A program made the position numbers and the translations under genes. The notes below the pieces were generated by a model that did no database searches, was not told where the DNA came from, and worked only from the letters and a program-made list of their open reading frames with translations. A stretch of DNA of 64,000 nucleotides from Brachyspira hyodysenteriae ATCC 27164 (GTDB lineage: Bacteria > Spirochaetota > Brachyspiria > Brachyspirales > Brachyspiraceae), in contig NZ_CP015910.2 in NCBI RefSeq assembly GCF_001676785.2, positions 1,612,001 through 1,676,000 of the forward strand. Direction: 5' to 3'. Positions 1 to 64,000 of the stretch are shown here, one piece after another. Position 1 is the first letter of the stretch. Every line of letters starts with the position of its first letter.

Positions 1-390
1 TAATCCAGTTAAACTATGCACAAAATTATATGCTGCTATAAAAAACGGTATCTGTATTAAAAGCCCTAATGTACCTCGAAAAGCATATATTGTTTTATAA
101 CCATTTATTCTCTGACAGGTTCTTATTAATAAATATCTCTGATCTCCTTTATATACAGCCTTAATATTATCTATCATAGGCTTCATTTTATCTTGAATAG
201 CTCTTTCTTTAGTCTGCCAAGATTCTGCTATGTTATATAAAGGCAGAGATAAAAAATTGATACATAAACTGAGTAAAAATAAACTAATACCGCTGCTTGA
301 TCTAAATTCATTATTAAACAAGTAGTATAATATTTCTATTATGAATTCTATAGGATATATTGTAATATTATAAAGCATATCAAAAAACAT
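1..390 (-). CDS. YidC-like / alkaline-phosphatase fusion protein, copy C (partial, cut by window edge)
   Basis: Reading in from position 390 on the minus strand gives 130 codons that run off the window. The N-terminus starts MFFDMLYNITIYPIEFIIEI and aligns almost residue for residue with the first 130 residues of the two paralogues starting at 9953 and 13393, including LSLPLYNIAESWQ, the KMKPMIDNIKAVYKGDQRYL cytoplasmic stretch and the LGLLIQIPF membrane segment of YidC/Oxa1-type domains. The phosphatase half seen in the paralogues would lie outside the window and is not shown here. A weak GAGAG precedes the ATG, and the repeat-bearing leader of copies A and B is absent. It is the last gene on this strand after licCA-eutH. 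The paralogy is certain; the function of the full protein is not. Confidence 0.8.
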   Translation of the reverse strand, partial: MFFDMLYNITIYPIEFIIEILYYLFNNEFRSSSGISLFLLSLCINFLSLPLYNIAESWQTKERAIQDKMKPMIDNIKAVYKGDQRYLLIRTCQRINGYKTIYAFRGTLGLLIQIPFFIAAYNFVHSLTGL

Positions 391-514
391 AAAGATACTC
401 TCAATAAATTAATTTATTAAACTTTATAATATTTCCTATATTGGATAAAAATATCATAAAAAAAATTATTAAATTTTGAATGCGGTTATTATTAATCATA
501 TATTTCTTCTTTAA

Positions 515-1639
515 TCAATTATCATTTTTTAGAACCATTTTAGATACAAAATAAGCTACAATTATAGCTGTTATACCTCCTACCAATTTTGCTACTATCA
601 TAGGAAATATCATATTTCTATATTCTCCTCCAGCGTAACCTGCAGTAAATCCTAAATGATCTCCAAATGTAAAAGCAGCACTAACGGCAAAAGCACAATT
701 TATAATTTTTGCCTGATTATTCATATCTTTCATTATATTAAACATAGGTATATTATTAGCAAGAGTTGCAACCAAACCAGCCGCACCTATATCATTCATA
801 CCTAATTTTTTACCAACAGCTTCCAAAGGTTTTGATGCCACTTTAGTAAGTACAAATACAAGCGGAAAAGCACCTGCCAAAACAAAAGCTATACTTGCAA
901 CTGTAGTTACAGCATCAGATATAGGAGACATTGTAACTGTTTTATTATCTATAGTAAATTTTATTATTTGAATTCCTGTTAATGCTTCTATCACAGCAAG
1001 AACTAAACCTATAGTAATTAATATAACTAAAAATTTAGAAAACAAATCAAATATTTTTATTAGAATATCTCTTATAAATATTAATCCTAAAGCAAGAAAT
1101 ATTGATACTATAATTATTGGTATAAGATTTTTTATTAAAAATATGATTCCATACCCTGCAGCAAGTCCGCCAACAAAAGCACCTATAGGTATAGTAATCA
1201 TACCAGAGGCTATTCCTAAAGCTAAATATTTATGATCTTCTTTATTAATAATACCAATAGCAACAGGTATACTAAAAACTATAGTAGGTCCCATCATAGC
1301 TCCAACTATAAAAGCTGAAAATTTTCCGGCATTTATATCCTGAGCAAACTCTAATGCTAAAGGAGCACCGCCCATATCATTAGCAAGTATTGTTGTTGCA
1401 AACATTGAAGGGTCTGCACCTAAAGCAGTATATATTGGAATGATAATCGGTTTTAATAATGCTGCTATTACAGGAGCAAGACATATAATACCAATCATAG
1501 ATAAAGCCAAAGCTCCCATAGCATTGAACCCAGCTTCAAACTGTTCTCCAAGGCCAAATTTATTGCCAATAATTTTATCTATAGCTCCAATGACCATAAA
1601 TATAATCATCAAATATAGTATTATTTCATTTATACTCAT
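515..1639 (-). CDS. eutH: EutH-type ethanolamine permease
   Basis: The 374-residue polytopic membrane protein begins MSINEIILYLMIIFMVIGAID and carries the hallmark EutH stretches FEAGFNAMGALALSMIGI, LANDMGGAPLALE, MMGPTIVFSIPVAIGII and KYLALGIASGMITIPIG. It is slightly shorter than enterobacterial EutH (about 400 aa). EutH carries ethanolamine across the inner membrane. No ethanolamine ammonia-lyase or microcompartment gene lies nearby. Instead the gene starts 22 nt after the licC-licA fusion and is probably cotranscribed with it, with GGATA about 6 nt before the ATG. This context suggests ethanolamine uptake for CDP activation and glycan decoration rather than catabolism, which is inference. 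The family call is strong. Confidence 0.9.
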   Translation of the reverse strand: MSINEIILYLMIIFMVIGAIDKIIGNKFGLGEQFEAGFNAMGALALSMIGIICLAPVIAALLKPIIIPIYTALGADPSMFATTILANDMGGAPLALEFAQDINAGKFSAFIVGAMMGPTIVFSIPVAIGIINKEDHKYLALGIASGMITIPIGAFVGGLAAGYGIIFLIKNLIPIIIVSIFLALGLIFIRDILIKIFDLFSKFLVILITIGLVLAVIEALTGIQIIKFTIDNKTVTMSPISDAVTTVASIAFVLAGAFPLVFVLTKVASKPLEAVGKKLGMNDIGAAGLVATLANNIPMFNIMKDMNNQAKIINCAFAVSAAFTFGDHLGFTAGYAGGEYRNMIFPMIVAKLVGGITAIIVAYFVSKMVLKNDN

Positions 1640-1661
1640 AATTATATCCTATAAATTCAGT

Positions 1662-3119
1662 TTAATTAAAATGAAAATAGGATAAATTTTTATGAAGTCC
1701 GGATATATGATATCTCATATACTCATAAGATTTATTCATAATTCCCCATAAAGACCATATATAATTATGTATAATTTGTGCTTTTCTCACTCTAGTATCA
1801 TCTAAACCATTATATGATTTTAATAATTTAAGACGTCTTTCATCATCAATATCAGATTCACATACAAAACTAGCTATATCTAAATAATTAGAAGTAAAAC
1901 CAGAATATTCAAAATCTATTATCTTTACATCATTTCCATTATACAATATATTGCCAAATAATAAATCTAAATGACATAATACCTTTTCATCTTTATCTAA
2001 TTCTTTTGCTGCTTTATGAATAAATTCTTTTTCTTTTTCTGTAACCAAACTTATAGGTACTAATTCTTCATATTTTTTTATTTTATTAAACATAAGTAAT
2101 GGTACAAATCCAGGATTATCCTTTAATTTAATTTGATGCAGCTGTTCTAATCTTTTCATAAAAAGAGATAAAAACTTTTCATCTATATCATCAAATTCTA
2201 AATCTTTATATCCATCTAAATAATTAGTTATTTTAATATCATAATCAAAGAACATACTTTTAGGAGCAATATCTTCAGAAACTAATGACATAATATGTTT
2301 TTCTGCTGGTCTGTCAATAAACTTTTCTGTACCTAATCCAGGAATCCTTATTACTTTTTTATCACCATTAAAAGTTATTTTATAATTATAATTAGTAAGT
2401 CCTTTTAATCTAATCGCTTCACCATTATCAGAACATTGTTTAGCGATATCTTCAAAAGTTAATGTATTAGTCATGATTGCATCTTTGAAAGAATCAACTT
2501 CTGTTACAATATCTTCTGCCTCACTGATATAAAAGTCTATTCTATTCAATGCTCTAAAAACAGCATATTCCCAATATTCATCATCTGTACAATTATCAAG
2601 TTCTTCTTTTATAGTATCAACATATTTACCAGCAAAATAGGCAATTCCTGTCTCACCATATCTTCCGCTAGTAGCATCTTTAATAATCTTTATAAGCTTT
2701 TTTTCTTCATCAACAATATATTCCCAAACTATAACATTATTAATTTCTTGTGATAAGAATTGACATTCATTAGGTTTTATATATTCAAAAAAAGATTTTT
2801 TTATATATAAATCTCCATTCATTATTATGGTACCATTAGTAATTTCATCTTTTACCAATTTTAATGAAGCACTGCTATTTTTAGAAGCAAAATCTGTAGA
2901 TACTACCTTTTTAAACCCAAGCTTTTTTTGTAAAGGATCAAATAATTCATGTTTATAGCCTGTAACAACAGTAATATCATCTACACCGCCTTCTCTAAGT
3001 ATATCGATAGCATTTTCTAATATAGTTTTTCCATGTATCTCTAATAATGGCTTAGGTTTTACTAAAGTCATAGGCAAAAGTCTTGTGCCTCTACCGGCTG
3101 CAAGTATTATAGCTTTCAT
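1662..3119 (-). CDS. licC-licA (fusion): Bifunctional nucleotidyltransferase (LicC-like) - choline/ethanolamine kinase (LicA-like)
   Basis: This 485-residue protein has two domains. Residues 1 to about 230 are a sugar-phosphate-type nucleotidyltransferase with KAIILAAGRGTRLLP, KPKPLLEIHGK and MNGDLYI, as in CTP:phosphocholine cytidylyltransferase LicC. Residues from about 250 to the end are a choline/ethanolamine-type kinase with the HxDxxxxN catalytic loop (CHLDLLFGNIL) and the metal-binding IIDFEYSG. In Haemophilus and Streptococcus these activities are separate proteins; the fusion would make CDP-choline or CDP-ethanolamine in two linked steps. AAGGA lies about 9 nt before the ATG, and a good promoter (TTGATA, 17 nt, TATAAT) sits at 3153-3181. 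eutH follows in the same operon. Which amino alcohol is used cannot be read from the sequence, but the EutH partner favours ethanolamine. Confidence 0.88.
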   Translation of the reverse strand: MKAIILAAGRGTRLLPMTLVKPKPLLEIHGKTILENAIDILREGGVDDITVVTGYKHELFDPLQKKLGFKKVVSTDFASKNSSASLKLVKDEITNGTIIMNGDLYIKKSFFEYIKPNECQFLSQEINNVIVWEYIVDEEKKLIKIIKDATSGRYGETGIAYFAGKYVDTIKEELDNCTDDEYWEYAVFRALNRIDFYISEAEDIVTEVDSFKDAIMTNTLTFEDIAKQCSDNGEAIRLKGLTNYNYKITFNGDKKVIRIPGLGTEKFIDRPAEKHIMSLVSEDIAPKSMFFDYDIKITNYLDGYKDLEFDDIDEKFLSLFMKRLEQLHQIKLKDNPGFVPLLMFNKIKKYEELVPISLVTEKEKEFIHKAAKELDKDEKVLCHLDLLFGNILYNGNDVKIIDFEYSGFTSNYLDIASFVCESDIDDERRLKLLKSYNGLDDTRVRKAQIIHNYIWSLWGIMNKSYEYMRYHISGLHKNLSYFHFN

Positions 3120-3152
3120 AAAATATTTTCCTTAATAATGAAAATTTTTCAT

Positions 3153-3181
3153 ATTATATCAAAAATCAATTATATTATCAA
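3153..3181 (-). promoter_or_regulatory. Sigma-70-type promoter of licCA-eutH
   Basis: On the minus strand TTGATA (3176-3181) and TATAAT (3153-3158) are 17 nt apart, about 34 nt before the licCA start codon. AT-rich DNA yields chance matches, but both boxes are near consensus. The divergent region 3182-3352 shows nothing else I can name. Confidence 0.5.
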
Positions 3182-3352
3182 ATAATTTTATATTATTTTT
3201 TATAAAAAATACGTATATATATAATAATTTTATAATATTCTGTACTTTTTAATTATTTAGTAATATTATGAATAAAATTCAAAATATAATTATTTATTCC
3301 AAGAAAAATTATCTATTAAAATTTATATTAGTTCATTTAATATAAATTATAA

Positions 3353-3380
3353 TTGACAAAAATAAAATTAAATATATACT
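3353..3380 (+). promoter_or_regulatory. Sigma-70-type promoter of the MFS gene
   Basis: TTGACA (3353-3358) and TATACT (3375-3380) are separated by 16 nt, predicting transcription from about 3387. This leaves a leader of about 78 nt before the TTG at 3465, with AGG 9 nt before that TTG. Confidence 0.55.
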
Positions 3381-3479
3381 TCAAAACTGTATAAAAAATA
3401 TTTATACATACTGCACTAACATTAATTAAATTTTCACTGAAAATAATTTTATAGGTAAATCAAATTGAAAAATATAAAT

Positions 3480-3490
3480 AAAAAAAAAAA
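3480..3490 (+). repeat. Poly(A) run of 11 in the probable start region of the MFS gene
   Basis: Eleven consecutive A residues separate TTG-AAA-AAT-ATA-AAT (from 3465) from the frame used by the MFS protein. With 11 A the TTG-initiated frame stops at 3495-3497 after 10 codons. With 12 A (or 9) it would read MKNINKKKKWITFSILVLG straight into the transporter. It is either a slippage switch or a length error in the sequence. Confidence 0.6.
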
Positions 3491-3508
3491 TGGATAACAT
3501 TTTCTATA

Positions 3509-4735
3509 TTGGTATTAGGAGCAGGAACATTCACTAAAGCTGCCTATTTAAAAGATGGTTTTTATGTTCCTATGCAGGAATATATGAATGTAACACACAC
3601 ACAAATTGGTTTAGCTATGTCAATATATGGTATAGTACAAGCATTTGGAAACTCATTATCAATTTACATATCAGATAGGTTTTCAAAAAAAATTCTAGTT
3701 CCATTCGGTCTTATTGGGGTTTCATTAACAGGTTTTTATCTAGCTACATTTCCAAATTATATTGGAATTTTAATAGCTTGGGGATTATTTTCTTTATTCG
3801 CTGAAGTTATATCTTGGCCTGTAATATTAAAATCTATTAGATTATTAGGAAGAGATAATGAACAGGGAAGACTATTCAGTTTTTTAGAACTTGGAAGAGG
3901 TATTGTAGATGTTTCTGTTGCTTTCATTGGTCTTAGAATATTTATATTATTAGGTTCAAATGCTTTAGCATTAAGAAGTACAATCATATTTTTTTCAATA
4001 ACTGTTATGATAGCTGGAATTTTATCATATTTTTTACTTGAAAATGATTCAATCAAACTAGAAGATGAACATGGTAATAAAATTTCCAAAGATAGAGTCG
4101 TATTAAATGGAATTATAAAAGTATTAAAAAATAAAGAAATATGGCTTGTTTCTTTAACTATATTCTCTGTATATTCCGTGTACTGCGGTATAACATACTT
4201 CATACCATTTTTAAAAGATATATATGGGGTACCATTAAAATTTCTAGGAATTTATGGAATTATTAATCAATATGGATTAAAAATAATAGGAAGTCCAACT
4301 GGAGGAATATGTTCTGATAGAATATTTAAATCACCAACTAGATATATTAGAATCGCATTTATATTGTCAGCAATAACAATTATAACATTCATACTATTAC
4401 CGCATGAACATATGAACAAATATTTTTATCTAGGTATGATATTAACATTAAGCTATGGAATAATTATATTTTCTATGAGAGCCATATATTTTGCCCCAAT
4501 AAATGAAATAAAAGTTCCCAAAGAAATAACAGGTACTGCTATGTCTGTAGCATGTATGATAGGATATTTTCCTAGAAGCTTTATTTACACTTTATATGGA
4601 TATATATTGGATAACAATAACAGTATAAAAGGCTATAATATTATATTTTTTATAATGGCATGCTTTTCAATACTAGGAATATTAATATCAACTATTTTAC
4701 TAAGAAAAATAAAAAAGCTAAATCATAATAACTAA
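3509..4735 (+). CDS. Major facilitator superfamily transporter (start region out of frame)
   Basis: The protein has about 12 hydrophobic segments and an MFS-type loop between TM2 and TM3 (SDRFSKKILVP). The continuous frame opens at a TTG (3509) with no ribosome-binding site. The in-frame codons before it (KKKWITFSIL) look like native N-terminus, and a TTG at 3465 with a spaced AGG sits in another frame across a run of 11 A. The complete protein is therefore probably about 424 residues from 3465 and needs one more A. The substrate is unknown. It lies between the licCA-eutH operon and a second LicC-like gene, which suggests import or export connected with amino-alcohol decoration. A palindrome at 4736-4764 follows. 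Family call good; the present expression state is uncertain. Confidence 0.8.
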   Translation: MVLGAGTFTKAAYLKDGFYVPMQEYMNVTHTQIGLAMSIYGIVQAFGNSLSIYISDRFSKKILVPFGLIGVSLTGFYLATFPNYIGILIAWGLFSLFAEVISWPVILKSIRLLGRDNEQGRLFSFLELGRGIVDVSVAFIGLRIFILLGSNALALRSTIIFFSITVMIAGILSYFLLENDSIKLEDEHGNKISKDRVVLNGIIKVLKNKEIWLVSLTIFSVYSVYCGITYFIPFLKDIYGVPLKFLGIYGIINQYGLKIIGSPTGGICSDRIFKSPTRYIRIAFILSAITIITFILLPHEHMNKYFYLGMILTLSYGIIIFSMRAIYFAPINEIKVPKEITGTAMSVACMIGYFPRSFIYTLYGYILDNNNSIKGYNIIFFIMACFSILGILISTILLRKIKKLNHNN

Positions 4736-4764
4736 AAATTATAATTACACATTCATTATAATTT
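4736..4764. terminator. Hairpin between convergent MFS and licC2 genes
   Basis: A 10-bp perfect stem, AAATTATAAT (4736-4745) with ATTATAATTT (4755-4764) and a 9-nt loop, starts just after the MFS stop codon and lies 12 nt beyond the end of the converging gene. It is all A/T apart from the loop, so it would be a weak terminator. Confidence 0.4.
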
Positions 4765-4775
4765 ATGAAATAATT

Positions 4776-5510
4776 TTAATATTTCAATACTTCACTTAAT
4801 TTATTTAATAAATCATCATCATTATCACATGCATTAATAATATCTTCTCTTGTCATTAATCCTTCTAATATAGCATCTTTTGCTGAATCTATTTCAACTA
4901 TAAAATTAGGTATTTTAGTTAAATATAAAGGATAATCATCAATTAAACTATAAACTATATCTTCCCAAAATTCTTCATCTTTTGCAAATGGTAACCTTTC
5001 TGATACTGCTTTAGCCATATCACCTACTAAATACATCATTCCTGTATCACCATATCCAGAAGTAGATTTCTTAATAACTTTAATAATTCTGTCGTCTGAA
5101 TCTCTTGATATATATCCATCTTCTTCACCTTTTACTATCTGTTTAGATATTATTTGAGAAACATTTGGTTTTATATATTTAAAAATATTTTCTTTTATAT
5201 AAATATCTGCATTAATAATTAAAGAATCATCAAGAATATCCCTTACTAAATTAAGTGAACTACTGCTATTTTTTTTATCGTACACATTAGATACTACTTT
5301 TTTCAAATTATATTTATCTACATAATAATCAAATGATTCATTCATATATCCTGTAACTATTGTAATATCATATATATTATTAGAATGTAAAAATGCTATA
5401 TTTTTTTCTAGAAGAGCCTCACCATTAACTTTAAATAATGGTTTTGGTTTTTTTAAAGTAAAAGGATATAATCTAGTTCCTTTTCCAGCTGCAAGTATTA
5501 TAGCTTTCAT
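4776..5510 (-). CDS. LicC-like nucleotidyltransferase
   Basis: A single-domain nucleotidyltransferase of 244 residues starting MKAIILAAGKGTRLYPFTLK, with KPKPLFKVNGE, SLIINADIYI and VEIDSAKDAI. It is homologous along its length to the N-terminal half of the LicC-LicA fusion (shared KNSSSSLNLV and STSGYGDTGM type stretches). I place the start at 5510 because AAAGGA lies about 10 nt upstream; a GTG at 5531 would add seven residues but has no ribosome-binding site. By family it activates a phosphorylated alcohol or sugar with CTP or another NTP. It starts 27 nt after the glycerophosphotransferase-family gene and is probably cotranscribed with it, so it may supply that enzyme's CDP substrate. The substrate is not determinable from sequence. 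Confidence 0.85.
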   Translation of the reverse strand: MKAIILAAGKGTRLYPFTLKKPKPLFKVNGEALLEKNIAFLHSNNIYDITIVTGYMNESFDYYVDKYNLKKVVSNVYDKKNSSSSLNLVRDILDDSLIINADIYIKENIFKYIKPNVSQIISKQIVKGEEDGYISRDSDDRIIKVIKKSTSGYGDTGMMYLVGDMAKAVSERLPFAKDEEFWEDIVYSLIDDYPLYLTKIPNFIVEIDSAKDAILEGLMTREDIINACDNDDDLLNKLSEVLKY

Positions 5511-5537
5511 AAATATAAATTCCTTTAACACAAATTA

Positions 5538-6818
5538 TTAATTTAATTCCTCAAGCATTTTACTTAAAACTAAAGCTCCATTTTTAGCGGCCTCACCTCT
5601 GCATTTGTAAGCTTCATCCTTTGCCTTCAAAATATTATCTTTTAATGAAGTATTATTTATGGTATCATTTACTATATTTGATATATTAACAAAATTATTC
5701 TCATCTAAAGAAACTGTTATTTTAGGTAAAGTTTTTAATGTCCATGATTCTTCTTTTAATTCAACAGCATCATAACCTCTTTTATCAAAAGTAAAACTAG
5801 GTATTATAGTAGGTTTCTCAAAAAGAAAAGCATAATCTAATATTACTCCTGAAAAATCAGATATCATAACATCAGCCCTTGATAATGAATAAATATTATC
5901 TCTATTAAAATCCCATTCTATATTAGAGTTATCCTTATATTTATTTTTTAATCTTTCAAGCATATCTTTTTCTACTATACTAGATTGAGGATGAGGACGT
6001 ATAATAACATAATATCCGTTTTCTAAAATAGGATCTATTACTTTTTCTCCAAATCTTGTAAGAAGTCCATTCATACCCCAAGAAGGAGCTATTAAAACAG
6101 TTTTTTTATTTTCTACTTTAGTAATAGACTTTAAAGCTTCTTCTTTCTTTTTATTAAGTTCATCTAAATAAGGACTTCCTATAATTTCTAATTCTTTTAC
6201 TTTGGTTCCTCTAGTTTCTTCTAGTTCTCTTATATCAGCTATCTGATTTTCTCCGCTTAATAATGCAGCATCAAAAAAATCTAAAGAATATAAACAATAC
6301 ATAGCAGCTTCATTTGGGGCATGAAATATATGCACATACTTCTTTACACCTTTAGAGCGTTTTAATTGAAACACATCCAAATTAGGAGTTGTCATTAAAC
6401 AAATATCTGCTTCTATAAAATTCAACTTAGCATAAGCCATATTGCCAACACCAATAAACTCTGTATGAAGTAAATCATTCTTTATTTCAAATATAGGATC
6501 ATCTTCACTTGAACTATAGTATATTACAGGTATTTCTAATTTTATTAACTCTTCTATAATAGGCTTAAATACATTACAATATCTTTTATCTTCACCATAA
6601 ATTATTATTCTAGCCTTTTTAGAAGCTTCTGTATCTATGGATTTATTTTTAGAAAATGACATAGTTTTTAATTTTATCAAAAGAGCTTTGGATAAAAAGA
6701 AAAGTGTTCCTATTATTCCAAAAAGTGCTGAAAAAAGTAAACTTCCTGTACCAGGATCTATATATCCGAATACATTACTTTGTAATAATATAAATAATGC
6801 AAATATTGTAATTAACAT
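5538..6818 (-). CDS. CDP-glycerol glycerophosphotransferase family protein (TagB/TagF-like)
   Basis: The 426-residue protein has an N-terminal hydrophobic segment, a YIDPGTGSLL motif at about residue 19 followed by a second membrane segment, and a soluble GT-B-like domain. This domain carries VLIAPSWG, the VIIRPHPQS histidine-proline motif and VMISDFSGVILDYAFL, as in the Glyphos_transf family that transfers glycerol- or ribitol-phosphate from CDP-alcohols onto a glycan in Gram-positive wall teichoic acid synthesis. In an organism without such a wall it more likely adds a phospho-alcohol to a lipooligosaccharide or a capsule-like polymer. The licC-like gene follows in the same operon and copy B of the YidC-phosphatase gene lies upstream on the same strand. 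Family call good, acceptor unknown. Confidence 0.8.
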   Translation of the reverse strand: MLITIFALFILLQSNVFGYIDPGTGSLLFSALFGIIGTLFFLSKALLIKLKTMSFSKNKSIDTEASKKARIIIYGEDKRYCNVFKPIIEELIKLEIPVIYYSSSEDDPIFEIKNDLLHTEFIGVGNMAYAKLNFIEADICLMTTPNLDVFQLKRSKGVKKYVHIFHAPNEAAMYCLYSLDFFDAALLSGENQIADIRELEETRGTKVKELEIIGSPYLDELNKKKEEALKSITKVENKKTVLIAPSWGMNGLLTRFGEKVIDPILENGYYVIIRPHPQSSIVEKDMLERLKNKYKDNSNIEWDFNRDNIYSLSRADVMISDFSGVILDYAFLFEKPTIIPSFTFDKRGYDAVELKEESWTLKTLPKITVSLDENNFVNISNIVNDTINNTSLKDNILKAKDEAYKCRGEAAKNGALVLSKMLEELN

Positions 6819-6953
6819 GTTTATTCCTAAAATTTACTATTAATATACCATAAATTATATAATACTTTAATACAAAAATCAAACTACTATATATTTTATA
6901 TAACTATTAACTTATAATCTTTTATATAAAAAATAATAATTTTATAATATACA

Positions 6954-9953
6954 TTAATATGAATCAAATATAAATTCAACCTCTTTAACAATATCTTTAT
7001 CCTCTAGATCTGTTACAAATTTTTTCCAATTATTAGTGTCAAATATATTATCTTTAACATGATAAAATTTTCTAAAAGAAAACATATTTGAATATTGTAA
7101 CCCTCCTGCCATTCTTTAGAAAATATAATATAAGCTCCATTAGTTTTGTAATCATTAGTTATGATTTTATTATTGAATGGATTTCTAATATTATGTATAT
7201 GTTTTGTTACTAAATACGGCACATCAGCAACTGTTGAAAAATTAGTATCTATAATTAATTCACCCCTAGAATTAAAATCTTTATATATTAATAAAGCATT
7301 AAATAAATTAATAGTTAATTTATAATCATCATTAATGTCATAATTATTAAGTCCATAGAGAGGAAATCCATGATCAGAAACAACTATTATTTTTGTATTA
7401 TCATATAAATTATTATCTTTTAAATAATTTATAAAATCAACTATAACATTCATAGAAGCAATATTAACATAATAATGTCTAACAGAATTATCATCTTTAT
7501 ATAAAAATATATCATCATCATTAACTTTAGAAGCTGATATTCCAGGCAAATAATTTACATTAAAATAAGATGGAAAATGAGTTGCCATATTATGTAATAT
7601 ATTATAATAATTTACATCATCATGAATTTTTACTAATTTTTTGGTATATGATAAAAGTGTATAATAATAAATACTAGAATTAATAAAACTATTTACATTA
7701 AAATTGAACCATTTTTTATCATCATAAAATACGTATCTTAAATTAATTGGAAGCATTCTAAATATTGAAAATCTTATGGATACTTTTTTTAAATATAATT
7801 TGCTGTTTTTCTTCTCTATTTTTATATGATTCAATATTCTTTTCAACATGATAATCATTATAGGATGATATATTACTATAATTTTGAAATATACTTAAAT
7901 CTGGTATATCCGAAAAATTAGCATATGCAGGATCCAATATTGAAGATTTATATCCATAATTTCCCAATACTAATGGTATCATTAATAAAGATTCATTATG
8001 CTTTTCTTTTATTATATAATTACCATTTGTACTCATTTCATATGGTAAATAATCATATCCACAATATATAGAACCTATTCCTAAAGTTGTACTACAAAAA
8101 GAAACATTATTTTTATAAAATACAAAACCATCAAATTTAGTTTTAAATTCGGGGTATTTATTAATTGCATCATACCAATAAGATGAAACTGCTCTATCTA
8201 ATATAAAGACAAAAATATTTTCACCATTCTTAGACAAATTAAACATTTTATTATCATCTATATTATTATTAACATTTATTTTTTCTAATTGTAGCTGTTC
8301 TGTTATTATTCCTCTAATATTAAATACAGACACAGAAAATAAAGCTAATAATATAATAAAATAAATATTAATAAAAAACATAAGTCTTTTTTTCACAATA
8401 GATAATGTAAATAATAAAATTACAGATAATATTAATATTATATTAAATATTATTTGATTAGTAGATGCTTTTAATAATTCAGTATTATCAAATATAAAAT
8501 CCGCATCAATATTTACATAATTACCTGTCATAATAAATGTATTAATTAATACTATCCCAGAAATAAAAATTATAATTAAAGTTAAATAAGATTTAATTTT
8601 ATCTGAAAATAATAAATATATAAATAAAGGGTAAAATAAAAATAATCCTATACTTATTGATAACGTATTTATAATTAAATAATATGGCTGCATAAATTCT
8701 TTAGGGGAATCATATATTAACGATGTAATTATAAATAATCCTGATAATATAGTGATAACTAAACATGAAACAATAATTAATTTATTTCTATATTTTATAA
8801 AAGAATATTCTATATCCTCAGTTTTTAAAATAAATTTATAAATAATTTTAATGTTAATTATAAAAAAAAGTAATAATAATATAATATAAATATTAATTGA
8901 ATAAGATTTAATACTTAAACTATAAATTATCTCTATATTTTCATCAATATTCTCTATATTTTTATTTAATTCAACAATTGCAAATTTTGTATTAGCCCCT
9001 GTAATTTCTATATTATCTATATATTTTGAAAGCTTGTTAGTATTTATTTTTAAATCAAATATATCACTACTTCTAAATATATTACTATAATACATTACTT
9101 TGGCAATATATTTAGTATTAATAGAATCTTCAGAATTAGGTTTAAATTCAGATAAATATCCCTTTCTCTCTATCTTAGATAAAACAATAAGTAATACAAA
9201 CAATACTGTAACAATAATAAAAAATATATTATAAGCCTTTAATAATTTATATCTATTTCTTACAAATATTTCATATAATTTAAACTCTATTATTATATTT
9301 TTTATAAAAGAAAATAAACAATTTATAGTCCAATAAAACAAAAGTCCTGATGGAGAATTATAAAGAAGCAATAAAAATATTAATGATACTACATATAAAG
9401 GTAAACTCTCTTTGAACTTTAATTTTCTAGAATAAACAAAACCAGCTAATAAACTAAATAAAGTCATTAAAAATGGAAGCAGATTAATACTTATATTACC
9501 AATATGAATTAAGGCATCTGGCTTAGATAAATCTTTGATAAATAAAAAACTCTGACCGCTTAATCCTGATAAACTATGTACAAAATTATATGCCGCCATA
9601 AAAAATGGTATCTGTATCAAAAGTCCTAAAGTACCACGAAAAGCATATATTGTTTTGTATCCATTGATTCTTTGACAAGTACGTATTAATAAATAACGTT
9701 GATCTCCTTTATATACAGCCTTTATATTATCTATCATTGGCTTCATCTTATCCTGAATGGCTCTTTCCTTAGCCTGCCAAGATTCTGCTATATTATATAA
9801 TGGAAGCGATAAAAAATTTATACATAAACTGAGTAAAAATAAACTTACTCCATAACTTGATTTAAATTCTACACTGAATAAATAAAATAATATTTCTATA
9901 ATAAATTCTATTGGATATATTATAATATTATAAATAATATCAAAAAAGATCAT
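6954..9953 (-). pseudogene. YidC-like / alkaline-phosphatase fusion, copy B, with two frameshifts
   Basis: Residues 1-220 form a YidC/Oxa1-like domain (LGLLIQIPFFMAAYNFVHS, FLFIKDLSKPDALI, SPSGLLFYWTIN). Further membrane segments follow, then an alkaline-phosphatase/sulfatase-superfamily domain (ENIFVFILDRA, later IIVVSDHG). Frame one (from 9953) stops at 7758. The phosphatase domain continues in another frame to 7013, and the tail homologous to the intact copy (FYHVKDNIFD) lies in a third frame ending at TAA 6954-6956. Removing one A from the A7 run (7784-7790, T in the plus strand) and adding one G to GGG near 7103 would restore about 1000 codons, matching the 997 of copy A. It may be a decayed paralogue, a slippage-controlled gene or sequence error. 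The N-terminal 850 bp are nearly identical to copy A. Confidence 0.8.
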
Positions 9954-10054
9954 AATACCCCCAAGATATTAACTTTTCTGAGTTTATGATTTTTTTGATA
10001 AACAAATGATATGTTTTTTCTATGTAATAAAAAATATATATAAAATTTAAGGAC
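9205..10054 (-). repeat. Duplicated block, copy B (YidC half plus leader, near-identical to 12645-13494)
   Basis: With a constant offset of 3440 bases this block aligns without gaps to 12645-13494, with only scattered substitutions. It covers the YidC-like domain, the start codon and the end of the leader ORF up to the tandem repeat. Below 9205 the two genes diverge sharply. Confidence 0.85.
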
Positions 10055-10281
10055 TGTTGATTGTTGATTGTTGATTGTTGATTGTTGATTGTTGATTGTT
10101 GATTGTTGATTGTTGATTGTTGATTGTTGATTGTTGATTGTTGATTGTTGATTGTTGATTGTTGATTGTTGATTGTTGATTGTTGATTGTTGATTGTTGA
10201 TTGTTGATTGTTGATTGTTGATTGTTGATTGTTGATTGTTGATTGTTGATTGTTGATTGTTGATTGTTGATTGTTGATCAT
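9940..10281 (-). CDS. Repeat-bearing leader ORF upstream of copy B (113 aa)
   Basis: From ATG at 10281 (GGA about 9 nt upstream) the frame runs through a 32-unit heptanucleotide repeat, giving repeated INNQQST heptapeptides. It then encodes a unique tail ending GYYDLF and stops 14 nt inside the copy B gene. The promoter at 10308-10336 places transcription start near 10300, so codons upstream of 10281 are unlikely to be used. No known domain is present. The peptide itself may be irrelevant: the frame in which ribosomes leave the repeat decides whether they reach the ATG at 9953, which has only a weak G-rich site of its own. Translation is unproven. Confidence 0.4.
   Translation of the reverse strand: MINNQQSTINNQQSTINNQQSTINNQQSTINNQQSTINNQQSTINNQQSTINNQQSTINNQQSTINNQQSTINNQQSLNFIYIFYYIEKTYHLFIKKIINSEKLISWGYYDLF
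10055..10278 (-). repeat. Heptanucleotide tandem repeat, 32 perfect copies
   Basis: The plus-strand unit TGTTGAT is repeated 32 times without interruption (224 bp). The unit is not a multiple of three and contains no stop codon in any frame on the minus strand, whereas the plus strand has TGA once per 21 nt. Uninterrupted arrays of this kind change length by polymerase slippage. Confidence 0.95.
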
Positions 10282-10307
10282 AAGTTTTCCATATATCAAT
10301 TTTTTAT

Positions 10308-10336
10308 ATTCTAATATTAATTTAGAAATATTGCAA
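10308..10336 (-). promoter_or_regulatory. Promoter of copy B leader and gene
   Basis: On the minus strand TTGCAA (10331-10336), 17 nt, then TAGAAT (10308-10313). The region is homologous to the promoter of copy A at 13758-13786, but here the repeat starts only about 30 nt downstream. Confidence 0.45.
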
Positions 10337-10399
10337 TTATAAAAAAACATTAAATATTTTTAACAAAAAGAATTATATATTTTTGTATATATTATAATA

Positions 10400-13393
10400 T
10401 TATTCCCACATACGCTCATCAAATTCTAATGGTATTTCCTTCATACTTTTGTCTTTTTGCATCTCAAATTTAGACCAGTTATTTATATCGAATATATTAT
10501 CTTTTACTCTATAAAATTTCATATTATTTCCTTTCCAAGGCAAAGCCATCATATAAATACCATTATTTTTATAATTGTTAGTTATTAACTCATTATTGAA
10601 ATAATCTTTTATATTTGGAATATGATTAACGGTTAAATATGCAATGTCACCAGATGTCATAAAACTATTATTTATTTCTATCTCACCTCTTGAATTGAAA
10701 TCTTTAACCATTAATAAAGAATTATACCAATTTACAAAAAGATTTGTTGAAGAAGAAGTATTAACAAACCACCCATGATCAGAGGCCACTATAATTTTTG
10801 TATTATCATAAACATTATTGTTTTTCAAAAAATCTAATAATTCAATTATTAGATTTAATGCAGCTCCGTTACAATAAAAATGTCTAACACTAAAATCATT
10901 TTTGTAATTTTTCAAATCATCTGAATTTACATCAGTAGTACGGAAATTAGGTAGAAAATTAGAATTATATGCTCCTGTTTCATGTGTAATCATATTATGC
11001 AATAAATTATAATATCTTTCTTTTTCATCTGTAACATTAATATTTTTTTTCAAATATGACATAATAGCATAAGTATAAATACTAGAATTAATTCTATTAT
11101 TATTCATAAACCAGTTTTTATCACTATAAAATGAATGTCTTAGATTAATTGGAAGCATCCTAAATATAGAAAATCTTATAGTCAAATACTTGCTTGTATT
11201 ATCATTTTTAGAATTTACGTTGCCAATATAATCTTTTATTGCATTATCTTCAAATGAAGAATTAGCATAAGCACTTACATTTTGATAATTACTAAATATA
11301 GTAGTATTTACCATATCATAATTACCGTTAATAAAAAGAGGTTCCAAAATACTTGTTTTATATCCATATTTCTCTAATGCCAAAGGTATTGTAAGAATAG
11401 CTTCATTATTTACATCTACTCCATTACTTGTTATACCTTTTGGTGATGTAAAACCATCAAATAAGTCTTTTTTCTTTAGATTATATGCTGAATAATTATA
11501 TCCGCCATATATAGATGACATACTAGAACTTGTATTTAAACCTAAAGATACAGTATTAGGATAAATAACAAATCCGTCTAATTTTGCTTTATATTCAGGA
11601 AATCTTTCTAAAAGATCTAACCAATGTGATGGTATTGCTCTGTCTAAAATCAAAACAAATATATTTTCACCATTTTTTGATAAATTAAATATCTTAGAAG
11701 TATCTATATTATCATTATTATAAGCACTTATTTTCTTTAATTCATTTTGACCTATAATTATATTCTTTATATCAAATATAGAAACTGAAACTAAAGCAAT
11801 TATTATTATAATATATATATTCATTATAAATATAAATTTTCTTTTAATCATTAAAAATAAAAATATAGAAATGATTAATAATATTAAAAATAAATTTAAT
11901 ATTATTTGATTTGAAGATGCTTTTAATAGATCAGTATTATCAAATATAAAATCCGCATTGATATTAATATAATTACCCACCATAATAAATGTATTAATTA
12001 ATACAATTGAAGCTAAACAAACAAATATTATAGTCATTATATTTTTTATCTTATCTGAAAATAATATATATATAAATAATGGATAAAATAAAAATAATCC
12101 TAAACTCATTGATAAATCATTAAAAATCAAATTAAACGGAGATCTAAATTCTTGCGGAGAATTACCTATCAGAGAACTAGGAATAAAAAGTCCAGACAAT
12201 AAAGATATAACCAAACATGATAATAAAATTAAATATTTCCTATTTTTTATAAAAGACTTTTCTACTAAAAAAACATTTAAATTAAATATATTATTAATTC
12301 TTTTTAAATTAAAAAATATTAAAAGAATTAATAATAATACATAGTATGAAATAAAAGTTTGTTTGATAAATAATTTATAATAAAGATTTATAGTACCTAT
12401 ATTTTCTATACTATCTTTTAACTTAACTGTACCATATCGGCTTCCTCTGTATTCAAATGTTATATCAATAACATTGCTGTCAAGTTTATTATTATTTACT
12501 AAAACTCCATATATATCACTATTTCTAAAAACTTTACTGTAATAACCTAAACTAATATTATATGTATAACCATCTATAAGCTTAAAATCTGTTAAATAAC
12601 ATTTTCTTTCTATATTACCTAAAGAAATTAATGATATTAATAATACTGTAATAATGATAAAAAATATATTATAAGCCTTTAATAATTTATATCTATTTCT
12701 TACAAATATTTCATATAATTTAAACTCTATTATTATATTTTTTATAAAAGAAAATAAACAATTTATAGTCCAATAAAACAAAAGTCCTGACGGAGAATTA
12801 TAAAGAAGCAATAAAAATATTAATGATACTACATATAAAGGTAAACTCTCTTTGAACTTTAATTTTCTAGAATAAACAAAACCAGCTAATAAACTAAATA
12901 AAGTCATTAAAAATGGAAGCAGATTAATACTTATATTACCAATATGAATTAAGGCATCCGGCTTAGATAAATCTTTGATAAATAAAAAACTCTGTCCGCT
13001 TAATCCAGTTAAACTATGTACAAAATTATATGCCGCCATAAAAAATGGTATCTGTATCAAAAGTCCCAAAGTACCTCGAAAAGCATATATTGTTTTGTAT
13101 CCATTGATTCTTTGACAAGTGCGTATTAATAAATAACGTTGATCTCCTTTATATACAGCCTTAATATTATCTATCATTGGCTTCATCTTATCTTGAATGG
13201 CTCTTTCCTTAGCCTGCCAAGATTCTGCTATATTATATAATGGAAGTGATAAAAAATTTATACATAAACTGAGTAAAAATAAACTTACTCCATAACTTGA
13301 TTTAAATTCTACACTGAATAAATAAAATAATATTTCTATAATAAATTCTATTGGATATATTATAATATTATAAAATATATCAAAAAAGATCAT
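10400..13393 (-). CDS. YidC-like / alkaline-phosphatase-superfamily fusion protein, copy A (intact)
   Basis: This 997-residue membrane protein has three parts. Residues 1 to about 220 are a YidC/Oxa1-type domain: LPLYNIAESWQ, a charged cytoplasmic hairpin, LIQIPFFMAAYNFVHS, FLFIKDLSKPDALIH and PSGLLFYWTIN. About five more membrane segments fill residues 235-560. Residues 590-960 form an alkaline-phosphatase/sulfatase-superfamily domain opening with NIFVLILDRAIPSHW and closing with the metal-binding DNTKIIVASDHG, presumably in the periplasm. Such domains act as sulfatases or as phosphoglycerol/phosphoethanolamine transferases; the context of CDP-alcohol genes favours a transferase, which is inference. 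The YidC part is shorter than housekeeping YidC and may be a membrane chaperone or scaffold. The start has a weak GGGGGT site and overlaps the leader ORF by 14 nt. Confidence 0.8.
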   Translation of the reverse strand: MIFFDIFYNIIIYPIEFIIEILFYLFSVEFKSSYGVSLFLLSLCINFLSLPLYNIAESWQAKERAIQDKMKPMIDNIKAVYKGDQRYLLIRTCQRINGYKTIYAFRGTLGLLIQIPFFMAAYNFVHSLTGLSGQSFLFIKDLSKPDALIHIGNISINLLPFLMTLFSLLAGFVYSRKLKFKESLPLYVVSLIFLLLLYNSPSGLLFYWTINCLFSFIKNIIIEFKLYEIFVRNRYKLLKAYNIFFIIITVLLISLISLGNIERKCYLTDFKLIDGYTYNISLGYYSKVFRNSDIYGVLVNNNKLDSNVIDITFEYRGSRYGTVKLKDSIENIGTINLYYKLFIKQTFISYYVLLLILLIFFNLKRINNIFNLNVFLVEKSFIKNRKYLILLSCLVISLLSGLFIPSSLIGNSPQEFRSPFNLIFNDLSMSLGLFLFYPLFIYILFSDKIKNIMTIIFVCLASIVLINTFIMVGNYININADFIFDNTDLLKASSNQIILNLFLILLIISIFLFLMIKRKFIFIMNIYIIIIIALVSVSIFDIKNIIIGQNELKKISAYNNDNIDTSKIFNLSKNGENIFVLILDRAIPSHWLDLLERFPEYKAKLDGFVIYPNTVSLGLNTSSSMSSIYGGYNYSAYNLKKKDLFDGFTSPKGITSNGVDVNNEAILTIPLALEKYGYKTSILEPLFINGNYDMVNTTIFSNYQNVSAYANSSFEDNAIKDYIGNVNSKNDNTSKYLTIRFSIFRMLPINLRHSFYSDKNWFMNNNRINSSIYTYAIMSYLKKNINVTDEKERYYNLLHNMITHETGAYNSNFLPNFRTTDVNSDDLKNYKNDFSVRHFYCNGAALNLIIELLDFLKNNNVYDNTKIIVASDHGWFVNTSSSTNLFVNWYNSLLMVKDFNSRGEIEINNSFMTSGDIAYLTVNHIPNIKDYFNNELITNNYKNNGIYMMALPWKGNNMKFYRVKDNIFDINNWSKFEMQKDKSMKEIPLEFDERMWE

Positions 13394-13494
13394 AATACCC
13401 CCAAGATATTAACTTTTCTGAGTTTATGATTTTTTTGATAAACAAATGATATGTTTTTTCTATGTAATAAAATATATATATAAAATTTAAGGAC
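12645..13494 (-). repeat. Duplicated block, copy A (near-identical to 9205-10054)
   Basis: This is the partner of the block at 9205-10054, offset 3440 bases. The high identity stops abruptly just after the YidC-like domain, consistent with recent duplication or ongoing gene conversion of the 5' part only. Confidence 0.85.
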
Positions 13495-13577
13495 TGTTGA
13501 CTGTTGACTGTTGACTGTTGACTGTTGACTGTTGACTGTTGACTGTTGACTGTTGACTGTTGACTGTTGACTGTCAT
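13380..13577 (-). CDS. Repeat-bearing leader ORF upstream of copy A (65 aa)
   Basis: The ATG at 13575-13577 is preceded by AAGGAG at good spacing, the best ribosome-binding site near this gene. The frame runs through 11 heptanucleotide units (peptide unit TVNSQQS) into a tail ending SWGYYDLF and stops 14 nt inside the copy A gene. The tail is almost identical to that of the copy B leader. In the second frame translation would end at TAA directly after the repeat; in the third at a TGA overlapping the downstream ATG as ATGA. This supports a coupling role. No domain is recognisable and expression is unproven. Confidence 0.5.
   Translation of the reverse strand: MTVNSQQSTVNSQQSTVNSQQSTVNSQQSLNFIYIFYYIEKTYHLFIKKIINSEKLISWGYYDLF
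13495..13571 (-). repeat. Heptanucleotide tandem repeat, 11 perfect copies
   Basis: The plus-strand unit TGTTGAC occurs 11 times (77 bp), differing by one base from the TGTTGAT unit upstream of copy B. It is stop-free in all three minus-strand frames. Confidence 0.95.
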
Positions 13578-13757
13578 TTTATCTCCTTATTTTTTGACTT
13601 ATTAATACTAATATGAATTCATAATTTTTGCAATTTGCTTAAATATAAAAATATTATTTCCTCATATATTAATTAAACTACAATTATATTAATAATTGAT
13701 ATTATAGTTTTTACAAAAAAAGATTTAAATAATAATTATTACTATTTAATTCGATTT

Positions 13758-13786
13758 ATTATAATATTAATTTATAAATATTGCAA
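13758..13786 (-). promoter_or_regulatory. Promoter of copy A leader and gene
   Basis: On the minus strand TTGCAA (13781-13786), 17 nt, TATAAT (13758-13763). It predicts a 5' leader of about 170 nt before the leader ORF at 13577. Confidence 0.5.
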
Positions 13787-13804
13787 TTATTTTAAATATA
13801 AAAA

Positions 13805-13840
13805 AAAGATATAAATATAAAATATTATATTTATATCTTT
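13805..13840 (-). terminator. Rho-independent terminator after aroF
   Basis: A perfect 16-bp stem (13805-13820 with 13825-13840), a 4-nt AATA loop and a following run of U on the minus strand, just past the aroF stop codon. Confidence 0.75.
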
Positions 13841-13864
13841 AATAATATTTGTTATAGAAACTAA

Positions 13865-14908
13865 TTATTTGGTATAAATTTTACCATTATGTTTTTCTTT
13901 TATTTTAGCAACGGTGTCAGAAATCATATTAACTGATTCCATAATATCAGCAAATACATCAGGCTTTATAGATTGTGCACCATCACATAAAGCATGCTCA
14001 GGATCATTATGTACTTCTATAATCATACCATCCGCACCAGCAGAAATAGCAGCCAAAGTAAGAGGAAGTGCCATCCAAGATTTTCCGCTTGCATGCGAAG
14101 GGTCTCCAATAACAGGTAAATGACTTAATCTTTTTATTGCAGGAATTGCTGAAACATCAAAAGTATTTCTAGTATAAGTTTCAAAAGTTCTTACACCTCT
14201 TTCGCATAATACAACATTATCATTACCTTGATTAAGTATATATTCTGCACTCATAAGCCATTCTTCTATAGTACTTGATAAACCTCTTTTTAAAAGTATA
14301 GGCTTTTTTAATTTTCCTACTTCTTTTAAAAGCTCGAAGTTCTGCATGTTTCTTGCCCCTATTTGAATCATATCCACAGTATTTTCAAAATCTTCTAAAT
14401 GTCTTATAGATACTATTTCACTTACTATAGGAATACCTACTTCTTCTTTAGCAAGCTTTAATATTTTAAGTCCGTCAAGTGCTAATCCCTGAAAAGCATA
14501 AGGTGAAGTTCTAGGTTTAAAAGCTCCTCCTCTAAGTATTGAAGCCCCAGCAGCTTTCACACTTTTAGCAATATTAATAACCTGATCCTCACTCTCAACA
14601 GAACAAGGACCAGCTATAATAACAGGTTTACCCTCACCTATTTTTACACCGCTTACATCTACTACAGTATCCTCTTTTTTGAATGCTCTATTAGCTCTTT
14701 TGAATGGCTCCTGAACTTTCAATACTTTAGAAACGCCAGGCAAAGAAGCTATTAATTCTCTATCTATCTTTGAAGTGTCTCCAACCATTCCTATTACTGT
14801 ATAATCTACTCCGACACTTTTATTTATACCAAGACCTGCATTTGTAAGTCTTTCTATAATATTGTTTACATGTTCTTCTTTAGCATTTGGTTTCATTACT
14901 ACTATCAT
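13865..14908 (-). CDS. aroF: 3-deoxy-7-phosphoheptulonate (DAHP) synthase
   Basis: This 347-residue enzyme has an N-terminal ferredoxin-like regulatory domain (residues 1-70) and a KDO8PS-like barrel with AGPCSVES (99-106), LRGGAFKPRTSPYAFQG, IGARNMQNFELL, LKRGLSSTIEEW and IGDPSHASG. This is the architecture of the Thermotoga/Bacillus-type DAHP synthase that condenses phosphoenolpyruvate and erythrose-4-phosphate in the first step of the shikimate pathway. The N-terminal domain usually mediates feedback inhibition by Phe/Tyr. AAGGAG precedes the ATG. It appears to be a single-gene unit with its own terminator. The 119-nt leader before the gene follows a small aromatic-rich ORF (15028-15063), a possible attenuator. 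Confidence 0.93.
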   Translation of the reverse strand: MIVVMKPNAKEEHVNNIIERLTNAGLGINKSVGVDYTVIGMVGDTSKIDRELIASLPGVSKVLKVQEPFKRANRAFKKEDTVVDVSGVKIGEGKPVIIAGPCSVESEDQVINIAKSVKAAGASILRGGAFKPRTSPYAFQGLALDGLKILKLAKEEVGIPIVSEIVSIRHLEDFENTVDMIQIGARNMQNFELLKEVGKLKKPILLKRGLSSTIEEWLMSAEYILNQGNDNVVLCERGVRTFETYTRNTFDVSAIPAIKRLSHLPVIGDPSHASGKSWMALPLTLAAISAGADGMIIEVHNDPEHALCDGAQSIKPDVFADIMESVNMISDTVAKIKEKHNGKIYTK

Positions 14909-15027
14909 AATATAATTCTCCTTAAAAATAATTTTAAAATTTTATGCATAAAAAATAGATAAAGCTATAAACAGTAAGCTACTATTTGTAACTTAAATAA
15001 TTAATAAAATATATGTGTGTGTTTAAA

Positions 15028-15063
15028 TTAGAAAAATAGATACTCTGGCGCCTTAAACGCCAT
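15028..15063 (-). CDS. Possible 11-residue aromatic leader peptide of aroF
   Basis: A minus-strand ORF of 11 codons reads MAFKAPEYLFF and then TAA; four of its 11 residues are Phe or Tyr, clustered at the end. It lies 119 nt before aroF. It overlaps a small TGGCG/CGCCA hairpin and is followed by an imperfect AAATAG...CTATTTTTT hairpin with a U-run, an attenuator-like arrangement. No Shine-Dalgarno sequence is visible, so this is tentative. Confidence 0.25.
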   Translation of the reverse strand: MAFKAPEYLFF

Positions 15064-15173
15064 AATAGAAAAAGTAATAAGCGTAGATGCTTTTGAAATT
15101 ATTTGAAACAATAATACCTTTCATAGTAATTAATTATATACAAATTATAAAAAAAGTCAAGAAATTATAAAAA

Positions 15174-15217
15174 AATAATAAGCATTCATAAAAATAAATT
15201 TATAAATGCTTATTATT
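15174..15217 (-). terminator. Rho-independent terminator after deoD
   Basis: A perfect 13-bp stem, AATAATAAGCATT (15174-15186) with AATGCTTATTATT (15205-15217), followed on the minus strand by six U. It lies 9 nt after the deoD stop. Confidence 0.75.
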
Positions 15218-15225
15218 TATATATT

Positions 15226-15924
15226 TTAAGCTAATGACAAAGCAACTTCCATCATATTAGTGAAAGTTTTTTCTCTTTGCTCTGCAGTTGTAGCCTCTCC
15301 TGTAACTAAAGAATCAGAAATAGTTACCATACAAAGAGCATTAACATCGGAATAAGCAGCATTCATATATAAAGCAGCTGCCTCCATTTCAACAGCCAAT
15401 ACCCCCATTTTTGCCCATTTAGGAGTGGCATTATTAGCACCATAAAACACATCAGATGAAACTATATTTCCAACATGATAATTTATTTTCATTTCATCAG
15501 CTTTATTAACAGCCTTTCTTAATAATTCATAACTAGCTATAGGTGCATAAGTTCCAGGAAGTTCATACTGTGCTGCATAATTAGAATCTGTACAAGCTCC
15601 CATTCCTATAACTAAATCACCAATATGAAGTTTATCAACTAAAGCACCTGCAGTACCAATACGAATTAAATTCTTACAGCCATAAAAATGTATAAGCTCA
15701 TAAGAATAAATACTGCATGAAGGCATTCCCATACCTGTACCTTGAACAGAAACTTTCTTTCCTTTATATGTACCAGTGAATCCAAACATATTTCTAATAG
15801 AATTATATTGTGTGACATTTTCCAAAAAATTTTCTGCTATAAATTTAGCTCTTAAAGGATCTCCAGGTAAAAGTATAGTTTCTGCAATATCGCCTTTGTT
15901 TGCTGCTATATGAGGTGTAGCCAT
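15226..15924 (-). CDS. deoD: Purine nucleoside phosphorylase (DeoD type)
   Basis: This 232-residue protein shows [18 protein letters not shown] near residue 20, [40 protein letters not shown] and the nucleoside-binding VEMEAAALY, with the late ISDSLVTGE. The length is close to the 239 residues of the E. coli hexameric enzyme. It cleaves purine (deoxy)ribonucleosides with phosphate, for salvage. AAAGGAG precedes the ATG; a strong promoter at 15954-15982 and a terminator make it a single-gene unit. Confidence 0.95.
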
Positions 15925-15953
15925 AATATTATTCTCCTTTATTATTTTTTATT

Positions 15954-15982
15954 ATTATAAATATTAATCTTTTTTATATCAA
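15954..15982 (-). promoter_or_regulatory. Sigma-70-type promoter of deoD
   Basis: TTGATA (15977-15982), 17 nt, TATAAT (15954-15959) on the minus strand, about 30 nt before the start codon. The rest of the divergent gap 15983-16160 shows only AT-rich sequence. Confidence 0.5.
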
Positions 15983-16160
15983 GCAAAATAAATTTAGTAA
16001 TATTTTTTTAGTTAATTAATCAGTTATATTAATATACTTACATATTTTTTATATAAAAAATTTTAATACTTCATTAAACTACAATAGAAATATAATTTTG
16101 TTTATTATAATTTAAATTATTTTCTCAAAATAAATTTAATAGTTTTTTATTAATTAAAAA

Positions 16161-16189
16161 TTGACTTATAATTTTTTTTATAATATTAT
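16161..16189 (+). promoter_or_regulatory. Possible promoter of the GNAT-msrB operon
   Basis: TTGACT (16161-16166), 17 nt, TATTAT (16184-16189). The second box is one base from consensus. AAGGAG at 16225-16230 lies a rather long 15 nt before the ATG at 16246. Confidence 0.4.
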
Positions 16190-16245
16190 TTATAAAATAA
16201 AATCTAATTAATAAATATATACTAAAGGAGCTATTCAATTAATAT

Positions 16246-16818
16246 ATGAAAATAAGATTAGCAAATATTGAAGACGCTTCACAAATTCTTTCAATATATT
16301 CTCAGTATATTGATACAAGCATAACATTTGAATACAAACTTCCAACTTTAGAAGAGTTTAAAAATCGTATAGAAAATATTATAAAAAAATATCCTTATTT
16401 AGTATGCGAAGATGAAAACAATAAAATAATAGGATATTGTTATGCTAATAAATTTCTTGAAAGAGAAGCATATAATTGGAGCTCTGAGCTATCTATATAT
16501 TTAGATAAAAATAATATTAATAGAGGAATAGGAAAAAAATTATGCTCTATTATTATTGAAATTTTAAAATATCAGGGAATCAAAAATATTTATTCAAAGA
16601 TTACAGTACCTAATACAAAAAGCGAAAAACTTCATCATTCATTAGGTTTTAATCTAATAGGAACTTATAACAATATAGGATATAAAAATGGCAAATGGCA
16701 TAGTGTTAGATTATTTGAAAAAGAACTTATTTTTGATTATGATAATCCAAAAGCTATAATACCAATAAAAGAAATAGACAAAGAAAAAATAATATTTTTT
16801 ATAGAAAATTATAAATAA
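16246..16818 (+). CDS. GNAT-family N-acetyltransferase (phosphinothricin acetyltransferase-like)
   Basis: This 190-residue protein starts MKIRLANIEDASQILSIYSQY and follows the PAT/MddA subgroup of GNAT enzymes: TSITFEYKLPT near residue 24, IIGYCYANKFLEREAY, the acetyl-CoA pyrophosphate loop NRGIGKKL, and the late SEKLHHSLGFNLIG and NGKWHSVRLFEK. Members acetylate small amines or amino acids such as methionine sulfone or phosphinothricin. It lies 18 nt before msrB in the same orientation, so a link with oxidised methionine derivatives is possible but inferred. The C-terminal 30 residues extend past the usual domain. Confidence 0.82.
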   Translation: MKIRLANIEDASQILSIYSQYIDTSITFEYKLPTLEEFKNRIENIIKKYPYLVCEDENNKIIGYCYANKFLEREAYNWSSELSIYLDKNNINRGIGKKLCSIIIEILKYQGIKNIYSKITVPNTKSEKLHHSLGFNLIGTYNNIGYKNGKWHSVRLFEKELIFDYDNPKAIIPIKEIDKEKIIFFIENYK

Positions 16819-16836
16819 AATGGAGGAAATATATTT

Positions 16837-17199
16837 ATGGAAAAAAGAGAATTAACAGAAGAAGAAAGAAACGTAATAATTTTTAAGGGAACTGAATATC
16901 CTTTTACAGGTGAATACAATGATTTTTTTGAAGAAGGTGTTTATTGCTGCAAACAATGCGGTGCAGAATTATATCGTTCTGAAGATAAATTCAAATCACA
17001 TTGCGGCTGGCCTAGTTTTGATGATGAAATAGAAGGAGCAATTAGAAGAACATTAGATGAAGACGGATACAGAATAGAAATAACATGCAATAGCTGCGGA
17101 GGACATTTAGGACATGTATTTGAAGGAGAACATCTAACAGAAAAAAATACAAGACATTGCGTAAATTCAATCTCTTTAATATTTAAACCTAAAAAATAA
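16837..17199 (+). CDS. msrB: Peptide methionine-(R)-S-oxide reductase
   Basis: This 120-residue MsrB has zinc-binding pairs C38/C41 and C84/C87, the HCGWPSFDD motif (C56), GGHLGHVF and the catalytic cysteine C108 in RHCVNSISL. It reduces R-methionine sulfoxide in proteins. TGGAGGA lies before the ATG. It is the second gene of an operon with the GNAT gene and is closed by a strong bidirectional hairpin. Confidence 0.93.
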
Positions 17200-17216
17200 T
17201 TATGATTCTAAATAAA

Positions 17217-17250
17217 AAAAGGACTTATATATTTTTATATAAGTCCTTTT
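17217..17250. terminator. Bidirectional terminator between msrB and the AGCS gene
   Basis: An 11-bp stem, GGACTTATATA (17221-17231) with TATATAAGTCC (17236-17246), is flanked by an A-run on one side and a T-run on the other, placed between convergent genes. Confidence 0.8.
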
Positions 17251-17278
17251 ATTTTTTATATATTTATAATATAAAAAT

Positions 17279-18679
17279 TTATTTTTTATTCAATTCATTA
17301 TACTCTTTCAATAACAGTGAAACAACACTTCCCAATGCTAAAAGTCCTAAAAGGTTTGGTATAACCATAAGCCCATTAAAAGTATCTGCCAATGACCATA
17401 CTAAATCAACTTTCAATGCTGAACCTAATAACACGAAACCTACAACAAATACAGCATAAACTTTGGCAGCTTTAACACCAAATAAATATTTAATATTCTG
17501 CTCTCCAAAGAAATACCATCCTATTATTGTAGTGAAAGCAAAGAAAAATAAACATACGGCAACGAATATAACACCAAAATAACCGAATCCCAATCTGAAT
17601 GCTTCCTGAGGCAATCCAACACCTTTTAATATTTCAGGTATATCAGCAGCAGATGTTAAAGGATATATTTGTGTCTGCAAAATATTTGAAGTTAATATAA
17701 CTAAAGCAGTTAAAGTTACAACGATAAAAGTATCGAAAAATACACCTATCATAGCAACAACACCCTGTTCGCATGGATGTTTAACTTTAGCTAAAGCATG
17801 AGCATGAGGAGTAGAACCCATACCTGCTTCATTAGAGAATAAACCTCTTGCCACTCCGAAACGCATAGCCTGCTGAACACCTATTCCCAAACCTCCGCCT
17901 ATAACAGCCTGAGGATTAAATGCAGATGTAAATATTAAAATTATAGAAGAAGCTAAATTCTCAATATTCATTAAAATTATTATCAAAGAACCTATTATAT
18001 AAAATAAAGCCATTATAGGTACAATCTTTTCAGCAAATGAAGCTATTCTTTTTAGACCTCCTATAAATATAAAAGCAGCTATTAAAGCACATATTATACC
18101 AACATATATAGGCTTAATCTGAGGAAATGCATTAACAAAAGCACCGCTTATAGAATTTGACTGCACCATATTTCCCATAAAACCTAAAGCTAATATAATA
18201 AATATTGCAAATAAAACAGATAATATTTTACCAAACCATCCTTTATAAGCTGCCTGAATATAATAAGCAGGACCTCCTATAATATGACCGTCCTCTGTTG
18301 TAGTTTTATATTTTTGTCCCAAAGATGCTTCTACAAATATAGTAGCCATTCCTAAAAAAGCAGAAACCCACATCCAAAATATAGCACCAGGACCTCCTGA
18401 TATTAAAGCTGTAGCAGCCCCAGCTAAATTACCTGTACCAACCTGTGCTGCGATTGCTGTTGCTAAAGACTGAAAAGAACTCATACCTTCTTTACCTGCG
18501 GATTTACCCATTAATGAAAGACTTCCGAATGTTCTATCCCACCCATCTTTAAATTTGAAAATTTGTACGAATTTAAATCTTATAGTGAAATAAATTCCGC
18601 TTCCGCATAGTAAAATTATTAATAAATAATCCCACAAAAAACTGTTAACCTTCGCTACTATAGATGATACAGTATCCAT
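17279..18679 (-). CDS. Sodium:alanine/glycine symporter (AGCS family)
   Basis: This 466-residue polytopic protein has the AGCS signatures SSFQSLATAIAAQVGTGNLAGAATAL, GGPGAIFWMWVSAFLGMAT, GGPAYYIQ and GVARGLFSNEAGMGSTPHAHA. Members import alanine, glycine or related amino acids with Na+ across the inner membrane. AGGAG lies 8 nt before the ATG. It is monocistronic, converges on msrB and is divergent from clpB. The exact substrate is not readable. Confidence 0.92.
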   Translation of the reverse strand: MDTVSSIVAKVNSFLWDYLLIILLCGSGIYFTIRFKFVQIFKFKDGWDRTFGSLSLMGKSAGKEGMSSFQSLATAIAAQVGTGNLAGAATALISGGPGAIFWMWVSAFLGMATIFVEASLGQKYKTTTEDGHIIGGPAYYIQAAYKGWFGKILSVLFAIFIILALGFMGNMVQSNSISGAFVNAFPQIKPIYVGIICALIAAFIFIGGLKRIASFAEKIVPIMALFYIIGSLIIILMNIENLASSIILIFTSAFNPQAVIGGGLGIGVQQAMRFGVARGLFSNEAGMGSTPHAHALAKVKHPCEQGVVAMIGVFFDTFIVVTLTALVILTSNILQTQIYPLTSAADIPEILKGVGLPQEAFRLGFGYFGVIFVAVCLFFFAFTTIIGWYFFGEQNIKYLFGVKAAKVYAVFVVGFVLLGSALKVDLVWSLADTFNGLMVIPNLLGLLALGSVVSLLLKEYNELNKK

Positions 18680-19171
18680 AATAAACTCCTATGATTTTTT
18701 ATTTTATATTACAAAAAAATATTTCTGTCATTATCAAAATTAGTAAAAAAGTTACTAAAATATATTGCATCATTATTAAAATATTATATTGATACAAAAA
18801 TTATTAATAAGCAGTTCACAATTCTTAACAATATTACTTTCCATATAATTGAATAAATTTATTAAATTATTCGCGTAGTATTATATCATAAATAGTATTT
18901 TTTTGATATAGTATAACACATATTAATATAATAAAATATAAATAATAGTAATTTTCATTATAATAAAAATTAATTGATTTAATTTAAAAATTAATTTTTT
19001 ACAAAAATATATAAACATATCAATACGCAATACAAATTTATAGTATTATTTTAATACATAATATGATTTTATGTATATAAAAATTATACAATTATTCCAA
19101 TAGCCATATAAAAATAATCATAAAAAATATAATTACAATGTATTAAAATAAAACATTTCAAACCTATTAAT
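18680..19171. other. AT-rich intergenic region between the AGCS gene and the clpB promoter
   Basis: About 490 bases with no supportable gene or RNA. Scattered TATAAT-like words occur as expected for this composition. The clpB regulatory elements follow from 19172. Confidence 0.5.
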
Positions 19172-19187
19172 TGGCATATTTTTTGCA
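19172..19187 (+). promoter_or_regulatory. Sigma-54-like -24/-12 promoter upstream of clpB
   Basis: TGGCATATTTTTTGCA matches the 16-nt sigma-54 consensus (TGGCA, then TTGCA, with the GG and GC doublets exactly 10 nt apart). It predicts transcription from about 19198. No sigma-70 pair with good spacing overlaps it. Confidence 0.45.
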
Positions 19188-19257
19188 TATATAGAAGTGT
19201 ACAGCAATTAAATGCTGAAATAAAATTATTTAATTAAAACTTAAATAATTAATCTAT

Positions 19258-19297
19258 AAAGGAGTTAGGCGGTTTTAAACCGTTAATTAATTAGAAT
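19258..19297 (+). promoter_or_regulatory. Distant Shine-Dalgarno with intervening hairpin before clpB
   Basis: AAAGGAG (19258-19264) is 33 nt from the clpB ATG, far beyond normal spacing. Between them CGGTT-TTA-AACCG forms a 5-bp hairpin (19270-19282) that could bring the site closer. An in-frame TAG at 19292-19294 rules out an earlier start. An upstream CAGCA/TGCTG hairpin (19202-19217) lies near the predicted 5' end. Confidence 0.4.
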
Positions 19298-21877
19298 ATG
19301 GATTATAATAAATATACAATAAAAGCCCAAGAGGCAGTAAATGAAGCTGCTAATATAGCTAATGGCGAAGACCATAATGAAATAAAAAGCGAACATTTAC
19401 TTTTAGCATTATTAAAACAAGAGGACGGACTTATTCAGCCATTAGTAGAAAGAATAGGTGTTCCTATAAACACATTGATAGATAAAACTCAAAGATTAGT
19501 TGATGAAAATGTAAAAGTTACAGGCGAAAATGTACAGTTACATCTATCTACTAATGCCGGTAAAGTTTTAGCAAAAGCAGAAAAAGAAGCTAATGCTTTG
19601 AAAGATCAATATGTATCTACAGAGCATATATTCTTAGCACTTGTTGAAGCTGACAATAAAGCAGGAGATATGCTTAGAAAAAGCGGAATAAGTAAAAAAG
19701 AAGTTTTAAGTGCATTAAAAGATTTAAGAAAAGGACAAAGCGTTAATAGCCAAGACCCAGAAGCTAAAATGCAGGCACTTGATAAATATTGCCGTGATTT
19801 GACAGCATTAGCAGAAGCAGAAAAAATTGACCCTGTTATAGGACGTGATGAAGAGATAAGACGTGTTATGCAGGTATTATCAAGAAGAACAAAAAATAAT
19901 CCAGTGCTTATAGGTGAGCCTGGTGTTGGTAAAACTGCTATTGTTGAAGGACTTGCTAGAAGAATAGTTTCTCAAGATGTACCTGAAGGACTTAAAGATA
20001 AAAGATTATTAGCTTTGGATTTAGGTGCTTTGGTTGCAGGCGCTAAATTTAGAGGAGAGTTTGAAGAGAGATTAAAAGCTGTTATTACAGAGATAGAAAA
20101 ATCTGAAGGCAACATAATATTATTTATAGATGAGCTTCATACTCTTGTAGGAGCTGGTGCTACTGAAGGTGCAATGGACGCTTCTAACCTATTAAAACCT
20201 GCATTGGCAAGAGGTGAATTAAGAGCAATAGGTGCTACTACTTTAGATGAATACAGAAAATATATTGAAAAAGATAAAGCACTTGAGAGAAGATTCCAAC
20301 AAGTTTATTGTAAAGAACCTAGTGTTGAAGATACTATTTCAATACTTAGAGGTTTAAAAGATAAATACGAAGTTCATCATGGTGTTAGAATAAAAGATGA
20401 TGCATTAGTTGCTGCTGCTGTTTTATCTAACAGATACATAACTAATAGATTTTTACCAGACAAAGCTATTGACTTGGTAGATGAAGCTGCAAGCCAATTA
20501 AAAATAGAGATAGACAGTCAGCCTACTGAACTTGATAAAATTGAAAGAAAACTTTTACAGCTTAATATAGAAAAACAAGCTCTTTCAAAAGAAAATGATG
20601 CAGCTTCTAAAGAAAGGTTAGAAAAGTTAGAAAAAGAATTATCTGAACTTTCTGAAGAACGTAATGCTATGAAACTTCAATGGGATAACGAAAAAGGAAG
20701 AATTGAAGAGACAAGAAAAATAAAAGAAGAACTTGAGGCTTTAAATATAAAAGAAACTCAATATACAAGAGAAGGAAATTTAGCAAAAGCTGCTGAAATA
20801 AAATATGGTAAAATACCGGAATTACAGAAAAAATTAGAATCAGCAGCTAAGGCTATGGAAGAAGCTAAAAACTCTGATAAGAAAAGACTTTTAAGAGAAG
20901 AGATTTCTGAAGATGATATAGCTAGAGTAATATCTGTATGGACTGGAATACCTGTAAGCAAAATGCTTGCAAGTGAAAAACAAAAATACTTACAGCTTGA
21001 AGAAGTATTACATAAGAGAGTTGTAGGACAAGATGAGGCTATAACTTCAGTTGCTGATGCTATTAGAAGAAACAGAGCAGGACTTTCAGATGAAAATAAA
21101 CCTCTTGGAAGTTTCTTGTTCATAGGACCTACAGGAGTTGGTAAAACAGAGCTTGCTAAAACACTTGCTGATTTCTTATTTAGTGATGAGCATGCTTTAA
21201 CAAGAATCGATATGAGTGAGTATATGGAGAAATTCTCTGTTACTAGACTTATAGGAGCTCCTCCAGGATATGTAGGTTATGATGAAGGAGGACAATTAAC
21301 AGAAGCAGTTAGAAGAAGACCTTATTCTGTTATACTATTTGATGAGATAGAAAAAGCTCACCCTGATGTATTTAATGTTTTACTTCAGGTATTAGATGAT
21401 GGAAGACTTACTGACGGACAAGGAAGAATAGTAGATTTCAAAAATGCTATTATCATAATGACAAGCAATTTAGGTTCTGATCTTATTCTTGAAGCTAACG
21501 ATACTAATGATATCAAAGAAAAGATTCAGGAATTACTAAAAATGTCATTTAGACCAGAGTTCTTAAACAGAATAGATGAGATAATAACATTTACTAGACT
21601 TGACAAAAAATACATTGCTGAGATAGTAAGAAATCAAATAGCAAGAGTTGCCAACAGACTTAAAGACAGAAGAATAACTTTAGATGTAAGCGATGAAGCT
21701 ATAGACTATATTGCTGATATTGGTTATGATCCTCAGTTTGGAGCAAGACCATTGAAAAGAGCTATACAAAACTTTATAGAAAATCCTTTAGCTAAAGAAA
21801 TGCTAGCAGGTAAATATTTAGAAGGAGATACTATAAAGGTAAAAAAATCTGGAGATAGTTTAGTATTTGAAAAATAA
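19298..21877 (+). CDS. clpB: ATP-dependent disaggregase ClpB
   Basis: This 859-residue Hsp100 protein has an N-terminal Clp repeat domain, a first AAA+ module with [15 protein letters not shown] and [15 protein letters not shown], a coiled-coil middle domain of about residues 400-530 rich in Glu/Lys, and a second AAA+ module with [17 protein letters not shown] and [16 protein letters not shown]. The length and middle domain distinguish ClpB from ClpA/ClpC. With DnaK it extracts and refolds aggregated protein after heat stress. It is monocistronic with a bidirectional terminator at 21895-21922. The upstream region (sigma-54-like promoter, distant ribosome-binding site with hairpin) is unusual. 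Confidence 0.97.
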
Positions 21878-21894
21878 ATAATTTAATAATAAAT

Positions 21895-21922
21895 AAGGCT
21901 ATATAATTTTTTATATAGCCTT
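21895..21922. terminator. Bidirectional terminator between clpB and the glycosyltransferase-like gene
   Basis: An 11-bp stem, AAGGCTATATA (21895-21905) with TATATAGCCTT (21912-21922), and a T-rich loop. It sits between convergent genes and abuts the stop codon of the minus-strand gene. Confidence 0.75.
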
Positions 21923-22965
21923 TAATCATTTTTATATTTTAAAATATAATTTAATGATTCTTTTATTTCTTCTATTTTTATATCTTTATAATTAAAATAG
22001 TCTTTTATATTTAGTTTAATCATATTATCAATTTTTAATTTTAAATAATTATCTATAATTTTAATACCTGTTATAGAAATATCATTATATAATTCATTTC
22101 CAAGATATTTATTTAATGAGTTAATATAATAAATACTCATAGAATTTCTAAAATTATCTCTGAGTTTTCTTATGGAAATAAACCAGCCTAATTTTTTAAT
22201 CATTTTTTTAAATTCGTCCAAATAAATAATATCATATATATTTTTTTTATCTCTTAAAGGAATTATAGGATAAATTTTATTTTTAGATTCAAATTCATTT
22301 TCAGAAATTGTATAAAAGTTATATATTTTAGAAAGTATAGAAAAAATACTTTGATCATGTCTATTTTCAATAAATATATCTGCATTTTTAATTTTGGAAG
22401 GACTATCATCAGCTAAAGAAAAATCATCATAATAAACTTGAAGCCATTTTTTTAAAAATTCTATATTCATACTATTTTTTAAAAATAAAAAATAAGTTGT
22501 AAAAATTTGAGGGGTATCTGTAATATTTTGATTATTTAATACATTTAAATAATTAAATAAATCTGATTTTGTCCACTTTTTTTCAGGTGAATTTAAACCT
22601 AATTTAAAACATAATCTACTATTATCTATAACCAAATCCAAATATTCATAAAATCTATCAATACCTTCTTTATTGAAATGACAGCCTATATCAGCATAAA
22701 CTAATATATCATTATCATTCATAGATTCCAACGTTTTAAGAACAATAAATGGTTTCCAACACCAATATCCAAATCCTCTGCTATATACTAATTTAGAACG
22801 GAATGCTTTTTCAAATTTTTCATTGTAAGGTAAATTATATTCATTATAAATAAAAATTTCATCGAATATATTAAAACTCTCTGCTTGTTTTTTAAATCTA
22901 ATTGCGGATAAATATAAATCTAAATTATGGAATGCACATAAATATACTTTTCTATCTTTATACAT
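21922..22965 (-). CDS. Putative glycosyltransferase-like surface-glycan protein
   Basis: This soluble protein of about 347 residues has the pattern RGFGYWCWKPFIVLKTLE followed by DNDILVYADIGC, the nucleotide-sugar-binding-like D-x-G region seen in proteins of bacterial capsule and LPS clusters that resemble GT-A glycosyltransferases. No signal peptide or membrane segment is seen. I favour ATG 22965 (GGGA 6 nt upstream); an in-frame ATG at 22983 lacks a site, and a stop at 22993-22995 limits extension. The gene follows a transcribed 16-unit pentanucleotide repeat within a leader ORF whose stop codon falls 3 nt past the ATG at 22965. The enzyme class is a pattern judgement, and donor and acceptor are unknown. 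Confidence 0.6.
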   Translation of the reverse strand: MYKDRKVYLCAFHNLDLYLSAIRFKKQAESFNIFDEIFIYNEYNLPYNEKFEKAFRSKLVYSRGFGYWCWKPFIVLKTLESMNDNDILVYADIGCHFNKEGIDRFYEYLDLVIDNSRLCFKLGLNSPEKKWTKSDLFNYLNVLNNQNITDTPQIFTTYFLFLKNSMNIEFLKKWLQVYYDDFSLADDSPSKIKNADIFIENRHDQSIFSILSKIYNFYTISENEFESKNKIYPIIPLRDKKNIYDIIYLDEFKKMIKKLGWFISIRKLRDNFRNSMSIYYINSLNKYLGNELYNDISITGIKIIDNYLKLKIDNMIKLNIKDYFNYKDIKIEEIKESLNYILKYKND

Positions 22966-23158
22966 TATACATCCCATAAACATAATAAAAAATTAATTTT
23001 TTTATTATAATAAAATATTTAAAGATATTAAAAAGTTTAATTACTTGACTTGACTTGACTTGACTTGACTTGACTTGACTTGACTTGACTTGACTTGACT
23101 TGACTTGACTTGACTTGACTTGAAGTATATTAGCTAATGCATAAATATTCAACATCAT
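22958..23158 (-). CDS. Repeat-bearing leader ORF upstream of the glycosyltransferase-like gene (66 aa)
   Basis: The frame from ATG 23158 runs through the pentanucleotide repeat (peptide unit VKSSQ) and a hydrophobic tail ending YGMYNV, stopping at 22958-22960, just after the downstream ATG (22963-22965). The predicted transcription start is at or next to 23158, so initiation would be leaderless or further in. In the other two frames TAA occurs immediately after the repeat. No domain is recognisable and translation is unproven. Confidence 0.35.
   Translation of the reverse strand: MMLNIYALANILQVKSSQVKSSQVKSSQVKSSQVKSSQVIKLFNIFKYFIIIKKLIFYYVYGMYNV
23044..23123 (-). repeat. Pentanucleotide tandem repeat, 16 perfect copies
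   Basis: The plus-strand unit CTTGA is repeated 16 times (80 bp; TCAAG on the coding strand). It is stop-free in all minus-strand frames, while the plus strand has TGA every 15 nt. It lies in the predicted 5' leader, about 80 nt before the downstream start. Confidence 0.95.
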
Positions 23159-23164
23159 TTATAT

Positions 23165-23192
23165 ATTATAACTTAAAGTGAAAAAAAGTCAA
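23165..23192 (-). promoter_or_regulatory. Sigma-70-type promoter of the repeat leader and glycosyltransferase-like gene
   Basis: TTGACT (23187-23192), 16 nt, TATAAT (23165-23170) on the minus strand. It puts the tandem repeat inside the transcript, about 35 nt from its 5' end. Confidence 0.6.
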
Positions 23193-23202
23193 ATCATATA
23201 AA

Positions 23203-23231
23203 AATACTTGCTAAAATTAATAGCAAGTATT
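23203..23231 (-). terminator. Rho-independent terminator after dnaE
   Basis: A 10-bp stem, AATACTTGCT (23203-23212) with AGCAAGTATT (23222-23231), with A/T runs on both sides, 34 nt after the dnaE stop. Confidence 0.7.
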
Positions 23232-23265
23232 TTTTGATTAAAAAATAATGAACAATAAAATTATT

Positions 23266-26200
23266 TTAAGCATATTCAATTTCTATTAATGATCTCAATG
23301 CACTTTTGGCTTCATTTAAGAATCTAGGATTAGGATCAACTTTATAATCCTCGCCTATTTTAAATATTTCCATACCGCTTTCAGATTTCAATTTTAAGAA
23401 TATTGTATAATCTCCTGGGTTTGAAGATATAGCATTTTGAAGACATAATAAATCCATATCATCAAATATATTTTTATTCATATACAATGCTAATTGCTTT
23501 TTACCGCTGTTATTATGTTTTACTGCTATGCTGTTATTAGGTCTGCTTGTAAATGGAGCATTGGAAACAACATTATCAGATCTTTTAATATCATTTTCTT
23601 TATTAGAAGTATTTTTAAATGGAGCATCGTTCTTATTTACGTGAACTTGTTTATTTTCAGGTGCCATTTCAGAAGATGCTTCTCTTTTTATATTATCTCT
23701 TTTTACTTCTTTAAGTTTGAGATTCTTATCTTTTAAGAAAGAATCTAATAATTTTATATCAACAATATTATTATATATTTTATCTGAGAATCTATTTTTA
23801 TCTCTTCTGCCTTTTATCAATATTCCTGTTTGTTCCTCAAGCATATCTTTATATTTTTCTATCTGACTATTAGCTGTGATATAAAATACATATTCAGTAA
23901 ATATATCAATAACCTTTAATGTGATCATAGGAGTGTTTTTCTTTGTAGTAGTTTCTGATGCAGACATAACAACACAAGGAAGTAAAAACTCATCTTTATC
24001 TTTAAGATTATCAATATCTAAAGTATTGTGGAAATATTTATAATCAATTTTAGTAATGTATCTAGCAAAAGGATGATATCTTAATGAAAAGCCTAAAACT
24101 TCTTTCTCATTTTCCATTAAAATATTAGAAGCATATTCCACTTGTTTTTCTATCACCAAAGAAGCACTTCCGCTGTCATCTTCAGACATAGAATCAAATA
24201 ACATAGTTTGACCTGATAAAGTTTCTTTTTGATAATTAGAAGCATGAGCAAGTATCGCATCAAGAGAACTAAGCAATGCACTTTCAGTATGTCCGAATTC
24301 AGAGAAAGCTCCACATTTTATGAGAGTTTCATAAACTTTTCTATTAACTAAATGAACATCAACACGTTTTACAAAATCTTCTAAATTCTTGAATTGTCCG
24401 TTTTTTTCTCTCTCTTCCTGAATAGCCAAAGCAGCATGAATACCAACACCTTTAACAGCATGTAAAGCATAAACTATCTTACCATCTTTTTGAGAGAATA
24501 AAGCATCGCTTTCAAATACGCTTGCTGTAACTATCTCTATATTTTTCTGTTTAATTTCATTAAGATATAGAGAAATTTTATCAGTATCAGCTATAACAGT
24601 ATTGAGTAAAGCCACATAATATTCCATAGGATAATGAGCTTTAATATAAGCTTCTTGATAGGCTATTAATGCATAACAAACAGAGTGAGATTTATTGAAT
24701 CCGTATTCAGCGAAACCTTTCATTGTATCAAATAAATAAGTTAATAACTCTTTATCATAACCTCTTTCAAGTCCGCCTTTAATGAATTTCTCTTCCATAG
24801 AGTTCATTTTCTCTACGATTTTTTTACCCATAGCCTTTCTTAAATCATCAGCTTCTGCCGCAGTGAATCCTCCTATAACTCGGCTTATAGCCATAATCTG
24901 CTCTTGATATATTAATACTCCCTGACTCTCTTTAAGTATAGGCTCCAAATCAGGGTGCTTATATACTATTTCTTTTCTTTTATTTTTTCTATCGGCATAG
25001 TCTTTATCCATTCCAGAGTTCAATGGACCAGGACGATACAATGCTACGCTTGATACTAAGTCATCAAAACCTGTAGGCTGAATATTTATAAGCATTTGAC
25101 GCATACCAGGACTTTCAAACTGGAAAACTCCGCCTGTATCTGCTTTTCTAAATATATCATAAACAGCTTCATCATCTAAAGGAATTTTATCTATATCTAT
25201 TTCAATACCATATCTATCTTTTATATCTTTTATTGCATCTTTTATGAGTCTTAAGTTTTTAATACCCAAAAAGTCCATTTTTATAAGTCCGGCACTTTCA
25301 ACATAAGTCATTTCATATTGACAAGCTCTAGTGCCTGTTTTAGAATCCTGATAAACCGGTGCTAAATCCATTATAGGATGAGATGATATAATAACACCAG
25401 CAGCATGCAAACCTACATTCCTTACTAATCCGTCAAGTCTTGTAGATATTTCATACATGTTTTTTAATTCTCTATTGCCTTCTATTTCTTTAACCAAAGC
25501 AGCACAATCAGGATGATCATATATATCTACTACTCTTTTTACATCATCAGGTATGCTTTTAGCAAGTCTGTCAGCAGTAGCTAAATCTATACCCATAACA
25601 CGGCAAACATCTCTTATAACAGAACGTCCTCCCAAAGCTCCGAAAGTAGCTATTTGAGAAACATTATCTTTACCATATTTCTCTTTTACATAATCTATTA
25701 TAACTTCACGCTTATCGTCTTGGAAGTCAACATCTATATCAGGCATGCTTTTTCTTTCAGGATTTAAAAATCTTTCAAAAAGCAAATTATAATCAAGTGG
25801 ATTAACTTTTGTAATTCCTGTAGCAAATGCAACGATTGAACCTGCGGCACTTCCACGTCCTGGGCCAACCGCAACATCATGATTTCTAGCATAGTTAATG
25901 AAGTCCTGAACTACAAGGAAATATCCTTCAAATCCCATCTTTCCTATAACACCCAATTCCATTTCAAGTCTATCCATAGCCTCTTTTGGAATATTATTGT
26001 TATAATATTTATTCAAACCATCCATACACATATTTCTAAGTGCTGTAGTTTCTGTCTCACCATTAGGAAGCTCATAATTAGGCATATAATAAGTCTTAGT
26101 CATTATATTTAAATCTTGGCATTGTTCTGCTATTTTTAAAGTATTTTCAAATGCCTTAGGAAGCTTAGCAAATGACTTCATCATCTCTTCTTCTGTTTTT

Positions 26201-26976
26201 AGATGGAATTCATTGCTTGGGAATTTATATCTTCTTGGAGAATCTAAAGTAGCTTTAGTCTGTATAGCTAAAAGTATTTCATGAGCTTTAGCATCTTCTT
26301 TCGATACATAATGCACATCATTTGTAACTACTAATTCTATATTATGATGTTTAGCTAACTGGTATAATGCACTATTTAAAGCCTTTTCTTCAGGTATATT
26401 ATGATCCTGAAGTTCTATATAAAAATCATTGCCAAAAATGGATTTATAATATTCAGCTAATTTTGAAGCCTGCTTATAATCTTTTTTTCTTATAGCAATA
26501 GGAATTTCTCCGCCCATACAAGCAGACAAACAAATTAAACCTTTATTATATTTTTCTATCAACTCATGGTCTACTCTCGGTCTATAATAGAAACCTTCAG
26601 TATATCCGAAAGTAACTAATTTACATAGATTATTATAACCCTCTTTATCTTTAGCAAGAAGAATTAAATGCATAGCACTTTTTTCTTCAGAGTTTTCTAT
26701 CTTTTTATCAAATCTTGTTTTAGGGGCTACATATACTTCGCATCCAATTATAGGTATAATACCTTTATCCTTAGCTTCAGAGAAAAATTCCATAGCACCG
26801 AACATATTACCATGATCAGTCATAGCTATGCCAGGCATACCTAATTCTTTGGCTCTATCTATTAAACCAGGTATAAGTCTTTTAGTTTTATCCTTTTTAG
26901 AATATAAAGACTTAATACGGGCAGCGCCGTCAAGTATTGAATATTGTGTATGTACATGCAAATGAACAAATGACAT
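23266..26976 (-). CDS. dnaE: DNA polymerase III alpha subunit
   Basis: This 1236-residue replicative polymerase starts with a PHP domain (FVHLHVHTQYSILDGAARI, MTDHGNMFGAMEF). It has the catalytic PDIDVDFQDDKREVIIDYV and GPGRGSAAGSIVAF, the fingers region YQEQIMAISRVIGGFTAAEADDLRKAMGKK and a helix-hairpin-helix/OB tail. A low-complexity Asn/Lys-rich linker of about 70 residues (near 1100-1170) precedes a short conserved C-terminal segment. DnaE copies the chromosome as part of the Pol III holoenzyme. AGGGG lies before the ATG, and a promoter-like pair TTGATA, 16 nt, TAGAAT is at 27001-27028. It is monocistronic with its own terminator. Confidence 0.97.
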   Translation of the reverse strand: MSFVHLHVHTQYSILDGAARIKSLYSKKDKTKRLIPGLIDRAKELGMPGIAMTDHGNMFGAMEFFSEAKDKGIIPIIGCEVYVAPKTRFDKKIENSEEKSAMHLILLAKDKEGYNNLCKLVTFGYTEGFYYRPRVDHELIEKYNKGLICLSACMGGEIPIAIRKKDYKQASKLAEYYKSIFGNDFYIELQDHNIPEEKALNSALYQLAKHHNIELVVTNDVHYVSKEDAKAHEILLAIQTKATLDSPRRYKFPSNEFHLKTEEEMMKSFAKLPKAFENTLKIAEQCQDLNIMTKTYYMPNYELPNGETETTALRNMCMDGLNKYYNNNIPKEAMDRLEMELGVIGKMGFEGYFLVVQDFINYARNHDVAVGPGRGSAAGSIVAFATGITKVNPLDYNLLFERFLNPERKSMPDIDVDFQDDKREVIIDYVKEKYGKDNVSQIATFGALGGRSVIRDVCRVMGIDLATADRLAKSIPDDVKRVVDIYDHPDCAALVKEIEGNRELKNMYEISTRLDGLVRNVGLHAAGVIISSHPIMDLAPVYQDSKTGTRACQYEMTYVESAGLIKMDFLGIKNLRLIKDAIKDIKDRYGIEIDIDKIPLDDEAVYDIFRKADTGGVFQFESPGMRQMLINIQPTGFDDLVSSVALYRPGPLNSGMDKDYADRKNKRKEIVYKHPDLEPILKESQGVLIYQEQIMAISRVIGGFTAAEADDLRKAMGKKIVEKMNSMEEKFIKGGLERGYDKELLTYLFDTMKGFAEYGFNKSHSVCYALIAYQEAYIKAHYPMEYYVALLNTVIADTDKISLYLNEIKQKNIEIVTASVFESDALFSQKDGKIVYALHAVKGVGIHAALAIQEEREKNGQFKNLEDFVKRVDVHLVNRKVYETLIKCGAFSEFGHTESALLSSLDAILAHASNYQKETLSGQTMLFDSMSEDDSGSASLVIEKQVEYASNILMENEKEVLGFSLRYHPFARYITKIDYKYFHNTLDIDNLKDKDEFLLPCVVMSASETTTKKNTPMITLKVIDIFTEYVFYITANSQIEKYKDMLEEQTGILIKGRRDKNRFSDKIYNNIVDIKLLDSFLKDKNLKLKEVKRDNIKREASSEMAPENKQVHVNKNDAPFKNTSNKENDIKRSDNVVSNAPFTSRPNNSIAVKHNNSGKKQLALYMNKNIFDDMDLLCLQNAISSNPGDYTIFLKLKSESGMEIFKIGEDYKVDPNPRFLNEAKSALRSLIEIEYA

Positions 26977-27000
26977 ATTAAACCCCTATTTGATTATATT

Positions 27001-27028
27001 ATTCTATATCATTTAAGTTAAATATCAA
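27001..27028 (-). promoter_or_regulatory. Possible promoter of dnaE
   Basis: TTGATA (27023-27028), 16 nt, TAGAAT (27001-27006) on the minus strand, 25 nt before the dnaE start codon. Confidence 0.4.
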
Positions 27029-27196
27029 GTTAAATTTCCTAAAATATATAAATAGTTTTTATTTATTCACTATAAATATTTACGGTACTTAATTCATAAA
27101 ATTAATATATAGTATTTAAAAATATAAATAATTTTTTATTTTTAAATTTGACAATTTATTTATTAATACTATAATTTAAAATAGAATTGTTTTTTA

Positions 27197-27224
27197 TTGA
27201 AATAAAACTCAATTATGTTATAAT
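27197..27224 (+). promoter_or_regulatory. Promoter of the cheX-amidase-tlyC-capA-NADAR operon
   Basis: TTGAAA (27197-27202), 16 nt, TATAAT (27219-27224), followed 24-28 nt on by AAAAGGA before the cheX ATG. Confidence 0.5.
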
Positions 27225-27260
27225 TAAATTATAAAAAATAATATTCAAAAGGAAATAAAC

Positions 27261-27761
27261 ATGGCTACAACACCTATAAAATTTATGGACGTTAGGTTCA
27301 TCAATCCATTTATCGTATCTTTGGTATCAATATTTAAAGAGATGGCTGGTCTTACAATGGAAAAAGGTACTTTAGTTAAGGGACAAGGCCGTAAACTTTT
27401 CTCCGGATATGGTGTTGCTATAGGAATTGTCGGCGATGTTAATGGTCAGGTACTTTACGAATTTCCTGAAAATTTTTCTCAGCTTCTTACTGAAAATCTT
27501 ACAGATAAAAAACGCGGAGAATATGATTCTGAAGATGATTTTGAAGATATGATGAGAAGTGTTATAAACGAAATGGGAAACACTATAAGCGGTCTTGCTA
27601 TAACTAAATTAGCTGAAGAAGGTATTAGCTGCGATATCACTCCTCCTATACTTTACTTTGGAAAAGAAATACAAATTATACCTAAAAACTTACAAACTAT
27701 AATTATTCCTTTCCAATCTTCACTTGGATTTGTCAGCGTTAATATTGCTATGGATGCATAA
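27261..27761 (+). CDS. cheX: CheX-type CheY-P phosphatase
   Basis: This 166-residue protein starts MDVRFINPFIVSLVSIFKEM after a short lead and has the CheC/CheX/FliY phosphatase helix motif E-x-x-N in SVINEMGNTISGLA near residue 112. It has the CheX-type single helix copy, the DVNGQVLYEF strand and the C-terminal FVSVNIAMDA. Spirochaetes use CheX to dephosphorylate CheY-P during chemotaxis of periplasmic-flagellar cells. AAAAGGA precedes the ATG. No other chemotaxis gene lies in the window; it heads an operon of envelope genes, so a role in another response-regulator circuit is also possible. Confidence 0.85.
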   Translation: MATTPIKFMDVRFINPFIVSLVSIFKEMAGLTMEKGTLVKGQGRKLFSGYGVAIGIVGDVNGQVLYEFPENFSQLLTENLTDKKRGEYDSEDDFEDMMRSVINEMGNTISGLAITKLAEEGISCDITPPILYFGKEIQIIPKNLQTIIIPFQSSLGFVSVNIAMDA

Positions 27762-27770
27762 TAATATTAA

Positions 27771-28445
27771 ATGATAAAAAACATTATTTATATATCAATT
27801 ATAATATCTTTATTATTATCATGTACTAATACTGTAAACAGCAATATTTCACAAACCAATGATATAGCAATAAAGCCTAATATAAGCGATAAATACAAAA
27901 TCACTCCAAATGCTCTAAGATTAAAACTATTATCCGAATATACAGAAACTCATTATGGAAGTAAACTAATATATTTAGATAATCCTCAAATAATAGTTGT
28001 TCATTCTACAGAAACACCAAATCTTAGTATAGCTGTAAACATATTTAAAAATGACGTTTTAATAGGAAGGCCTGATATAGAAGCAGGAGGAGAAGTAAAT
28101 GTTGGAACTCATTTCTTAGTAGATTTTGATGGAACTATATATGCAAATACTCCTATTGAATATATAGCCAGACATACGGTAGGTTTTAATTATACATCTA
28201 TAAGTATAGAAAATATAGGGTATGCTGATAAATTAACAAAAGAACAACTTGAAGCAAATGTACAATTAATAAAATATATAAAAAGTAAATATAAAAGCAT
28301 AAAATATATAATAGCACACTATGAATATAAAGATAAAACCTTGCCGCATTATTCGCTGTATAAAGAATTAAATACTAAATATATAAATCCAGGAAAAAGG
28401 GATCCTGGAACTAATTTTATGCAGGAATTAAGAAAAAGAATTTAA
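27771..28445 (+). CDS. Lipoprotein with N-acetylmuramoyl-L-alanine amidase (amidase_2/PGRP) domain
   Basis: This 224-residue protein has a signal sequence with lipobox LLLSC (C18), then an amidase_2 fold: QIIVVHSTETP (first zinc His near residue 82), a THFLVDFDGTIYANTP strand typical of AmpD/PGRP, IARHTVGFNYTSISIENIGY (second His region), IIAHYEY and a terminal KRDPGTNF resembling the DPG loop of AmpD. Such enzymes cut the amide between MurNAc and the stem peptide; as a lipoprotein it would act in the periplasm. It starts 10 nt after cheX with no clear ribosome-binding site, suggesting translational coupling. Confidence 0.85.
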   Translation: MIKNIIYISIIISLLLSCTNTVNSNISQTNDIAIKPNISDKYKITPNALRLKLLSEYTETHYGSKLIYLDNPQIIVVHSTETPNLSIAVNIFKNDVLIGRPDIEAGGEVNVGTHFLVDFDGTIYANTPIEYIARHTVGFNYTSISIENIGYADKLTKEQLEANVQLIKYIKSKYKSIKYIIAHYEYKDKTLPHYSLYKELNTKYINPGKRDPGTNFMQELRKRI

Positions 28446-28469
28446 TAAAAAATATAAGGCTTATTATTT

Positions 28470-29858
28470 ATGGAAATACTACTAGTTTATTTATTTGAAA
28501 TATTTATAATTATTATTCTTATTATGCTCTCTGCTTTATTTTCTGGAAGTGAGACTGCATATACATCTATTGATGATGTTACTTTAATGCGTTTGGTCAG
28601 AGAGAAAAAAATCAAAGAAGAAGATAAAAAATATTGGGAAAAGTCAAGTTCTATGATACCTACCCTACTTGTTGGTAATAACATAGTTAATATATCAGCA
28701 AGTTCCATTATAACTGTATTTGCTGTAAGGCTTGCTGACATTCTGCCGCATGTATCAACAAATGTGATGGTTACAATATCAACTGCCACAATAACAATAC
28801 TTATTATTATATTCGGAGAAATACTTCCTAAAGTCTTAATGAGAGTTAATGCTGAAAAAATGATGCCTTATCTTCTATATTTTATGAAGTTTTGTCATTT
28901 TATATTCAAGCCTATAACTTTCTTAATGGATAAAGTAACTACTTTTATAATGAATTATTTTGTACCTAAAAGATTAAGAGATGCTGAAAAAAGAAGTGCT
29001 TTATCAAGTATGGAAGATATCACTACTATAATACATTTGGGGCATAAAGAAGGAATAATAAAAGAATATACACATGAAATGCTTACAGGAGTAATAGATT
29101 TTAGAAATAAAACTGTAGAAGAGATAATGACGCCCCGTGTTGATATGGTATGTATTGAAGCTGAAACAGATGTAAATGAAATAATAAAACTTACTGTAGA
29201 ATCAGGACTTTCAAGATTTCCTGTTTATGAGGAAACAGTAGATCATATAATAGGTATATTCCATACAAGAGCTTTATTTAAAGAATATGTTAAAGGCGGC
29301 GGAAAGATGAACAAAGTAAAAAAGAAAGCAATAGATTATATAATGCTTCCCTACTTTGTACCTGAAACTAAAACTATAAGCAGCTTATTTAGTGATATGC
29401 AAAAGAAAAAACTTCAGATGGTAATTACTATTGATGAATACGGCGGAACTGCCGGACTTGTTACTATGGAAGATATAATAGAAGAGATAATGGGTGATAT
29501 AGAAGATGAAAGTGATAAAAAAGAAGCTGATGTAATAAGATTTAAGGGAAAAAGAATTATAATAAATGGAAATGCTTCTATAGAAGATGTCAACAAAACT
29601 TTAAAATTAGAATTAGAGCATGAAGAATATCAAACTATAGCAGGATATGTTATTGATATGCTTGATCATATACCTGAAACAAATGAGAGATTCATATTAA
29701 AAGGATATAGGGTAAGAATAATGAAAGTTGAAGACAGAAGAATAGTTGAAATGGAATTTACTCCTATAAAATTTGCAAGAACAAATGAAAGTGATAATAT
29801 TGATATACAAGAGACATCTGATTCAGAAAAAAATGATTTAGAAATTTTAAATGAATAA
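28470..29858 (+). CDS. tlyC: CNNM/CBS-domain protein of the TlyC/CorC hemolysin family
   Basis: This 462-residue protein has a CNNM transmembrane domain (residues 1-200; SALFSGSETAYTSID, LLVGNNIVNI, FGEILPKVLMR), then two CBS domains (IMTPRVDMVCI, SRFPVYEETVDHIIGIF, KLQMVITIDEYGGTAGLVTMEDIIEEIMGDI) and a CorC_HlyC C-terminal domain (about 370-445). Family members are ion (Mg2+/Co2+) transport or efflux regulators; the Brachyspira homologue is historically named hemolysin TlyC, though hemolysis is not established by sequence. It lies in an operon with the amidase and CapA-like lipoproteins. Confidence 0.88.
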   Translation: MEILLVYLFEIFIIIILIMLSALFSGSETAYTSIDDVTLMRLVREKKIKEEDKKYWEKSSSMIPTLLVGNNIVNISASSIITVFAVRLADILPHVSTNVMVTISTATITILIIIFGEILPKVLMRVNAEKMMPYLLYFMKFCHFIFKPITFLMDKVTTFIMNYFVPKRLRDAEKRSALSSMEDITTIIHLGHKEGIIKEYTHEMLTGVIDFRNKTVEEIMTPRVDMVCIEAETDVNEIIKLTVESGLSRFPVYEETVDHIIGIFHTRALFKEYVKGGGKMNKVKKKAIDYIMLPYFVPETKTISSLFSDMQKKKLQMVITIDEYGGTAGLVTMEDIIEEIMGDIEDESDKKEADVIRFKGKRIIINGNASIEDVNKTLKLELEHEEYQTIAGYVIDMLDHIPETNERFILKGYRVRIMKVEDRRIVEMEFTPIKFARTNESDNIDIQETSDSEKNDLEILNE

Positions 29859-29896
29859 GATAATAATAAAAAATAATTACTAATTAGGAAAATAAA

Positions 29897-31066
29897 ATGA
29901 TAAAAAAAATAATCGTTGCTTTATCTTTAATACTATTATATTCATGTGCTGATAACAAGCAGGAAGAAGAAAAAAAGCCTCAACCTCCTCAAAGTATCAA
30001 ATTAGTATTTACAGGTGATATAATGACGCATCCTACTATTGTAGAGGCATTTCAAAGCAATGATGTTTTAATAGATTTGAAAGATTATTTTCAAGGTGAT
30101 ATTGTATTTGCAAATTTAGAATTTGTTGTTAATACAAATAAACCTCCTATGCCTTATCCTGAATTTAATGGTTCATTAGATTATTTACAGTATTTCTTTA
30201 ATTACTTCAATACTTTTTCAATAGCCAATAACCATGCTTATGATCAGGGAGCTCAGGCAGAAGCTGAAACTGTAGCTGAACTACATAGAAACAATAAATT
30301 AACTTTAGGAGGATCAACTAATTCTCCAAGCATAGCACCTATCATAACAAATATTAATAATGTACCTCTTTTTATATCAGCATATACTATGCTTGATAAT
30401 GGACTAAGTCATAAAACAAATAAAAATGATCATTTCTATTTTATGAATTTCTTTCCTAAACAGGAAGATCTAGTAGAAAAAGTAAAATCTGATTTAGCAC
30501 TTGCTACAAACAATGAAATAAAAATAATATCTCTTCATTTCGGATTGGAATATACAACTGCTCCTGAAGAAAAAACAAAAGAAACTGCAAGAGCTTTGAT
30601 AGAAAATGGAGTTGACATAATAGTAGGGCATCATCCTCATGTACCAAGACCTGTAGAAATTTATGAAGGAACTAATCATAGCGGTATAATAATATATTCA
30701 TTAGGAAACTTCATTGCAAATCATAAAGGAAGATATCCTCATCTTGATATAGGTACAGTTGTATCATTAGAGATAAATGAAAACAAAGAGATTAATTTTT
30801 CTTATCTACCAACTTATTATGCCTTCTTTAGGAAAAATGGTTTTGAAGTAATAATGAAGCCTATAAAAGAAGATCCCAATATTAATATGCCTACTCTAGC
30901 AAGCAATTATGTATATAACACTTATGATACTAATGCTATAAAAAAAGGTTATGAACTTATACATGATTTTTATTCGCCTCTTACAAATGAGAGTGTAAAA
31001 ACTATGTTTGCTGATAACATAACTAATAACAGCATTGTATCTAATAATAGTTTAGCGCATAATTAA
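29897..31066 (+). CDS. CapA-family (poly-gamma-glutamate capsule-type) lipoprotein
   Basis: This 389-residue protein has lipobox LLYSC (C17) and a calcineurin-like metallophosphoesterase fold of the PGA_cap type: LVFTGDIMTHP near residue 37, DIVFANLEFVV, FSIANNHAYDQGAQA, IISLHFGLEYT, DIIVGHHPHVPRPVEIY and IIYSLGNFIANH. CapA/PgsA homologues take part in poly-gamma-glutamate synthesis or transfer, but most distant members have unknown roles, and no CapB/CapC is nearby. It is probably an envelope phosphoesterase-like enzyme. AGGAAAA precedes the ATG, 38 nt after tlyC. Confidence 0.85.
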   Translation: MIKKIIVALSLILLYSCADNKQEEEKKPQPPQSIKLVFTGDIMTHPTIVEAFQSNDVLIDLKDYFQGDIVFANLEFVVNTNKPPMPYPEFNGSLDYLQYFFNYFNTFSIANNHAYDQGAQAEAETVAELHRNNKLTLGGSTNSPSIAPIITNINNVPLFISAYTMLDNGLSHKTNKNDHFYFMNFFPKQEDLVEKVKSDLALATNNEIKIISLHFGLEYTTAPEEKTKETARALIENGVDIIVGHHPHVPRPVEIYEGTNHSGIIIYSLGNFIANHKGRYPHLDIGTVVSLEINENKEINFSYLPTYYAFFRKNGFEVIMKPIKEDPNINMPTLASNYVYNTYDTNAIKKGYELIHDFYSPLTNESVKTMFADNITNNSIVSNNSLAHN

Positions 31067-31114
31067 TATTTATAAATATTTTATTTATTTCCTATAAAAC
31101 TTTTAAGGATTATT

Positions 31115-31906
31115 ATGCAAAATATAATGCCTCCCATATGGTTTGTAAACAGCAGTTCTTATAATAAAGTATTTATAAATTATTTTAATAAACTTTCAAA
31201 TGATGACAAAGAAGAATATAAAAAACTTTTTGAAGAGCCTATAATATTTAAAGGCTTTTATGGTAATAACTCGATAAATAAAGATATCTTTTCAAATAAT
31301 AAAGAACAGAAATATTCTTTAGAAAAACTTAGGAAAGATTTTAATTCCGGAAAGAAAATTGATTTCTTATTTTTCTATGGTCATACTAATGATAAAAAAG
31401 AAGTTACTAAATCATCATTAAGCCAATGGTATATTAAAGATTTTAGAGATAATGATTTGGTATTTAATTGTATGGAAAAATATATGATGTACAATAAGGC
31501 ATTATTATTTGATGATAAAGATATTGCTAATGAAATTTTGAATAATAATCAGCCGAAAGCTATAAAAGAACTTGGAAGAAAAGTTAAAAATTTCAATGAT
31601 GAAATATGGGATAAAATGAAATACAAAATAGTATTTACAGGCAATTATTATAAATTCTCACAAAACACTGATTTAAGAAATTTTTTAATAAGTACAAAAA
31701 ACAAAGTATTAGTTGAAGCAAGTCCCTATGATAAAGTATGGGGAATAAAAATGAAATATGATGATGAGAATATAGAAAATCCTTTTTACTGGAAAGGAGA
31801 GAATTTATTAGGCTTTGCTTTAATGGAAGTAAGAGATGAAATAAAAAGAGTATATAAAAATTATGATTTGATAGATTGGAGTAAATTTTATAATTTAATT
31901 AAATAA
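31115..31906 (+). CDS. NADAR (YbiA/DUF1768) domain protein
   Basis: Of 263 residues, the last 190 fit the NADAR domain: IDFLFFYGHT, SLSQWYIKDFRDN, CMEKYMMYNKALLFDDKDIANEIL, KAIKELGRKVKNFND, KYKIVFTGNYYKFSQN, VEASPYDKVWGIKM and the terminal LLGFALMEVRDEIK. About 65 N-terminal residues precede it. NADAR proteins are N-glycosidases acting on riboflavin intermediates (YbiA) or on ADP-ribose adducts, including reversal of guanine ADP-ribosylation. AAGGA lies 6 nt before the ATG. It ends the cheX operon, 48 nt after capA, and is followed by an unlinked HEPN-like gene. No partner ADP-ribosyltransferase is visible. Confidence 0.85.
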   Translation: MQNIMPPIWFVNSSSYNKVFINYFNKLSNDDKEEYKKLFEEPIIFKGFYGNNSINKDIFSNNKEQKYSLEKLRKDFNSGKKIDFLFFYGHTNDKKEVTKSSLSQWYIKDFRDNDLVFNCMEKYMMYNKALLFDDKDIANEILNNNQPKAIKELGRKVKNFNDEIWDKMKYKIVFTGNYYKFSQNTDLRNFLISTKNKVLVEASPYDKVWGIKMKYDDENIENPFYWKGENLLGFALMEVRDEIKRVYKNYDLIDWSKFYNLIK

Positions 31907-32134
31907 TTTAACTGTTTTAGTATCTTGGTATAAAAATTTATTAACATGTTTTTATATTTCAAACATATTTATTAAAAATGATTATACATATAAATAATCA
32001 TATATTTAAAAAGTTCCATATATATTGTACATGTAATATATATGATGTGGATTTATTTATTAGGATAATTATACTTATATAAGTCTATTGTATATATTTT
32101 TCAATAGCAAATATTATAAAAATAGGAAGATAAA

Positions 32135-33361
32135 ATGAAACTTGATTTTGAAAAATGGTTAGATGAAAAATATGAAAATAAATTATTATCTCACATAGAC
32201 ACTAATTCTGAAGCTATAAAAAATATATTTGAAGAATCCATAATATGTTATAAATCATGTGCTTATAGAGCATCAATAGTTATGGCTATTATAGGTTTTA
32301 ATATGATAATGAGAGATAGATTATTAAAATATAAAAATTCTCTAGAATCTCTCGATCAATCTATACATTTTGAAAGTAACAATTTAATTGATGATAATGC
32401 TTGGGATAGAGCTTTAGGAAATTTTATAATTAATAATAAAAAAAATTTTGACAAAATATTTCCAAACAAAAGTAGTTGGAATAACAGTTGGATACATTAT
32501 AGAGATATGAGAAATATAGCTGCACATGGAAAAGGGTTTAAATTGCACTATAGTGATATAGAATCATTATATTCTTGGATAATTCAAGCTTTTAATACTT
32601 TATATCCAATTACAGCATTAGAAACACTAATAGAGGATATATTTATATTTTTTGATATATCAAAAACTCCAGAAAATAAATCTTATGATTATATAATTAA
32701 TAATTCTTTGCATATTTCAACTGAAGAAGAATTAGAAAAGATATTTAAATGTTTATATGAAATATATATTGATAATATAAATAATAAAAAATTATGTGTA
32801 AAAATTATTAACATGTTATCAGATTTGTTTAAGAAAAAAGAAAAAATATTTATAAATATTATAATAAAATTTATTAAGTTAACATCAGAATGTGATATTA
32901 ATGCAAGATATACTATAAGTGATTTTTTAGTAAATCTACTATGTACAAATACAATTATTTCAATGAATATAAAATATGAAGATAAATATTATTTTTTAAA
33001 AAATGGATATTTTTCAGTTATAGATTATGATAAATTATATTATAATCATATAATAAATGAAGAATTATTATATGATGGTTTAAGTAAGAGTTCTTTTGAA
33101 CATTTAGAAAAAAAAGACATAATTTCTATATCAAAATTTATAGATGTGGAAATAAAAAGAAGGTGTGAATTATTATTTACTAGTAATTCATTTAATAGAA
33201 CAAGAGAAATAATATCTAAAATACCAAAAAATTTTATTAATGAAGAACATGCTACAATATTAATTCAAGCTTATAATGATAATCCACAGGTATCAGATAC
33301 TTGGGATTTCAAAGATTTTAAATATTATATAGAAAAAAAAATTTCCAGATATGGAATTTAA
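32135..33361 (+). CDS. HEPN-like domain protein of unknown function
   Basis: I do not recognise the full 408-residue protein. Its N-terminal half looks like a HEPN fold: an amphipathic helix FEESIICYKSCAYRASIVMAI (about residues 32-52) and the Rx4-6H motif as R126-NIAA-H131 in RDMRNIAAHGKG. HEPN proteins are often RNases in toxin-antitoxin, abortive-infection or Apea-type defence systems, but many are scaffolds. The C-terminal 230 residues are helical, Asn/Ile-rich and show no motif I can name. AGGAAG precedes the ATG. It is monocistronic, in a gap between the cheX operon and the ankyrin cluster, and very AT-rich, consistent with accessory status. Confidence 0.6.
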   Translation: MKLDFEKWLDEKYENKLLSHIDTNSEAIKNIFEESIICYKSCAYRASIVMAIIGFNMIMRDRLLKYKNSLESLDQSIHFESNNLIDDNAWDRALGNFIINNKKNFDKIFPNKSSWNNSWIHYRDMRNIAAHGKGFKLHYSDIESLYSWIIQAFNTLYPITALETLIEDIFIFFDISKTPENKSYDYIINNSLHISTEEELEKIFKCLYEIYIDNINNKKLCVKIINMLSDLFKKKEKIFINIIIKFIKLTSECDINARYTISDFLVNLLCTNTIISMNIKYEDKYYFLKNGYFSVIDYDKLYYNHIINEELLYDGLSKSSFEHLEKKDIISISKFIDVEIKRRCELLFTSNSFNRTREIISKIPKNFINEEHATILIQAYNDNPQVSDTWDFKDFKYYIEKKISRYGI

Positions 33362-33434
33362 TAATATTCAATAAAAATAAATGATTATATATTTTTTAAT
33401 AATTTGTACATATTATAACAATAAATTAATTTTT

Positions 33435-34517
33435 CTATTTTGTGAGTAATTTTATTATTTCTTCATTTTTTCCGTATTCTCTAGCATAATACAATGCATC
33501 ATAATTACCTCTTTTTATACTTTTATCAGCACCAGCATCTAAAAGCATTTTTGTCATTTCTAAATTTCCGCTATGACAAGCCCACATCAATGCGGTCATA
33601 CCATACTTATTTTGAACATTAACATCAGCATTATTTTTAATAAGCACTTTTACAGCATTAATATTATTATAAGAAGCGGCTTCTCTCAATGCAGTATCAT
33701 AATCATAATCTTTATATGCATCACTATCAATCAGCTTTTGTAAAAAAACTTCATTAGTAGAATAGTGTGCAGCATTTATCAATGGAACATTAAGATTAAG
33801 CAAAGTTGATTGATTAAGATCACAAACTTTCAAACTTTTATCCAAAGAATCAGAACCATTTTGAAGTAAAATATCTGCTATATCCTCATGTCCATATGTA
33901 TAAGCATAAATCAAAGCATTTGCATTATTTCTATTTCTTTTATTTATATCAGCTTTATTGGCAATCAAAATTTTTACAGTTTCTTTATAACCTTTCATAA
34001 TAGCATACATTAAAGGTGTTTCTTCATTCTCATAATCTCCATCATAAGCTATATTAACATCAGCTTTATTTTTTATTAATAGTTTTACCATTTCAATATT
34101 TTCTTTTCTATTATATTCTAAGGCACAAAATAATGCTGTCCTTCCTCTAAAGCCCTGATAATCAATATTAGCACCATAACTTAAAAGTAGTTTAACCATT
34201 TCCATATTATTATTATCAACTGCAAGTATCAATGCAGTATCGCCATCACTTACTACAGTATTAACATCTGCCTTATATTTCAAAAGAAGCTCAGCCATTT
34301 CTATATTATTATCCATAACTGCAATCGATAATAATGAAAAATCTTCATAATCAAGATTATTTATATCTCCATTATATTTCTTAAGAATATTCTCAGCTTC
34401 TTTAACATTACCTTCATTCACATATTCTCTTAATCTTTCATAAGCTTTAGTTTTATTATCAGTTTGACTGTATAAGCACAGACTAAATAAAAATAAAATA
34501 AATATTAACTTTTTCAT
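33435..34517 (-). CDS. Exported ankyrin-repeat protein (Ank1)
   Basis: This 360-residue protein starts with a signal peptide (MKKLIFILFLFSLCLYSQ) and has about nine ankyrin repeats, recognisable from units such as GDTALILAVDNNNMEMVKLLLSYGANI and GMTALMWACHSGNLEMTKMLLDAGAD. One repeat near residue 260 is degenerate (IDSDAYKDYDYDTAL). It is a close paralogue of the gene at 40571-41659: both ends are nearly identical in DNA while the middle repeats differ. Ankyrin repeats bind proteins; the periplasmic or surface partner is unknown. AGAGG lies before the ATG. It is the last gene of an operon with two polytopic membrane proteins. Confidence 0.88.
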   Translation of the reverse strand: MKKLIFILFLFSLCLYSQTDNKTKAYERLREYVNEGNVKEAENILKKYNGDINNLDYEDFSLLSIAVMDNNIEMAELLLKYKADVNTVVSDGDTALILAVDNNNMEMVKLLLSYGANIDYQGFRGRTALFCALEYNRKENIEMVKLLIKNKADVNIAYDGDYENEETPLMYAIMKGYKETVKILIANKADINKRNRNNANALIYAYTYGHEDIADILLQNGSDSLDKSLKVCDLNQSTLLNLNVPLINAAHYSTNEVFLQKLIDSDAYKDYDYDTALREAASYNNINAVKVLIKNNADVNVQNKYGMTALMWACHSGNLEMTKMLLDAGADKSIKRGNYDALYYAREYGKNEEIIKLLTK

Positions 34518-34559
34518 AATTCACAAACCTCTTTAAATTATTAAACTTTTATTTATCTT

Positions 34560-35771
34560 TTAAAATACCATTATCATAGGAGCTATAAAAGAAAAAATAA
34601 ATGAGTAAATACCATAAATATAAATGAAGCTATATATTTTATTATTTCCAATCACTGCCTCATTTATATTAATATTATTTTTAAATATTTTTATTATAGA
34701 CTTTATATTTTGTACTATTATATATATTAAATTAATAGCTATTACAGCATTAAGAACTGTAATAGAAATTTCATTTATTTTATTTTCAGAAATAATTACT
34801 CTGTATATGCTTGCTCCTAATACTAATATATTAAATAATAATGCTATTATTGGAAATATTATATACATTGCTTTTGTTATTACTCCAGCTTTATAGTCAG
34901 CTCTTATAAAGTATAAAGTAATAATAGATAAAATTAATAATACATTATAAATTATAAAAGACTTAGTATTGTCAAAAGGTCTTATAGGTTCATATAGTAA
35001 GGCAAAAAATGAAACAAATATTAAAAATGAATATAAAAATAATAATCCTCGAGAAATATATATTGATAAAACAGTTTTGAATCTCTTTTGCACAAAGAAA
35101 AATATAAACGGTATTAAAGTAGATAAATACACAATAAAAATCAAAATCAGTTTTAAGGCTAAGGTATTTCCATGTTCTTCAGAAAAAACAGATAACATTA
35201 AACCAAAAAATACTAATACCATCAATACCAAAAATTCTAGCAATTCTACCAATTCTACCAATTTAATAATTAAGAATAATATTGTTGCTAATAAAATTTC
35301 TGATGCTACAGAAAACAGTATTATATCTCCTAATTTAGTAAAACTATTATATGTATTATTCTTTATATTAAAATTGTTATCAGATAAAACTATTATAATA
35401 AAAAAGATTATAGAAGATAATATACTTTTATTAATCATTATATTAGATTTAAAAAATTCAAGCATATCAGGTATTTCATCTTTTAATGGTGCTGAAGTAA
35501 ATATGCCAAGCAAAAATAAAAGTAAAAATGACAAAAATATTATTAGTATTGTTCTTTTATTAATATTTTCTAAATTACTATCTATAATAAATAAAAATGA
35601 ATAACAAAAAAAGTAAAATACTTGATAATAAAAACTATTAATAATAATTAAATTGTCAGCATTATGATCAATATCATATAATAATATTTGTATACTTATA
35701 GGAAGAGAAGAAATTAGTATTAATACAAATACTAATATATGATATAATCTTTTTTTACTGATGTAGTTCAT
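34560..35771 (-). CDS. Polytopic membrane protein, paralogue 2
   Basis: This 403-residue protein has about 10 membrane segments and is not recognised with certainty. The order of helices and the loop LLYEPIRPFDNTKSFIIYN, then YFIRADYKAGVITKAMY, recall DUF4153-like membrane proteins, at low confidence. The C-terminal 200 residues are nearly identical to the paralogues at 35787 and 41691, while the segment around residues 155-215 is unrelated to theirs. That segment contains a 9-bp in-frame tandem repeat (35233-35259). It lies 15 nt after paralogue 1 and 42 nt before Ank1, so it is presumably one operon. Confidence 0.7.
   Translation of the reverse strand: MNYISKKRLYHILVFVLILISSLPISIQILLYDIDHNADNLIIINSFYYQVFYFFCYSFLFIIDSNLENINKRTILIIFLSFLLLFLLGIFTSAPLKDEIPDMLEFFKSNIMINKSILSSIIFFIIIVLSDNNFNIKNNTYNSFTKLGDIILFSVASEILLATILFLIIKLVELVELLEFLVLMVLVFFGLMLSVFSEEHGNTLALKLILIFIVYLSTLIPFIFFFVQKRFKTVLSIYISRGLLFLYSFLIFVSFFALLYEPIRPFDNTKSFIIYNVLLILSIITLYFIRADYKAGVITKAMYIIFPIIALLFNILVLGASIYRVIISENKINEISITVLNAVIAINLIYIIVQNIKSIIKIFKNNININEAVIGNNKIYSFIYIYGIYSFIFSFIAPMIMVF
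35233..35259 (-). repeat. Imperfect 9-bp in-frame tandem repeat (3 units)
   Basis: Units AATTCTAGC, AATTCTACC, AATTCTACC in the plus strand add three residues each to the variable loop of paralogue 2 (LVELVELLEFL). The other two paralogues lack it. Confidence 0.6.
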
Positions 35772-35786
35772 AAATCTCTCACACTT

Positions 35787-36989
35787 TTATTTATTTTTTA
35801 AAAATATCATTATAATAGGAGCTATAAAAGAAAAAATAAATGAGTAAATACCATAAATATAAATGAAGCTATATATTTTATTATTTCCAATTACTACCTC
35901 ATTTATATTGATATTGTTTTTTAATATCTTTATTATAGACTTTATATTTTGTATTATAATATATATTAAATTAACAACTATTATCGCATTAAGAACTGCA
36001 ATAGAAATTTCATTTATTTTATTTTCAGAAATAATTACTCTGTATATGCTTGCTCCTAATACTAATATATTAAATAAAAATGCTAGTACTGGAAATATTA
36101 TATACATTGCCTTTGTTATTACTCCAGCCTTATAGTCAGCTCTTATAAAGTATAAAGTAAAAATGGATAAAATTAATAATGCATTATAAATTATAAAAGA
36201 CTTAGTATTGTCAAAAGGTCTTATAGGTTCATATAGTAAAGCAAAAAATAAAGCGAATATTAAAAATGAATATAAAAATAATAATCCTCTAGAAATATAT
36301 ATTGATAAAACAGTTTTAAATCTCTTTTGCACAAAGAAAAATATAAAAGGTATTATAGAAAAAACAAATACAATAGACATAAAAAGAAGTTTTTCAATTA
36401 ATGATTCAAAATCAGGTGCTATATCAGTTCTAAAAATAAATTTATTATATAAAAAAGCAATAAATACCCAAAATATAAATGCAATAATTGCAGCTATTGT
36501 AGAAAATACAATTATATCTCCTAGCTTAGTAAAACTATTATATGTATTATTTTTTATATTAAAATTATTATCAGCTAAAAGTATTATAATAAAAAACATT
36601 ATAGAAGATAATATACTTTTATTAATCATTATATTAGACATAAAAAAATTAAGCATATCAGGTATTGAATCTTTTAATGGTGCTGAAGTAAATATACTAA
36701 GCAAAAATAAAAGTAAAAATGATAAAAATGTTATTAGTATTGTTCTTTTATTAACATTTTCAAAATTGCTGTTTATACTAAATAAAAATGAATAACAAAA
36801 AAAGTAAAAAACTTGAAAATAAAAACTATTAAAAATCATATTGTAAATTAATTTTTCAAGATCATATGTAGTATCAAATAATAATATATATACATTCGCT
36901 GGAATAGAAGAAATTATCATTAGTACAAATACTAATATAAAATACATTATTTTTTTACTGTTCGAATTAATTAACTTATTTTCAGACAT
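35787..36989 (-). CDS. Polytopic membrane protein, paralogue 1
   Basis: This 400-residue protein with about 10 membrane segments starts MSENKLINSNSKKIMYFILV, a start shared with the paralogue at 41691-42896 together with the ribosome-binding site (AAGGGGTT) and the promoter. It ends with a positively charged LKNK tail. The conserved core includes PFIFFFVQKRFKTVLSIYIS and the EPIRPFDNTKSF loop. The function is unknown; a DUF4153-like relation is only a resemblance. It is the first gene of an operon with paralogue 2 and Ank1, so the membrane protein and the exported ankyrin protein may form a complex. Confidence 0.7.
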   Translation of the reverse strand: MSENKLINSNSKKIMYFILVFVLMIISSIPANVYILLFDTTYDLEKLIYNMIFNSFYFQVFYFFCYSFLFSINSNFENVNKRTILITFLSFLLLFLLSIFTSAPLKDSIPDMLNFFMSNIMINKSILSSIMFFIIILLADNNFNIKNNTYNSFTKLGDIIVFSTIAAIIAFIFWVFIAFLYNKFIFRTDIAPDFESLIEKLLFMSIVFVFSIIPFIFFFVQKRFKTVLSIYISRGLLFLYSFLIFALFFALLYEPIRPFDNTKSFIIYNALLILSIFTLYFIRADYKAGVITKAMYIIFPVLAFLFNILVLGASIYRVIISENKINEISIAVLNAIIVVNLIYIIIQNIKSIIKILKNNININEVVIGNNKIYSFIYIYGIYSFIFSFIAPIIMIFLKNK

Positions 36990-37034
36990 TTTTCATAACC
37001 CCTTATAGGTATTTTTATAAATACTTAAAAATGG

Positions 37035-37062
37035 ATTATAACCTATAATTATAAATTGTAAA
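37035..37062 (-). promoter_or_regulatory. Promoter of the paralogue 1 operon
   Basis: TTTACA (37057-37062), 16 nt, TATAAT (37035-37040) on the minus strand. The same boxes with identical spacing recur at 42943-42970 before paralogue 3, so the promoter was duplicated with the gene. Confidence 0.5.
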
Positions 37063-37167
37063 GTAAATACTTAAAATAGTTATATTTTATAAAATACTTT
37101 TTAAGTATATACTGAAAATTTTTAAGTTTGTCAATTGATCCACTTTATATAGATGTTATCTACCTTT

Positions 37168-37389
37168 TTTCCGCACACGCTCTGCGGACTTCGTCAAAGT
37201 ATCTATATCCTCGACAGGCTCGGATACGCTTCGCGAAAACGCAATTGCTAGAACTTTATATTTTAAGAATATGTATTAAATATAGTGTAATACCATAGTT
37301 TTAGGTCAAAAATGCAGTTGTTTTGGTTCTTTTATACCAATAAAAGAACTGGGGGTTCGGGGCAAAGCCCCAAATATAAAACCAAAACA
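37168..37389. other. G+C-rich, highly structured non-coding island
   Basis: Inside a 508-base gene gap this stretch is far richer in G+C than its surroundings and is packed with inverted repeats: CCGCA/TGCGG (37171-37187), CGC-TTC-GCG, TATCC/GGATA, a 10-bp stem GTTCTTTTAT/ATAAAAGAAC (37326-37349), GGGGC-AAA-GCCCC (37359-37371) and an enclosing TGTTTTGGT/ACCAAAACA (37319-37327 with 37381-37389). No ORF fits. It is a candidate dispersed repeat (REP/MITE-like) or structured RNA; it occurs once in this window. The remaining bases of the gap (37063-37167 and 37390-37452) are plain AT-rich sequence. Confidence 0.55.
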
Positions 37390-37452
37390 TAAATTTATTT
37401 TTGACAAAATATAGTTGTTTAGGTATATACTAAAAATTTTTAAACAGAAAAT

Positions 37453-37489
37453 AAAAAAGTGCATACATATATAATGCATACACTTTTTT
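37453..37489 (-). terminator. Terminator after the ankyrin lipoprotein gene
   Basis: The stem AAAAAAGTG...CACTTTTTT, extended by GCATACAT/ATGCATAC, lies 9 nt past the stop codon. Nearly the same hairpin follows the other two ankyrin genes at 39279 and 40517. Confidence 0.65.
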
Positions 37490-37497
37490 ATTATTTA

Positions 37498-39195
37498 TTA
37501 ATAACTAAGATAATATTCTAAATCGCTTGGATTAGTCATGTGATGAAGCGCTGAACTATCATCTCTAGCTGAAGCAATATCAATGGCTGTTTTTCCTTCT
37601 TTGTTTTTAATATTATAATCAGCTCCCATATTTACAAGAACTCCCACAATAGCATAATTATAACTTGCAGCTGCAATCATTAATGGAGTATTTCCTTCCT
37701 TATTCTTTTTATTTATATCAGCACCATTTTTTATCATATAATAACAAAGATCTGCTACACCGCCGTACTTGTTGGCATTTACTAAATATGTTAAAGGAGT
37801 ATCCCCTGTTGCTGAACATACGGCATTTAAATCAGGCTTCAAATCAATAATATTTTTAGCTAAACCAATATTACGATACTTAATTGCTATTATTAAAGGA
37901 GTATATCCATATCCGTCTTCTAAATTTATATCAGCACCTTTTTCTACTAGGAATTTAACCATTTCTTTATCATTTCTAGCAGCAGCTAAATTAAGAGGTG
38001 TAATATTATCATATTGTTTATTTAAATCGGTATCGTCTTTTATAAGTTTTTCTAATGCTTTCATATCTCCTTTTGATACAGCATTCATTAATTCATCATA
38101 TCCGTCTATATTGTTTGAATCTTCGCTTAATAATAATTTTTCTATTTCATAATATTTTTTATTCTTTGCTGATTCTATAGCTTGTTCTATAGTTGTATTA
38201 GTATTAAGATTAAAAACATCATTATCTATTAATAATTTAGTTATATCATAATTACCATAATCAATAGCTGGACCTATATAATCATCGCTTGAGTTTAAAT
38301 TGGCACCCTCATCAATTAAAAGTTTAGCTATTTCTATATTGCCATTTTCAGCTGCTACTTTCATAGGAGAGTTAATCCAAAGTCCATCTGCAAATATTTG
38401 AGCATTTACATCTTGTCCTATAGATATTAAATATTTAACCATTTCTATATTATTTTCTTCTATGGCATCAGGAATTAAGCTTGATTCCAAATCAATATCT
38501 CCGCTTTCTACAAGTATTTTAAGCATATCAAGATTATTGTTGTCAATAGCAATATCTGTTAAATAATAAGGATATTCAAAACCATAATCTCTGCCTGCAT
38601 CAAGTCCTTCATCAATTAAGATTTTACTCATTTCAACATTATTATTTTCAACAGCATAATAAAGCATATCAATACCGTCTTCTGTTTCCATATCATTTGC
38701 TCTAGCATTAACATCTGCACCTTCTTTTATAAGTTCTTTTGCCAAATCATTATATCCGAATTGTACCGCCAAAAACAAAGGAGTAGAATCTTTATTTACT
38801 TTATATATATATTTATCACTAAAATTTGTATATTCAGTGATTTTTCCTTCTAGTCCTTCCTCTGCTAATAATTTTGATATTTCATATATTGGTGCTTTAT
38901 ATTTATATTCATTGAGTATTTCATCTATTTTACTATATCCTGTAGGTATAGGATCTAACTCTGTACCTTGAATATATTCATTAGTATATGTAGTTTCATT
39001 AGCATTAATATCAATATCTGTATTATGATTTTCATTTGTACTTGTTGGATTGATATATACTTGTTCATTTGTTTGAGTTTGATTAGTTTGAGTATTTTGT
39101 TCTGATTGATTTGTTTCTTTGTTTCCGCCGCCGCCGCATGAAATTATAGCAATCATTAAAGTGAATGCTGCAATTATAGAAATAAATTTTTTCAT
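37498..39195 (-). CDS. Large ankyrin-repeat lipoprotein (Ank2)
   Basis: This protein of about 565 residues starts at the MKKF methionine (39195, GAGGG upstream) rather than 12 codons earlier. A lipoprotein signal ends at IISC (C20), followed by GGGG and a Thr/Asn/Gln-rich linker to about residue 85. About 13 ankyrin-type units follow, e.g. DYGFEYPYYLTDIAIDNNNLDMLKILVE, NSPMKVAAENGNIEIAKLLIDEGANL, and a strong C-terminal set (GYTPLIIAIKYRN, GNTPLMIAAASYNYAIVGVLVNMGAD). It would be anchored in a membrane and face the periplasm or the outside. It is more divergent than the other ankyrin genes here. Partner unknown. Confidence 0.88.
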   Translation of the reverse strand: MKKFISIIAAFTLMIAIISCGGGGNKETNQSEQNTQTNQTQTNEQVYINPTSTNENHNTDIDINANETTYTNEYIQGTELDPIPTGYSKIDEILNEYKYKAPIYEISKLLAEEGLEGKITEYTNFSDKYIYKVNKDSTPLFLAVQFGYNDLAKELIKEGADVNARANDMETEDGIDMLYYAVENNNVEMSKILIDEGLDAGRDYGFEYPYYLTDIAIDNNNLDMLKILVESGDIDLESSLIPDAIEENNIEMVKYLISIGQDVNAQIFADGLWINSPMKVAAENGNIEIAKLLIDEGANLNSSDDYIGPAIDYGNYDITKLLIDNDVFNLNTNTTIEQAIESAKNKKYYEIEKLLLSEDSNNIDGYDELMNAVSKGDMKALEKLIKDDTDLNKQYDNITPLNLAAARNDKEMVKFLVEKGADINLEDGYGYTPLIIAIKYRNIGLAKNIIDLKPDLNAVCSATGDTPLTYLVNANKYGGVADLCYYMIKNGADINKKNKEGNTPLMIAAASYNYAIVGVLVNMGADYNIKNKEGKTAIDIASARDDSSALHHMTNPSDLEYYLSY

Positions 39196-39278
39196 AGTAA
39201 ACCCTCTGTATGTATTGTTATTTTTAGGCATTATAAATTAGAATAATTAAAATTTCAATTATGTAATATTTCAAGAAT

Positions 39279-39312
39279 AAAAAAGTGCATACATATAATG
39301 CATACACTTTTT
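39279..39312 (-). terminator. Terminator after ankyrin gene Ank3
   Basis: The hairpin AAAAAGTGCATAC...ATGCATACACTTTTT is the same sequence type as at 37453 and 40517, beginning 20 nt past the stop codon. Confidence 0.6.
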
Positions 39313-39331
39313 AGAATTAAGATTCTAACTA

Positions 39332-40432
39332 TTATTCAAGAAGTCTTATTAGCTCTCTGTTTTTTCCTTTTATTTTGGCATAGTATAATGCATCTTTTTT
39401 CTCATTAGTTTTTATTCTTTTATTAGCACCAGCATCTAAAAGCATTTTTGCTATTTCTAAATTTCCGTTCATACAAGCATTAATCAATGCAGTTATACCA
39501 TATCTATTTTGCAGATTCACATCAGCATTATTTTTGAGAAGCACTTTTACAGCACCTGCTTCATTAAGTGAAGCTGCCACCATTAATGCAGTATTGTCAT
39601 CAAAAGTTCTGCAATTTACATCTGCACCATTATCAATTAACTTCTGTAAAAACGCATCATCATCTAAATGTATTATTGCAGTAACTAATGGAATACTCAT
39701 ACTAAGGAAAGTTCTTTGATTAAGATCGCAGCTTTCCAAAGTTTTATCTAAAGAATCAGAACCATTTTGAAGTAAAATATCTACTATATCTTTATGCCCG
39801 AACATATAAGCATAAAGCAAAGCATTCGCATTATTTCTATTTCTTTTATTAACTTCAGCTTTATTTGCAATCAAAATTTTTACCGTTTCCTTATAGCCTT
39901 TCATAGCAGCATACATTAAAGGTGTTTCTTCATTTCCATCGAATCCATGATATAATATATTAACATCAGCTTTATTTGCAATTAAAAATTTTACCATTTC
40001 AATATTTTCTTTAGTATAATAATCTAAAGCATAAAATAATGCATTACCTTCTAAATCGCATTTTTGATTAATATCAGCACCATAACTTAAAAGAAGTTTA
40101 ACCATTTCTATATTTTTATGATAAATAACTGATAGTATTAACGCACTCATTCCTTCGTATGACGGAGCATTAACATCTGCTTTGTATTTCAAAAGAAGCT
40201 TAGCCATTTCCATATTATCATTCGTAACTGCATACGCTAATAATGTATAATTTTCATCATAATAATGATTTAAATCAACATTATATTTTTTTATAATATT
40301 TTCAGTTTCTTTGATATTGCCTTTGTTTACATAATCTTTTAATTGTTTATAAACTTCACTTTCATCAGCAGTTTGACTGTATAAACATAGGCTAAATAAA
40401 AACACACTAAATAATATAAGCAATTTCTTCAT
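39332..40432 (-). CDS. Exported ankyrin-repeat protein (Ank3)
   Basis: This protein of about 366 residues starts at MKKLLILFSVFLFSLCLYSQT (40432), a cleavable signal peptide ending like those of Ank1 and Ank4. The first five codons of the longer frame lack signal-peptide character. About nine ankyrin repeats follow, clearly homologous to Ank1/Ank4 (NIEMVKLLLSYGADIN, NEETPLMYAAMKGYKETVKILIANKAEVNKRNRNNANALLYAYMFGHKDIVDILLQNGSDSLDKTLESCDLNQ) but diverged throughout. GGATGG stands upstream. No membrane-protein partner directly precedes it. Function unknown; probably protein binding in the periplasm. Confidence 0.88.
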   Translation of the reverse strand: MKKLLILFSVFLFSLCLYSQTADESEVYKQLKDYVNKGNIKETENIIKKYNVDLNHYYDENYTLLAYAVTNDNMEMAKLLLKYKADVNAPSYEGMSALILSVIYHKNIEMVKLLLSYGADINQKCDLEGNALFYALDYYTKENIEMVKFLIANKADVNILYHGFDGNEETPLMYAAMKGYKETVKILIANKAEVNKRNRNNANALLYAYMFGHKDIVDILLQNGSDSLDKTLESCDLNQRTFLSMSIPLVTAIIHLDDDAFLQKLIDNGADVNCRTFDDNTALMVAASLNEAGAVKVLLKNNADVNLQNRYGITALINACMNGNLEIAKMLLDAGANKRIKTNEKKDALYYAKIKGKNRELIRLLE

Positions 40433-40516
40433 AATAGTACCATCCATATGTATTGTTATTTTAACATATCATAAATTAGAATAATTAAAATTTCAATTAG
40501 AAATATTTTTAACAAT

Positions 40517-40557
40517 AAAAAAAGTGCATACATATAAAAAATATGCATACACTTTTT
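40517..40557 (-). terminator. Terminator after ankyrin gene Ank4
   Basis: AAAAAAAGTGCATAC paired with ATGCATACACTTTTT, 13 nt past the stop; third copy of the shared hairpin. Confidence 0.6.
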
Positions 40558-40570
40558 ATAAAGACTATAA

Positions 40571-41659
40571 CTATTTTGTGAGTAATTTTATTATTTCTTC
40601 ATTTTTTCCGTATTCTCTGGCATAATACAATGCATCATAATTACCTCTTTTTATACTTTTATCAGCACCAGCATCTAAAAGCATTTTTGCCATCTCTAAA
40701 TTTCCGTTACGGCAAGCCGACATCAATGCTGTCATGTCATAGTAATCTTGAACATTTACATTGACATTATTTTTAAGAAGCACTTTTACAGCATTAGTAT
40801 TATTATAAGAAGCTGCTTCTGTTAATGCTGTTTTCTTATCATAATTTTTATAATTTACATCTGCCCCATTATCAATAAGATTTTGTAAAAAAACTTCATT
40901 GGTAGAATACTCTGCAGCATTTATTAATCTATAACTAAATAAAGTTTCTTTATTAAGAAGCTTACAACCTTTCAAACTTTTATCCAAAGAATCAGAACCA
41001 TTTTGAAGTAAAATATCTGCTATATCCTCATGTCCATACATATAAGAATAAATCAAAGCATTGGCTTTATGAATATTTTTTTTATTTATATCGGCTTTAT
41101 TTTCAATTAATATTTTTGTTGTTTCTTTATAGCCTTTCATAGCAGCATACATTAAAGGTGTTTTTTCATTTTTATAATCGCCATCATAAGCTATATTAAC
41201 ATCTGCTTTATTTTTTATTAATAGTTTTACCATTTCAATATTTTCTTTTCTATTATATTCTAAAGCACAAAATAATGCTGTTCTTCCTCTAAAGCCTTTA
41301 TAATCAATATCAGCACCATAACTTAAAAGTAGTTTAACCATTTCCATATTATTATTATCAACTGCAAGTATCAATGCTGTATCTCCATCACCTACTACAG
41401 TATTAACCTCTGCCTTATATTTCAAAAGAAGTTCAGCCATTTCTATATTATTATCCATAACTGCAATCGATAATAATGTAAAATCTTCATAATCAAGATT
41501 ATTAATATTGACATTATGTTGTTTAAGAATATTTTCAGCTTCTCTAATATTGCCTTCATTCACATATTCTCTTAATCTTTCATAAGCTTTACTTTTATTA
41601 TCAGTTTGACTATATAAATACAGACTAAATAAAAATAAAATAAATATTAACTTTTTCAT
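40571..41659 (-). CDS. Exported ankyrin-repeat protein (Ank4)
   Basis: This 362-residue protein has a signal peptide (MKKLIFILFLFSLYLYSQ) and about nine ankyrin repeats. The first 190 and last 60 residues are almost identical to Ank1, including at the DNA level. The segment after DSLDKSLKGC differs (NKETLFSYRLINAAEYSTNEVFLQNLIDNGADVN). It lies 31 nt after paralogue 3 of the membrane protein, so it forms a two-gene operon mirroring the paralogue-Ank1 operon. The duplication indicates the two proteins are used together, which is inference. Confidence 0.88.
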   Translation of the reverse strand: MKKLIFILFLFSLYLYSQTDNKSKAYERLREYVNEGNIREAENILKQHNVNINNLDYEDFTLLSIAVMDNNIEMAELLLKYKAEVNTVVGDGDTALILAVDNNNMEMVKLLLSYGADIDYKGFRGRTALFCALEYNRKENIEMVKLLIKNKADVNIAYDGDYKNEKTPLMYAAMKGYKETTKILIENKADINKKNIHKANALIYSYMYGHEDIADILLQNGSDSLDKSLKGCKLLNKETLFSYRLINAAEYSTNEVFLQNLIDNGADVNYKNYDKKTALTEAASYNNTNAVKVLLKNNVNVNVQDYYDMTALMSACRNGNLEMAKMLLDAGADKSIKRGNYDALYYAREYGKNEEIIKLLTK

Positions 41660-41690
41660 AATTCATAAACCTCTTTAAATTATTAAACTT

Positions 41691-42896
41691 TTATTTATTT
41701 TTTAAAAATATCATTACAATAGGAGCTATAAAAGAAAAAATAAATGAGTAGATACCATAAACATAAATAAAACTGTATATTTTATTATTCCCAATCACTG
41801 CCTCATTTATATTAATATTATTTTTAAATATATTTATTATAGACTTTATATTTTGTATTATAATATATACTAAATTAACAGCTATTATTATATTAAGAAC
41901 TGCAATAGAAATTTCATTTATTTTATTTTCAGAAATAATTACTCTGTATATGCTTGCTCCTAATACTAATATATTAAATAATAATGCTAATATTGGAAAT
42001 ATTATATACATTGCTTTTGTTATTACTCCAGCTTTATAGTCAGCTCTTATAAAGTATAAAGTAAGAACAGATAAAATTAATAATGCATTATAAATTATAA
42101 AAGACTTAGTATTTTCAAAAGGTCTTATAGGTTCATATAGTAAAGCAAAAAATGAAACAAATATTAAAAATGAATATAAAAATAATAATCCTCGAGAAAT
42201 ATATATTGACAAAACAGTTTTGAATCTCTTTTGCACAAAGAAAATTATAAAAGGTATTATAGAAAAAACAAATACAATAGACATAAAAATGAGTTTTTCA
42301 ATTAAAGATACTAAATTACCTGCTATATCCATAATTCTAAAAATAAATTTATTATATAAAAAAATAAAAAATACCCAAAATACAAATGCAATAATTGCAG
42401 CTATTGTAGAAAATACAATTATATCTCCTATCTTAGTAAAACTATTATATGTATTATTTTTTATATTAAAATTATTATCAGCTAAAAGTATTATAATAAA
42501 AAAGATTATAGAAGATAATATACTTTTATTAATCATTATATTAGACATAAAAAAATCAAGCATATTAGGTATTGAATCTTTTAATGGTGCTGAAGTAAAT
42601 ATGCTAAGTAAAAATAAAAGTAAAAATGATAAAAATGTTATTAGTATTGTTCTTTTATTAACATTTTCAAAATTGCTGTTTATGCTGAATAAAAATGAAT
42701 AACAAAAAAAACAAAAAAGTTGAAAATAAAAACTATTAAAAATCATATTGTAAATTAATCTTTTAGCATCATATTCAGTATCAAACAATAATACATATAT
42801 ATTAGCAGGAATAGAAGAAATTAGCATTAGTACAAATACTAATATAAAATACATTATTTTTTTACTGTTTGAATTAATTAACTTATTTTCAGACAT
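41691..42896 (-). CDS. Polytopic membrane protein, paralogue 3
   Basis: This 401-residue protein with about 10 membrane segments is nearly identical to paralogue 1 (35787) over the first 150 and last 190 residues. It differs in the loop near residues 165-200 (FFIFLYNKFIFRIMDIAGNLVSLIEK). It shares start MSENKLINSNSKK, AAGGGG ribosome-binding site and promoter with paralogue 1. Family unknown, perhaps DUF4153-like. It is first gene of a two-gene operon with Ank4. Confidence 0.7.
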   Translation of the reverse strand: MSENKLINSNSKKIMYFILVFVLMLISSIPANIYVLLFDTEYDAKRLIYNMIFNSFYFQLFCFFCYSFLFSINSNFENVNKRTILITFLSFLLLFLLSIFTSAPLKDSIPNMLDFFMSNIMINKSILSSIIFFIIILLADNNFNIKNNTYNSFTKIGDIIVFSTIAAIIAFVFWVFFIFLYNKFIFRIMDIAGNLVSLIEKLIFMSIVFVFSIIPFIIFFVQKRFKTVLSIYISRGLLFLYSFLIFVSFFALLYEPIRPFENTKSFIIYNALLILSVLTLYFIRADYKAGVITKAMYIIFPILALLFNILVLGASIYRVIISENKINEISIAVLNIIIAVNLVYIIIQNIKSIINIFKNNININEAVIGNNKIYSFIYVYGIYSFIFSFIAPIVMIFLKNK

Positions 42897-42942
42897 CTTT
42901 CATAACCCCTTATAGGTATTTTTTATTAATACTTGAAAATGG

Positions 42943-42970
42943 ATTATAACTTATAATTAGAAATTGTAAA
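42943..42970 (-). promoter_or_regulatory. Promoter of the paralogue 3-Ank4 operon
   Basis: TTTACA (42965-42970), 16 nt, TATAAT (42943-42948) on the minus strand, same boxes and spacing as at 37035-37062. Confidence 0.5.
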
Positions 42971-42994
42971 GTATTTGCATATTAATATAATTAT

Positions 42995-44035
42995 TTAATT
43001 GGAATGTACAGCTATTTTTATACAATTATCTTTTTTATTATCAAAGATATCATATCCTTTTAATATATCATCTAATTTTATTCTATGAGTTATAAGAAAA
43101 TCAGTATTCAATTTTCCTTCTGATATTAACTTTAAAATTTCATCACTATGAACAGCATCTACTCCGCCTGTTTTGAATATCAAATTTTTTCCATACATTA
43201 TATTTAAAGGCAGTATTTGAGGCTTTTCATACATAGCAACTAAAGCTACAACAGAATTAGGTCTTGCAATTTTCCAAGCTAATTCAAATGTATTTTCTCC
43301 TCCTGCAGCTTCTATAGTACCGTCAGCAAGTCTGCCGTTATTTACATCTTTTATATATTCTTCTATATTTTTAACTTTATTAGGATTTATAAAAAAGTCA
43401 GCTAATTTATTTTCTTTTGCAATATTCAATCTATCTTCATTTATATCAATAGCTATTATTTTTTCAGCACCGAAAACTCTTGCACTCATCATGGCACAAA
43501 GCCCCACAGGTCCAGAACCTATTACAGCAATTGTATCATTATTTTTTATTTCACAAAGCTCAGCACCGAAATATCCGCTTGCTAAAATATCACCCACAAA
43601 TAATGCATTCTCATAAGTTACATTTTCAGGAAGTATATTCAATGCCATATCAGCATAAGGAACTTTCACATATTCAGCCTGACATCCATTTATACGGCAG
43701 CCTATTTCCCATCCTCCTTTTTCGCAATTATTTATAAAACCATTCTTACAATAATAACATTCGCCGCAGAATGTTATGCAATTTGCTGAAACTCTGTCGC
43801 CTTTCTTTAATTTTTTTACATCGCTTCCTACTTCTATAACTTCACCTACAAATTCATGTCCAAGCACTATATTTTCTTTTGCTCTTGGTACCGCTCCGTT
43901 TATTATATGAAAATCGCTTGTGCATATACTAGATAATGTAATTTTTACTATAGCATCTTTACTATCTATAATTTTTGGATTTTCTATTTCCTTTAATTCT
44001 ATTTTTTTATTTCCTAAATATACTAAGCCTTTCAT
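42995..44035 (-). CDS. Zinc-dependent alcohol dehydrogenase (MDR family)
   Basis: This 346-residue protein has catalytic-zinc ligands in SSICTSDFH and LGHEFVGEVIEVG, a structural zinc knot CGECYYCKNGFINNC, and a Rossmann loop AVIGSGPVGLCAM near residue 170. Its length and spacing match threonine/secondary-alcohol dehydrogenases. It oxidises alcohols or reduces carbonyls with NAD(P). It is monocistronic, next to the end of the ankyrin cluster, with no substrate clue from neighbours. Confidence 0.9.
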   Translation of the reverse strand: MKGLVYLGNKKIELKEIENPKIIDSKDAIVKITLSSICTSDFHIINGAVPRAKENIVLGHEFVGEVIEVGSDVKKLKKGDRVSANCITFCGECYYCKNGFINNCEKGGWEIGCRINGCQAEYVKVPYADMALNILPENVTYENALFVGDILASGYFGAELCEIKNNDTIAVIGSGPVGLCAMMSARVFGAEKIIAIDINEDRLNIAKENKLADFFINPNKVKNIEEYIKDVNNGRLADGTIEAAGGENTFELAWKIARPNSVVALVAMYEKPQILPLNIMYGKNLIFKTGGVDAVHSDEILKLISEGKLNTDFLITHRIKLDDILKGYDIFDNKKDNCIKIAVHSN

Positions 44036-44137
44036 ATTTACTTCCTAATTCATTTTTATTTATAAAGAAATATAATAATTTAATAATATACTCTTATAAA
44101 ACTTTTACAATAATATTTTATCATAAACAAGAAGAAA

Positions 44138-44758
44138 TTATAATTCTTTGTCATATAAATAAAAATCTATATCAAATTTACTTGTAAATGGTATTGAAAA
44201 ATGTTTCTCTTTATTTTTATGCATTTCAAAATGTTCATAAAATTTATAATTACAATAAGTATCAGTATATAAATAAAAATCGTTAATATTGTTTTCTTTT
44301 AAATAATAATTAAATTCTTGAAAAAGTTTTTTTCCTATACCAAGTCCCTGACAATCTTTGCTTACTGCAAAAAATGAAAGTTCAGCATCATAATTTTTGT
44401 TAGCTTGTTTGTATAGATTATTATTTATTGATTTTATTTTTTTATATACTAATAAAGAAATTATACCTTCAATATTTTTTGAAATTTTAGATTTTATTTC
44501 TTTTATTTTATTTTCGTATATATTATTTTGTTTTGAATTGATTATTTTACCTATTAAAAAACCAACAGGTATATTATCTTTTAATGCTATTTTAGCAAAT
44601 GAAGCTGTATTAAGAAACGAATATAAATTTAATTCAGCTATAAGTTTGGCATTTTTTTCTGATAACATATCATCGAATCCCCAAACTTTTATCACAATAT
44701 CAGTTAAAAACGTCAAATCATTTTCTATATATTCTCTGAAGATAATTTCATCATTCAT
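44138..44758 (-). CDS. GNAT-family N-acetyltransferase
   Basis: This 206-residue protein has the GNAT core ELSFFAVSKDCQGLGIGKKLFQEFNYYLKENNI, with the acetyl-CoA loop QGLGIGKK, then FYLYTDTYCNYKFYEHFEMHKNKEK. A long Lys/Asn-rich insertion lies at about residues 75-120. The substrate is unknown. It starts 12 nt after the dinG-like gene and is probably cotranscribed. Confidence 0.8.
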   Translation of the reverse strand: MNDEIIFREYIENDLTFLTDIVIKVWGFDDMLSEKNAKLIAELNLYSFLNTASFAKIALKDNIPVGFLIGKIINSKQNNIYENKIKEIKSKISKNIEGIISLLVYKKIKSINNNLYKQANKNYDAELSFFAVSKDCQGLGIGKKLFQEFNYYLKENNINDFYLYTDTYCNYKFYEHFEMHKNKEKHFSIPFTSKFDIDFYLYDKEL

Positions 44759-44769
44759 AATTTAGTATA

Positions 44770-47310
44770 TTAATAATCAAAAAAATTATTCATATCATTG
44801 AAAATTTCTCTCATACTTCCTCTTAAAATTTTGGCATTAGGAAGAGATTGAATGAATTGAGAGCCATAAGTTTTTGTATAAAGCCTCTTATCAAGAACAA
44901 ATACAACACCTCTGTCATCTTTGCTTCTTATAAGGCGTCCGAATCCCTGTTTAAACTTTATAACAGCGAAAGGCAGAGCATAATCTAAAAATGCATTTCC
45001 TCCATTTTCTTCTATATATCTGTATCTTCCCTCACTTATAGGATCGGTTGGTACAGCAAAAGGCAGCTTTGGTATTATAACAACTTCCAAATTCTTTCCT
45101 GCAACATCAACTCCTTCCCAAAATGAATCAACTCCGTAAAGTACATTGTTTGAAGAAGCTTTGAACATATCAAGAAGAGTATGTCTATGTATTGAAGCTG
45201 TTTGTGCTAAAGCATTTATATTTTTACTTTTTAATTTTTCAGATGTATTTTCATATACATTCATAAGAGATGAAAAAGAAGTAAATAGTATAAAAGCTCT
45301 TCCTCCTGTTACATCGCATACTTTAAGTAATACTTTTGAGGTAAAATCATTAAATGTATCAGAAGCAACATCAGGCATATCTGTTGCAATATAAAGTCTT
45401 GCATTATCCTCATAATTGAATGGAGATTCTAAATATATTTCTATCTTTTTATTTTTTTCTATAAAATCAAAACCTAATCTATTAGAAAAGAAATTAAAAC
45501 TCTTTGAAACTGTTAAAGTAGCAGAGTACATTGCCACAGTATCAAATCTTGAATATAAGAAGTCATTTAAATTTTTTGCTACAGTTACAGGAGTTAAATG
45601 CCAATTAAGAATAAGATTTCCTTTTTTGGTTAGTCTTGTTTCTACCCATCTTATATATTCATCTTTTTTATAATCTATAGCAGCATTTAATGATACTAAT
45701 TGTCTTTTAAGTCTTTCTAAATAAGCATTAGACATCTGGGCTATTTCTTCATAATCAAAATCTTTTTCAATAGCTATATCAAAAAACTTCTTATATAGTT
45801 TATCACATATATTAACAAGAGAAGTCATAGAAAGCACCATTTCTCTTAATGGTTTTAATCCTTCATTCTGCCAATGAGAAGTCATTACGAGTTCAGGGCT
45901 TATTCTGAATTTATAACCTAATCCTTCTTTAGTCTGAATATTTTTATGACAATATGTTATGAATTCTTTTGATTTATCTTCAACAACATTTCTTACTCTT
46001 GATGTTAAATCATGTGCTTTATTTATTAAATCAAGTATCTCATCGTATTCATACTTTTCAATTAATGCTCTTTTTTCATTAAGCATATTATTAATACTTT
46101 CTATCACTCCAAGTCTTTTATTTTTCTTAATTCTTGAAAGATAGAAAAGTGCTTTTAATATTCCGTTTTTACTTCCCTCATCTCCGAAATAGCTTGATGC
46201 GGAGTTCTCAAAATTATGTGCCTCATCAATTAGAACTTTTGTGTATCTTGGTAGGAGGCTGTATCTTCCTGCTGTTTCTGCATAAAGGGATAAATCAGCA
46301 CAAAGTATATGATGATTAACTATCAATAACTGTGCTGCATTTAACTGCTTACGCATTTTATAAAAATAACAGTCTTCCAAATATTCGCATTTTCTATGAG
46401 TGCATGTATCAGTATCGCAGCAAACCATTTCCCATAATTCGCCTTTAGGTTTATATCCTAAATCTGTTATAGAACCGTCTTTTGTTATATTAAGCCAATG
46501 ATCTATATCCTCAAAGAAATTTATCTGCTCTTCAAAATCAAATTTATCATGATCATTTAAACCGTCTTTAACTTTTTTTATGCATACATAATTATTTCGC
46601 CCCTTAACCAAAGCATATTTTACACTTGGAGCAATTCCTCCTATAATAGAAGGTATATCCTTTGAAATAATTTGTTCCTGAAGATTTATTGTATTAGTAG
46701 AAATGACTATTCTAGTTTTATTTTCTTTTAACCATAATAAAGCTGGTATTAAATAAGCAAAAGATTTTCCAATTCCTGTTCCTGCTTCAGATATTAAATG
46801 TTTATTATTATTGAATGCTTCTATAGTAGCTTCAACAAGTTCTGTCTGTTCCTGTCTGTATTCGTACTTTTTTAATAATTGGCTTAAAGTACCATTTTCA
46901 GTAAACATATATAAAGCTTCAGGAGCATCTATAGTTTTTACATTTTCAGATTTTATAGGCTTTACAACCTCATAATAATCTTCAACATCATTATTAACTA
47001 TATAAAAACCTACTCCTGCATTATTACCGAGTTCGCTTGCTATTGCTAAATCTGCTCTTGAAGGGGTAAGCTGTCCGGAAGGGTGATTATGAATAACAGC
47101 ATCAAATTCCAATGACAATGATATTATAGCAGGTACAGAATCTTTATTTCCTCTAGCCATTACCTCTATATAGTCTAATATACCATAGGCATTAAAATTT
47201 ATTCCAAAATATACTTCATTTCCATAAGCATCTACTATTGCTTTTCTCATATAATTAATTGCATCTATGGAAAATACATTATCTATTTCTTTGCCATAAT
47301 TATTACTCAT
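44770..47310 (-). CDS. DinG-like helicase with N-terminal JAMM/RadC-type domain
   Basis: This 846-residue protein has an N-terminal domain (1-130) with a complete JAMM motif: E49, H74-x-H76 in IHNHPSGQLTPSRAD and D87, as in RadC/Mov34 metalloproteases. Residues about 150-846 form a DinG/XPD-type superfamily 2 helicase: HLISEAGTGIGKSFAYLIPALLW (Walker A), a four-cysteine Fe-S cluster (CCDTDTCTHRKCEYLEDC), VNHHILCADL, VLIDEAHNFENS (DEAH) and the C-terminal FWEGVDVAGKNLEVVIIPKLPF and FGRLIRSKDDRGVV. DinG unwinds R-loops and D-loops; the JAMM domain is an unusual addition. It is followed by a GNAT gene. Confidence 0.88.
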   Translation of the reverse strand: MSNNYGKEIDNVFSIDAINYMRKAIVDAYGNEVYFGINFNAYGILDYIEVMARGNKDSVPAIISLSLEFDAVIHNHPSGQLTPSRADLAIASELGNNAGVGFYIVNNDVEDYYEVVKPIKSENVKTIDAPEALYMFTENGTLSQLLKKYEYRQEQTELVEATIEAFNNNKHLISEAGTGIGKSFAYLIPALLWLKENKTRIVISTNTINLQEQIISKDIPSIIGGIAPSVKYALVKGRNNYVCIKKVKDGLNDHDKFDFEEQINFFEDIDHWLNITKDGSITDLGYKPKGELWEMVCCDTDTCTHRKCEYLEDCYFYKMRKQLNAAQLLIVNHHILCADLSLYAETAGRYSLLPRYTKVLIDEAHNFENSASSYFGDEGSKNGILKALFYLSRIKKNKRLGVIESINNMLNEKRALIEKYEYDEILDLINKAHDLTSRVRNVVEDKSKEFITYCHKNIQTKEGLGYKFRISPELVMTSHWQNEGLKPLREMVLSMTSLVNICDKLYKKFFDIAIEKDFDYEEIAQMSNAYLERLKRQLVSLNAAIDYKKDEYIRWVETRLTKKGNLILNWHLTPVTVAKNLNDFLYSRFDTVAMYSATLTVSKSFNFFSNRLGFDFIEKNKKIEIYLESPFNYEDNARLYIATDMPDVASDTFNDFTSKVLLKVCDVTGGRAFILFTSFSSLMNVYENTSEKLKSKNINALAQTASIHRHTLLDMFKASSNNVLYGVDSFWEGVDVAGKNLEVVIIPKLPFAVPTDPISEGRYRYIEENGGNAFLDYALPFAVIKFKQGFGRLIRSKDDRGVVFVLDKRLYTKTYGSQFIQSLPNAKILRGSMREIFNDMNNFFDY

Positions 47311-47439
47311 ATTAGTATAATAATATAGTATATATTGAAATCTTTGTCAATTATTAAAAATTACAATTATAAAAAAATCAATATTTTATAAAAAAGTTAG
47401 AATATTATAACTTTTTTATAAAAATACTGTAATTTTGAT

Positions 47440-47468
47440 TTGTAATATTTAGTTATTCATTGTATAAT
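47440..47468 (+). promoter_or_regulatory. Sigma-70-type promoter of gyrB
   Basis: TTGTAA (47440-47445), 17 nt, TATAAT (47463-47468), followed by AGAGGA and the gyrB ATG. Confidence 0.5.
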
Positions 47469-47492
47469 ATATACATTAAAATTTGAAAATAA

Positions 47493-49424
<1,932 letters not shown>

Positions 49425-49511
49425 TTATATCTTTTAATTCCATATTTGTATTTTTCTTAAGCAGCTTTATTTCAAATGTGAGTCAATTACATATAAAAAA
49501 GGAGACAAATT

Positions 49512-50483
49512 ATGGATAATAAATACGATTTAATTATTGTAGGAGGCGGACCTGGAGGAATTGCTGCTTCAGTTGAGGCTTCCATATTAGAAATTAAAAA
49601 AGTTCTTTTATTAGAAAAAGGTGATAATCACTCCACTACTATAAGAAAATTTTATAAAGATGATAAAAGAGTTGATAAAGATTATAAAGGCGAGGCTTTA
49701 GATCTAAAAGGAAACATAAAATTTGAAACTGCAACTAAAGGCGATGTATTAGATCTATTCAGTGAATGCTTATTTGGAAACTATATAGAAGCTATGTTTA
49801 ATACTGAAGTTGAATCTATTAAAAAAAATGGTGAATATTTAGAAGTGAATACTTCCGATAATAAACAATATTTAGCTAAATATGTTGTAGCTTCTATCGG
49901 TAAAATGGGAAGACCTAATAAACCTGATTATGCTATACCGGCTAGTTTAAATAATGTAGTAAATTTCAATATTTATAAATGTAAGGAAAATGAAAAGGTA
50001 TTAGTAGTAGGAGGCGGTAATTCAGCAGTTGAGTATGCCTACTTGTTAGGAAAAGATAATAATGTTACAATAAACTATAGAAAAGCTGAGTTTACAAGAC
50101 CAAATGAAAAAAATTTGGAAACTATTAAAGAAGATATATCAAGCGGAAAAGTAAAAGCAAAACTTGGAATTGATATAACTTCAATAGAAGATAAAGAAGG
50201 AAAAGTATTAGTACATTATACTGATGGTACAGAAGATACTTATGACAGAGTAATATATGCATTAGGAGGAGTTGCCCCTGTAGATTTCTTGAAAAGATGT
50301 AATATAGAATTAGATGCGAATGGAGTACCTATTGTTAATGAAAATCATGAAAGCTCTGTTCAAAATCTATTCATAGCAGGAGATATATTATATAAATCAG
50401 GAGGCTCCATTGCTAAAGCATTAAATGCCGGATTTGATATAGTCAAATATATACATGACTTAATAAAAAAGTCCGGTAATTAA
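49512..50483 (+). CDS. FAD/NAD(P)-dependent oxidoreductase (thioredoxin-reductase-like, no redox CxxC)
   Basis: This 323-residue protein has an FAD-binding loop LIIVGGGPGGIAAS at the start, a central NAD(P) loop VLVVGGGNSAVEYAYLLG near residue 165 and a C-terminal NLFIAGDILYKSGGSIAKALNAG. The size and order match thioredoxin-reductase-like enzymes, but no CxxC dithiol is present. It therefore cannot be TrxB; it resembles ferredoxin-NADP+ reductase-like or YpdA-like enzymes. AGGAGA precedes the ATG. It is followed 26 nt on by a PTS IIB gene. Confidence 0.82.
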   Translation: MDNKYDLIIVGGGPGGIAASVEASILEIKKVLLLEKGDNHSTTIRKFYKDDKRVDKDYKGEALDLKGNIKFETATKGDVLDLFSECLFGNYIEAMFNTEVESIKKNGEYLEVNTSDNKQYLAKYVVASIGKMGRPNKPDYAIPASLNNVVNFNIYKCKENEKVLVVGGGNSAVEYAYLLGKDNNVTINYRKAEFTRPNEKNLETIKEDISSGKVKAKLGIDITSIEDKEGKVLVHYTDGTEDTYDRVIYALGGVAPVDFLKRCNIELDANGVPIVNENHESSVQNLFIAGDILYKSGGSIAKALNAGFDIVKYIHDLIKKSGN

Positions 50484-50509
50484 TAATTAATATATTTAAG
50501 GAGTTAATT

Positions 50510-50812
50510 ATGTTAAAAGTATTAGTAGTTTGTGCTAATGGAACAGGTACTAGTTTAATGATGAAGGAAAAAGCTCAAATGGCTTTGATAAAATTGGGAG
50601 TAGAAAATTTATCAATTGACCATTGTGATATGAATCATTGTAAAACAGGAGATTATGATTTAATTTTCTGCCCTAATAACTTCCTTGATAGTTTCAAAGA
50701 GGCTGAACAAAAGGGTGCTAAATTAATCGGAATAAAAAATATATTATCTGAAGAAGAGTTCAAACAAAAACTTGAATCTTCAGGATATTTAGACGAGTTA
50801 AAACATAAATAA
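50510..50812 (+). CDS. Orphan PTS sugar-specific EIIB component
   Basis: This 100-residue protein starts MLKVLVVCANGTGTSLMM, the IIB phosphorylation loop with phosphocysteine C8 of the ascorbate/galactitol (UlaB/GatB) type. IIB takes phosphate from IIA and passes it to sugar during transport. No IIA or IIC lies in the window, so it either serves a remote permease or has a regulatory role. AAGGAG precedes the ATG. Confidence 0.85.
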   Translation: MLKVLVVCANGTGTSLMMKEKAQMALIKLGVENLSIDHCDMNHCKTGDYDLIFCPNNFLDSFKEAEQKGAKLIGIKNILSEEEFKQKLESSGYLDELKHK

Positions 50813-50818
50813 TTATTT

Positions 50819-50998
50819 ATTATTATTATTGCTAGTGATAAATATTTGACAGCTTCCTTCATAAATTACTGGCTGCTTGTTTATAAAAACTTAATAACAT
50901 AATTAATATATGATTTATATTAGCAATAATAAGCAACAATTTAATTGCTGCATAATTCAAAATATATAACAAATTTATTAATTGTATTATGCAGCAAT
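50819..50998. other. Structured intergenic region with nested inverted repeats
   Basis: Between converging genes a perfect 13-bp stem ATTGCTGCATAAT (50944-50956) with ATTATGCAGCAAT (50986-50998) has a 29-nt loop. A longer-range pair TTATTATTGCTA (50822-50833) with TAGCAATAATAA (50931-50942) encloses about 100 nt. It may be terminators for both genes or a small RNA; no promoter is evident. Confidence 0.45.
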
Positions 50999-51002
50999 AT
51001 AT

Positions 51003-51902
51003 TTATTTTTCTATATAATAGAATTCATTTGAAGGTATTCTATTTCCTATCAATTTTTTATCAAAATTATATAAGAAATTATAATAACTATTCAAAGCAA
51101 ATTTCATTTTTTCACCGCTGTAAAAAGTTAATCCCATTCTATTAATACCATAAACAGCAGCTTTAGCATTAATTATCATAGATGAATCTTTTATCAAAGT
51201 TTCTATTTCATTTTTATTATTTATTATATATTCAGTAGATTTTTGATATTCTTTAAGCACTTCCTGAACTAATGCTCTATTATGATTAATAAAAGTATTT
51301 TTTGCAATTAAAACAGCTACAGGATAATTCTCAACATATTTAGACATTTCAACAACTATATGTACATCTTTATTTTCAAGCATTGCTGAAGATACAAAAG
51401 GTTCTGGTAATATTGCAATATCTGCATTTTTTGATGCAACTGCTTTTGCTAAATCAGGATTACTCAAAGAATAATTGATGTTAACCTTAGGCAGATTTTC
51501 TTTTGATATTAAATACTGAAGCATTAAATCTGGGGCTGCCAATTTAGTACCGCAGTATACGGTTTTATTTTTTATATCATTTATAGTTTGTATTTTATTA
51601 TTTGCTGATACTATAAAAAGCTTAGTTTCAGATATCACAGCAATAACTTTATAATCTAATTGTCTGTTAAAAATTATAGCCGCCATATTAGCAGGAATTG
51701 CCGCTATATCAGCCTCCCCTTTCACTATTAATGAAAGCATATTATTAGGAGCATTTACAAAATGAATATTTACTCCTTTATAATCTTTCATCATTTTTAA
51801 TCCGCCTATTCCTGTAGGGCCGCTAAGAAGATACATTTCCTGAGAATAAAGACTGCCTATAAAAATAAAAATCATTATCAATACTAATTTTATGTTTTTC
51901 AT
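51003..51902 (-). CDS. Solute-binding protein of ABC transporter (NMT1/SsuA-like)
   Basis: This 299-residue exported protein has a signal peptide ending LYSQE. The periplasmic-binding fold resembles nitrate/sulfonate/thiamine-precursor binders: MLSLIVKGEADIAAIPANMAAIIFN, VYCGTKLAAPDLMLQYLI, AVASKNADIAILPEPFVSSAML and YPVAVLIAKNTFI. No permease or ATPase lies beside it. It starts 22 nt after nadD in the same operon. The ligand is unknown; a vitamin or pyrimidine precursor is possible by family. Confidence 0.8.
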   Translation of the reverse strand: MKNIKLVLIMIFIFIGSLYSQEMYLLSGPTGIGGLKMMKDYKGVNIHFVNAPNNMLSLIVKGEADIAAIPANMAAIIFNRQLDYKVIAVISETKLFIVSANNKIQTINDIKNKTVYCGTKLAAPDLMLQYLISKENLPKVNINYSLSNPDLAKAVASKNADIAILPEPFVSSAMLENKDVHIVVEMSKYVENYPVAVLIAKNTFINHNRALVQEVLKEYQKSTEYIINNKNEIETLIKDSSMIINAKAAVYGINRMGLTFYSGEKMKFALNSYYNFLYNFDKKLIGNRIPSNEFYYIEK

Positions 51903-51923
51903 TTTATTTTCCTATTTAATTTT

Positions 51924-52505
51924 TTATAAATATAAGTTTTTTGATAGTATATAATCATAAACTTTTTCTTTCACAAAATACCTGAATCCTTTTTTTTCTT
52001 TTATTCTATTTCTAATAAGGCTTGATGATATATCTATACGAGGAGCCATTATTACTTTAATATTATATTTATCAATATTTTCTTTATACAGATTATTATC
52101 ATCTTCCCTATTTACAACAGTTATATTAGATATTTCAGATATTTTTTCAGGTTCTCTCCATTTATCAAAATCTTTTACTAAGTCTGCTCCTATTATAAGT
52201 CCTATTTTTCCCTCAATATCATAATTTTTATATAGATAATTTAAGGTATTAATAGTATATGAAACTCCGTCATTATTAAGTTCATATTCATCTAATAAAA
52301 ATCTTTCATCATTTTCTATTGAAAGTTTAAGCATATTGAGTCTGTCCTCATTTGATGCTTCACCGCTTATATTTTTATGAGGAGGAATTTTTGCCGGTAT
52401 AAAAATTACTTTATCATAATCGCAATTAGTTATAACAGTATCAGCCAATATTAAATGTCCTAAATGAGGCGGATCGAAAGTACCTCCTAAAATAGCTATT
52501 CTCAT
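51924..52505 (-). CDS. nadD: Nicotinate-nucleotide adenylyltransferase
   Basis: This 193-residue protein has the nucleotidyltransferase motif GGTFDPPHLGHLILAD at the start, IFIPAKIPPHK, IGADLVKDFDKWREPEKI and the late IDISSSLIRNRIKEKKG (ISxTxxR-type). It makes deamido-NAD from nicotinate mononucleotide and ATP. AGG lies upstream of the ATG. It is first gene of an operon with the solute-binding protein. Confidence 0.94.
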   Translation of the reverse strand: MRIAILGGTFDPPHLGHLILADTVITNCDYDKVIFIPAKIPPHKNISGEASNEDRLNMLKLSIENDERFLLDEYELNNDGVSYTINTLNYLYKNYDIEGKIGLIIGADLVKDFDKWREPEKISEISNITVVNREDDNNLYKENIDKYNIKVIMAPRIDISSSLIRNRIKEKKGFRYFVKEKVYDYILSKNLYL

Positions 52506-52597
52506 AACTTATAAAACCTATATTTTATTTTTTAATATATTTTATATTTAGATTAATAATTTGCAATAAGAATTTATAATGCATTATAAAAATAAAG

Positions 52598-52622
52598 CCC
52601 GTTTAATTATTTAAACAGGCTT
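52598..52622 (-). terminator. Terminator after the UshA-like gene
   Basis: The hairpin AAGCCcGTTTAA / TTAAACaGGCTT with one internal mismatch and A/T runs on both sides, about 37 nt past the stop. Confidence 0.6.
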
Positions 52623-52658
52623 ATTTATTATTTTAATTAATACTATATTAATTTTTTA

Positions 52659-54509
52659 TTAATCATCAGGATATAGAAGTTTATAATCTTTTTGTTTTCC
52701 AGCCTGAACATAATCTTCTGGAACAACTTTCCAATTATTAAGTTTCTCTACTGTGATAGGACCATTTTGCTCTTCAAACCAATTTATTATATAATATCTC
52801 AAATCCTTATCAGTAGATTTCAATACCAAATCCATATTCTGTAATGTTTCTAAATCTATTCCAGCACCTTGAGTAAGATGTCCGCCGCCGCCGCTTCCTC
52901 TGTAAGAGTTAATTGCTACTTTATATTCTTTATCCAATTCAAAAGGACTTCCATCAGAAAGAGATTCTATTATCACTTTCTCTCCATTAGGCTTTGTTAC
53001 ATCAACAGTATAATTTAACCCAGCAACACTTTCATAATTATATGAAGGTGTTACAGTATCATAAGAATTGTATCTGTTATTAAATATTAATTCACCATTA
53101 GCATCTTTCTTAAAAGCTATTAGATGATCATTAATATTATTCATAGTATTAAACCATCTTCCATAAGAATATTCCATAGCATCTTTAATCTGCTTACCTG
53201 TTAATGTCATAACATAAAAGAAATTCTCATAAGGATATAAATTGAACATATCTTTTACTTTTATTATACCATTATTCAAAACAGCATCCTTACTTAAAGG
53301 AGCAGCAAAAGAAATATCAGCCTTTTCACCTAGTTCTCTTTCAGCTATTGTAAACTGTAATTTATGTATTAAACTTAGGAAATAACTATCTCCGAATATA
53401 GCCTCATCTGAAACTAATTTTGTATTTAAATTACCTATATCTCTGCTTACCCATTTTTCTATATTAACTCTTGCATCAGCAAACTTTTCTAAAAATTCTT
53501 TATCTGCTTCAAATTCAGAAACATCTAATAAATTTCCATTAAATTTTATATCCCAAGTTTTATTATCTTCATTATAACTCATAGAAACATCAATAGAAGC
53601 TATATATCTTGCAGAATTTACTCCTCCATATATAGGTACTATTTTTCCGCTAGGACTTTTTACTTCTTTAGTTTTTTGTTTTGAAGTTTCATCATAACCT
53701 AATCCGCTCCATCCCTGATGATCATGCCCTACAAGTATAATATCAAAACCATCAACTTGCTCTGCTACTAATTGACTAGCATTTTCATTTTTATATGTTT
53801 CTTTATCATCTGTATGATTAGCTCCGGCATGGAAAAGCCCTATAATCATATCAGGTTTTTCTTTATCCTTTATAACTTTAATCCACTTCTTGGCAGATTC
53901 CACCATATCTTCAGTAGCCAATCCTTCATATAAAACTTTAGGAAGCTGTCTATCTATTGCCGGCTCTGTAAGTCCAAGTACTGCTATCTTCACTCCATTC
54001 TTTTCAACAATACTATAAGGTTTAAAATAAGGTTCTTTAGTTTTTTCATCTATTAAATTAGCAGCCAATAAAGGAGCTTTTAATTCTTTTACAAGTTTAT
54101 CATAAACACTATGACCTGCCTCAACATCATGATTTCCAACACCTATAACATCATAATCCATATAATTTAAAACTTCTGACCATATATGAGGTTCATTAGT
54201 TGCAACAAAATTATAGTAATAAACTGTAGGCTGTCCCTGTAAAGAATCCCCATTTTCTAATAATAAAATAGTTTTACCCTCATTTTTTAATTGCTTTAAA
54301 TAAGAGGATACATGAGCCATAGAAGTATCTTCTTCTTCATCTGTAATAAAATTATATGGGAAAATCATTCCATGAATATCTGTTGTCTGAACTATTGTAA
54401 AATTAATCTCCCCTTCAGGATAAACTCTATTCTTATCATTGGAATTGCAAGATACATTTGATAATAACATTGACAAAAAAATACTCATTATTATGAAACC
54501 TCTTCTCAT
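52659..54509 (-). CDS. 5'-nucleotidase / 2',3'-cyclic phosphodiesterase lipoprotein (UshA family)
   Basis: This 616-residue protein has a lipoprotein signal ending NVSC (C21). The metallophosphatase domain has VQTTDIHGMIFPY (first metal ligands), LLLENGDSLQG, DVIGVGNHDVE, IIGLFHAGANH and IILVGHDHQGW. The C-terminal 5'-nucleotidase domain has the substrate-stacking region NSYRGSGGGGHLTQGAG. The length and two-domain order match bacterial UshA/CpdB enzymes that release phosphate and nucleosides from nucleotides outside the inner membrane. It is a single-gene unit. Confidence 0.92.
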   Translation of the reverse strand: MRRGFIIMSIFLSMLLSNVSCNSNDKNRVYPEGEINFTIVQTTDIHGMIFPYNFITDEEEDTSMAHVSSYLKQLKNEGKTILLLENGDSLQGQPTVYYYNFVATNEPHIWSEVLNYMDYDVIGVGNHDVEAGHSVYDKLVKELKAPLLAANLIDEKTKEPYFKPYSIVEKNGVKIAVLGLTEPAIDRQLPKVLYEGLATEDMVESAKKWIKVIKDKEKPDMIIGLFHAGANHTDDKETYKNENASQLVAEQVDGFDIILVGHDHQGWSGLGYDETSKQKTKEVKSPSGKIVPIYGGVNSARYIASIDVSMSYNEDNKTWDIKFNGNLLDVSEFEADKEFLEKFADARVNIEKWVSRDIGNLNTKLVSDEAIFGDSYFLSLIHKLQFTIAERELGEKADISFAAPLSKDAVLNNGIIKVKDMFNLYPYENFFYVMTLTGKQIKDAMEYSYGRWFNTMNNINDHLIAFKKDANGELIFNNRYNSYDTVTPSYNYESVAGLNYTVDVTKPNGEKVIIESLSDGSPFELDKEYKVAINSYRGSGGGGHLTQGAGIDLETLQNMDLVLKSTDKDLRYYIINWFEEQNGPITVEKLNNWKVVPEDYVQAGKQKDYKLLYPDD

Positions 54510-54582
54510 ATATTTCCTCCAAATTTACTTATATATTATTATAATATATATTAGATTAAAATAAATATGGAAATATGCAAAA

Positions 54583-54939
54583 TTACTCTATTTTCAAAAC
54601 TTTTTTAACTACATCTATATTAGCTATTATAAAAGTTATAGAGTTAAAAATATAATATAATGTAAAAGCAATAAATATTATAAAAACACTTCTTTTAATG
54701 GTTGTTCTTGTTTTACTGTCTTTATCTTCTGTCCAAAATAAATCTATGATATCTTTCTTTTTCTTTTTCTTTAAAGATTTATTTTTTTTATTGTCTTTAT
54801 TGTCTTCCTCCTGTTTTTTAGGAAGCAATCTAAAAATCAATGATATTATAATATATATAATACATGCCAATATAACGAAATTGAATATCAAATAAAAAGT
54901 CATTATCTGCTCAATGTCGTTTAAATTAAAATTTTCCAT
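54583..54939 (-). CDS. Small two-helix membrane protein, unknown function
   Basis: This protein of about 118 residues starts MENFNLNDIEQIM (54939); AGGAG is 11 nt upstream, whereas the TTG at 54948 is too close to it. One membrane segment lies at about residues 14-40 and a second near 85-110, separated by a strongly charged Lys/Asp/Asn segment with a run of lysines (KSLKKKKKKD). I do not recognise the family. It lies on the strand opposite pepF, with the divergent pepF promoter upstream. Confidence 0.65.
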   Translation of the reverse strand: MENFNLNDIEQIMTFYLIFNFVILACIIYIIISLIFRLLPKKQEEDNKDNKKNKSLKKKKKKDIIDLFWTEDKDSKTRTTIKRSVFIIFIAFTLYYIFNSITFIIANIDVVKKVLKIE

Positions 54940-55049
54940 TAAATACAATTCTCCTATATTATTAATATAACAATTATATATTTAAATTTTACAATTAATT
55001 ATTTATTTTTTACAATAAATAATAATAATAAAATATAATTATTATTTAT

Positions 55050-55077
55050 TTTGTAAAAAATTATATTATGTTATAAT
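55050..55077 (+). promoter_or_regulatory. Promoter of pepF
   Basis: TTTGTA (55050-55055), 16 nt, TATAAT (55072-55077), with AAGGAG before the pepF ATG. Confidence 0.4.
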
Positions 55078-55133
55078 TTACAAATACTAATAAAAAATGT
55101 TTTTATAAAAAAATATTAAGGAGTAAATATCAT

Positions 55134-56954
55134 ATGAGTAATGAAAATAAATCAAATACTTTAATAGAAAGAAAAGATGTAAAAATAGAAGATACTTGGG
55201 ATTTAACTTTATTATATAAAAATGATGAGGAGTTTGAAAAAGATTTTAAAGCAATGGAAGATTTTTCAAAAGAATCAGCAAAGTTCAAAGGTAATCTTTC
55301 AAAATCAGCATCTGAATTAAAAAATATATTAGACTCTATAATGAATGCATCTATTATATTAGATAAATTAGGTTCTTATGCTTTTCTAAAACAAACAGAA
55401 GATTTAACTAACAATGATTCAAATATAAAAATAGCAAGATTTTCAAAATTAGCTTCTGAATTTTCTGCTAATTTAAGTTATTTTGATCCTGAATTAATGA
55501 GCATTGATGATGAAAAAATGAATAGTTTTTTAAAGGATGAGGTACTAAAAGATTATTTAATTTATTTAAGAAATATACTAAAATATAAACCTCATACATT
55601 ATCAGAAAAAGAGGAAAGAATATTAGCATTGCAGGGAGAATTAGCTTCAACTGCTTCAAATGTATTTGATACTTTGAATGATGCTGATTTGAATTTCGGA
55701 GAATTAGAATATAACGGAGAGAAAACTACATTAACTCATGCTACATTCTCAAGTTTCCAAGAAAGCCAAGATAGAGAATTAAGAAAAAACAGCTATAATC
55801 AATTCTATAAAGAATATGATAAGCATAAAAATACTTTTGCTGAACTTTATGCAAGTCAAATCAAACAGGATATATTCGATGCTAGAATAAGAAATTACAA
55901 TAGTGTACGTGAAATGGAATTATTCGGCGATGATATACCGGTAAGCGTTTATGACAGTTTAATTAAAAGCGTACATAATGCATTACCTGCTTTGCATAGC
56001 TATTATGAATACTGTGCTAATAAATTGGGAATTACAGATTTCAGGCAGTATGATAAATATGCACCTGTAGTTAAAGACGTAAAAATACATCATACATTTG
56101 ATGAAGCTATAACAGTTTTAAGTAAAGCATTATCACCTCTTGGAGAAGAATATGTATCAACTCTTACAAATGGACTTAATTCAAGATGGGTTGATAAATA
56201 CGAAAATAAAGGAAAAACAAGCGGAGCATTCTCTGCAGGCTGCTATACATCAGAACCTTATATATTGATAAACTTCAGAGATGAAAGCATTGAATCAGTA
56301 TTTACATTAGCACATGAAGCAGGACATAGTATGCATAGCTATTACAGCAGAAAAAATAATCCTTTCCAGCATCATGATTATAGTATATTTGAAGCTGAAG
56401 TGGCATCTACTTTCAATGAAAAACTTTTATTTAATTATTTTATGCAAAATGAAAGTAAAAAAGAAGTGAAAGCATTTTTACTTAATAAGGATATAAATGG
56501 ATTTGTTGCTACAGTATTCAGACAAACTATGTTTGCCGAGTTCGAGCATATTATTCATAAAGAAGCTGAAGAAGGAAATCCAACAACATTGGAGCTTATA
56601 AGAACAGTTTATAAAGATTTACTTAAAAAATATTTTGGAGATAAAGCTGTACTTGAAGAAACAAGCGATTTAGAGGCTTTGAGAATACCTCATTTCTACC
56701 GCTCATTCTATGTTTATAAGTACGCTACAGGAATGTCTGCTGCTGTTGCTTTATCTAATGGAGTACTTGAAGGCAATGCTAAAGGCGACTACACAAACAG
56801 AGATAATTATTTGAAATTCTTAAAAAGCGGAGGAAGCAGAACTCCTATAGAGAATTTAAAAGTTGCAGGTGTTGATATGACTAAGCCTGAAGTTGTAGAA
56901 AGTGCTTTGAAATTATTTGCTAAAGAAGTAGAAGAATTAAAATCATTAAATTGA
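55134..56954 (+). CDS. pepF: Oligoendopeptidase F
   Basis: This 606-residue M3 metallopeptidase has the zinc motif HEAGH in FTLAHEAGHSMHSYYSRKN near residue 395, the downstream glutamate ligand in SIFEAEVASTFNEKLL, and the family signatures SGAFSAGCYTSEPYILINF and the late SGGSRTPIENLKVAGVDM. PepF cleaves short peptides in the cytoplasm. AAGGAG precedes the ATG. It is monocistronic with a hairpin at 56977-57006. Confidence 0.95.
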   Translation: MSNENKSNTLIERKDVKIEDTWDLTLLYKNDEEFEKDFKAMEDFSKESAKFKGNLSKSASELKNILDSIMNASIILDKLGSYAFLKQTEDLTNNDSNIKIARFSKLASEFSANLSYFDPELMSIDDEKMNSFLKDEVLKDYLIYLRNILKYKPHTLSEKEERILALQGELASTASNVFDTLNDADLNFGELEYNGEKTTLTHATFSSFQESQDRELRKNSYNQFYKEYDKHKNTFAELYASQIKQDIFDARIRNYNSVREMELFGDDIPVSVYDSLIKSVHNALPALHSYYEYCANKLGITDFRQYDKYAPVVKDVKIHHTFDEAITVLSKALSPLGEEYVSTLTNGLNSRWVDKYENKGKTSGAFSAGCYTSEPYILINFRDESIESVFTLAHEAGHSMHSYYSRKNNPFQHHDYSIFEAEVASTFNEKLLFNYFMQNESKKEVKAFLLNKDINGFVATVFRQTMFAEFEHIIHKEAEEGNPTTLELIRTVYKDLLKKYFGDKAVLEETSDLEALRIPHFYRSFYVYKYATGMSAAVALSNGVLEGNAKGDYTNRDNYLKFLKSGGSRTPIENLKVAGVDMTKPEVVESALKLFAKEVEELKSLN

Positions 56955-56976
56955 TTTAATTAATTATTAATTTTTT

Positions 56977-57006
56977 AAGGCTGGCATTTTTTATATGTCA
57001 GCTTTT
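56977..57006 (+). terminator. Terminator after pepF
   Basis: The imperfect hairpin AAGGCTGGCA / TGTCAGCTT, with one bulged G, is followed by TTTTATTTTA. Confidence 0.55.
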
Positions 57007-57073
57007 ATTTTATATGCTCTTCTATTTTTTTAAATTTAATATATACTAATACAAATAATTTTAAGGAGAACAT

Positions 57074-57277
57074 ATGGAAGTTTCAGATAGAAGCTGGGTT
57101 GTTGCTTTACTTTTTGCAATATTTCTTCCTGTTCACAGATTTTATGTAGGAAAAATAGGAACAGGTATATTATACTGGCTTACTGCCGGTGGTTTTGGTA
57201 TATGGTACATTGTAGATATTGTATTGATACTATTAGATCAATTTACTGATAAAGAAGGAAGAAAATTAAGAAAATAA
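57074..57277 (+). CDS. TM2-domain protein
   Basis: This 67-residue protein has the TM2 pattern: AVVALLFAIFLP-type first helix, the HRFYVGKIGTGILYWLT turn and helix, and GFGIWYIVDIVLIL. It is complete and of usual length for bacterial single-domain TM2 proteins, whose function is unknown. AAGGAGA lies before the ATG. It is monocistronic with a strong terminator. Confidence 0.88.
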   Translation: MEVSDRSWVVALLFAIFLPVHRFYVGKIGTGILYWLTAGGFGIWYIVDIVLILLDQFTDKEGRKLRK

Positions 57278-57283
57278 CAAAAT

Positions 57284-57319
57284 AAAAAAGGTTAGTATTT
57301 TATAACACTAACCTTTTTT
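57284..57319. terminator. Bidirectional terminator between the TM2 gene and thrB
   Basis: A perfect 13-bp stem AAAAAAGGTTAGT (57284-57296) with ACTAACCTTTTTT (57307-57319), with U-runs for both strands, between converging genes. Confidence 0.85.
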
Positions 57320-57343
57320 AATATTAAATAAATAATTAAAAAT

Positions 57344-58288
57344 CTATTTTATTATAACACCTTTTTGAGGTATATTTAAAACTTTTATTTCACAGTCTAT
57401 TTTCTTTTTATTGAAACTGCTTTTCATAGCTTCAGAAACTTTTTTAATTATCTTTTCATCGTTTTTTACAAGAGAAAGTATTGAAGAACCTGCACCGCTT
57501 ATTGTAACAGAATATGCCCCTGCTGCTTTAGTATTCTTAAATAAATCTTTTAGCCCAGGTATAAACTTAGCTCTGTAATCCTGATGCAGTTTATCATCTG
57601 TAGCAACCTCAAGTAAATCTAATCTATTTGAGGATAATGCAGAAGTAAGAAGTGCAGCCCTTGAAATATTAAATATAGCATTTTTAAAAGTTATTTCTTT
57701 AGGCAAAGCATTTCTTGCAGTTTCAGTACTCAAATAAAAATTAGGAATAGCAACTATTGCCTTTAAATCTTTAGGTGGTTTTATTTTAACATATTTAAAA
57801 TCTTCATCTTTACGAACTACACCAGATATAATACCTCCCAATATTGCAGGCGATACATTGTCGGGATGTCCTTCAAGCTGAACTGACATATTCAATATAT
57901 CATTTTCAATTGATAGTTTGTTTCCAAGTATATAATTAGCAGAAAGAAGTCCTCCTATTATAGCTGCAGAACTGCTTCCAAGTCCGCGTGAAAGAGGTAT
58001 TCTATTTATACATTTTATTATATATCCTTTATCAGGCTTTGATTTTAATCTTTTGTATACTAATTTCATAGCATCAAGTATCATATTATTGTCTTTTGAT
58101 ATCTCGCTTTCACCTTCTCCGCTTATTTCAAATTCTATTTTTTTTGAATCATCATTAGAATATATATGTATTTCATTATACAAATCTAAAGCAAGCCCTA
58201 CACTATCAAACCCAGAACCAATATTCGCAGATGTAGCAGGTATTTTAAAAGTTACGAGTTTTTTATTTTGCGATTTATTCATTATCAT
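57344..58288 (-). CDS. thrB: Homoserine kinase
   Basis: This 314-residue GHMP kinase has [25 protein letters not shown] at the start, the ATP loop [17 protein letters not shown] near residue 92, [14 protein letters not shown] and the late [15 protein letters not shown]. It phosphorylates homoserine for threonine synthesis. Its ATG overlaps the thrC stop codon (ATGA), so the two are translationally coupled, with thrC first. The operon is closed by the hairpin at 57284-57319. Confidence 0.94.
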
Positions 58289-59340
58289 ATTCCTATAGCT
58301 TTTCTTATTTCTTCTATATTGTTATCAACTTTTATAGGTTCATTGCAAATTTTTATTGCATTATCAGGATCTTTAAGCCCGTTTCCTGTTAATACAGAAA
58401 CTACAGTATCACCTTTATTTATTTTTCCAGCTTTACGGCTCTTTATTATACCAGCAAGAGAAGCAGCAGAAGCAGGCTCAGCAAATACACCTTCTTCTGT
58501 TGTAAGCATTTTATAAGCCTCTAATATCTCATCATCAGTAACAGAATCAATAAAGCCTTCAGATTCATTAGCAGCATTAACAGCAAGTTTCCAGCTTGCA
58601 GGATTTCCTATTTTTATAGCAGTAGCTAATGTCTGAGGATTCTCTATTATTTTGTTTTGTACTATAGCAGCAGAACCTTCAGCCTCAAAACCTATCATCT
58701 TTGGAAGATTATTTATCTTTGCATTTTCTTTATATTCTTTAAAACCCATCCAATATGCAGATATATTTCCTGCATTTCCAACAGGTATTGCCAAATAATC
58801 AGGGGCTTTTCCTAAAACATCGCAAATTTCAAATGCAGAAGTTTTTTGTCCCTGAAGTCTGAAAGGATTAATAGAGTTTACCAATGTAATAGGATATTTA
58901 TTAGTAATATCAACAACAGCCTTTAAAGCCTCATCAAAATTTCCTTTAATAGCTATAACTTTAGCACCATACATCAAAGCCTGAGCTAATTTACCTAAAG
59001 CAATATTTCCATCAGGTATAACAACTATACAGTCTATACCGCTTCTAGCAGCATAAGCAGCAGCAGATGCAGAAGTATTTCCTGTAGAAGCACACATTAT
59101 AGCTTTAGTATCTCTGCCTTCAAGTGCTTTAGCAACAGCCATTACCATACCTCTGTCTTTAAAAGAACCTGTAGGATTAAGTCCGTCATATTTTAAATAT
59201 AATTCTATATCCAAATCTCTTCCTATTCTTTCAGCTTTTATTAAAGGAGTATTTCCTTCATGCAAGGTTATCAATGGAGTTTTATTTGTAATAGGTAAAT
59301 ATTTTCTGTATTCTCTTAAAAGTCCTTTCCAAGATTTCAT
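58285..59340 (-). CDS. thrC: Threonine synthase
   Basis: This 351-residue PLP enzyme of the short class has the cofactor lysine in [23 protein letters not shown] near residue 55, [19 protein letters not shown], the phosphate-binding [16 protein letters not shown] and the late [13 protein letters not shown]. It converts O-phosphohomoserine to threonine. It is first gene of a coupled thrC-thrB pair; no hom or asd gene is in the window. Confidence 0.94.
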
Positions 59341-59470
59341 AGTTTTATCCTTTTTAATTTAATTAAAAATTATCTTTGATAGTATTTAATATAGAATATA
59401 ATATAAACAATAATTTTTCAAGTTATTAATTAACATAATAATAATAAATTTATAAAATACTTATTTAATA

Positions 59471-59510
59471 AAAAACAAGAGAATTAATATTTTTTAATTC
59501 TCCTGTTTTT
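59471..59510 (-). terminator. Terminator after ftsK
   Basis: A stem of about 17 bp with one mismatch, AAAAACAAGAGAATTAA (59471-59487) with TTAATTCTCCTGTTTTT (59494-59510), about 49 nt past the stop. Confidence 0.75.
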
Positions 59511-59558
59511 AAGATAGGTATAAACATGTATATAAATATTTGATATTTCTTAAATTAT

Positions 59559-62500
59559 TTATTCATCTAAAGTTATTAAAACCTCCCTAGGCTTACTTCC
59601 ATTTTCAGGTCCAACAATACCCTGACGCTCCATTATCTCTACTATTCTAGCAGCTCTGTTATATCCTATTTTCAAGCGTCTCTGTAAGAATGAAGCGCTA
59701 GCTTTACCTGTTCTAGCAACCAACTGAACTGCATCCTCCCAAAGCTCTTCATCAAGTATATCTTCTTCATCAGTATTTCTATCATCTGCATCACTTCCTT
59801 CTAAAGCAGCTATAAGACTCTCATCAAACATAGGAGACATCTGTCCGGATAAATAATCAACAACCTTTTTAACTTCATTATCAGAAACAAAAGCTCCCTG
59901 TACTCTGTCAGGCATTTGACTTCCGGAAGCACAGAATAAAGCATCTCCTTTACCCAATAACTGTTCAGCACCGGACATATCGATTATGATTCTTGAGTTA
60001 GTTTTGTTAGGTACTTGGAATGCTATTCTTGTTGGAAGATTAGCCTTTATAACTCCTGTAACAACATCTGCAGAAGGTCTTTGTGTAGCTATGATTAAAT
60101 GTATACCAACCGCCCTACTCATACCAGCCAAACGAGATATTAAATCTTCTACCTCTTTTGAAGCAACAACCATTAAGTTATGAAGCTCATCTATTACAAG
60201 AACTATATATGGGAATAACTCTAAAGGCTCTCCGTTAAATTCTGTTTCTCCTTCTTTAAGTAATTGTCTTACCTTTTCATTATAGGTTTTAACATTTCTA
60301 ACAAAGAATCTTTCCATTCTCTCATATCTTTTTTCCATTATATCTACAATGTATCTTAATACTATTGTGGCTTTCTTCTCATCTGAAACTACAGGAGACA
60401 TCAAATGAGGTATGCCGTTATAAATAGAAAGCTCTACTCTCTTTTTATCAACAAATATAAATTTAAGTTCATCAGGTCTAAACTTATATAAAAGTGAAAG
60501 TATTATTGTGGATAAGCAAACACTCTTACCAGAACCTGTAGTACCGGCAACTAATAAGTGAGGAGCCTCTGACATATCAGATACAACATTATTACCATAA
60601 ATACCTTTTCCAAGTACGAATGGTATATCAAGTTTTGATTGTCTGAAATCAGTACTTTCCAAAACATCTCTTAAATAAACAGCACTTCTAACTTTATTAG
60701 GTATCTCTATACCTATAACAGAACGTCCAGGTATAGGAGCAATTATCCTTACACTTTCAGAAGCTAAAGCCAAAGCGATATTATCTGTAAGGTTAGATAT
60801 TTTTGAAACTCTTATTCCTGATGCAATCTCAAGTTCATATCTAGTAATAACAGGTCCTCTTGATACTCCTGTTACTTTTGCTTCAATATTAAAATCCAAT
60901 AAAGTATGCTCAAGCTGCATTGCTGTTTGTTTAATGGACTCCATCATAGCACCATCATTTACAGGTATTGATCTATTTAATAAATCAAAAGGCGGATGCT
61001 TATAATGTTTATCAACATATTTAGTATCAAAATTAGATTGTATACGTTCTGTATCTAAATTTTTAATTGATTTAGTACCTATAACGGATTTCATAGGCTT
61101 TAATGTATCAACTGTTTTTTGAGATTCTATATTGATAAATCCTGCTTCCTCCTGAGGTGCATTACTTATATGAGTTTCATTATTATATTTATCATCTTCT
61201 TTATTATCTTCATTTATTTCTTCTGATTCTTTTAATATATGGGTAGTAACTGCATTATTATTTTCTATATTATTTTCTATATCACTATTTTCTTTTATAT
61301 TATCTGAAGCATTATTTAAATTATTAGATTCTAATAAGTTTTCATTAATAATATTATTTTCAGTATTTACACTTCTAGTTTTTAATCTTATATCTTCTAT
61401 ATTAGAATCAGCATTATAAAGCTCTTCTTCGTCCAAATCAAACTCATCTATTTTACTGTCAGTATAATTATTATGATGATTATTATAATTTGGTATATGA
61501 TCAGCTCTATTATATTCTCTTTTTGAAGCATATCCCATAGCAAATTCAAATGCTTCTTTTTTCTTTTTACTGCTGTTTATACTGTTTCCAATATTATTTG
61601 AAGTTAAAACATATTCTTTTTTTTCTTCTTCTTTTTTAGTTTCTACAATATTATCAATATTATTATGTACTTCGTATACTTCATTCAATTCATTTTCTTT
61701 ATTTTTTTTATTCTCTTCAATTAATCTCTGAAGCTTTTCAAAACTATCCTCTGCCTCAGTATTTTCATTGACATTTGTTTCTTCTTCTTTTTTATTTATA
61801 TCAGAATAATCATAAATATAATTTTCATAATTATTAACACTATTAGCTCTTATATATTGATCTTCAACATTATATTTGGCATAATTATCAAATGAATCAT
61901 CATAAGCAGCCCTTTTGAAATCTGACTTTTTCAAATAGTTAATATTATAATCTAATCCTTCAAATTCCTGATAATCATTATTTTCTGCTTCTTCTAATTC
62001 TTCATTTTTTTTTTTATTTATGAAGTCATTATAATAACTTCTATAAAACTCATCTTCCATTTCCATACTGCTTTTATGATTTATATTATTTCTATTAGCT
62101 TTTTCTTTTCCAAATACAACTTCTGCTAAAGTAAGACCCAAATCTTCTTCTCTATTTTCTAATGCATTTACATTTATTCCGCCGTTAAAATGCATATTTT
62201 TTAATTCATTTGTAATATTTTCAGTTTCTTTACTAAATGAATCAGTTTTAGTAAAAAAGCTATTAGCAGAGTTATTTTTTCTCAATAAATTTTCTCTGTA
62301 TTTTTTTTCATCAAAATTATAATTATTATTTTCTACTTTCTCTATAAATGGTACAGTTTTAAATTCTAATTCTGAAATTTCTTTAGTATCAAATAAAGGT
62401 ATATAATCTCTAGAATATGTTTTTTCTTTATTATCAGTTTGAAGAGAAGTTTCAGTATTTTTCATTGATTTTATTTCTAAATCTTTTATTCCATTAACTA

Positions 62501-63155
62501 CTTTTTGCTCTATATCTTTTATCTTATCAAAATCTACATTTCTCACCATATCTCTGAAATAATTAACCAAGTCCATTATAGAAAGTTTAGCAAAAATTAT
62601 GGCAGTTATTACAAGTCCTGCAATTACTATCATAATAGCACCAGTCTTTCCAAATATTGATACTAAAGAACCACCTATAAACTCGCCTAACATACCGCCT
62701 TTATTATAAAAATCTAAACTTCCTAAGAATATGTTTAATAGTATGCTAAGAAGTATCATCAATATAGAAGATGATAATGCAGATATTAATATTCTATCAG
62801 TAGAGTTTTTTAATATGATATTAACTCCAGCATATATAAAAAATGCAGGTATAACATAAGATGCAAAACCAAATGCTAAAAATGAATAGCTTGATATATA
62901 AGCACCAAATATACCTAATAAATTTTTAATTTCATTATTGGAGTTTAAATCTTCCATATTCATACTGAAATATGAAAGAAGTAATATTCCAGCAAATAAA
63001 AGGCATAAGAAACCTACTATATCAAAAAAAGGATTTCTATTCTCATATTCTTCATGAATGTAATCATCAAAATTTTCATTTTCTGATTTTTGTTCAAATT
63101 TCTTTTGTTCAGCTCTTTTTTGTATTGTTAATTTTCTTTTAAATAATCCCATCAT
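59559..63155 (-). CDS. ftsK: DNA translocase FtsK/SpoIIIE
   Basis: This 1198-residue protein has four or five membrane segments between residues 45 and 190, then a very long hydrophilic Asn/Glu/Lys-rich linker (about 200-680). The motor follows, with KVTGVSRGPVITRYELEIA, HLLVAGTTGSGKSVCLSTIILSLL (Walker A), FPYIVLVIDELHNLMVV (Walker B), LIIATQRPSADVVTGVIKANLPTRIAF and DRVQGAFVSDNEV. A C-terminal gamma winged helix (ASFLQRRLKIGYNRAARIVEIMERQGIVG) reads KOPS-type DNA sites. It pumps chromosome termini and supports dif resolution at the division septum. It starts 25 nt after uppP and is probably cotranscribed. Confidence 0.95.
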   Translation of the reverse strand: MMGLFKRKLTIQKRAEQKKFEQKSENENFDDYIHEEYENRNPFFDIVGFLCLLFAGILLLSYFSMNMEDLNSNNEIKNLLGIFGAYISSYSFLAFGFASYVIPAFFIYAGVNIILKNSTDRILISALSSSILMILLSILLNIFLGSLDFYNKGGMLGEFIGGSLVSIFGKTGAIMIVIAGLVITAIIFAKLSIMDLVNYFRDMVRNVDFDKIKDIEQKVVNGIKDLEIKSMKNTETSLQTDNKEKTYSRDYIPLFDTKEISELEFKTVPFIEKVENNNYNFDEKKYRENLLRKNNSANSFFTKTDSFSKETENITNELKNMHFNGGINVNALENREEDLGLTLAEVVFGKEKANRNNINHKSSMEMEDEFYRSYYNDFINKKKNEELEEAENNDYQEFEGLDYNINYLKKSDFKRAAYDDSFDNYAKYNVEDQYIRANSVNNYENYIYDYSDINKKEEETNVNENTEAEDSFEKLQRLIEENKKNKENELNEVYEVHNNIDNIVETKKEEEKKEYVLTSNNIGNSINSSKKKKEAFEFAMGYASKREYNRADHIPNYNNHHNNYTDSKIDEFDLDEEELYNADSNIEDIRLKTRSVNTENNIINENLLESNNLNNASDNIKENSDIENNIENNNAVTTHILKESEEINEDNKEDDKYNNETHISNAPQEEAGFINIESQKTVDTLKPMKSVIGTKSIKNLDTERIQSNFDTKYVDKHYKHPPFDLLNRSIPVNDGAMMESIKQTAMQLEHTLLDFNIEAKVTGVSRGPVITRYELEIASGIRVSKISNLTDNIALALASESVRIIAPIPGRSVIGIEIPNKVRSAVYLRDVLESTDFRQSKLDIPFVLGKGIYGNNVVSDMSEAPHLLVAGTTGSGKSVCLSTIILSLLYKFRPDELKFIFVDKKRVELSIYNGIPHLMSPVVSDEKKATIVLRYIVDIMEKRYERMERFFVRNVKTYNEKVRQLLKEGETEFNGEPLELFPYIVLVIDELHNLMVVASKEVEDLISRLAGMSRAVGIHLIIATQRPSADVVTGVIKANLPTRIAFQVPNKTNSRIIIDMSGAEQLLGKGDALFCASGSQMPDRVQGAFVSDNEVKKVVDYLSGQMSPMFDESLIAALEGSDADDRNTDEEDILDEELWEDAVQLVARTGKASASFLQRRLKIGYNRAARIVEIMERQGIVGPENGSKPREVLITLDE

Positions 63156-63179
63156 AATAAAACTCCAATACCTAAAAAA

Positions 63180-63989
63180 TCATACCTGCAAAAAGTAGAA
63201 GAAAACTGCCATTCCGGCTATAAGACAATAAAATCCGAAATAGAAAAGTTTTCCTTTCTTCAAAAATGAAAGAAGGAATTTCAATGCTATAATACCAAAT
63301 ACAAATGCTGTAAAAAATCCTACTAAAGCATAAGTAATATTGAAATCAGCAATATCTTTTATTGATAATAATAAAGCACCGAATATGGCAGGCAATGATA
63401 TTAGGAAAGAAAATCTTCCTGCCAAATCTCTATTTAATCCTAAAAATAAAGCAGCACTTATAGTCATACCAGATCTTGATATACCCGGAAATATTGCTAT
63501 TGACTGTGCTAATCCTATTATAAATGCATTTCTATAAGTCATAGTAAATACATCTTTTAAATCATTGCTGTAAGTATTTTTATCTAATTTTCTAGTGAGA
63601 AGAAGTATAGAACCTGTGATAATAAGATTAAGTCCTATTCTTTGTAAATCCAAATTACTTAAATATTGTTCTAATAATAAGCCTACTATAGCAACAGGTA
63701 TAGAAGCTATTATCACCATTAAAGATATTCTAAAGCCTTCGCTATTTTTGCTTGCATATTTAACATCTTTAAGTCCTGAAAAGAATCCCACAATGGCATT
63801 TATTATATCTTTACGGAATATTAAGCATGTAGCTAAGAATGTACCGAAATGAAGTGCAACTTCAAATGATAATATGTTTTCTGCATGAAAATTTAGAAAA
63901 TATTCTGTTATTCTTAAATGACCGGAACTTGAAACCGGCAGAAATTCTGTTATAGCCTGAACAAAACCAAGTATTACAGCTTTAATCAT
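63180..63989 (-). CDS. uppP: Undecaprenyl-diphosphatase UppP/BacA
   Basis: This 269-residue polytopic protein starts MIKAVILGFVQAITEFLPVSSSGHLRI (the conserved E/SSSGH active-site region), with FEVALHFGTFLA and the second signature FPGISRSGMTISAALFLGL near residue 170. It recycles the undecaprenyl lipid carrier for peptidoglycan and surface glycan synthesis and confers bacitracin tolerance. It is complete within the window and first in a probable uppP-ftsK operon. Confidence 0.95.
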   Translation of the reverse strand: MIKAVILGFVQAITEFLPVSSSGHLRITEYFLNFHAENILSFEVALHFGTFLATCLIFRKDIINAIVGFFSGLKDVKYASKNSEGFRISLMVIIASIPVAIVGLLLEQYLSNLDLQRIGLNLIITGSILLLTRKLDKNTYSNDLKDVFTMTYRNAFIIGLAQSIAIFPGISRSGMTISAALFLGLNRDLAGRFSFLISLPAIFGALLLSIKDIADFNITYALVGFFTAFVFGIIALKFLLSFLKKGKLFYFGFYCLIAGMAVFFYFLQV

Positions 63990-64000
63990 TAAACTACCCC

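Follow-up and report, generated by a model that had tools for sequence, protein, structure and literature searches.

Simple-sequence-repeat contingency loci, for example lic1A, lic2A and lgtC of Haemophilus influenzae, carry perfect arrays of non-triplet units inside the switched gene, and copy number modulo 3 gives on/off. In the H. influenzae lex2 locus (lex2A with GCAA repeats, lex2B) unit number is likewise scored as on/off (PMC6479036), and heptamer arrays about 100 bp upstream of the surface genes hmw1A/hmw2A are reported to lie in the promoter (PMC2651432). Separately, translational coupling to a short upstream ORF is known (e.g., iraD; PMC5574718), as are RBS-masking hairpins opened by upstream translation (MS2, rpmI-rplT; PMC12548453). 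Here we describe a locus in the gut spirochaete Brachyspira hyodysenteriae ATCC 27164 where these two principles appear to be combined. A 7-bp repeat lies inside a small leader ORF, and its length appears to decide whether ribosomes reach the start of the next gene.

The window analysed is a 64,000-nucleotide stretch (GCF_001676785.2, contig NZ_CP015910.2, positions 1,612,001 to 1,676,000 of the forward strand). A preliminary description proposed that unit number modulo 3 sets the frame in which leader ribosomes leave the repeat, and so whether the downstream gene is translated; it described that gene's own ribosome-binding site as weak. The anatomy was confirmed at base level, and the idea passes every sequence test that we could run. 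However, the RBS is better described as masked than as weak. Features are collected in Table 1.

Table 1. Coordinates of the leader, array, hairpin and target features within the window
Feature	Coordinates	Strand	Remarks
Candidate promoter of leader A	13605..13633	-	TTGCAA, 17 nt, TAGTAT; 8/12 to consensus, consensus match only
Candidate promoter, copy B counterpart	10336-10308	-	TTGCAA-17-TAGAAT
Leader A Shine-Dalgarno	13583..13588	-	AAGGAG; duplex -7.8 kcal/mol, among the best of the window
Leader ORF A	13380..13577	-	65 codons; ATG 13577-13575; TGA ends 14 nt inside the target
Heptamer array A	13492..13574	-	11.86 perfect copies of ACAGTCA
TAA ending the off exit frame	13487..13489	-	stop end -93; further target-frame stops at -69, -33, -18
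Hairpin enclosing target SD and AUG, copy A	13378..13440	-	-16.9 kcal/mol, z -4.68; 5' arm in the leader tail
Target Shine-Dalgarno-like GGGGG	13398..13402	-	4 nt before the ATG, inside the hairpin
Target gene, copy A	10400..13393	-	997 aa; YidC-like N-terminal domain plus a sulfatase-like C-terminal region (below Pfam's cut-off)
Leader ORF B	9940..10281	-	from ATG 10281; same tail, ends 14 nt inside copy B
Heptamer array B	10055..10278	-	32 x ATCAACA
RBS-masking hairpin, copy B	9938..10000	-	-16.9 kcal/mol, z -4.70
Target gene, copy B	7758..9953	-	broken by frameshifts
Leader ORF of copy C	401..499	-	array-less, 32 codons; stop 10 nt before the copy C ATG at 390
Pentamer leader ORF	22958..23158	-	ends 26 nt inside ORF 21922-22983, which has no SD
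Pentamer array	23043-23123	-	AAGTC x 16.2

The leader, its exit frames and the hairpin

The heptamer of copy A has no stop in any forward frame, and no ATG, GTG or TTG either. Of the three exit frames, one ends at +14 relative to the target ATG, one at +4 in an ATGA overlap, and the third, which is the target's own frame, at the TAA listed in Table 1. Under dinucleotide shuffles of the window tails, the chance that both of the other frames are open is about 0.001; these tails are related, hence the per-locus values must not be multiplied. Copy B carries a one-base variant unit and is also in the +14 phase. Its gene is broken, the frame being lost at an A7 run near 7786, while the end near 7060 looks shifted too (6960-9953, minus strand). 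The first 134 aa are 99% identical to copy A, which suggests recent duplication or gene conversion including the leader, and this probably explains why a broken gene keeps both leader and hairpin.

We fetched the 5' regions of 40 further members of this YidC-phosphatase family. Together with copies A and B, 17 carry an array of a 5- or 7-bp unit, and there are six different units in this one family. In 17/17 the target's own frame has 1-6 stops between array and ATG, so no phase can fuse the array to the target. The frame that ends at +8 to +14 (frame +2) is open in 15/17, and the frame that ends at the ATG itself (frame +1) in 13/17. Three orthologues that lost or lack the array keep an SD-started leader in an on-type frame, ending at +11, +11 and +1; the leader thus outlives the repeat.

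By sequence the target's own RBS is not weak. Counting a G-U pair, its GGGGG gives the joint-strongest calculated anti-SD duplex of 45 window genes (-9.8 kcal/mol; the 16S end carries CACCTCCTTT). However, both the SD (GGGGG/GGGAG) and the AUG lie inside a stable hairpin, missed in the preliminary description, whose 3' arm is the start of the gene. Copies A and B have the most extreme values of the 45 window genes, and the copy A stem is kept in the full-leader fold. In relatives z is -3.4 to -6.0, while in two leaderless paralogues it is about 0. On an alignment of 19 relatives 93% of cells pair, slid registers pair at 42-62%, and the pairs UCAUAA/UUAUGA, UCACAA/UUGUGA and UUACAA/UUGUAA replace one another, with 13 cells changed on both sides and 0 of 500 shuffles as high. 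The number of pairs with double changes (3) is not itself above shuffles (109/500), so the covariation is moderate. In two divergent members a different hairpin again covers the AUG. Of note, the clpB-like gene start at 19298 (19250-19316, plus strand) has the third most stable start-region hairpin of the window (z -3.2) and no SD, perhaps reflecting a heat-shock operator or RNA thermometer.

The target joins a YidC-like domain (PF02096, E 2.8e-21) to the sulfatase-like region. A PDB sequence search of the C-terminal part returned only weak sulfatase hits (E 0.07-0.3), and an AlphaFold2 model of the 997-aa protein was discarded (mean pLDDT 46.7). A role in surface modification is a guess.

Recurrence across Brachyspira and predicted phases

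The layout is not isolated. The heptamer TCAACAR occurs in 17 of 26 Brachyspira genomes, GCAAACM arrays in 8 and AAGTC arrays in 6. A mechanical survey of all fetched arrays gave 54 leader-type loci in 21 target groups, with nine units of 4, 5 or 7 bp; where the 5' side is present, most follow a leader ATG. Targets include glycosyltransferase-like proteins, an MFS transporter, an outer-membrane-like protein, WWIPFK-type proteins and others, although these names are our reading of N-termini, mostly without family searches. Array calls on the wrong strand (units ACTGTTG, ATTGTTG, CTTGTTG) were left out of the counts, while one locus with a mis-assigned target was kept in the 54 as a miss. An exit frame ending within -15..+30 of the target ATG was found in 47 of 54 loci, against 12.5 expected from shuffled tails; by target group it is 18 of 21 against 5.0 expected (nominal P about 2.5e-13). 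Some groups are related, so this should be read as strong, not exact. Ends cluster at +4 (15), +1 (8), +11 (11) and +14 (6), and 29 loci have one live exit frame, 21 have two and 4 have none. None of the nine units contains a start or stop triplet on the coding strand (about 0.33-0.46 per unit by chance).

Within the window, the ORF behind the pentamer leader is unrelated; it has 353 aa and no Pfam family, and its orthologues in two other genomes have 8.8 and 7.8 units. A 400-kb sample of the same genome held only two arrays, at least one of them again in a leader: ACAA x 12.5 ahead of an 883-aa gene, with exits +4/+11/-72. Two leader-type arrays (ACAA x 12.5 and ACAAGCA x 7.9; positions 13393-13442 and 10299-10353, minus strand, of a fetched locus that we label L184) lie about 1.3 Mb away in this genome, ahead of large membrane proteins related to the middle part of the target.

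Of 40 loci with an ATG reading into the array, 19 are in an on-type and 21 in an off-type phase, one locus with a masked stretch being uncertain. In Brachyspira alvinipulli two paralogues with near-identical leader flanks have 10.43 and 9.43 units and fall in opposite phases, one off (-87) and one on (+4). Orthologous glycosyltransferase leaders with the same tail have 7 and 31 units. This is variation between genomes and paralogues, with one genome per species, and switching within a strain is inferred. It should also be considered that draft contigs of several Brachyspira assemblies (G005:C8, G031:C6, G009:C15/C16, G005:C77 and G031:C38, our genome and contig labels) end inside these arrays, so short-read assemblies hide unit numbers and split leader from target.

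A proposed frame-gated coupling switch and its alternatives

We are reasonably confident, from sequence alone and without expression or ribosome data, that these loci are best explained as a phase-variable, frame-gated translational coupling switch. A short transcript would start just upstream of the leader, whose ribosomes would cross a hypermutable array so that unit number modulo 3 alone sets the exit frame. In one or two exit frames the ribosome would carry on through the hairpin and stop at or just inside the target start (ATGA/TGATG, or 11-14 nt in), so the target is translated. In the third frame it would stop about 60-100 nt upstream, the hairpin stays closed and the target is off; the target protein is never altered. 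Individual steps are established elsewhere: premature stops abolish downstream translation at overlaps (PMC6728339), and upstream translation opens RBS-masking structure, with coupling reported strongest at -4 and falling with longer overlap (PMC12548453). From the latter we predict that the two live frames of the YidC-phosphatase family differ in output. Masking is not general, as MFS, outer-membrane protein and several other targets show no strong hairpin at the RBS, and for these reinitiation or polarity are alternatives. A simple accessibility model that blocked the 5' arm alone did not free the RBS and was uninformative; the switch would require full transit by the ribosome.

Among alternatives, an off state acting through polarity is the least improbable, though we consider it unlikely. 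Early termination would leave the leader tail untranslated, and Rho would stop transcription or the mRNA would decay. Polarity by Rho on untranslated RNA is established (PMC12548453), and this would also fit targets with an open SD, where the coupled exit ends 9-22 nt before the target. In the YidC-phosphatase family, however, the untranslated stretch is only about 60-100 nt and A/T-rich, and polarity predicts neither the conserved hairpin nor the clustering of ends. Action of array length on promoter spacing or strength, as described for hmw1A/hmw2A, is very doubtful: candidate promoters, judged only by consensus, lie upstream of leader ATG and array in the 14 loci examined, and such a mechanism does not explain the blocked target frame, open exit frames, start- and stop-free units or masked RBS.

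It is similarly improbable that leader and hairpin form a constitutive coupling device with the array as neutral, slippage-prone DNA. Array-less orthologues do keep a leader, but nine different non-triplet units occupy leaders of many target groups while arrays are rare elsewhere (two in a 400-kb sample of this genome), and about half of all loci stand in an off frame. Ordinary in-gene phase variation with a mis-called start is refuted for this family by sequence. Across the survey 54/54 leader loci are blocked in the target frame, which is partly built into the class, but only one array fell in the coding class. In-gene arrays do occur in the genus: a heptamer lies in the N-terminus of a long ORF that looks like a restriction-modification gene (locus L029, 1499-1539), and possibly in a glycosyltransferase at a contig end (locus L144, array at 1-124); these would be ordinary in-gene switches. 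An amino-acid-sensing attenuator was rejected, since the repeat peptide differs between units (STVNSQQ, TANSKQQ, SSQVK) and no terminator-like site was found.

Comparison with described systems

Searches for phase-variable genes usually look for repeats inside genes or promoters; a repeat in an unannotated leader would be missed, and the target gene looks intact. In the literature that we could search, no precedent for leader-ORF phase variation and no described repeat-based phase variation in Brachyspira was found. If our reading is right, the genus has dozens of such switches over probable surface genes, which bears on strain typing, vaccine antigen choice and reading virulence from genomes. 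A bolder possibility, which we regard as about as likely as not, is a genus-wide system in which stochastic switching is built into disposable leader ORFs ahead of many unrelated genes. In the YidC-phosphatase family, two live exit frames with different overlaps would then give three heritable levels (off, low, high) of an unchanged membrane protein. The three natural phases also offer a clean test of RNA-unfolding against reinitiation models of coupling.

Like the contingency loci lic1A, lic2A and lgtC, the Brachyspira loci have perfect arrays of non-triplet units, and their targets are probable surface genes. Here, however, the array is in a separate leader ORF, and the target protein and its N-terminus never change. 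The lex2 locus is a possible precedent, as its repeat probably lies in a small ORF ahead of the glycosyltransferase gene, although the papers that we read treat lex2A as the switched gene. The hmw1A/hmw2A arrays share the 7-bp unit and a position about 100 bp upstream of a surface gene, but are reported to lie in the promoter, whereas here the array is downstream of the candidate promoter and inside a leader ORF. As with iraD, MS2 and rpmI-rplT, translation of the upstream ORF would unmask or feed the downstream start, with ATGA/TGATG overlaps; there the coupling is fixed or regulated by a protein, while here it would be gated by a hypermutable array.

Follow-up and report, generated by a model that had tools for sequence, protein, structure and literature searches.

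A YidC and alkaline-phosphatase-superfamily fusion protein of spirochaetes as a candidate transferase in surface decoration, with repeat-bearing leaders in Brachyspira

What could be gained by joining a YidC/Oxa1-like membrane module to an alkaline-phosphatase-superfamily (AP) domain in a single polypeptide? This question is raised by a locus of Brachyspira hyodysenteriae lying in a stretch of 64,000 nucleotides that was analysed as a whole (hereafter, the window). A first-pass annotation of this DNA had described one such chain of 997 residues, had stated that no function was established for a fusion of this kind and had proposed a phospho-transferase or sulfatase tethered to an insertase-like platform serving a surface glycan. 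In agreement with its second statement, no paper on a YidC-AP fusion was found in searches of open-licence papers. With modest confidence, and from comparisons of sequences and predicted structures, we favour the reading that the protein is membrane-bound and transfers phospho- or phosphono-groups on the export side of a system for surface decoration; in Brachyspira its production would be switched by repeats. The complete fusion in the window (copy A) has the following parts:

10400-13393, minus strand: copy A, intact YidC-AP fusion, one ORF of 997 codons
12725-13393, minus strand: residues 1-223, YidC/Oxa1-like module, with Asn46 at the groove Arg position
12359-12724, minus strand: residues 224-345, linker helix and periplasmic beta domain
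11699-12358, minus strand: residues 346-565, extra helix and five-helix membrane domain of the EptA/LtaS/PbgA type
10403-11698, minus strand: residues 566-997, AP domain

The ORF has exactly the extent and length first reported, and both of the domains originally named were recovered. The YidC motifs described for residues 1-220 correspond to a Pfam 60KD_IMP (PF02096) match over residues 34-222 (E 2.8e-21, 76.6 bits against a curated cut-off of 35), a match to YidC profiles on which the original reading had been staked. The sulfatase/LtaS-like domain with its DHG site corresponds to an AP-superfamily fold at residues ~569-990, with DHG at 872-874. The AlphaFold2 model of copy A (pLDDT 88, pTM 0.81) places five predicted membrane helices (379-411, 419-444, 447-470, 494-516 and 520-561) ahead of the AP domain. 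This five-helix domain, the beta domain that likewise lies between the two named parts, the heptanucleotide-repeat leaders and the gene neighbourhood are additions to the first description. The beta domain occurs in the long forms (~1000 aa, Brachyspira) and is missing from shorter forms of ~900 aa. Conservation was assessed in an alignment of 70 diverse family members with identities down to 27%. The YidC module is the best conserved region of the family (mean pairwise identity 54%), followed by the AP domain (37%), the five-helix domain (28%) and the linker region (19%).

The host genome (3.07 Mb, two contigs) holds five family members, A to E. Three paralogues had been claimed for the window; copies A, B and C do belong to the family, but only copy A is complete there. 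The others are:

7013-9953, minus strand: copy B, adjoining copy A, in which two frameshifts leave the separate ORFs 7758-9953 and 7013-7858
1-390, minus strand: copy C, first 130 codons, the remainder lying beyond the window (G000:C1:1609403-1612390)
C1:324284-326953 and C1:1353460-1356237: copies D and E, distant from the window

One frameshift of copy B falls at a run of A near 7795 and the other near the 3' end; they may be real or sequencing errors. The DNA identity between copies A and B is 94-98% through the leader and YidC module, and drops to 59-75% in 200-base bins after about residue 260. The leader and YidC part thus appears to behave as a cassette homogenised by gene conversion ahead of varied downstream halves. 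Elsewhere in the window (33435-42896), four ankyrin-repeat proteins and three polytopic membrane proteins of ~400 aa form an array of interleaved tandem paralogues.

The fusion is genuine, since full-length homologues across the Spirochaetota show that the architecture is no product of chance or assembly. About 100 such homologues were extracted, nearly all from this phylum, and a phylum-wide search gave strong matches in many families. A scan of the genome collection returned 76 loci, all but two carrying spirochaetal names; many are from Treponema or Spirochaetaceae, with near full-length matches of 24-51% identity. The architecture is therefore widespread in spirochaetes and not peculiar to the window. 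The two exceptions are a 'Bacterium' (L142) and a Dysgonamonadaceae MAG (L108). The latter record (JAIRPX010000110.1), Bacteroidota by name, has two tandem fusion copies and reflects either transfer or a binning error. From our reading of the match table, 15/26 Brachyspira genomes carry fusion members, and the other 11 have mainly an ordinary YidC of ~630 aa together with short weak matches. A plasmid-borne homologue of the fusion was looked for and none was found.

We then considered how far the N-terminal module can be regarded as a YidC. Solved YidC structures are its best sequence matches (~1e-9), and the TIGR03592 scores of copies A and B (84.0 and 85.2) lie on either side of the cut-off (84.3). 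The positive residue of the YidC groove (E. coli R366) is described as strictly conserved (PMC8920935). At the aligned position of the fusion, residue 46, the 70 sequences have Asn (26), Ser (23) or Thr (21) and never a positive charge, whilst the separate YidC of the host has Lys. A defining YidC feature therefore fails, and the fusion is not a canonical insertase; the insertase-like platform first proposed is retained as far as the profile match goes, with this caveat. Loss of the groove charge is nonetheless no proof of lost insertase activity, because the Arg is dispensable if E. coli residue 517 is aromatic or hydrophilic (PMC8920935), and the fusion has an invariant Trp, W208, which we aligned to the Y517 position.

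This bears on the strongest of the alternatives, in which the YidC module would work as an insertase or chaperone dedicated to the enzyme's own helices or to the membrane hairpin of the TagF-like partner described below, and the AP half would be an ordinary phosphoethanolamine-type transferase acting on outer-leaflet phospholipid. The clear profile and fold matches to YidC agree with it, as does W208. However, every Brachyspira genome also carries its own YidC of ~628 aa, so that some reason is needed for fusing a further insertase to a single enzyme, and the groove charge is lost in all 70 sequences; we regard this alternative as unlikely. The transferase reading that we favour assigns the module a different task. 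Lipid scrambling in vitro is on record for E. coli YidC and for other Oxa1 proteins (PMC10491306), which led us to propose that the groove of the fusion handles a lipid head group. This lipid-carrier role is the most novel and the least certain part of the model.

The genes around the fusion point to activated head groups. In the window the neighbours comprise:

5538-6818, minus strand: YIDPGTGS membrane hairpin and TagF-like (PF04464) protein, the fusion family's most constant neighbour
4776-5531, minus strand: LicC-like cytidylyltransferase
1662-3119, minus strand: LicC-like cytidylyltransferase fused to a choline/ethanolamine kinase
515-1639, minus strand: EutH-type ethanolamine (choline?) transporter
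3509-4735, plus strand: MFS transporter, nearest NCBIfam model PgtP, below its cut-off

Neighbours were counted in 57 loci (L095-L151), numbered as non-Brachyspira but including a few Brachyspira records. The commonest is a TagF-like protein of ~415 aa, found in 35/57 loci, with 31 of its members lying within 150 bp of a fusion. No such gene was nearby in the remaining 22, many of which are cut by contig ends. Among the Brachyspira genomes, the TagF-like gene occurs in 13 of the 15 that bear a fusion, the two without it being fragmented, versus 0/11 of those that lack one. Paralogues D and E of the host genome have no such neighbours. The partner in the window passes PF04464 (42.6 bits, cut-off 22.1), and the top PDB match of its model in Foldseek is the teichoic-acid polymerase TagF (3l7l, E 1.7e-12); unlike this fold search, a PDB sequence search with the partner's profile gave no match. 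The YIDPGTGS motif in its N-terminal membrane hairpin is invariant across all 22 aligned members. Promoter and terminator scans gave results no better than shuffles.

The head-group suppliers, in contrast to the TagF-like and fusion pair, vary between loci. In the window the module is choline/ethanolamine-like, consisting of EutH, the LicC-choline kinase fusion and the second LicC-like protein; both LicC-like proteins match LicC (1jyk) best (5e-26 and 2e-23). Nucleotidyltransferases of the LicC/PntC type are present in 27/57 loci, PEP mutase in 10/57 and phosphonopyruvate decarboxylase also in 10/57. At one locus (L125) the neighbour is a PntC-transaminase that scores 906 bits against Treponema denticola PntC (6pd1) and is its clear orthologue. 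T. denticola PntC makes CMP-2-aminoethylphosphonate (CMP-AEP), and the steps beyond CMP-AEP are stated to be unknown (PMC6697681). In Brachyspira alvinipulli (L076) the same core is combined with a phosphonate module, the cluster also holding a gene 88% identical to the MFS transporter gene of the window, and a further locus (L084) carries both kinds of supplier. CMP-activated head-group modules thus appear to be interchangeable, choline/ethanolamine in the window and 2-aminoethylphosphonate elsewhere. As the pair stays constant while the supplier changes, we place the fusion at the transfer step.

The C-terminal half would suit such a step. D584, T621, H804, D872, H873 and K897 are invariant in 70/70 aligned members, and these include the metal-binding residues (D584, D872 and H873) whose loss the first-pass annotation had named as evidence against its proposal. 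In the AlphaFold2 model, D584 directly follows strand 577-583, D872-H873 follow strand 865-870 and T621 forms the N-terminus of helix 621-630; as modelled, this placement is the active-site arrangement of the AP superfamily. It reproduces both the Thr nucleophile of EptA/LtaS-type transferases, located at a helix start after the first metal-ligand strand, and their metal ligands, an Asp or Glu after strand 1 and an Asp-His after a later strand. Going by the helix count of the model, the AP domain would lie outside the cytoplasm. The best solved structures in a Foldseek search with the copy A model were MCR-1, PbgA and LtaS, with LtaP and EptA also listed. The PbgA alignment spans residues 376-994 (Z 20.5), its rmsd of 15.6 being due to domains that are placed differently; since it begins at residue 376, the C-terminal ~620 residues correspond to the whole five-helix and AP enzyme and not to a soluble domain alone. 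In the VIA-align structural list only residues 574-994 are well tested, and the assignment of the YidC part rests on sequence profiles and model topology.

Invariance of D584, T621, H804, D872 and H873 points to a protein that is very probably catalytic, and probably a working phospho-group transferase. The transferase half of the original proposal is thereby strengthened, by the invariant Thr and metal ligands, by the EptA/LtaS/MCR-type fold and by neighbours that include LicC/PntC, TagF-like and glycosyltransferase genes. The same fold and neighbours also bear on a second alternative, an LtaS-type polymerase that would build glycerol-phosphate or a similar polymer from ordinary phospholipid, with the YidC module merely anchoring or stabilising it. 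As such a polymerase would lead one to expect, the best structural matches include LtaS and LtaP, and the constant neighbour is TagF-like. Nevertheless, genes for CMP-head-group activation (LicC, PntC, Ppm, Ppd) abound in the neighbourhoods and the YidC module is conserved far beyond what an anchor would need, and we consider a polymerase decidedly unlikely.

Copy A matches Pfam Sulfatase weakly (18.4 bits); the cut-off of 25 is exceeded by paralogue D (27.8 bits), paralogue E (27.9 bits) and the 3' fragment of copy B (34.2 bits). Although Pfam offers no better name for the AP half than Sulfatase, and sulfatases are numerous among the structural matches listed, a phosphatase or sulfatase removing groups from host or self glycans is very improbable, and the sulfatase option of the first-pass annotation was rejected, because no C/S-x-P-x-R formylglycine motif occurs around residues 612-635, the nucleophile position is Thr in 70/70 members as in the EptA and LtaS transferases, and both the polytopic membrane embedding and the cytidylyl-activation neighbours argue for synthesis.

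In the decoration pathway that we favour, cytoplasmic enzymes would make a CMP-activated zwitterionic head group, which would be CDP-choline or CDP-ethanolamine in the window and CMP-2-aminoethylphosphonate in other species. The TagF-like YIDPGTGS protein would load this head group onto a membrane lipid carrier, and the YidC-fold groove of the fusion would let the head group of the loaded lipid cross the membrane. The AP domain may then take the group on Thr621 with the help of metal and pass it to a surface glycan. A broader interpretation, for which our confidence is low, is that the YidC fold, repurposed from protein insertion, now carries lipid-linked head groups across the membrane and has been joined to the enzyme for which they are the substrate. 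Together with the TagF-like loader it would then constitute an undescribed modular system that puts phosphocholine, phosphoethanolamine or aminoethylphosphonate on spirochaete surfaces, filling the steps after CMP-AEP.

Production of the fusion may itself be variable in Brachyspira, where repeats of 4-7 nt lie ahead of most fusion copies. The relevant features of the window are:

13380-13577, minus strand: leader ORF of copy A, 65 aa, AAGGAG then ATG, in its present phase reaching a stop 14 nt into the main gene
13492-13574, minus strand: heptanucleotide repeat of copy A, 11.9 copies (coding-strand unit GTCAACA) immediately following the leader ATG
13379-13439, minus strand: predicted hairpin of copy A, covering its start codon and GGGGG ribosome site, with pairs that covary across species
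9940-10281, minus strand: leader ORF of copy B, 113 aa from the repeat-adjacent ATG, with its stop 14 nt inside the main gene
10055-10278, minus strand: heptanucleotide repeat of copy B, ATCAACA on the coding strand, 32 perfect copies

Upstream of copy A stands AAGGAGATAAAATG, directly after which the heptanucleotide copies start. The same leader design recurs across Brachyspira with different units (GTCAACA, AACAGCA, GCAAACC, TTCTCAC and the pentamer TCTCA), and the copy number differs between species and copies, from about 5 to 32 (one genome per species). A repeat leader was found in 0/72 non-Brachyspira members and before none of the ~900-aa D-type copies. As in contingency loci, the repeats are perfect and their number sets the reading frame of the leader. 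In most copies the repeat number modulo 3 decides whether the leader stop falls at +4, where ATGA overlaps the main start, between +11 and +14, or 60-100 nt short of that start. Over 13 loci, 21 leader frames are open to the main start, compared with 3.2 on average and never more than 9 when the spacer was dinucleotide-shuffled 2000 times, a contrast to which no formal P-value is attached because the loci are related. A fusion of leader and main protein in the ON state was considered and rejected, since the main frame is closed by a stop a short way before its start.

RNA folding predicts that the start codon and the GGGGG ribosome site are hidden within a hairpin. RNAalifold recovers this hairpin, with C-G/U-A and U-A/C-G exchanges. 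Across 21 distinct sequences, 83.7% of cells pair versus 53-59% with the partner slid, and the covariation score is 0.181 versus at most 0.108 in the slid controls, these sequences being related and not independent samples. The folding z-scores of copies A and B alone are weak (-1.1 and -1.25), and folding becomes convincing only through L050, L055 and the alignment. The simplest reading is a predicted phase variation, in which translation of the leader melts the hairpin. The repeat number would switch the amount of fusion made, as ribosomes in some frames would run through the start-hiding hairpin and open it, and in other frames would stop too early. No paper joining Brachyspira with phase variation and tandem repeats was found in searches of open-licence papers.

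The repeat-leader survey of the host genome covered about 190 kb. Similar leader ends over the main start were seen, in the present phase, at three other host genes with 4- or 5-nt repeats, two of which have leader stops at +4, -72 and +11. Within the window, a leader ORF formed by ACTTG x16 (23043-23122) has its stop overlapping the start of a protein of 347 aa that lacks a Pfam match (21922-22965, minus strand); the other phases of this leader stop 71-75 nt before the start. Tetranucleotide leaders of 30 and 12 copies (L015:7853-7972 and L015:16560-16607; G000:C1 ~2.936 and ~2.945 Mb), with stops at +4, -72 and +11, precede membrane proteins of 950 and 882 aa that share the beta domain of the fusion and have no Pfam match. 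A further leader ORF (L013:3552-3656; G000:C1 ~1.35 Mb), with AACAC x21 and a long perfect inverted repeat, lies before a DUF1796 protein.

With head-group genes adjoining it and a predicted on/off repeat leader preceding it, the fusion is a good candidate for the final decoration step that is still missing. How bacteria interact with a host is influenced by phosphonate and phosphocholine on their surfaces, and the leader and hairpin device predicts a phase-variable surface chemistry in Brachyspira. The TagF-like protein and the fusion form a concrete, conserved candidate pair for transfer after CMP-AEP, linked to an orthologue of T. denticola PntC. Moreover, the family offers a natural test of whether a YidC fold can serve lipids instead of proteins.

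Comparison with known systems places the fusion closest, for its enzyme half, to EptA/MCR-1 and LtaS/LtaP, with which it shares five membrane helices followed by a periplasmic AP domain with a Thr nucleophile and an Asp/His metal site. It differs from them in its additional N-terminal YidC module and is only 10-15% identical to these structures; its first metal ligand is Asp, whereas that of Staphylococcus aureus LtaS is Glu255. PbgA/YejM resembles the fusion in the long structural alignment noted above, but PbgA is not known to be catalytic, whereas the fusion family never varies in its nucleophile and metal residues. Likeness to the YidC/Oxa1/Alb3 insertases extends from PF02096 to the cytoplasmic helical hairpin and the aromatic pair of TM5; in contrast to them, the fusion has no positive charge in the groove and no P1 domain and is covalently joined to an enzyme. 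Its clusters are like the Lic phosphocholine and Pnt phosphonate pathways in their LicC/PntC activation enzymes and head-group suppliers, yet the TagF-like protein and the fusion would occupy the place expected for a LicD-type transferase. Repeat-mediated phase variation of surface genes is exemplified by lic1 and lex2A/lex2B of Haemophilus influenzae, and the Brachyspira leaders likewise carry perfect short repeats whose unit is not divisible by three and which shift the reading frame. Unlike in those genes, however, the repeats of the fusion sit in a separate leader ORF, more than one frame is coupled in most copies, and leader translation is predicted to melt a hairpin that sequesters the start.
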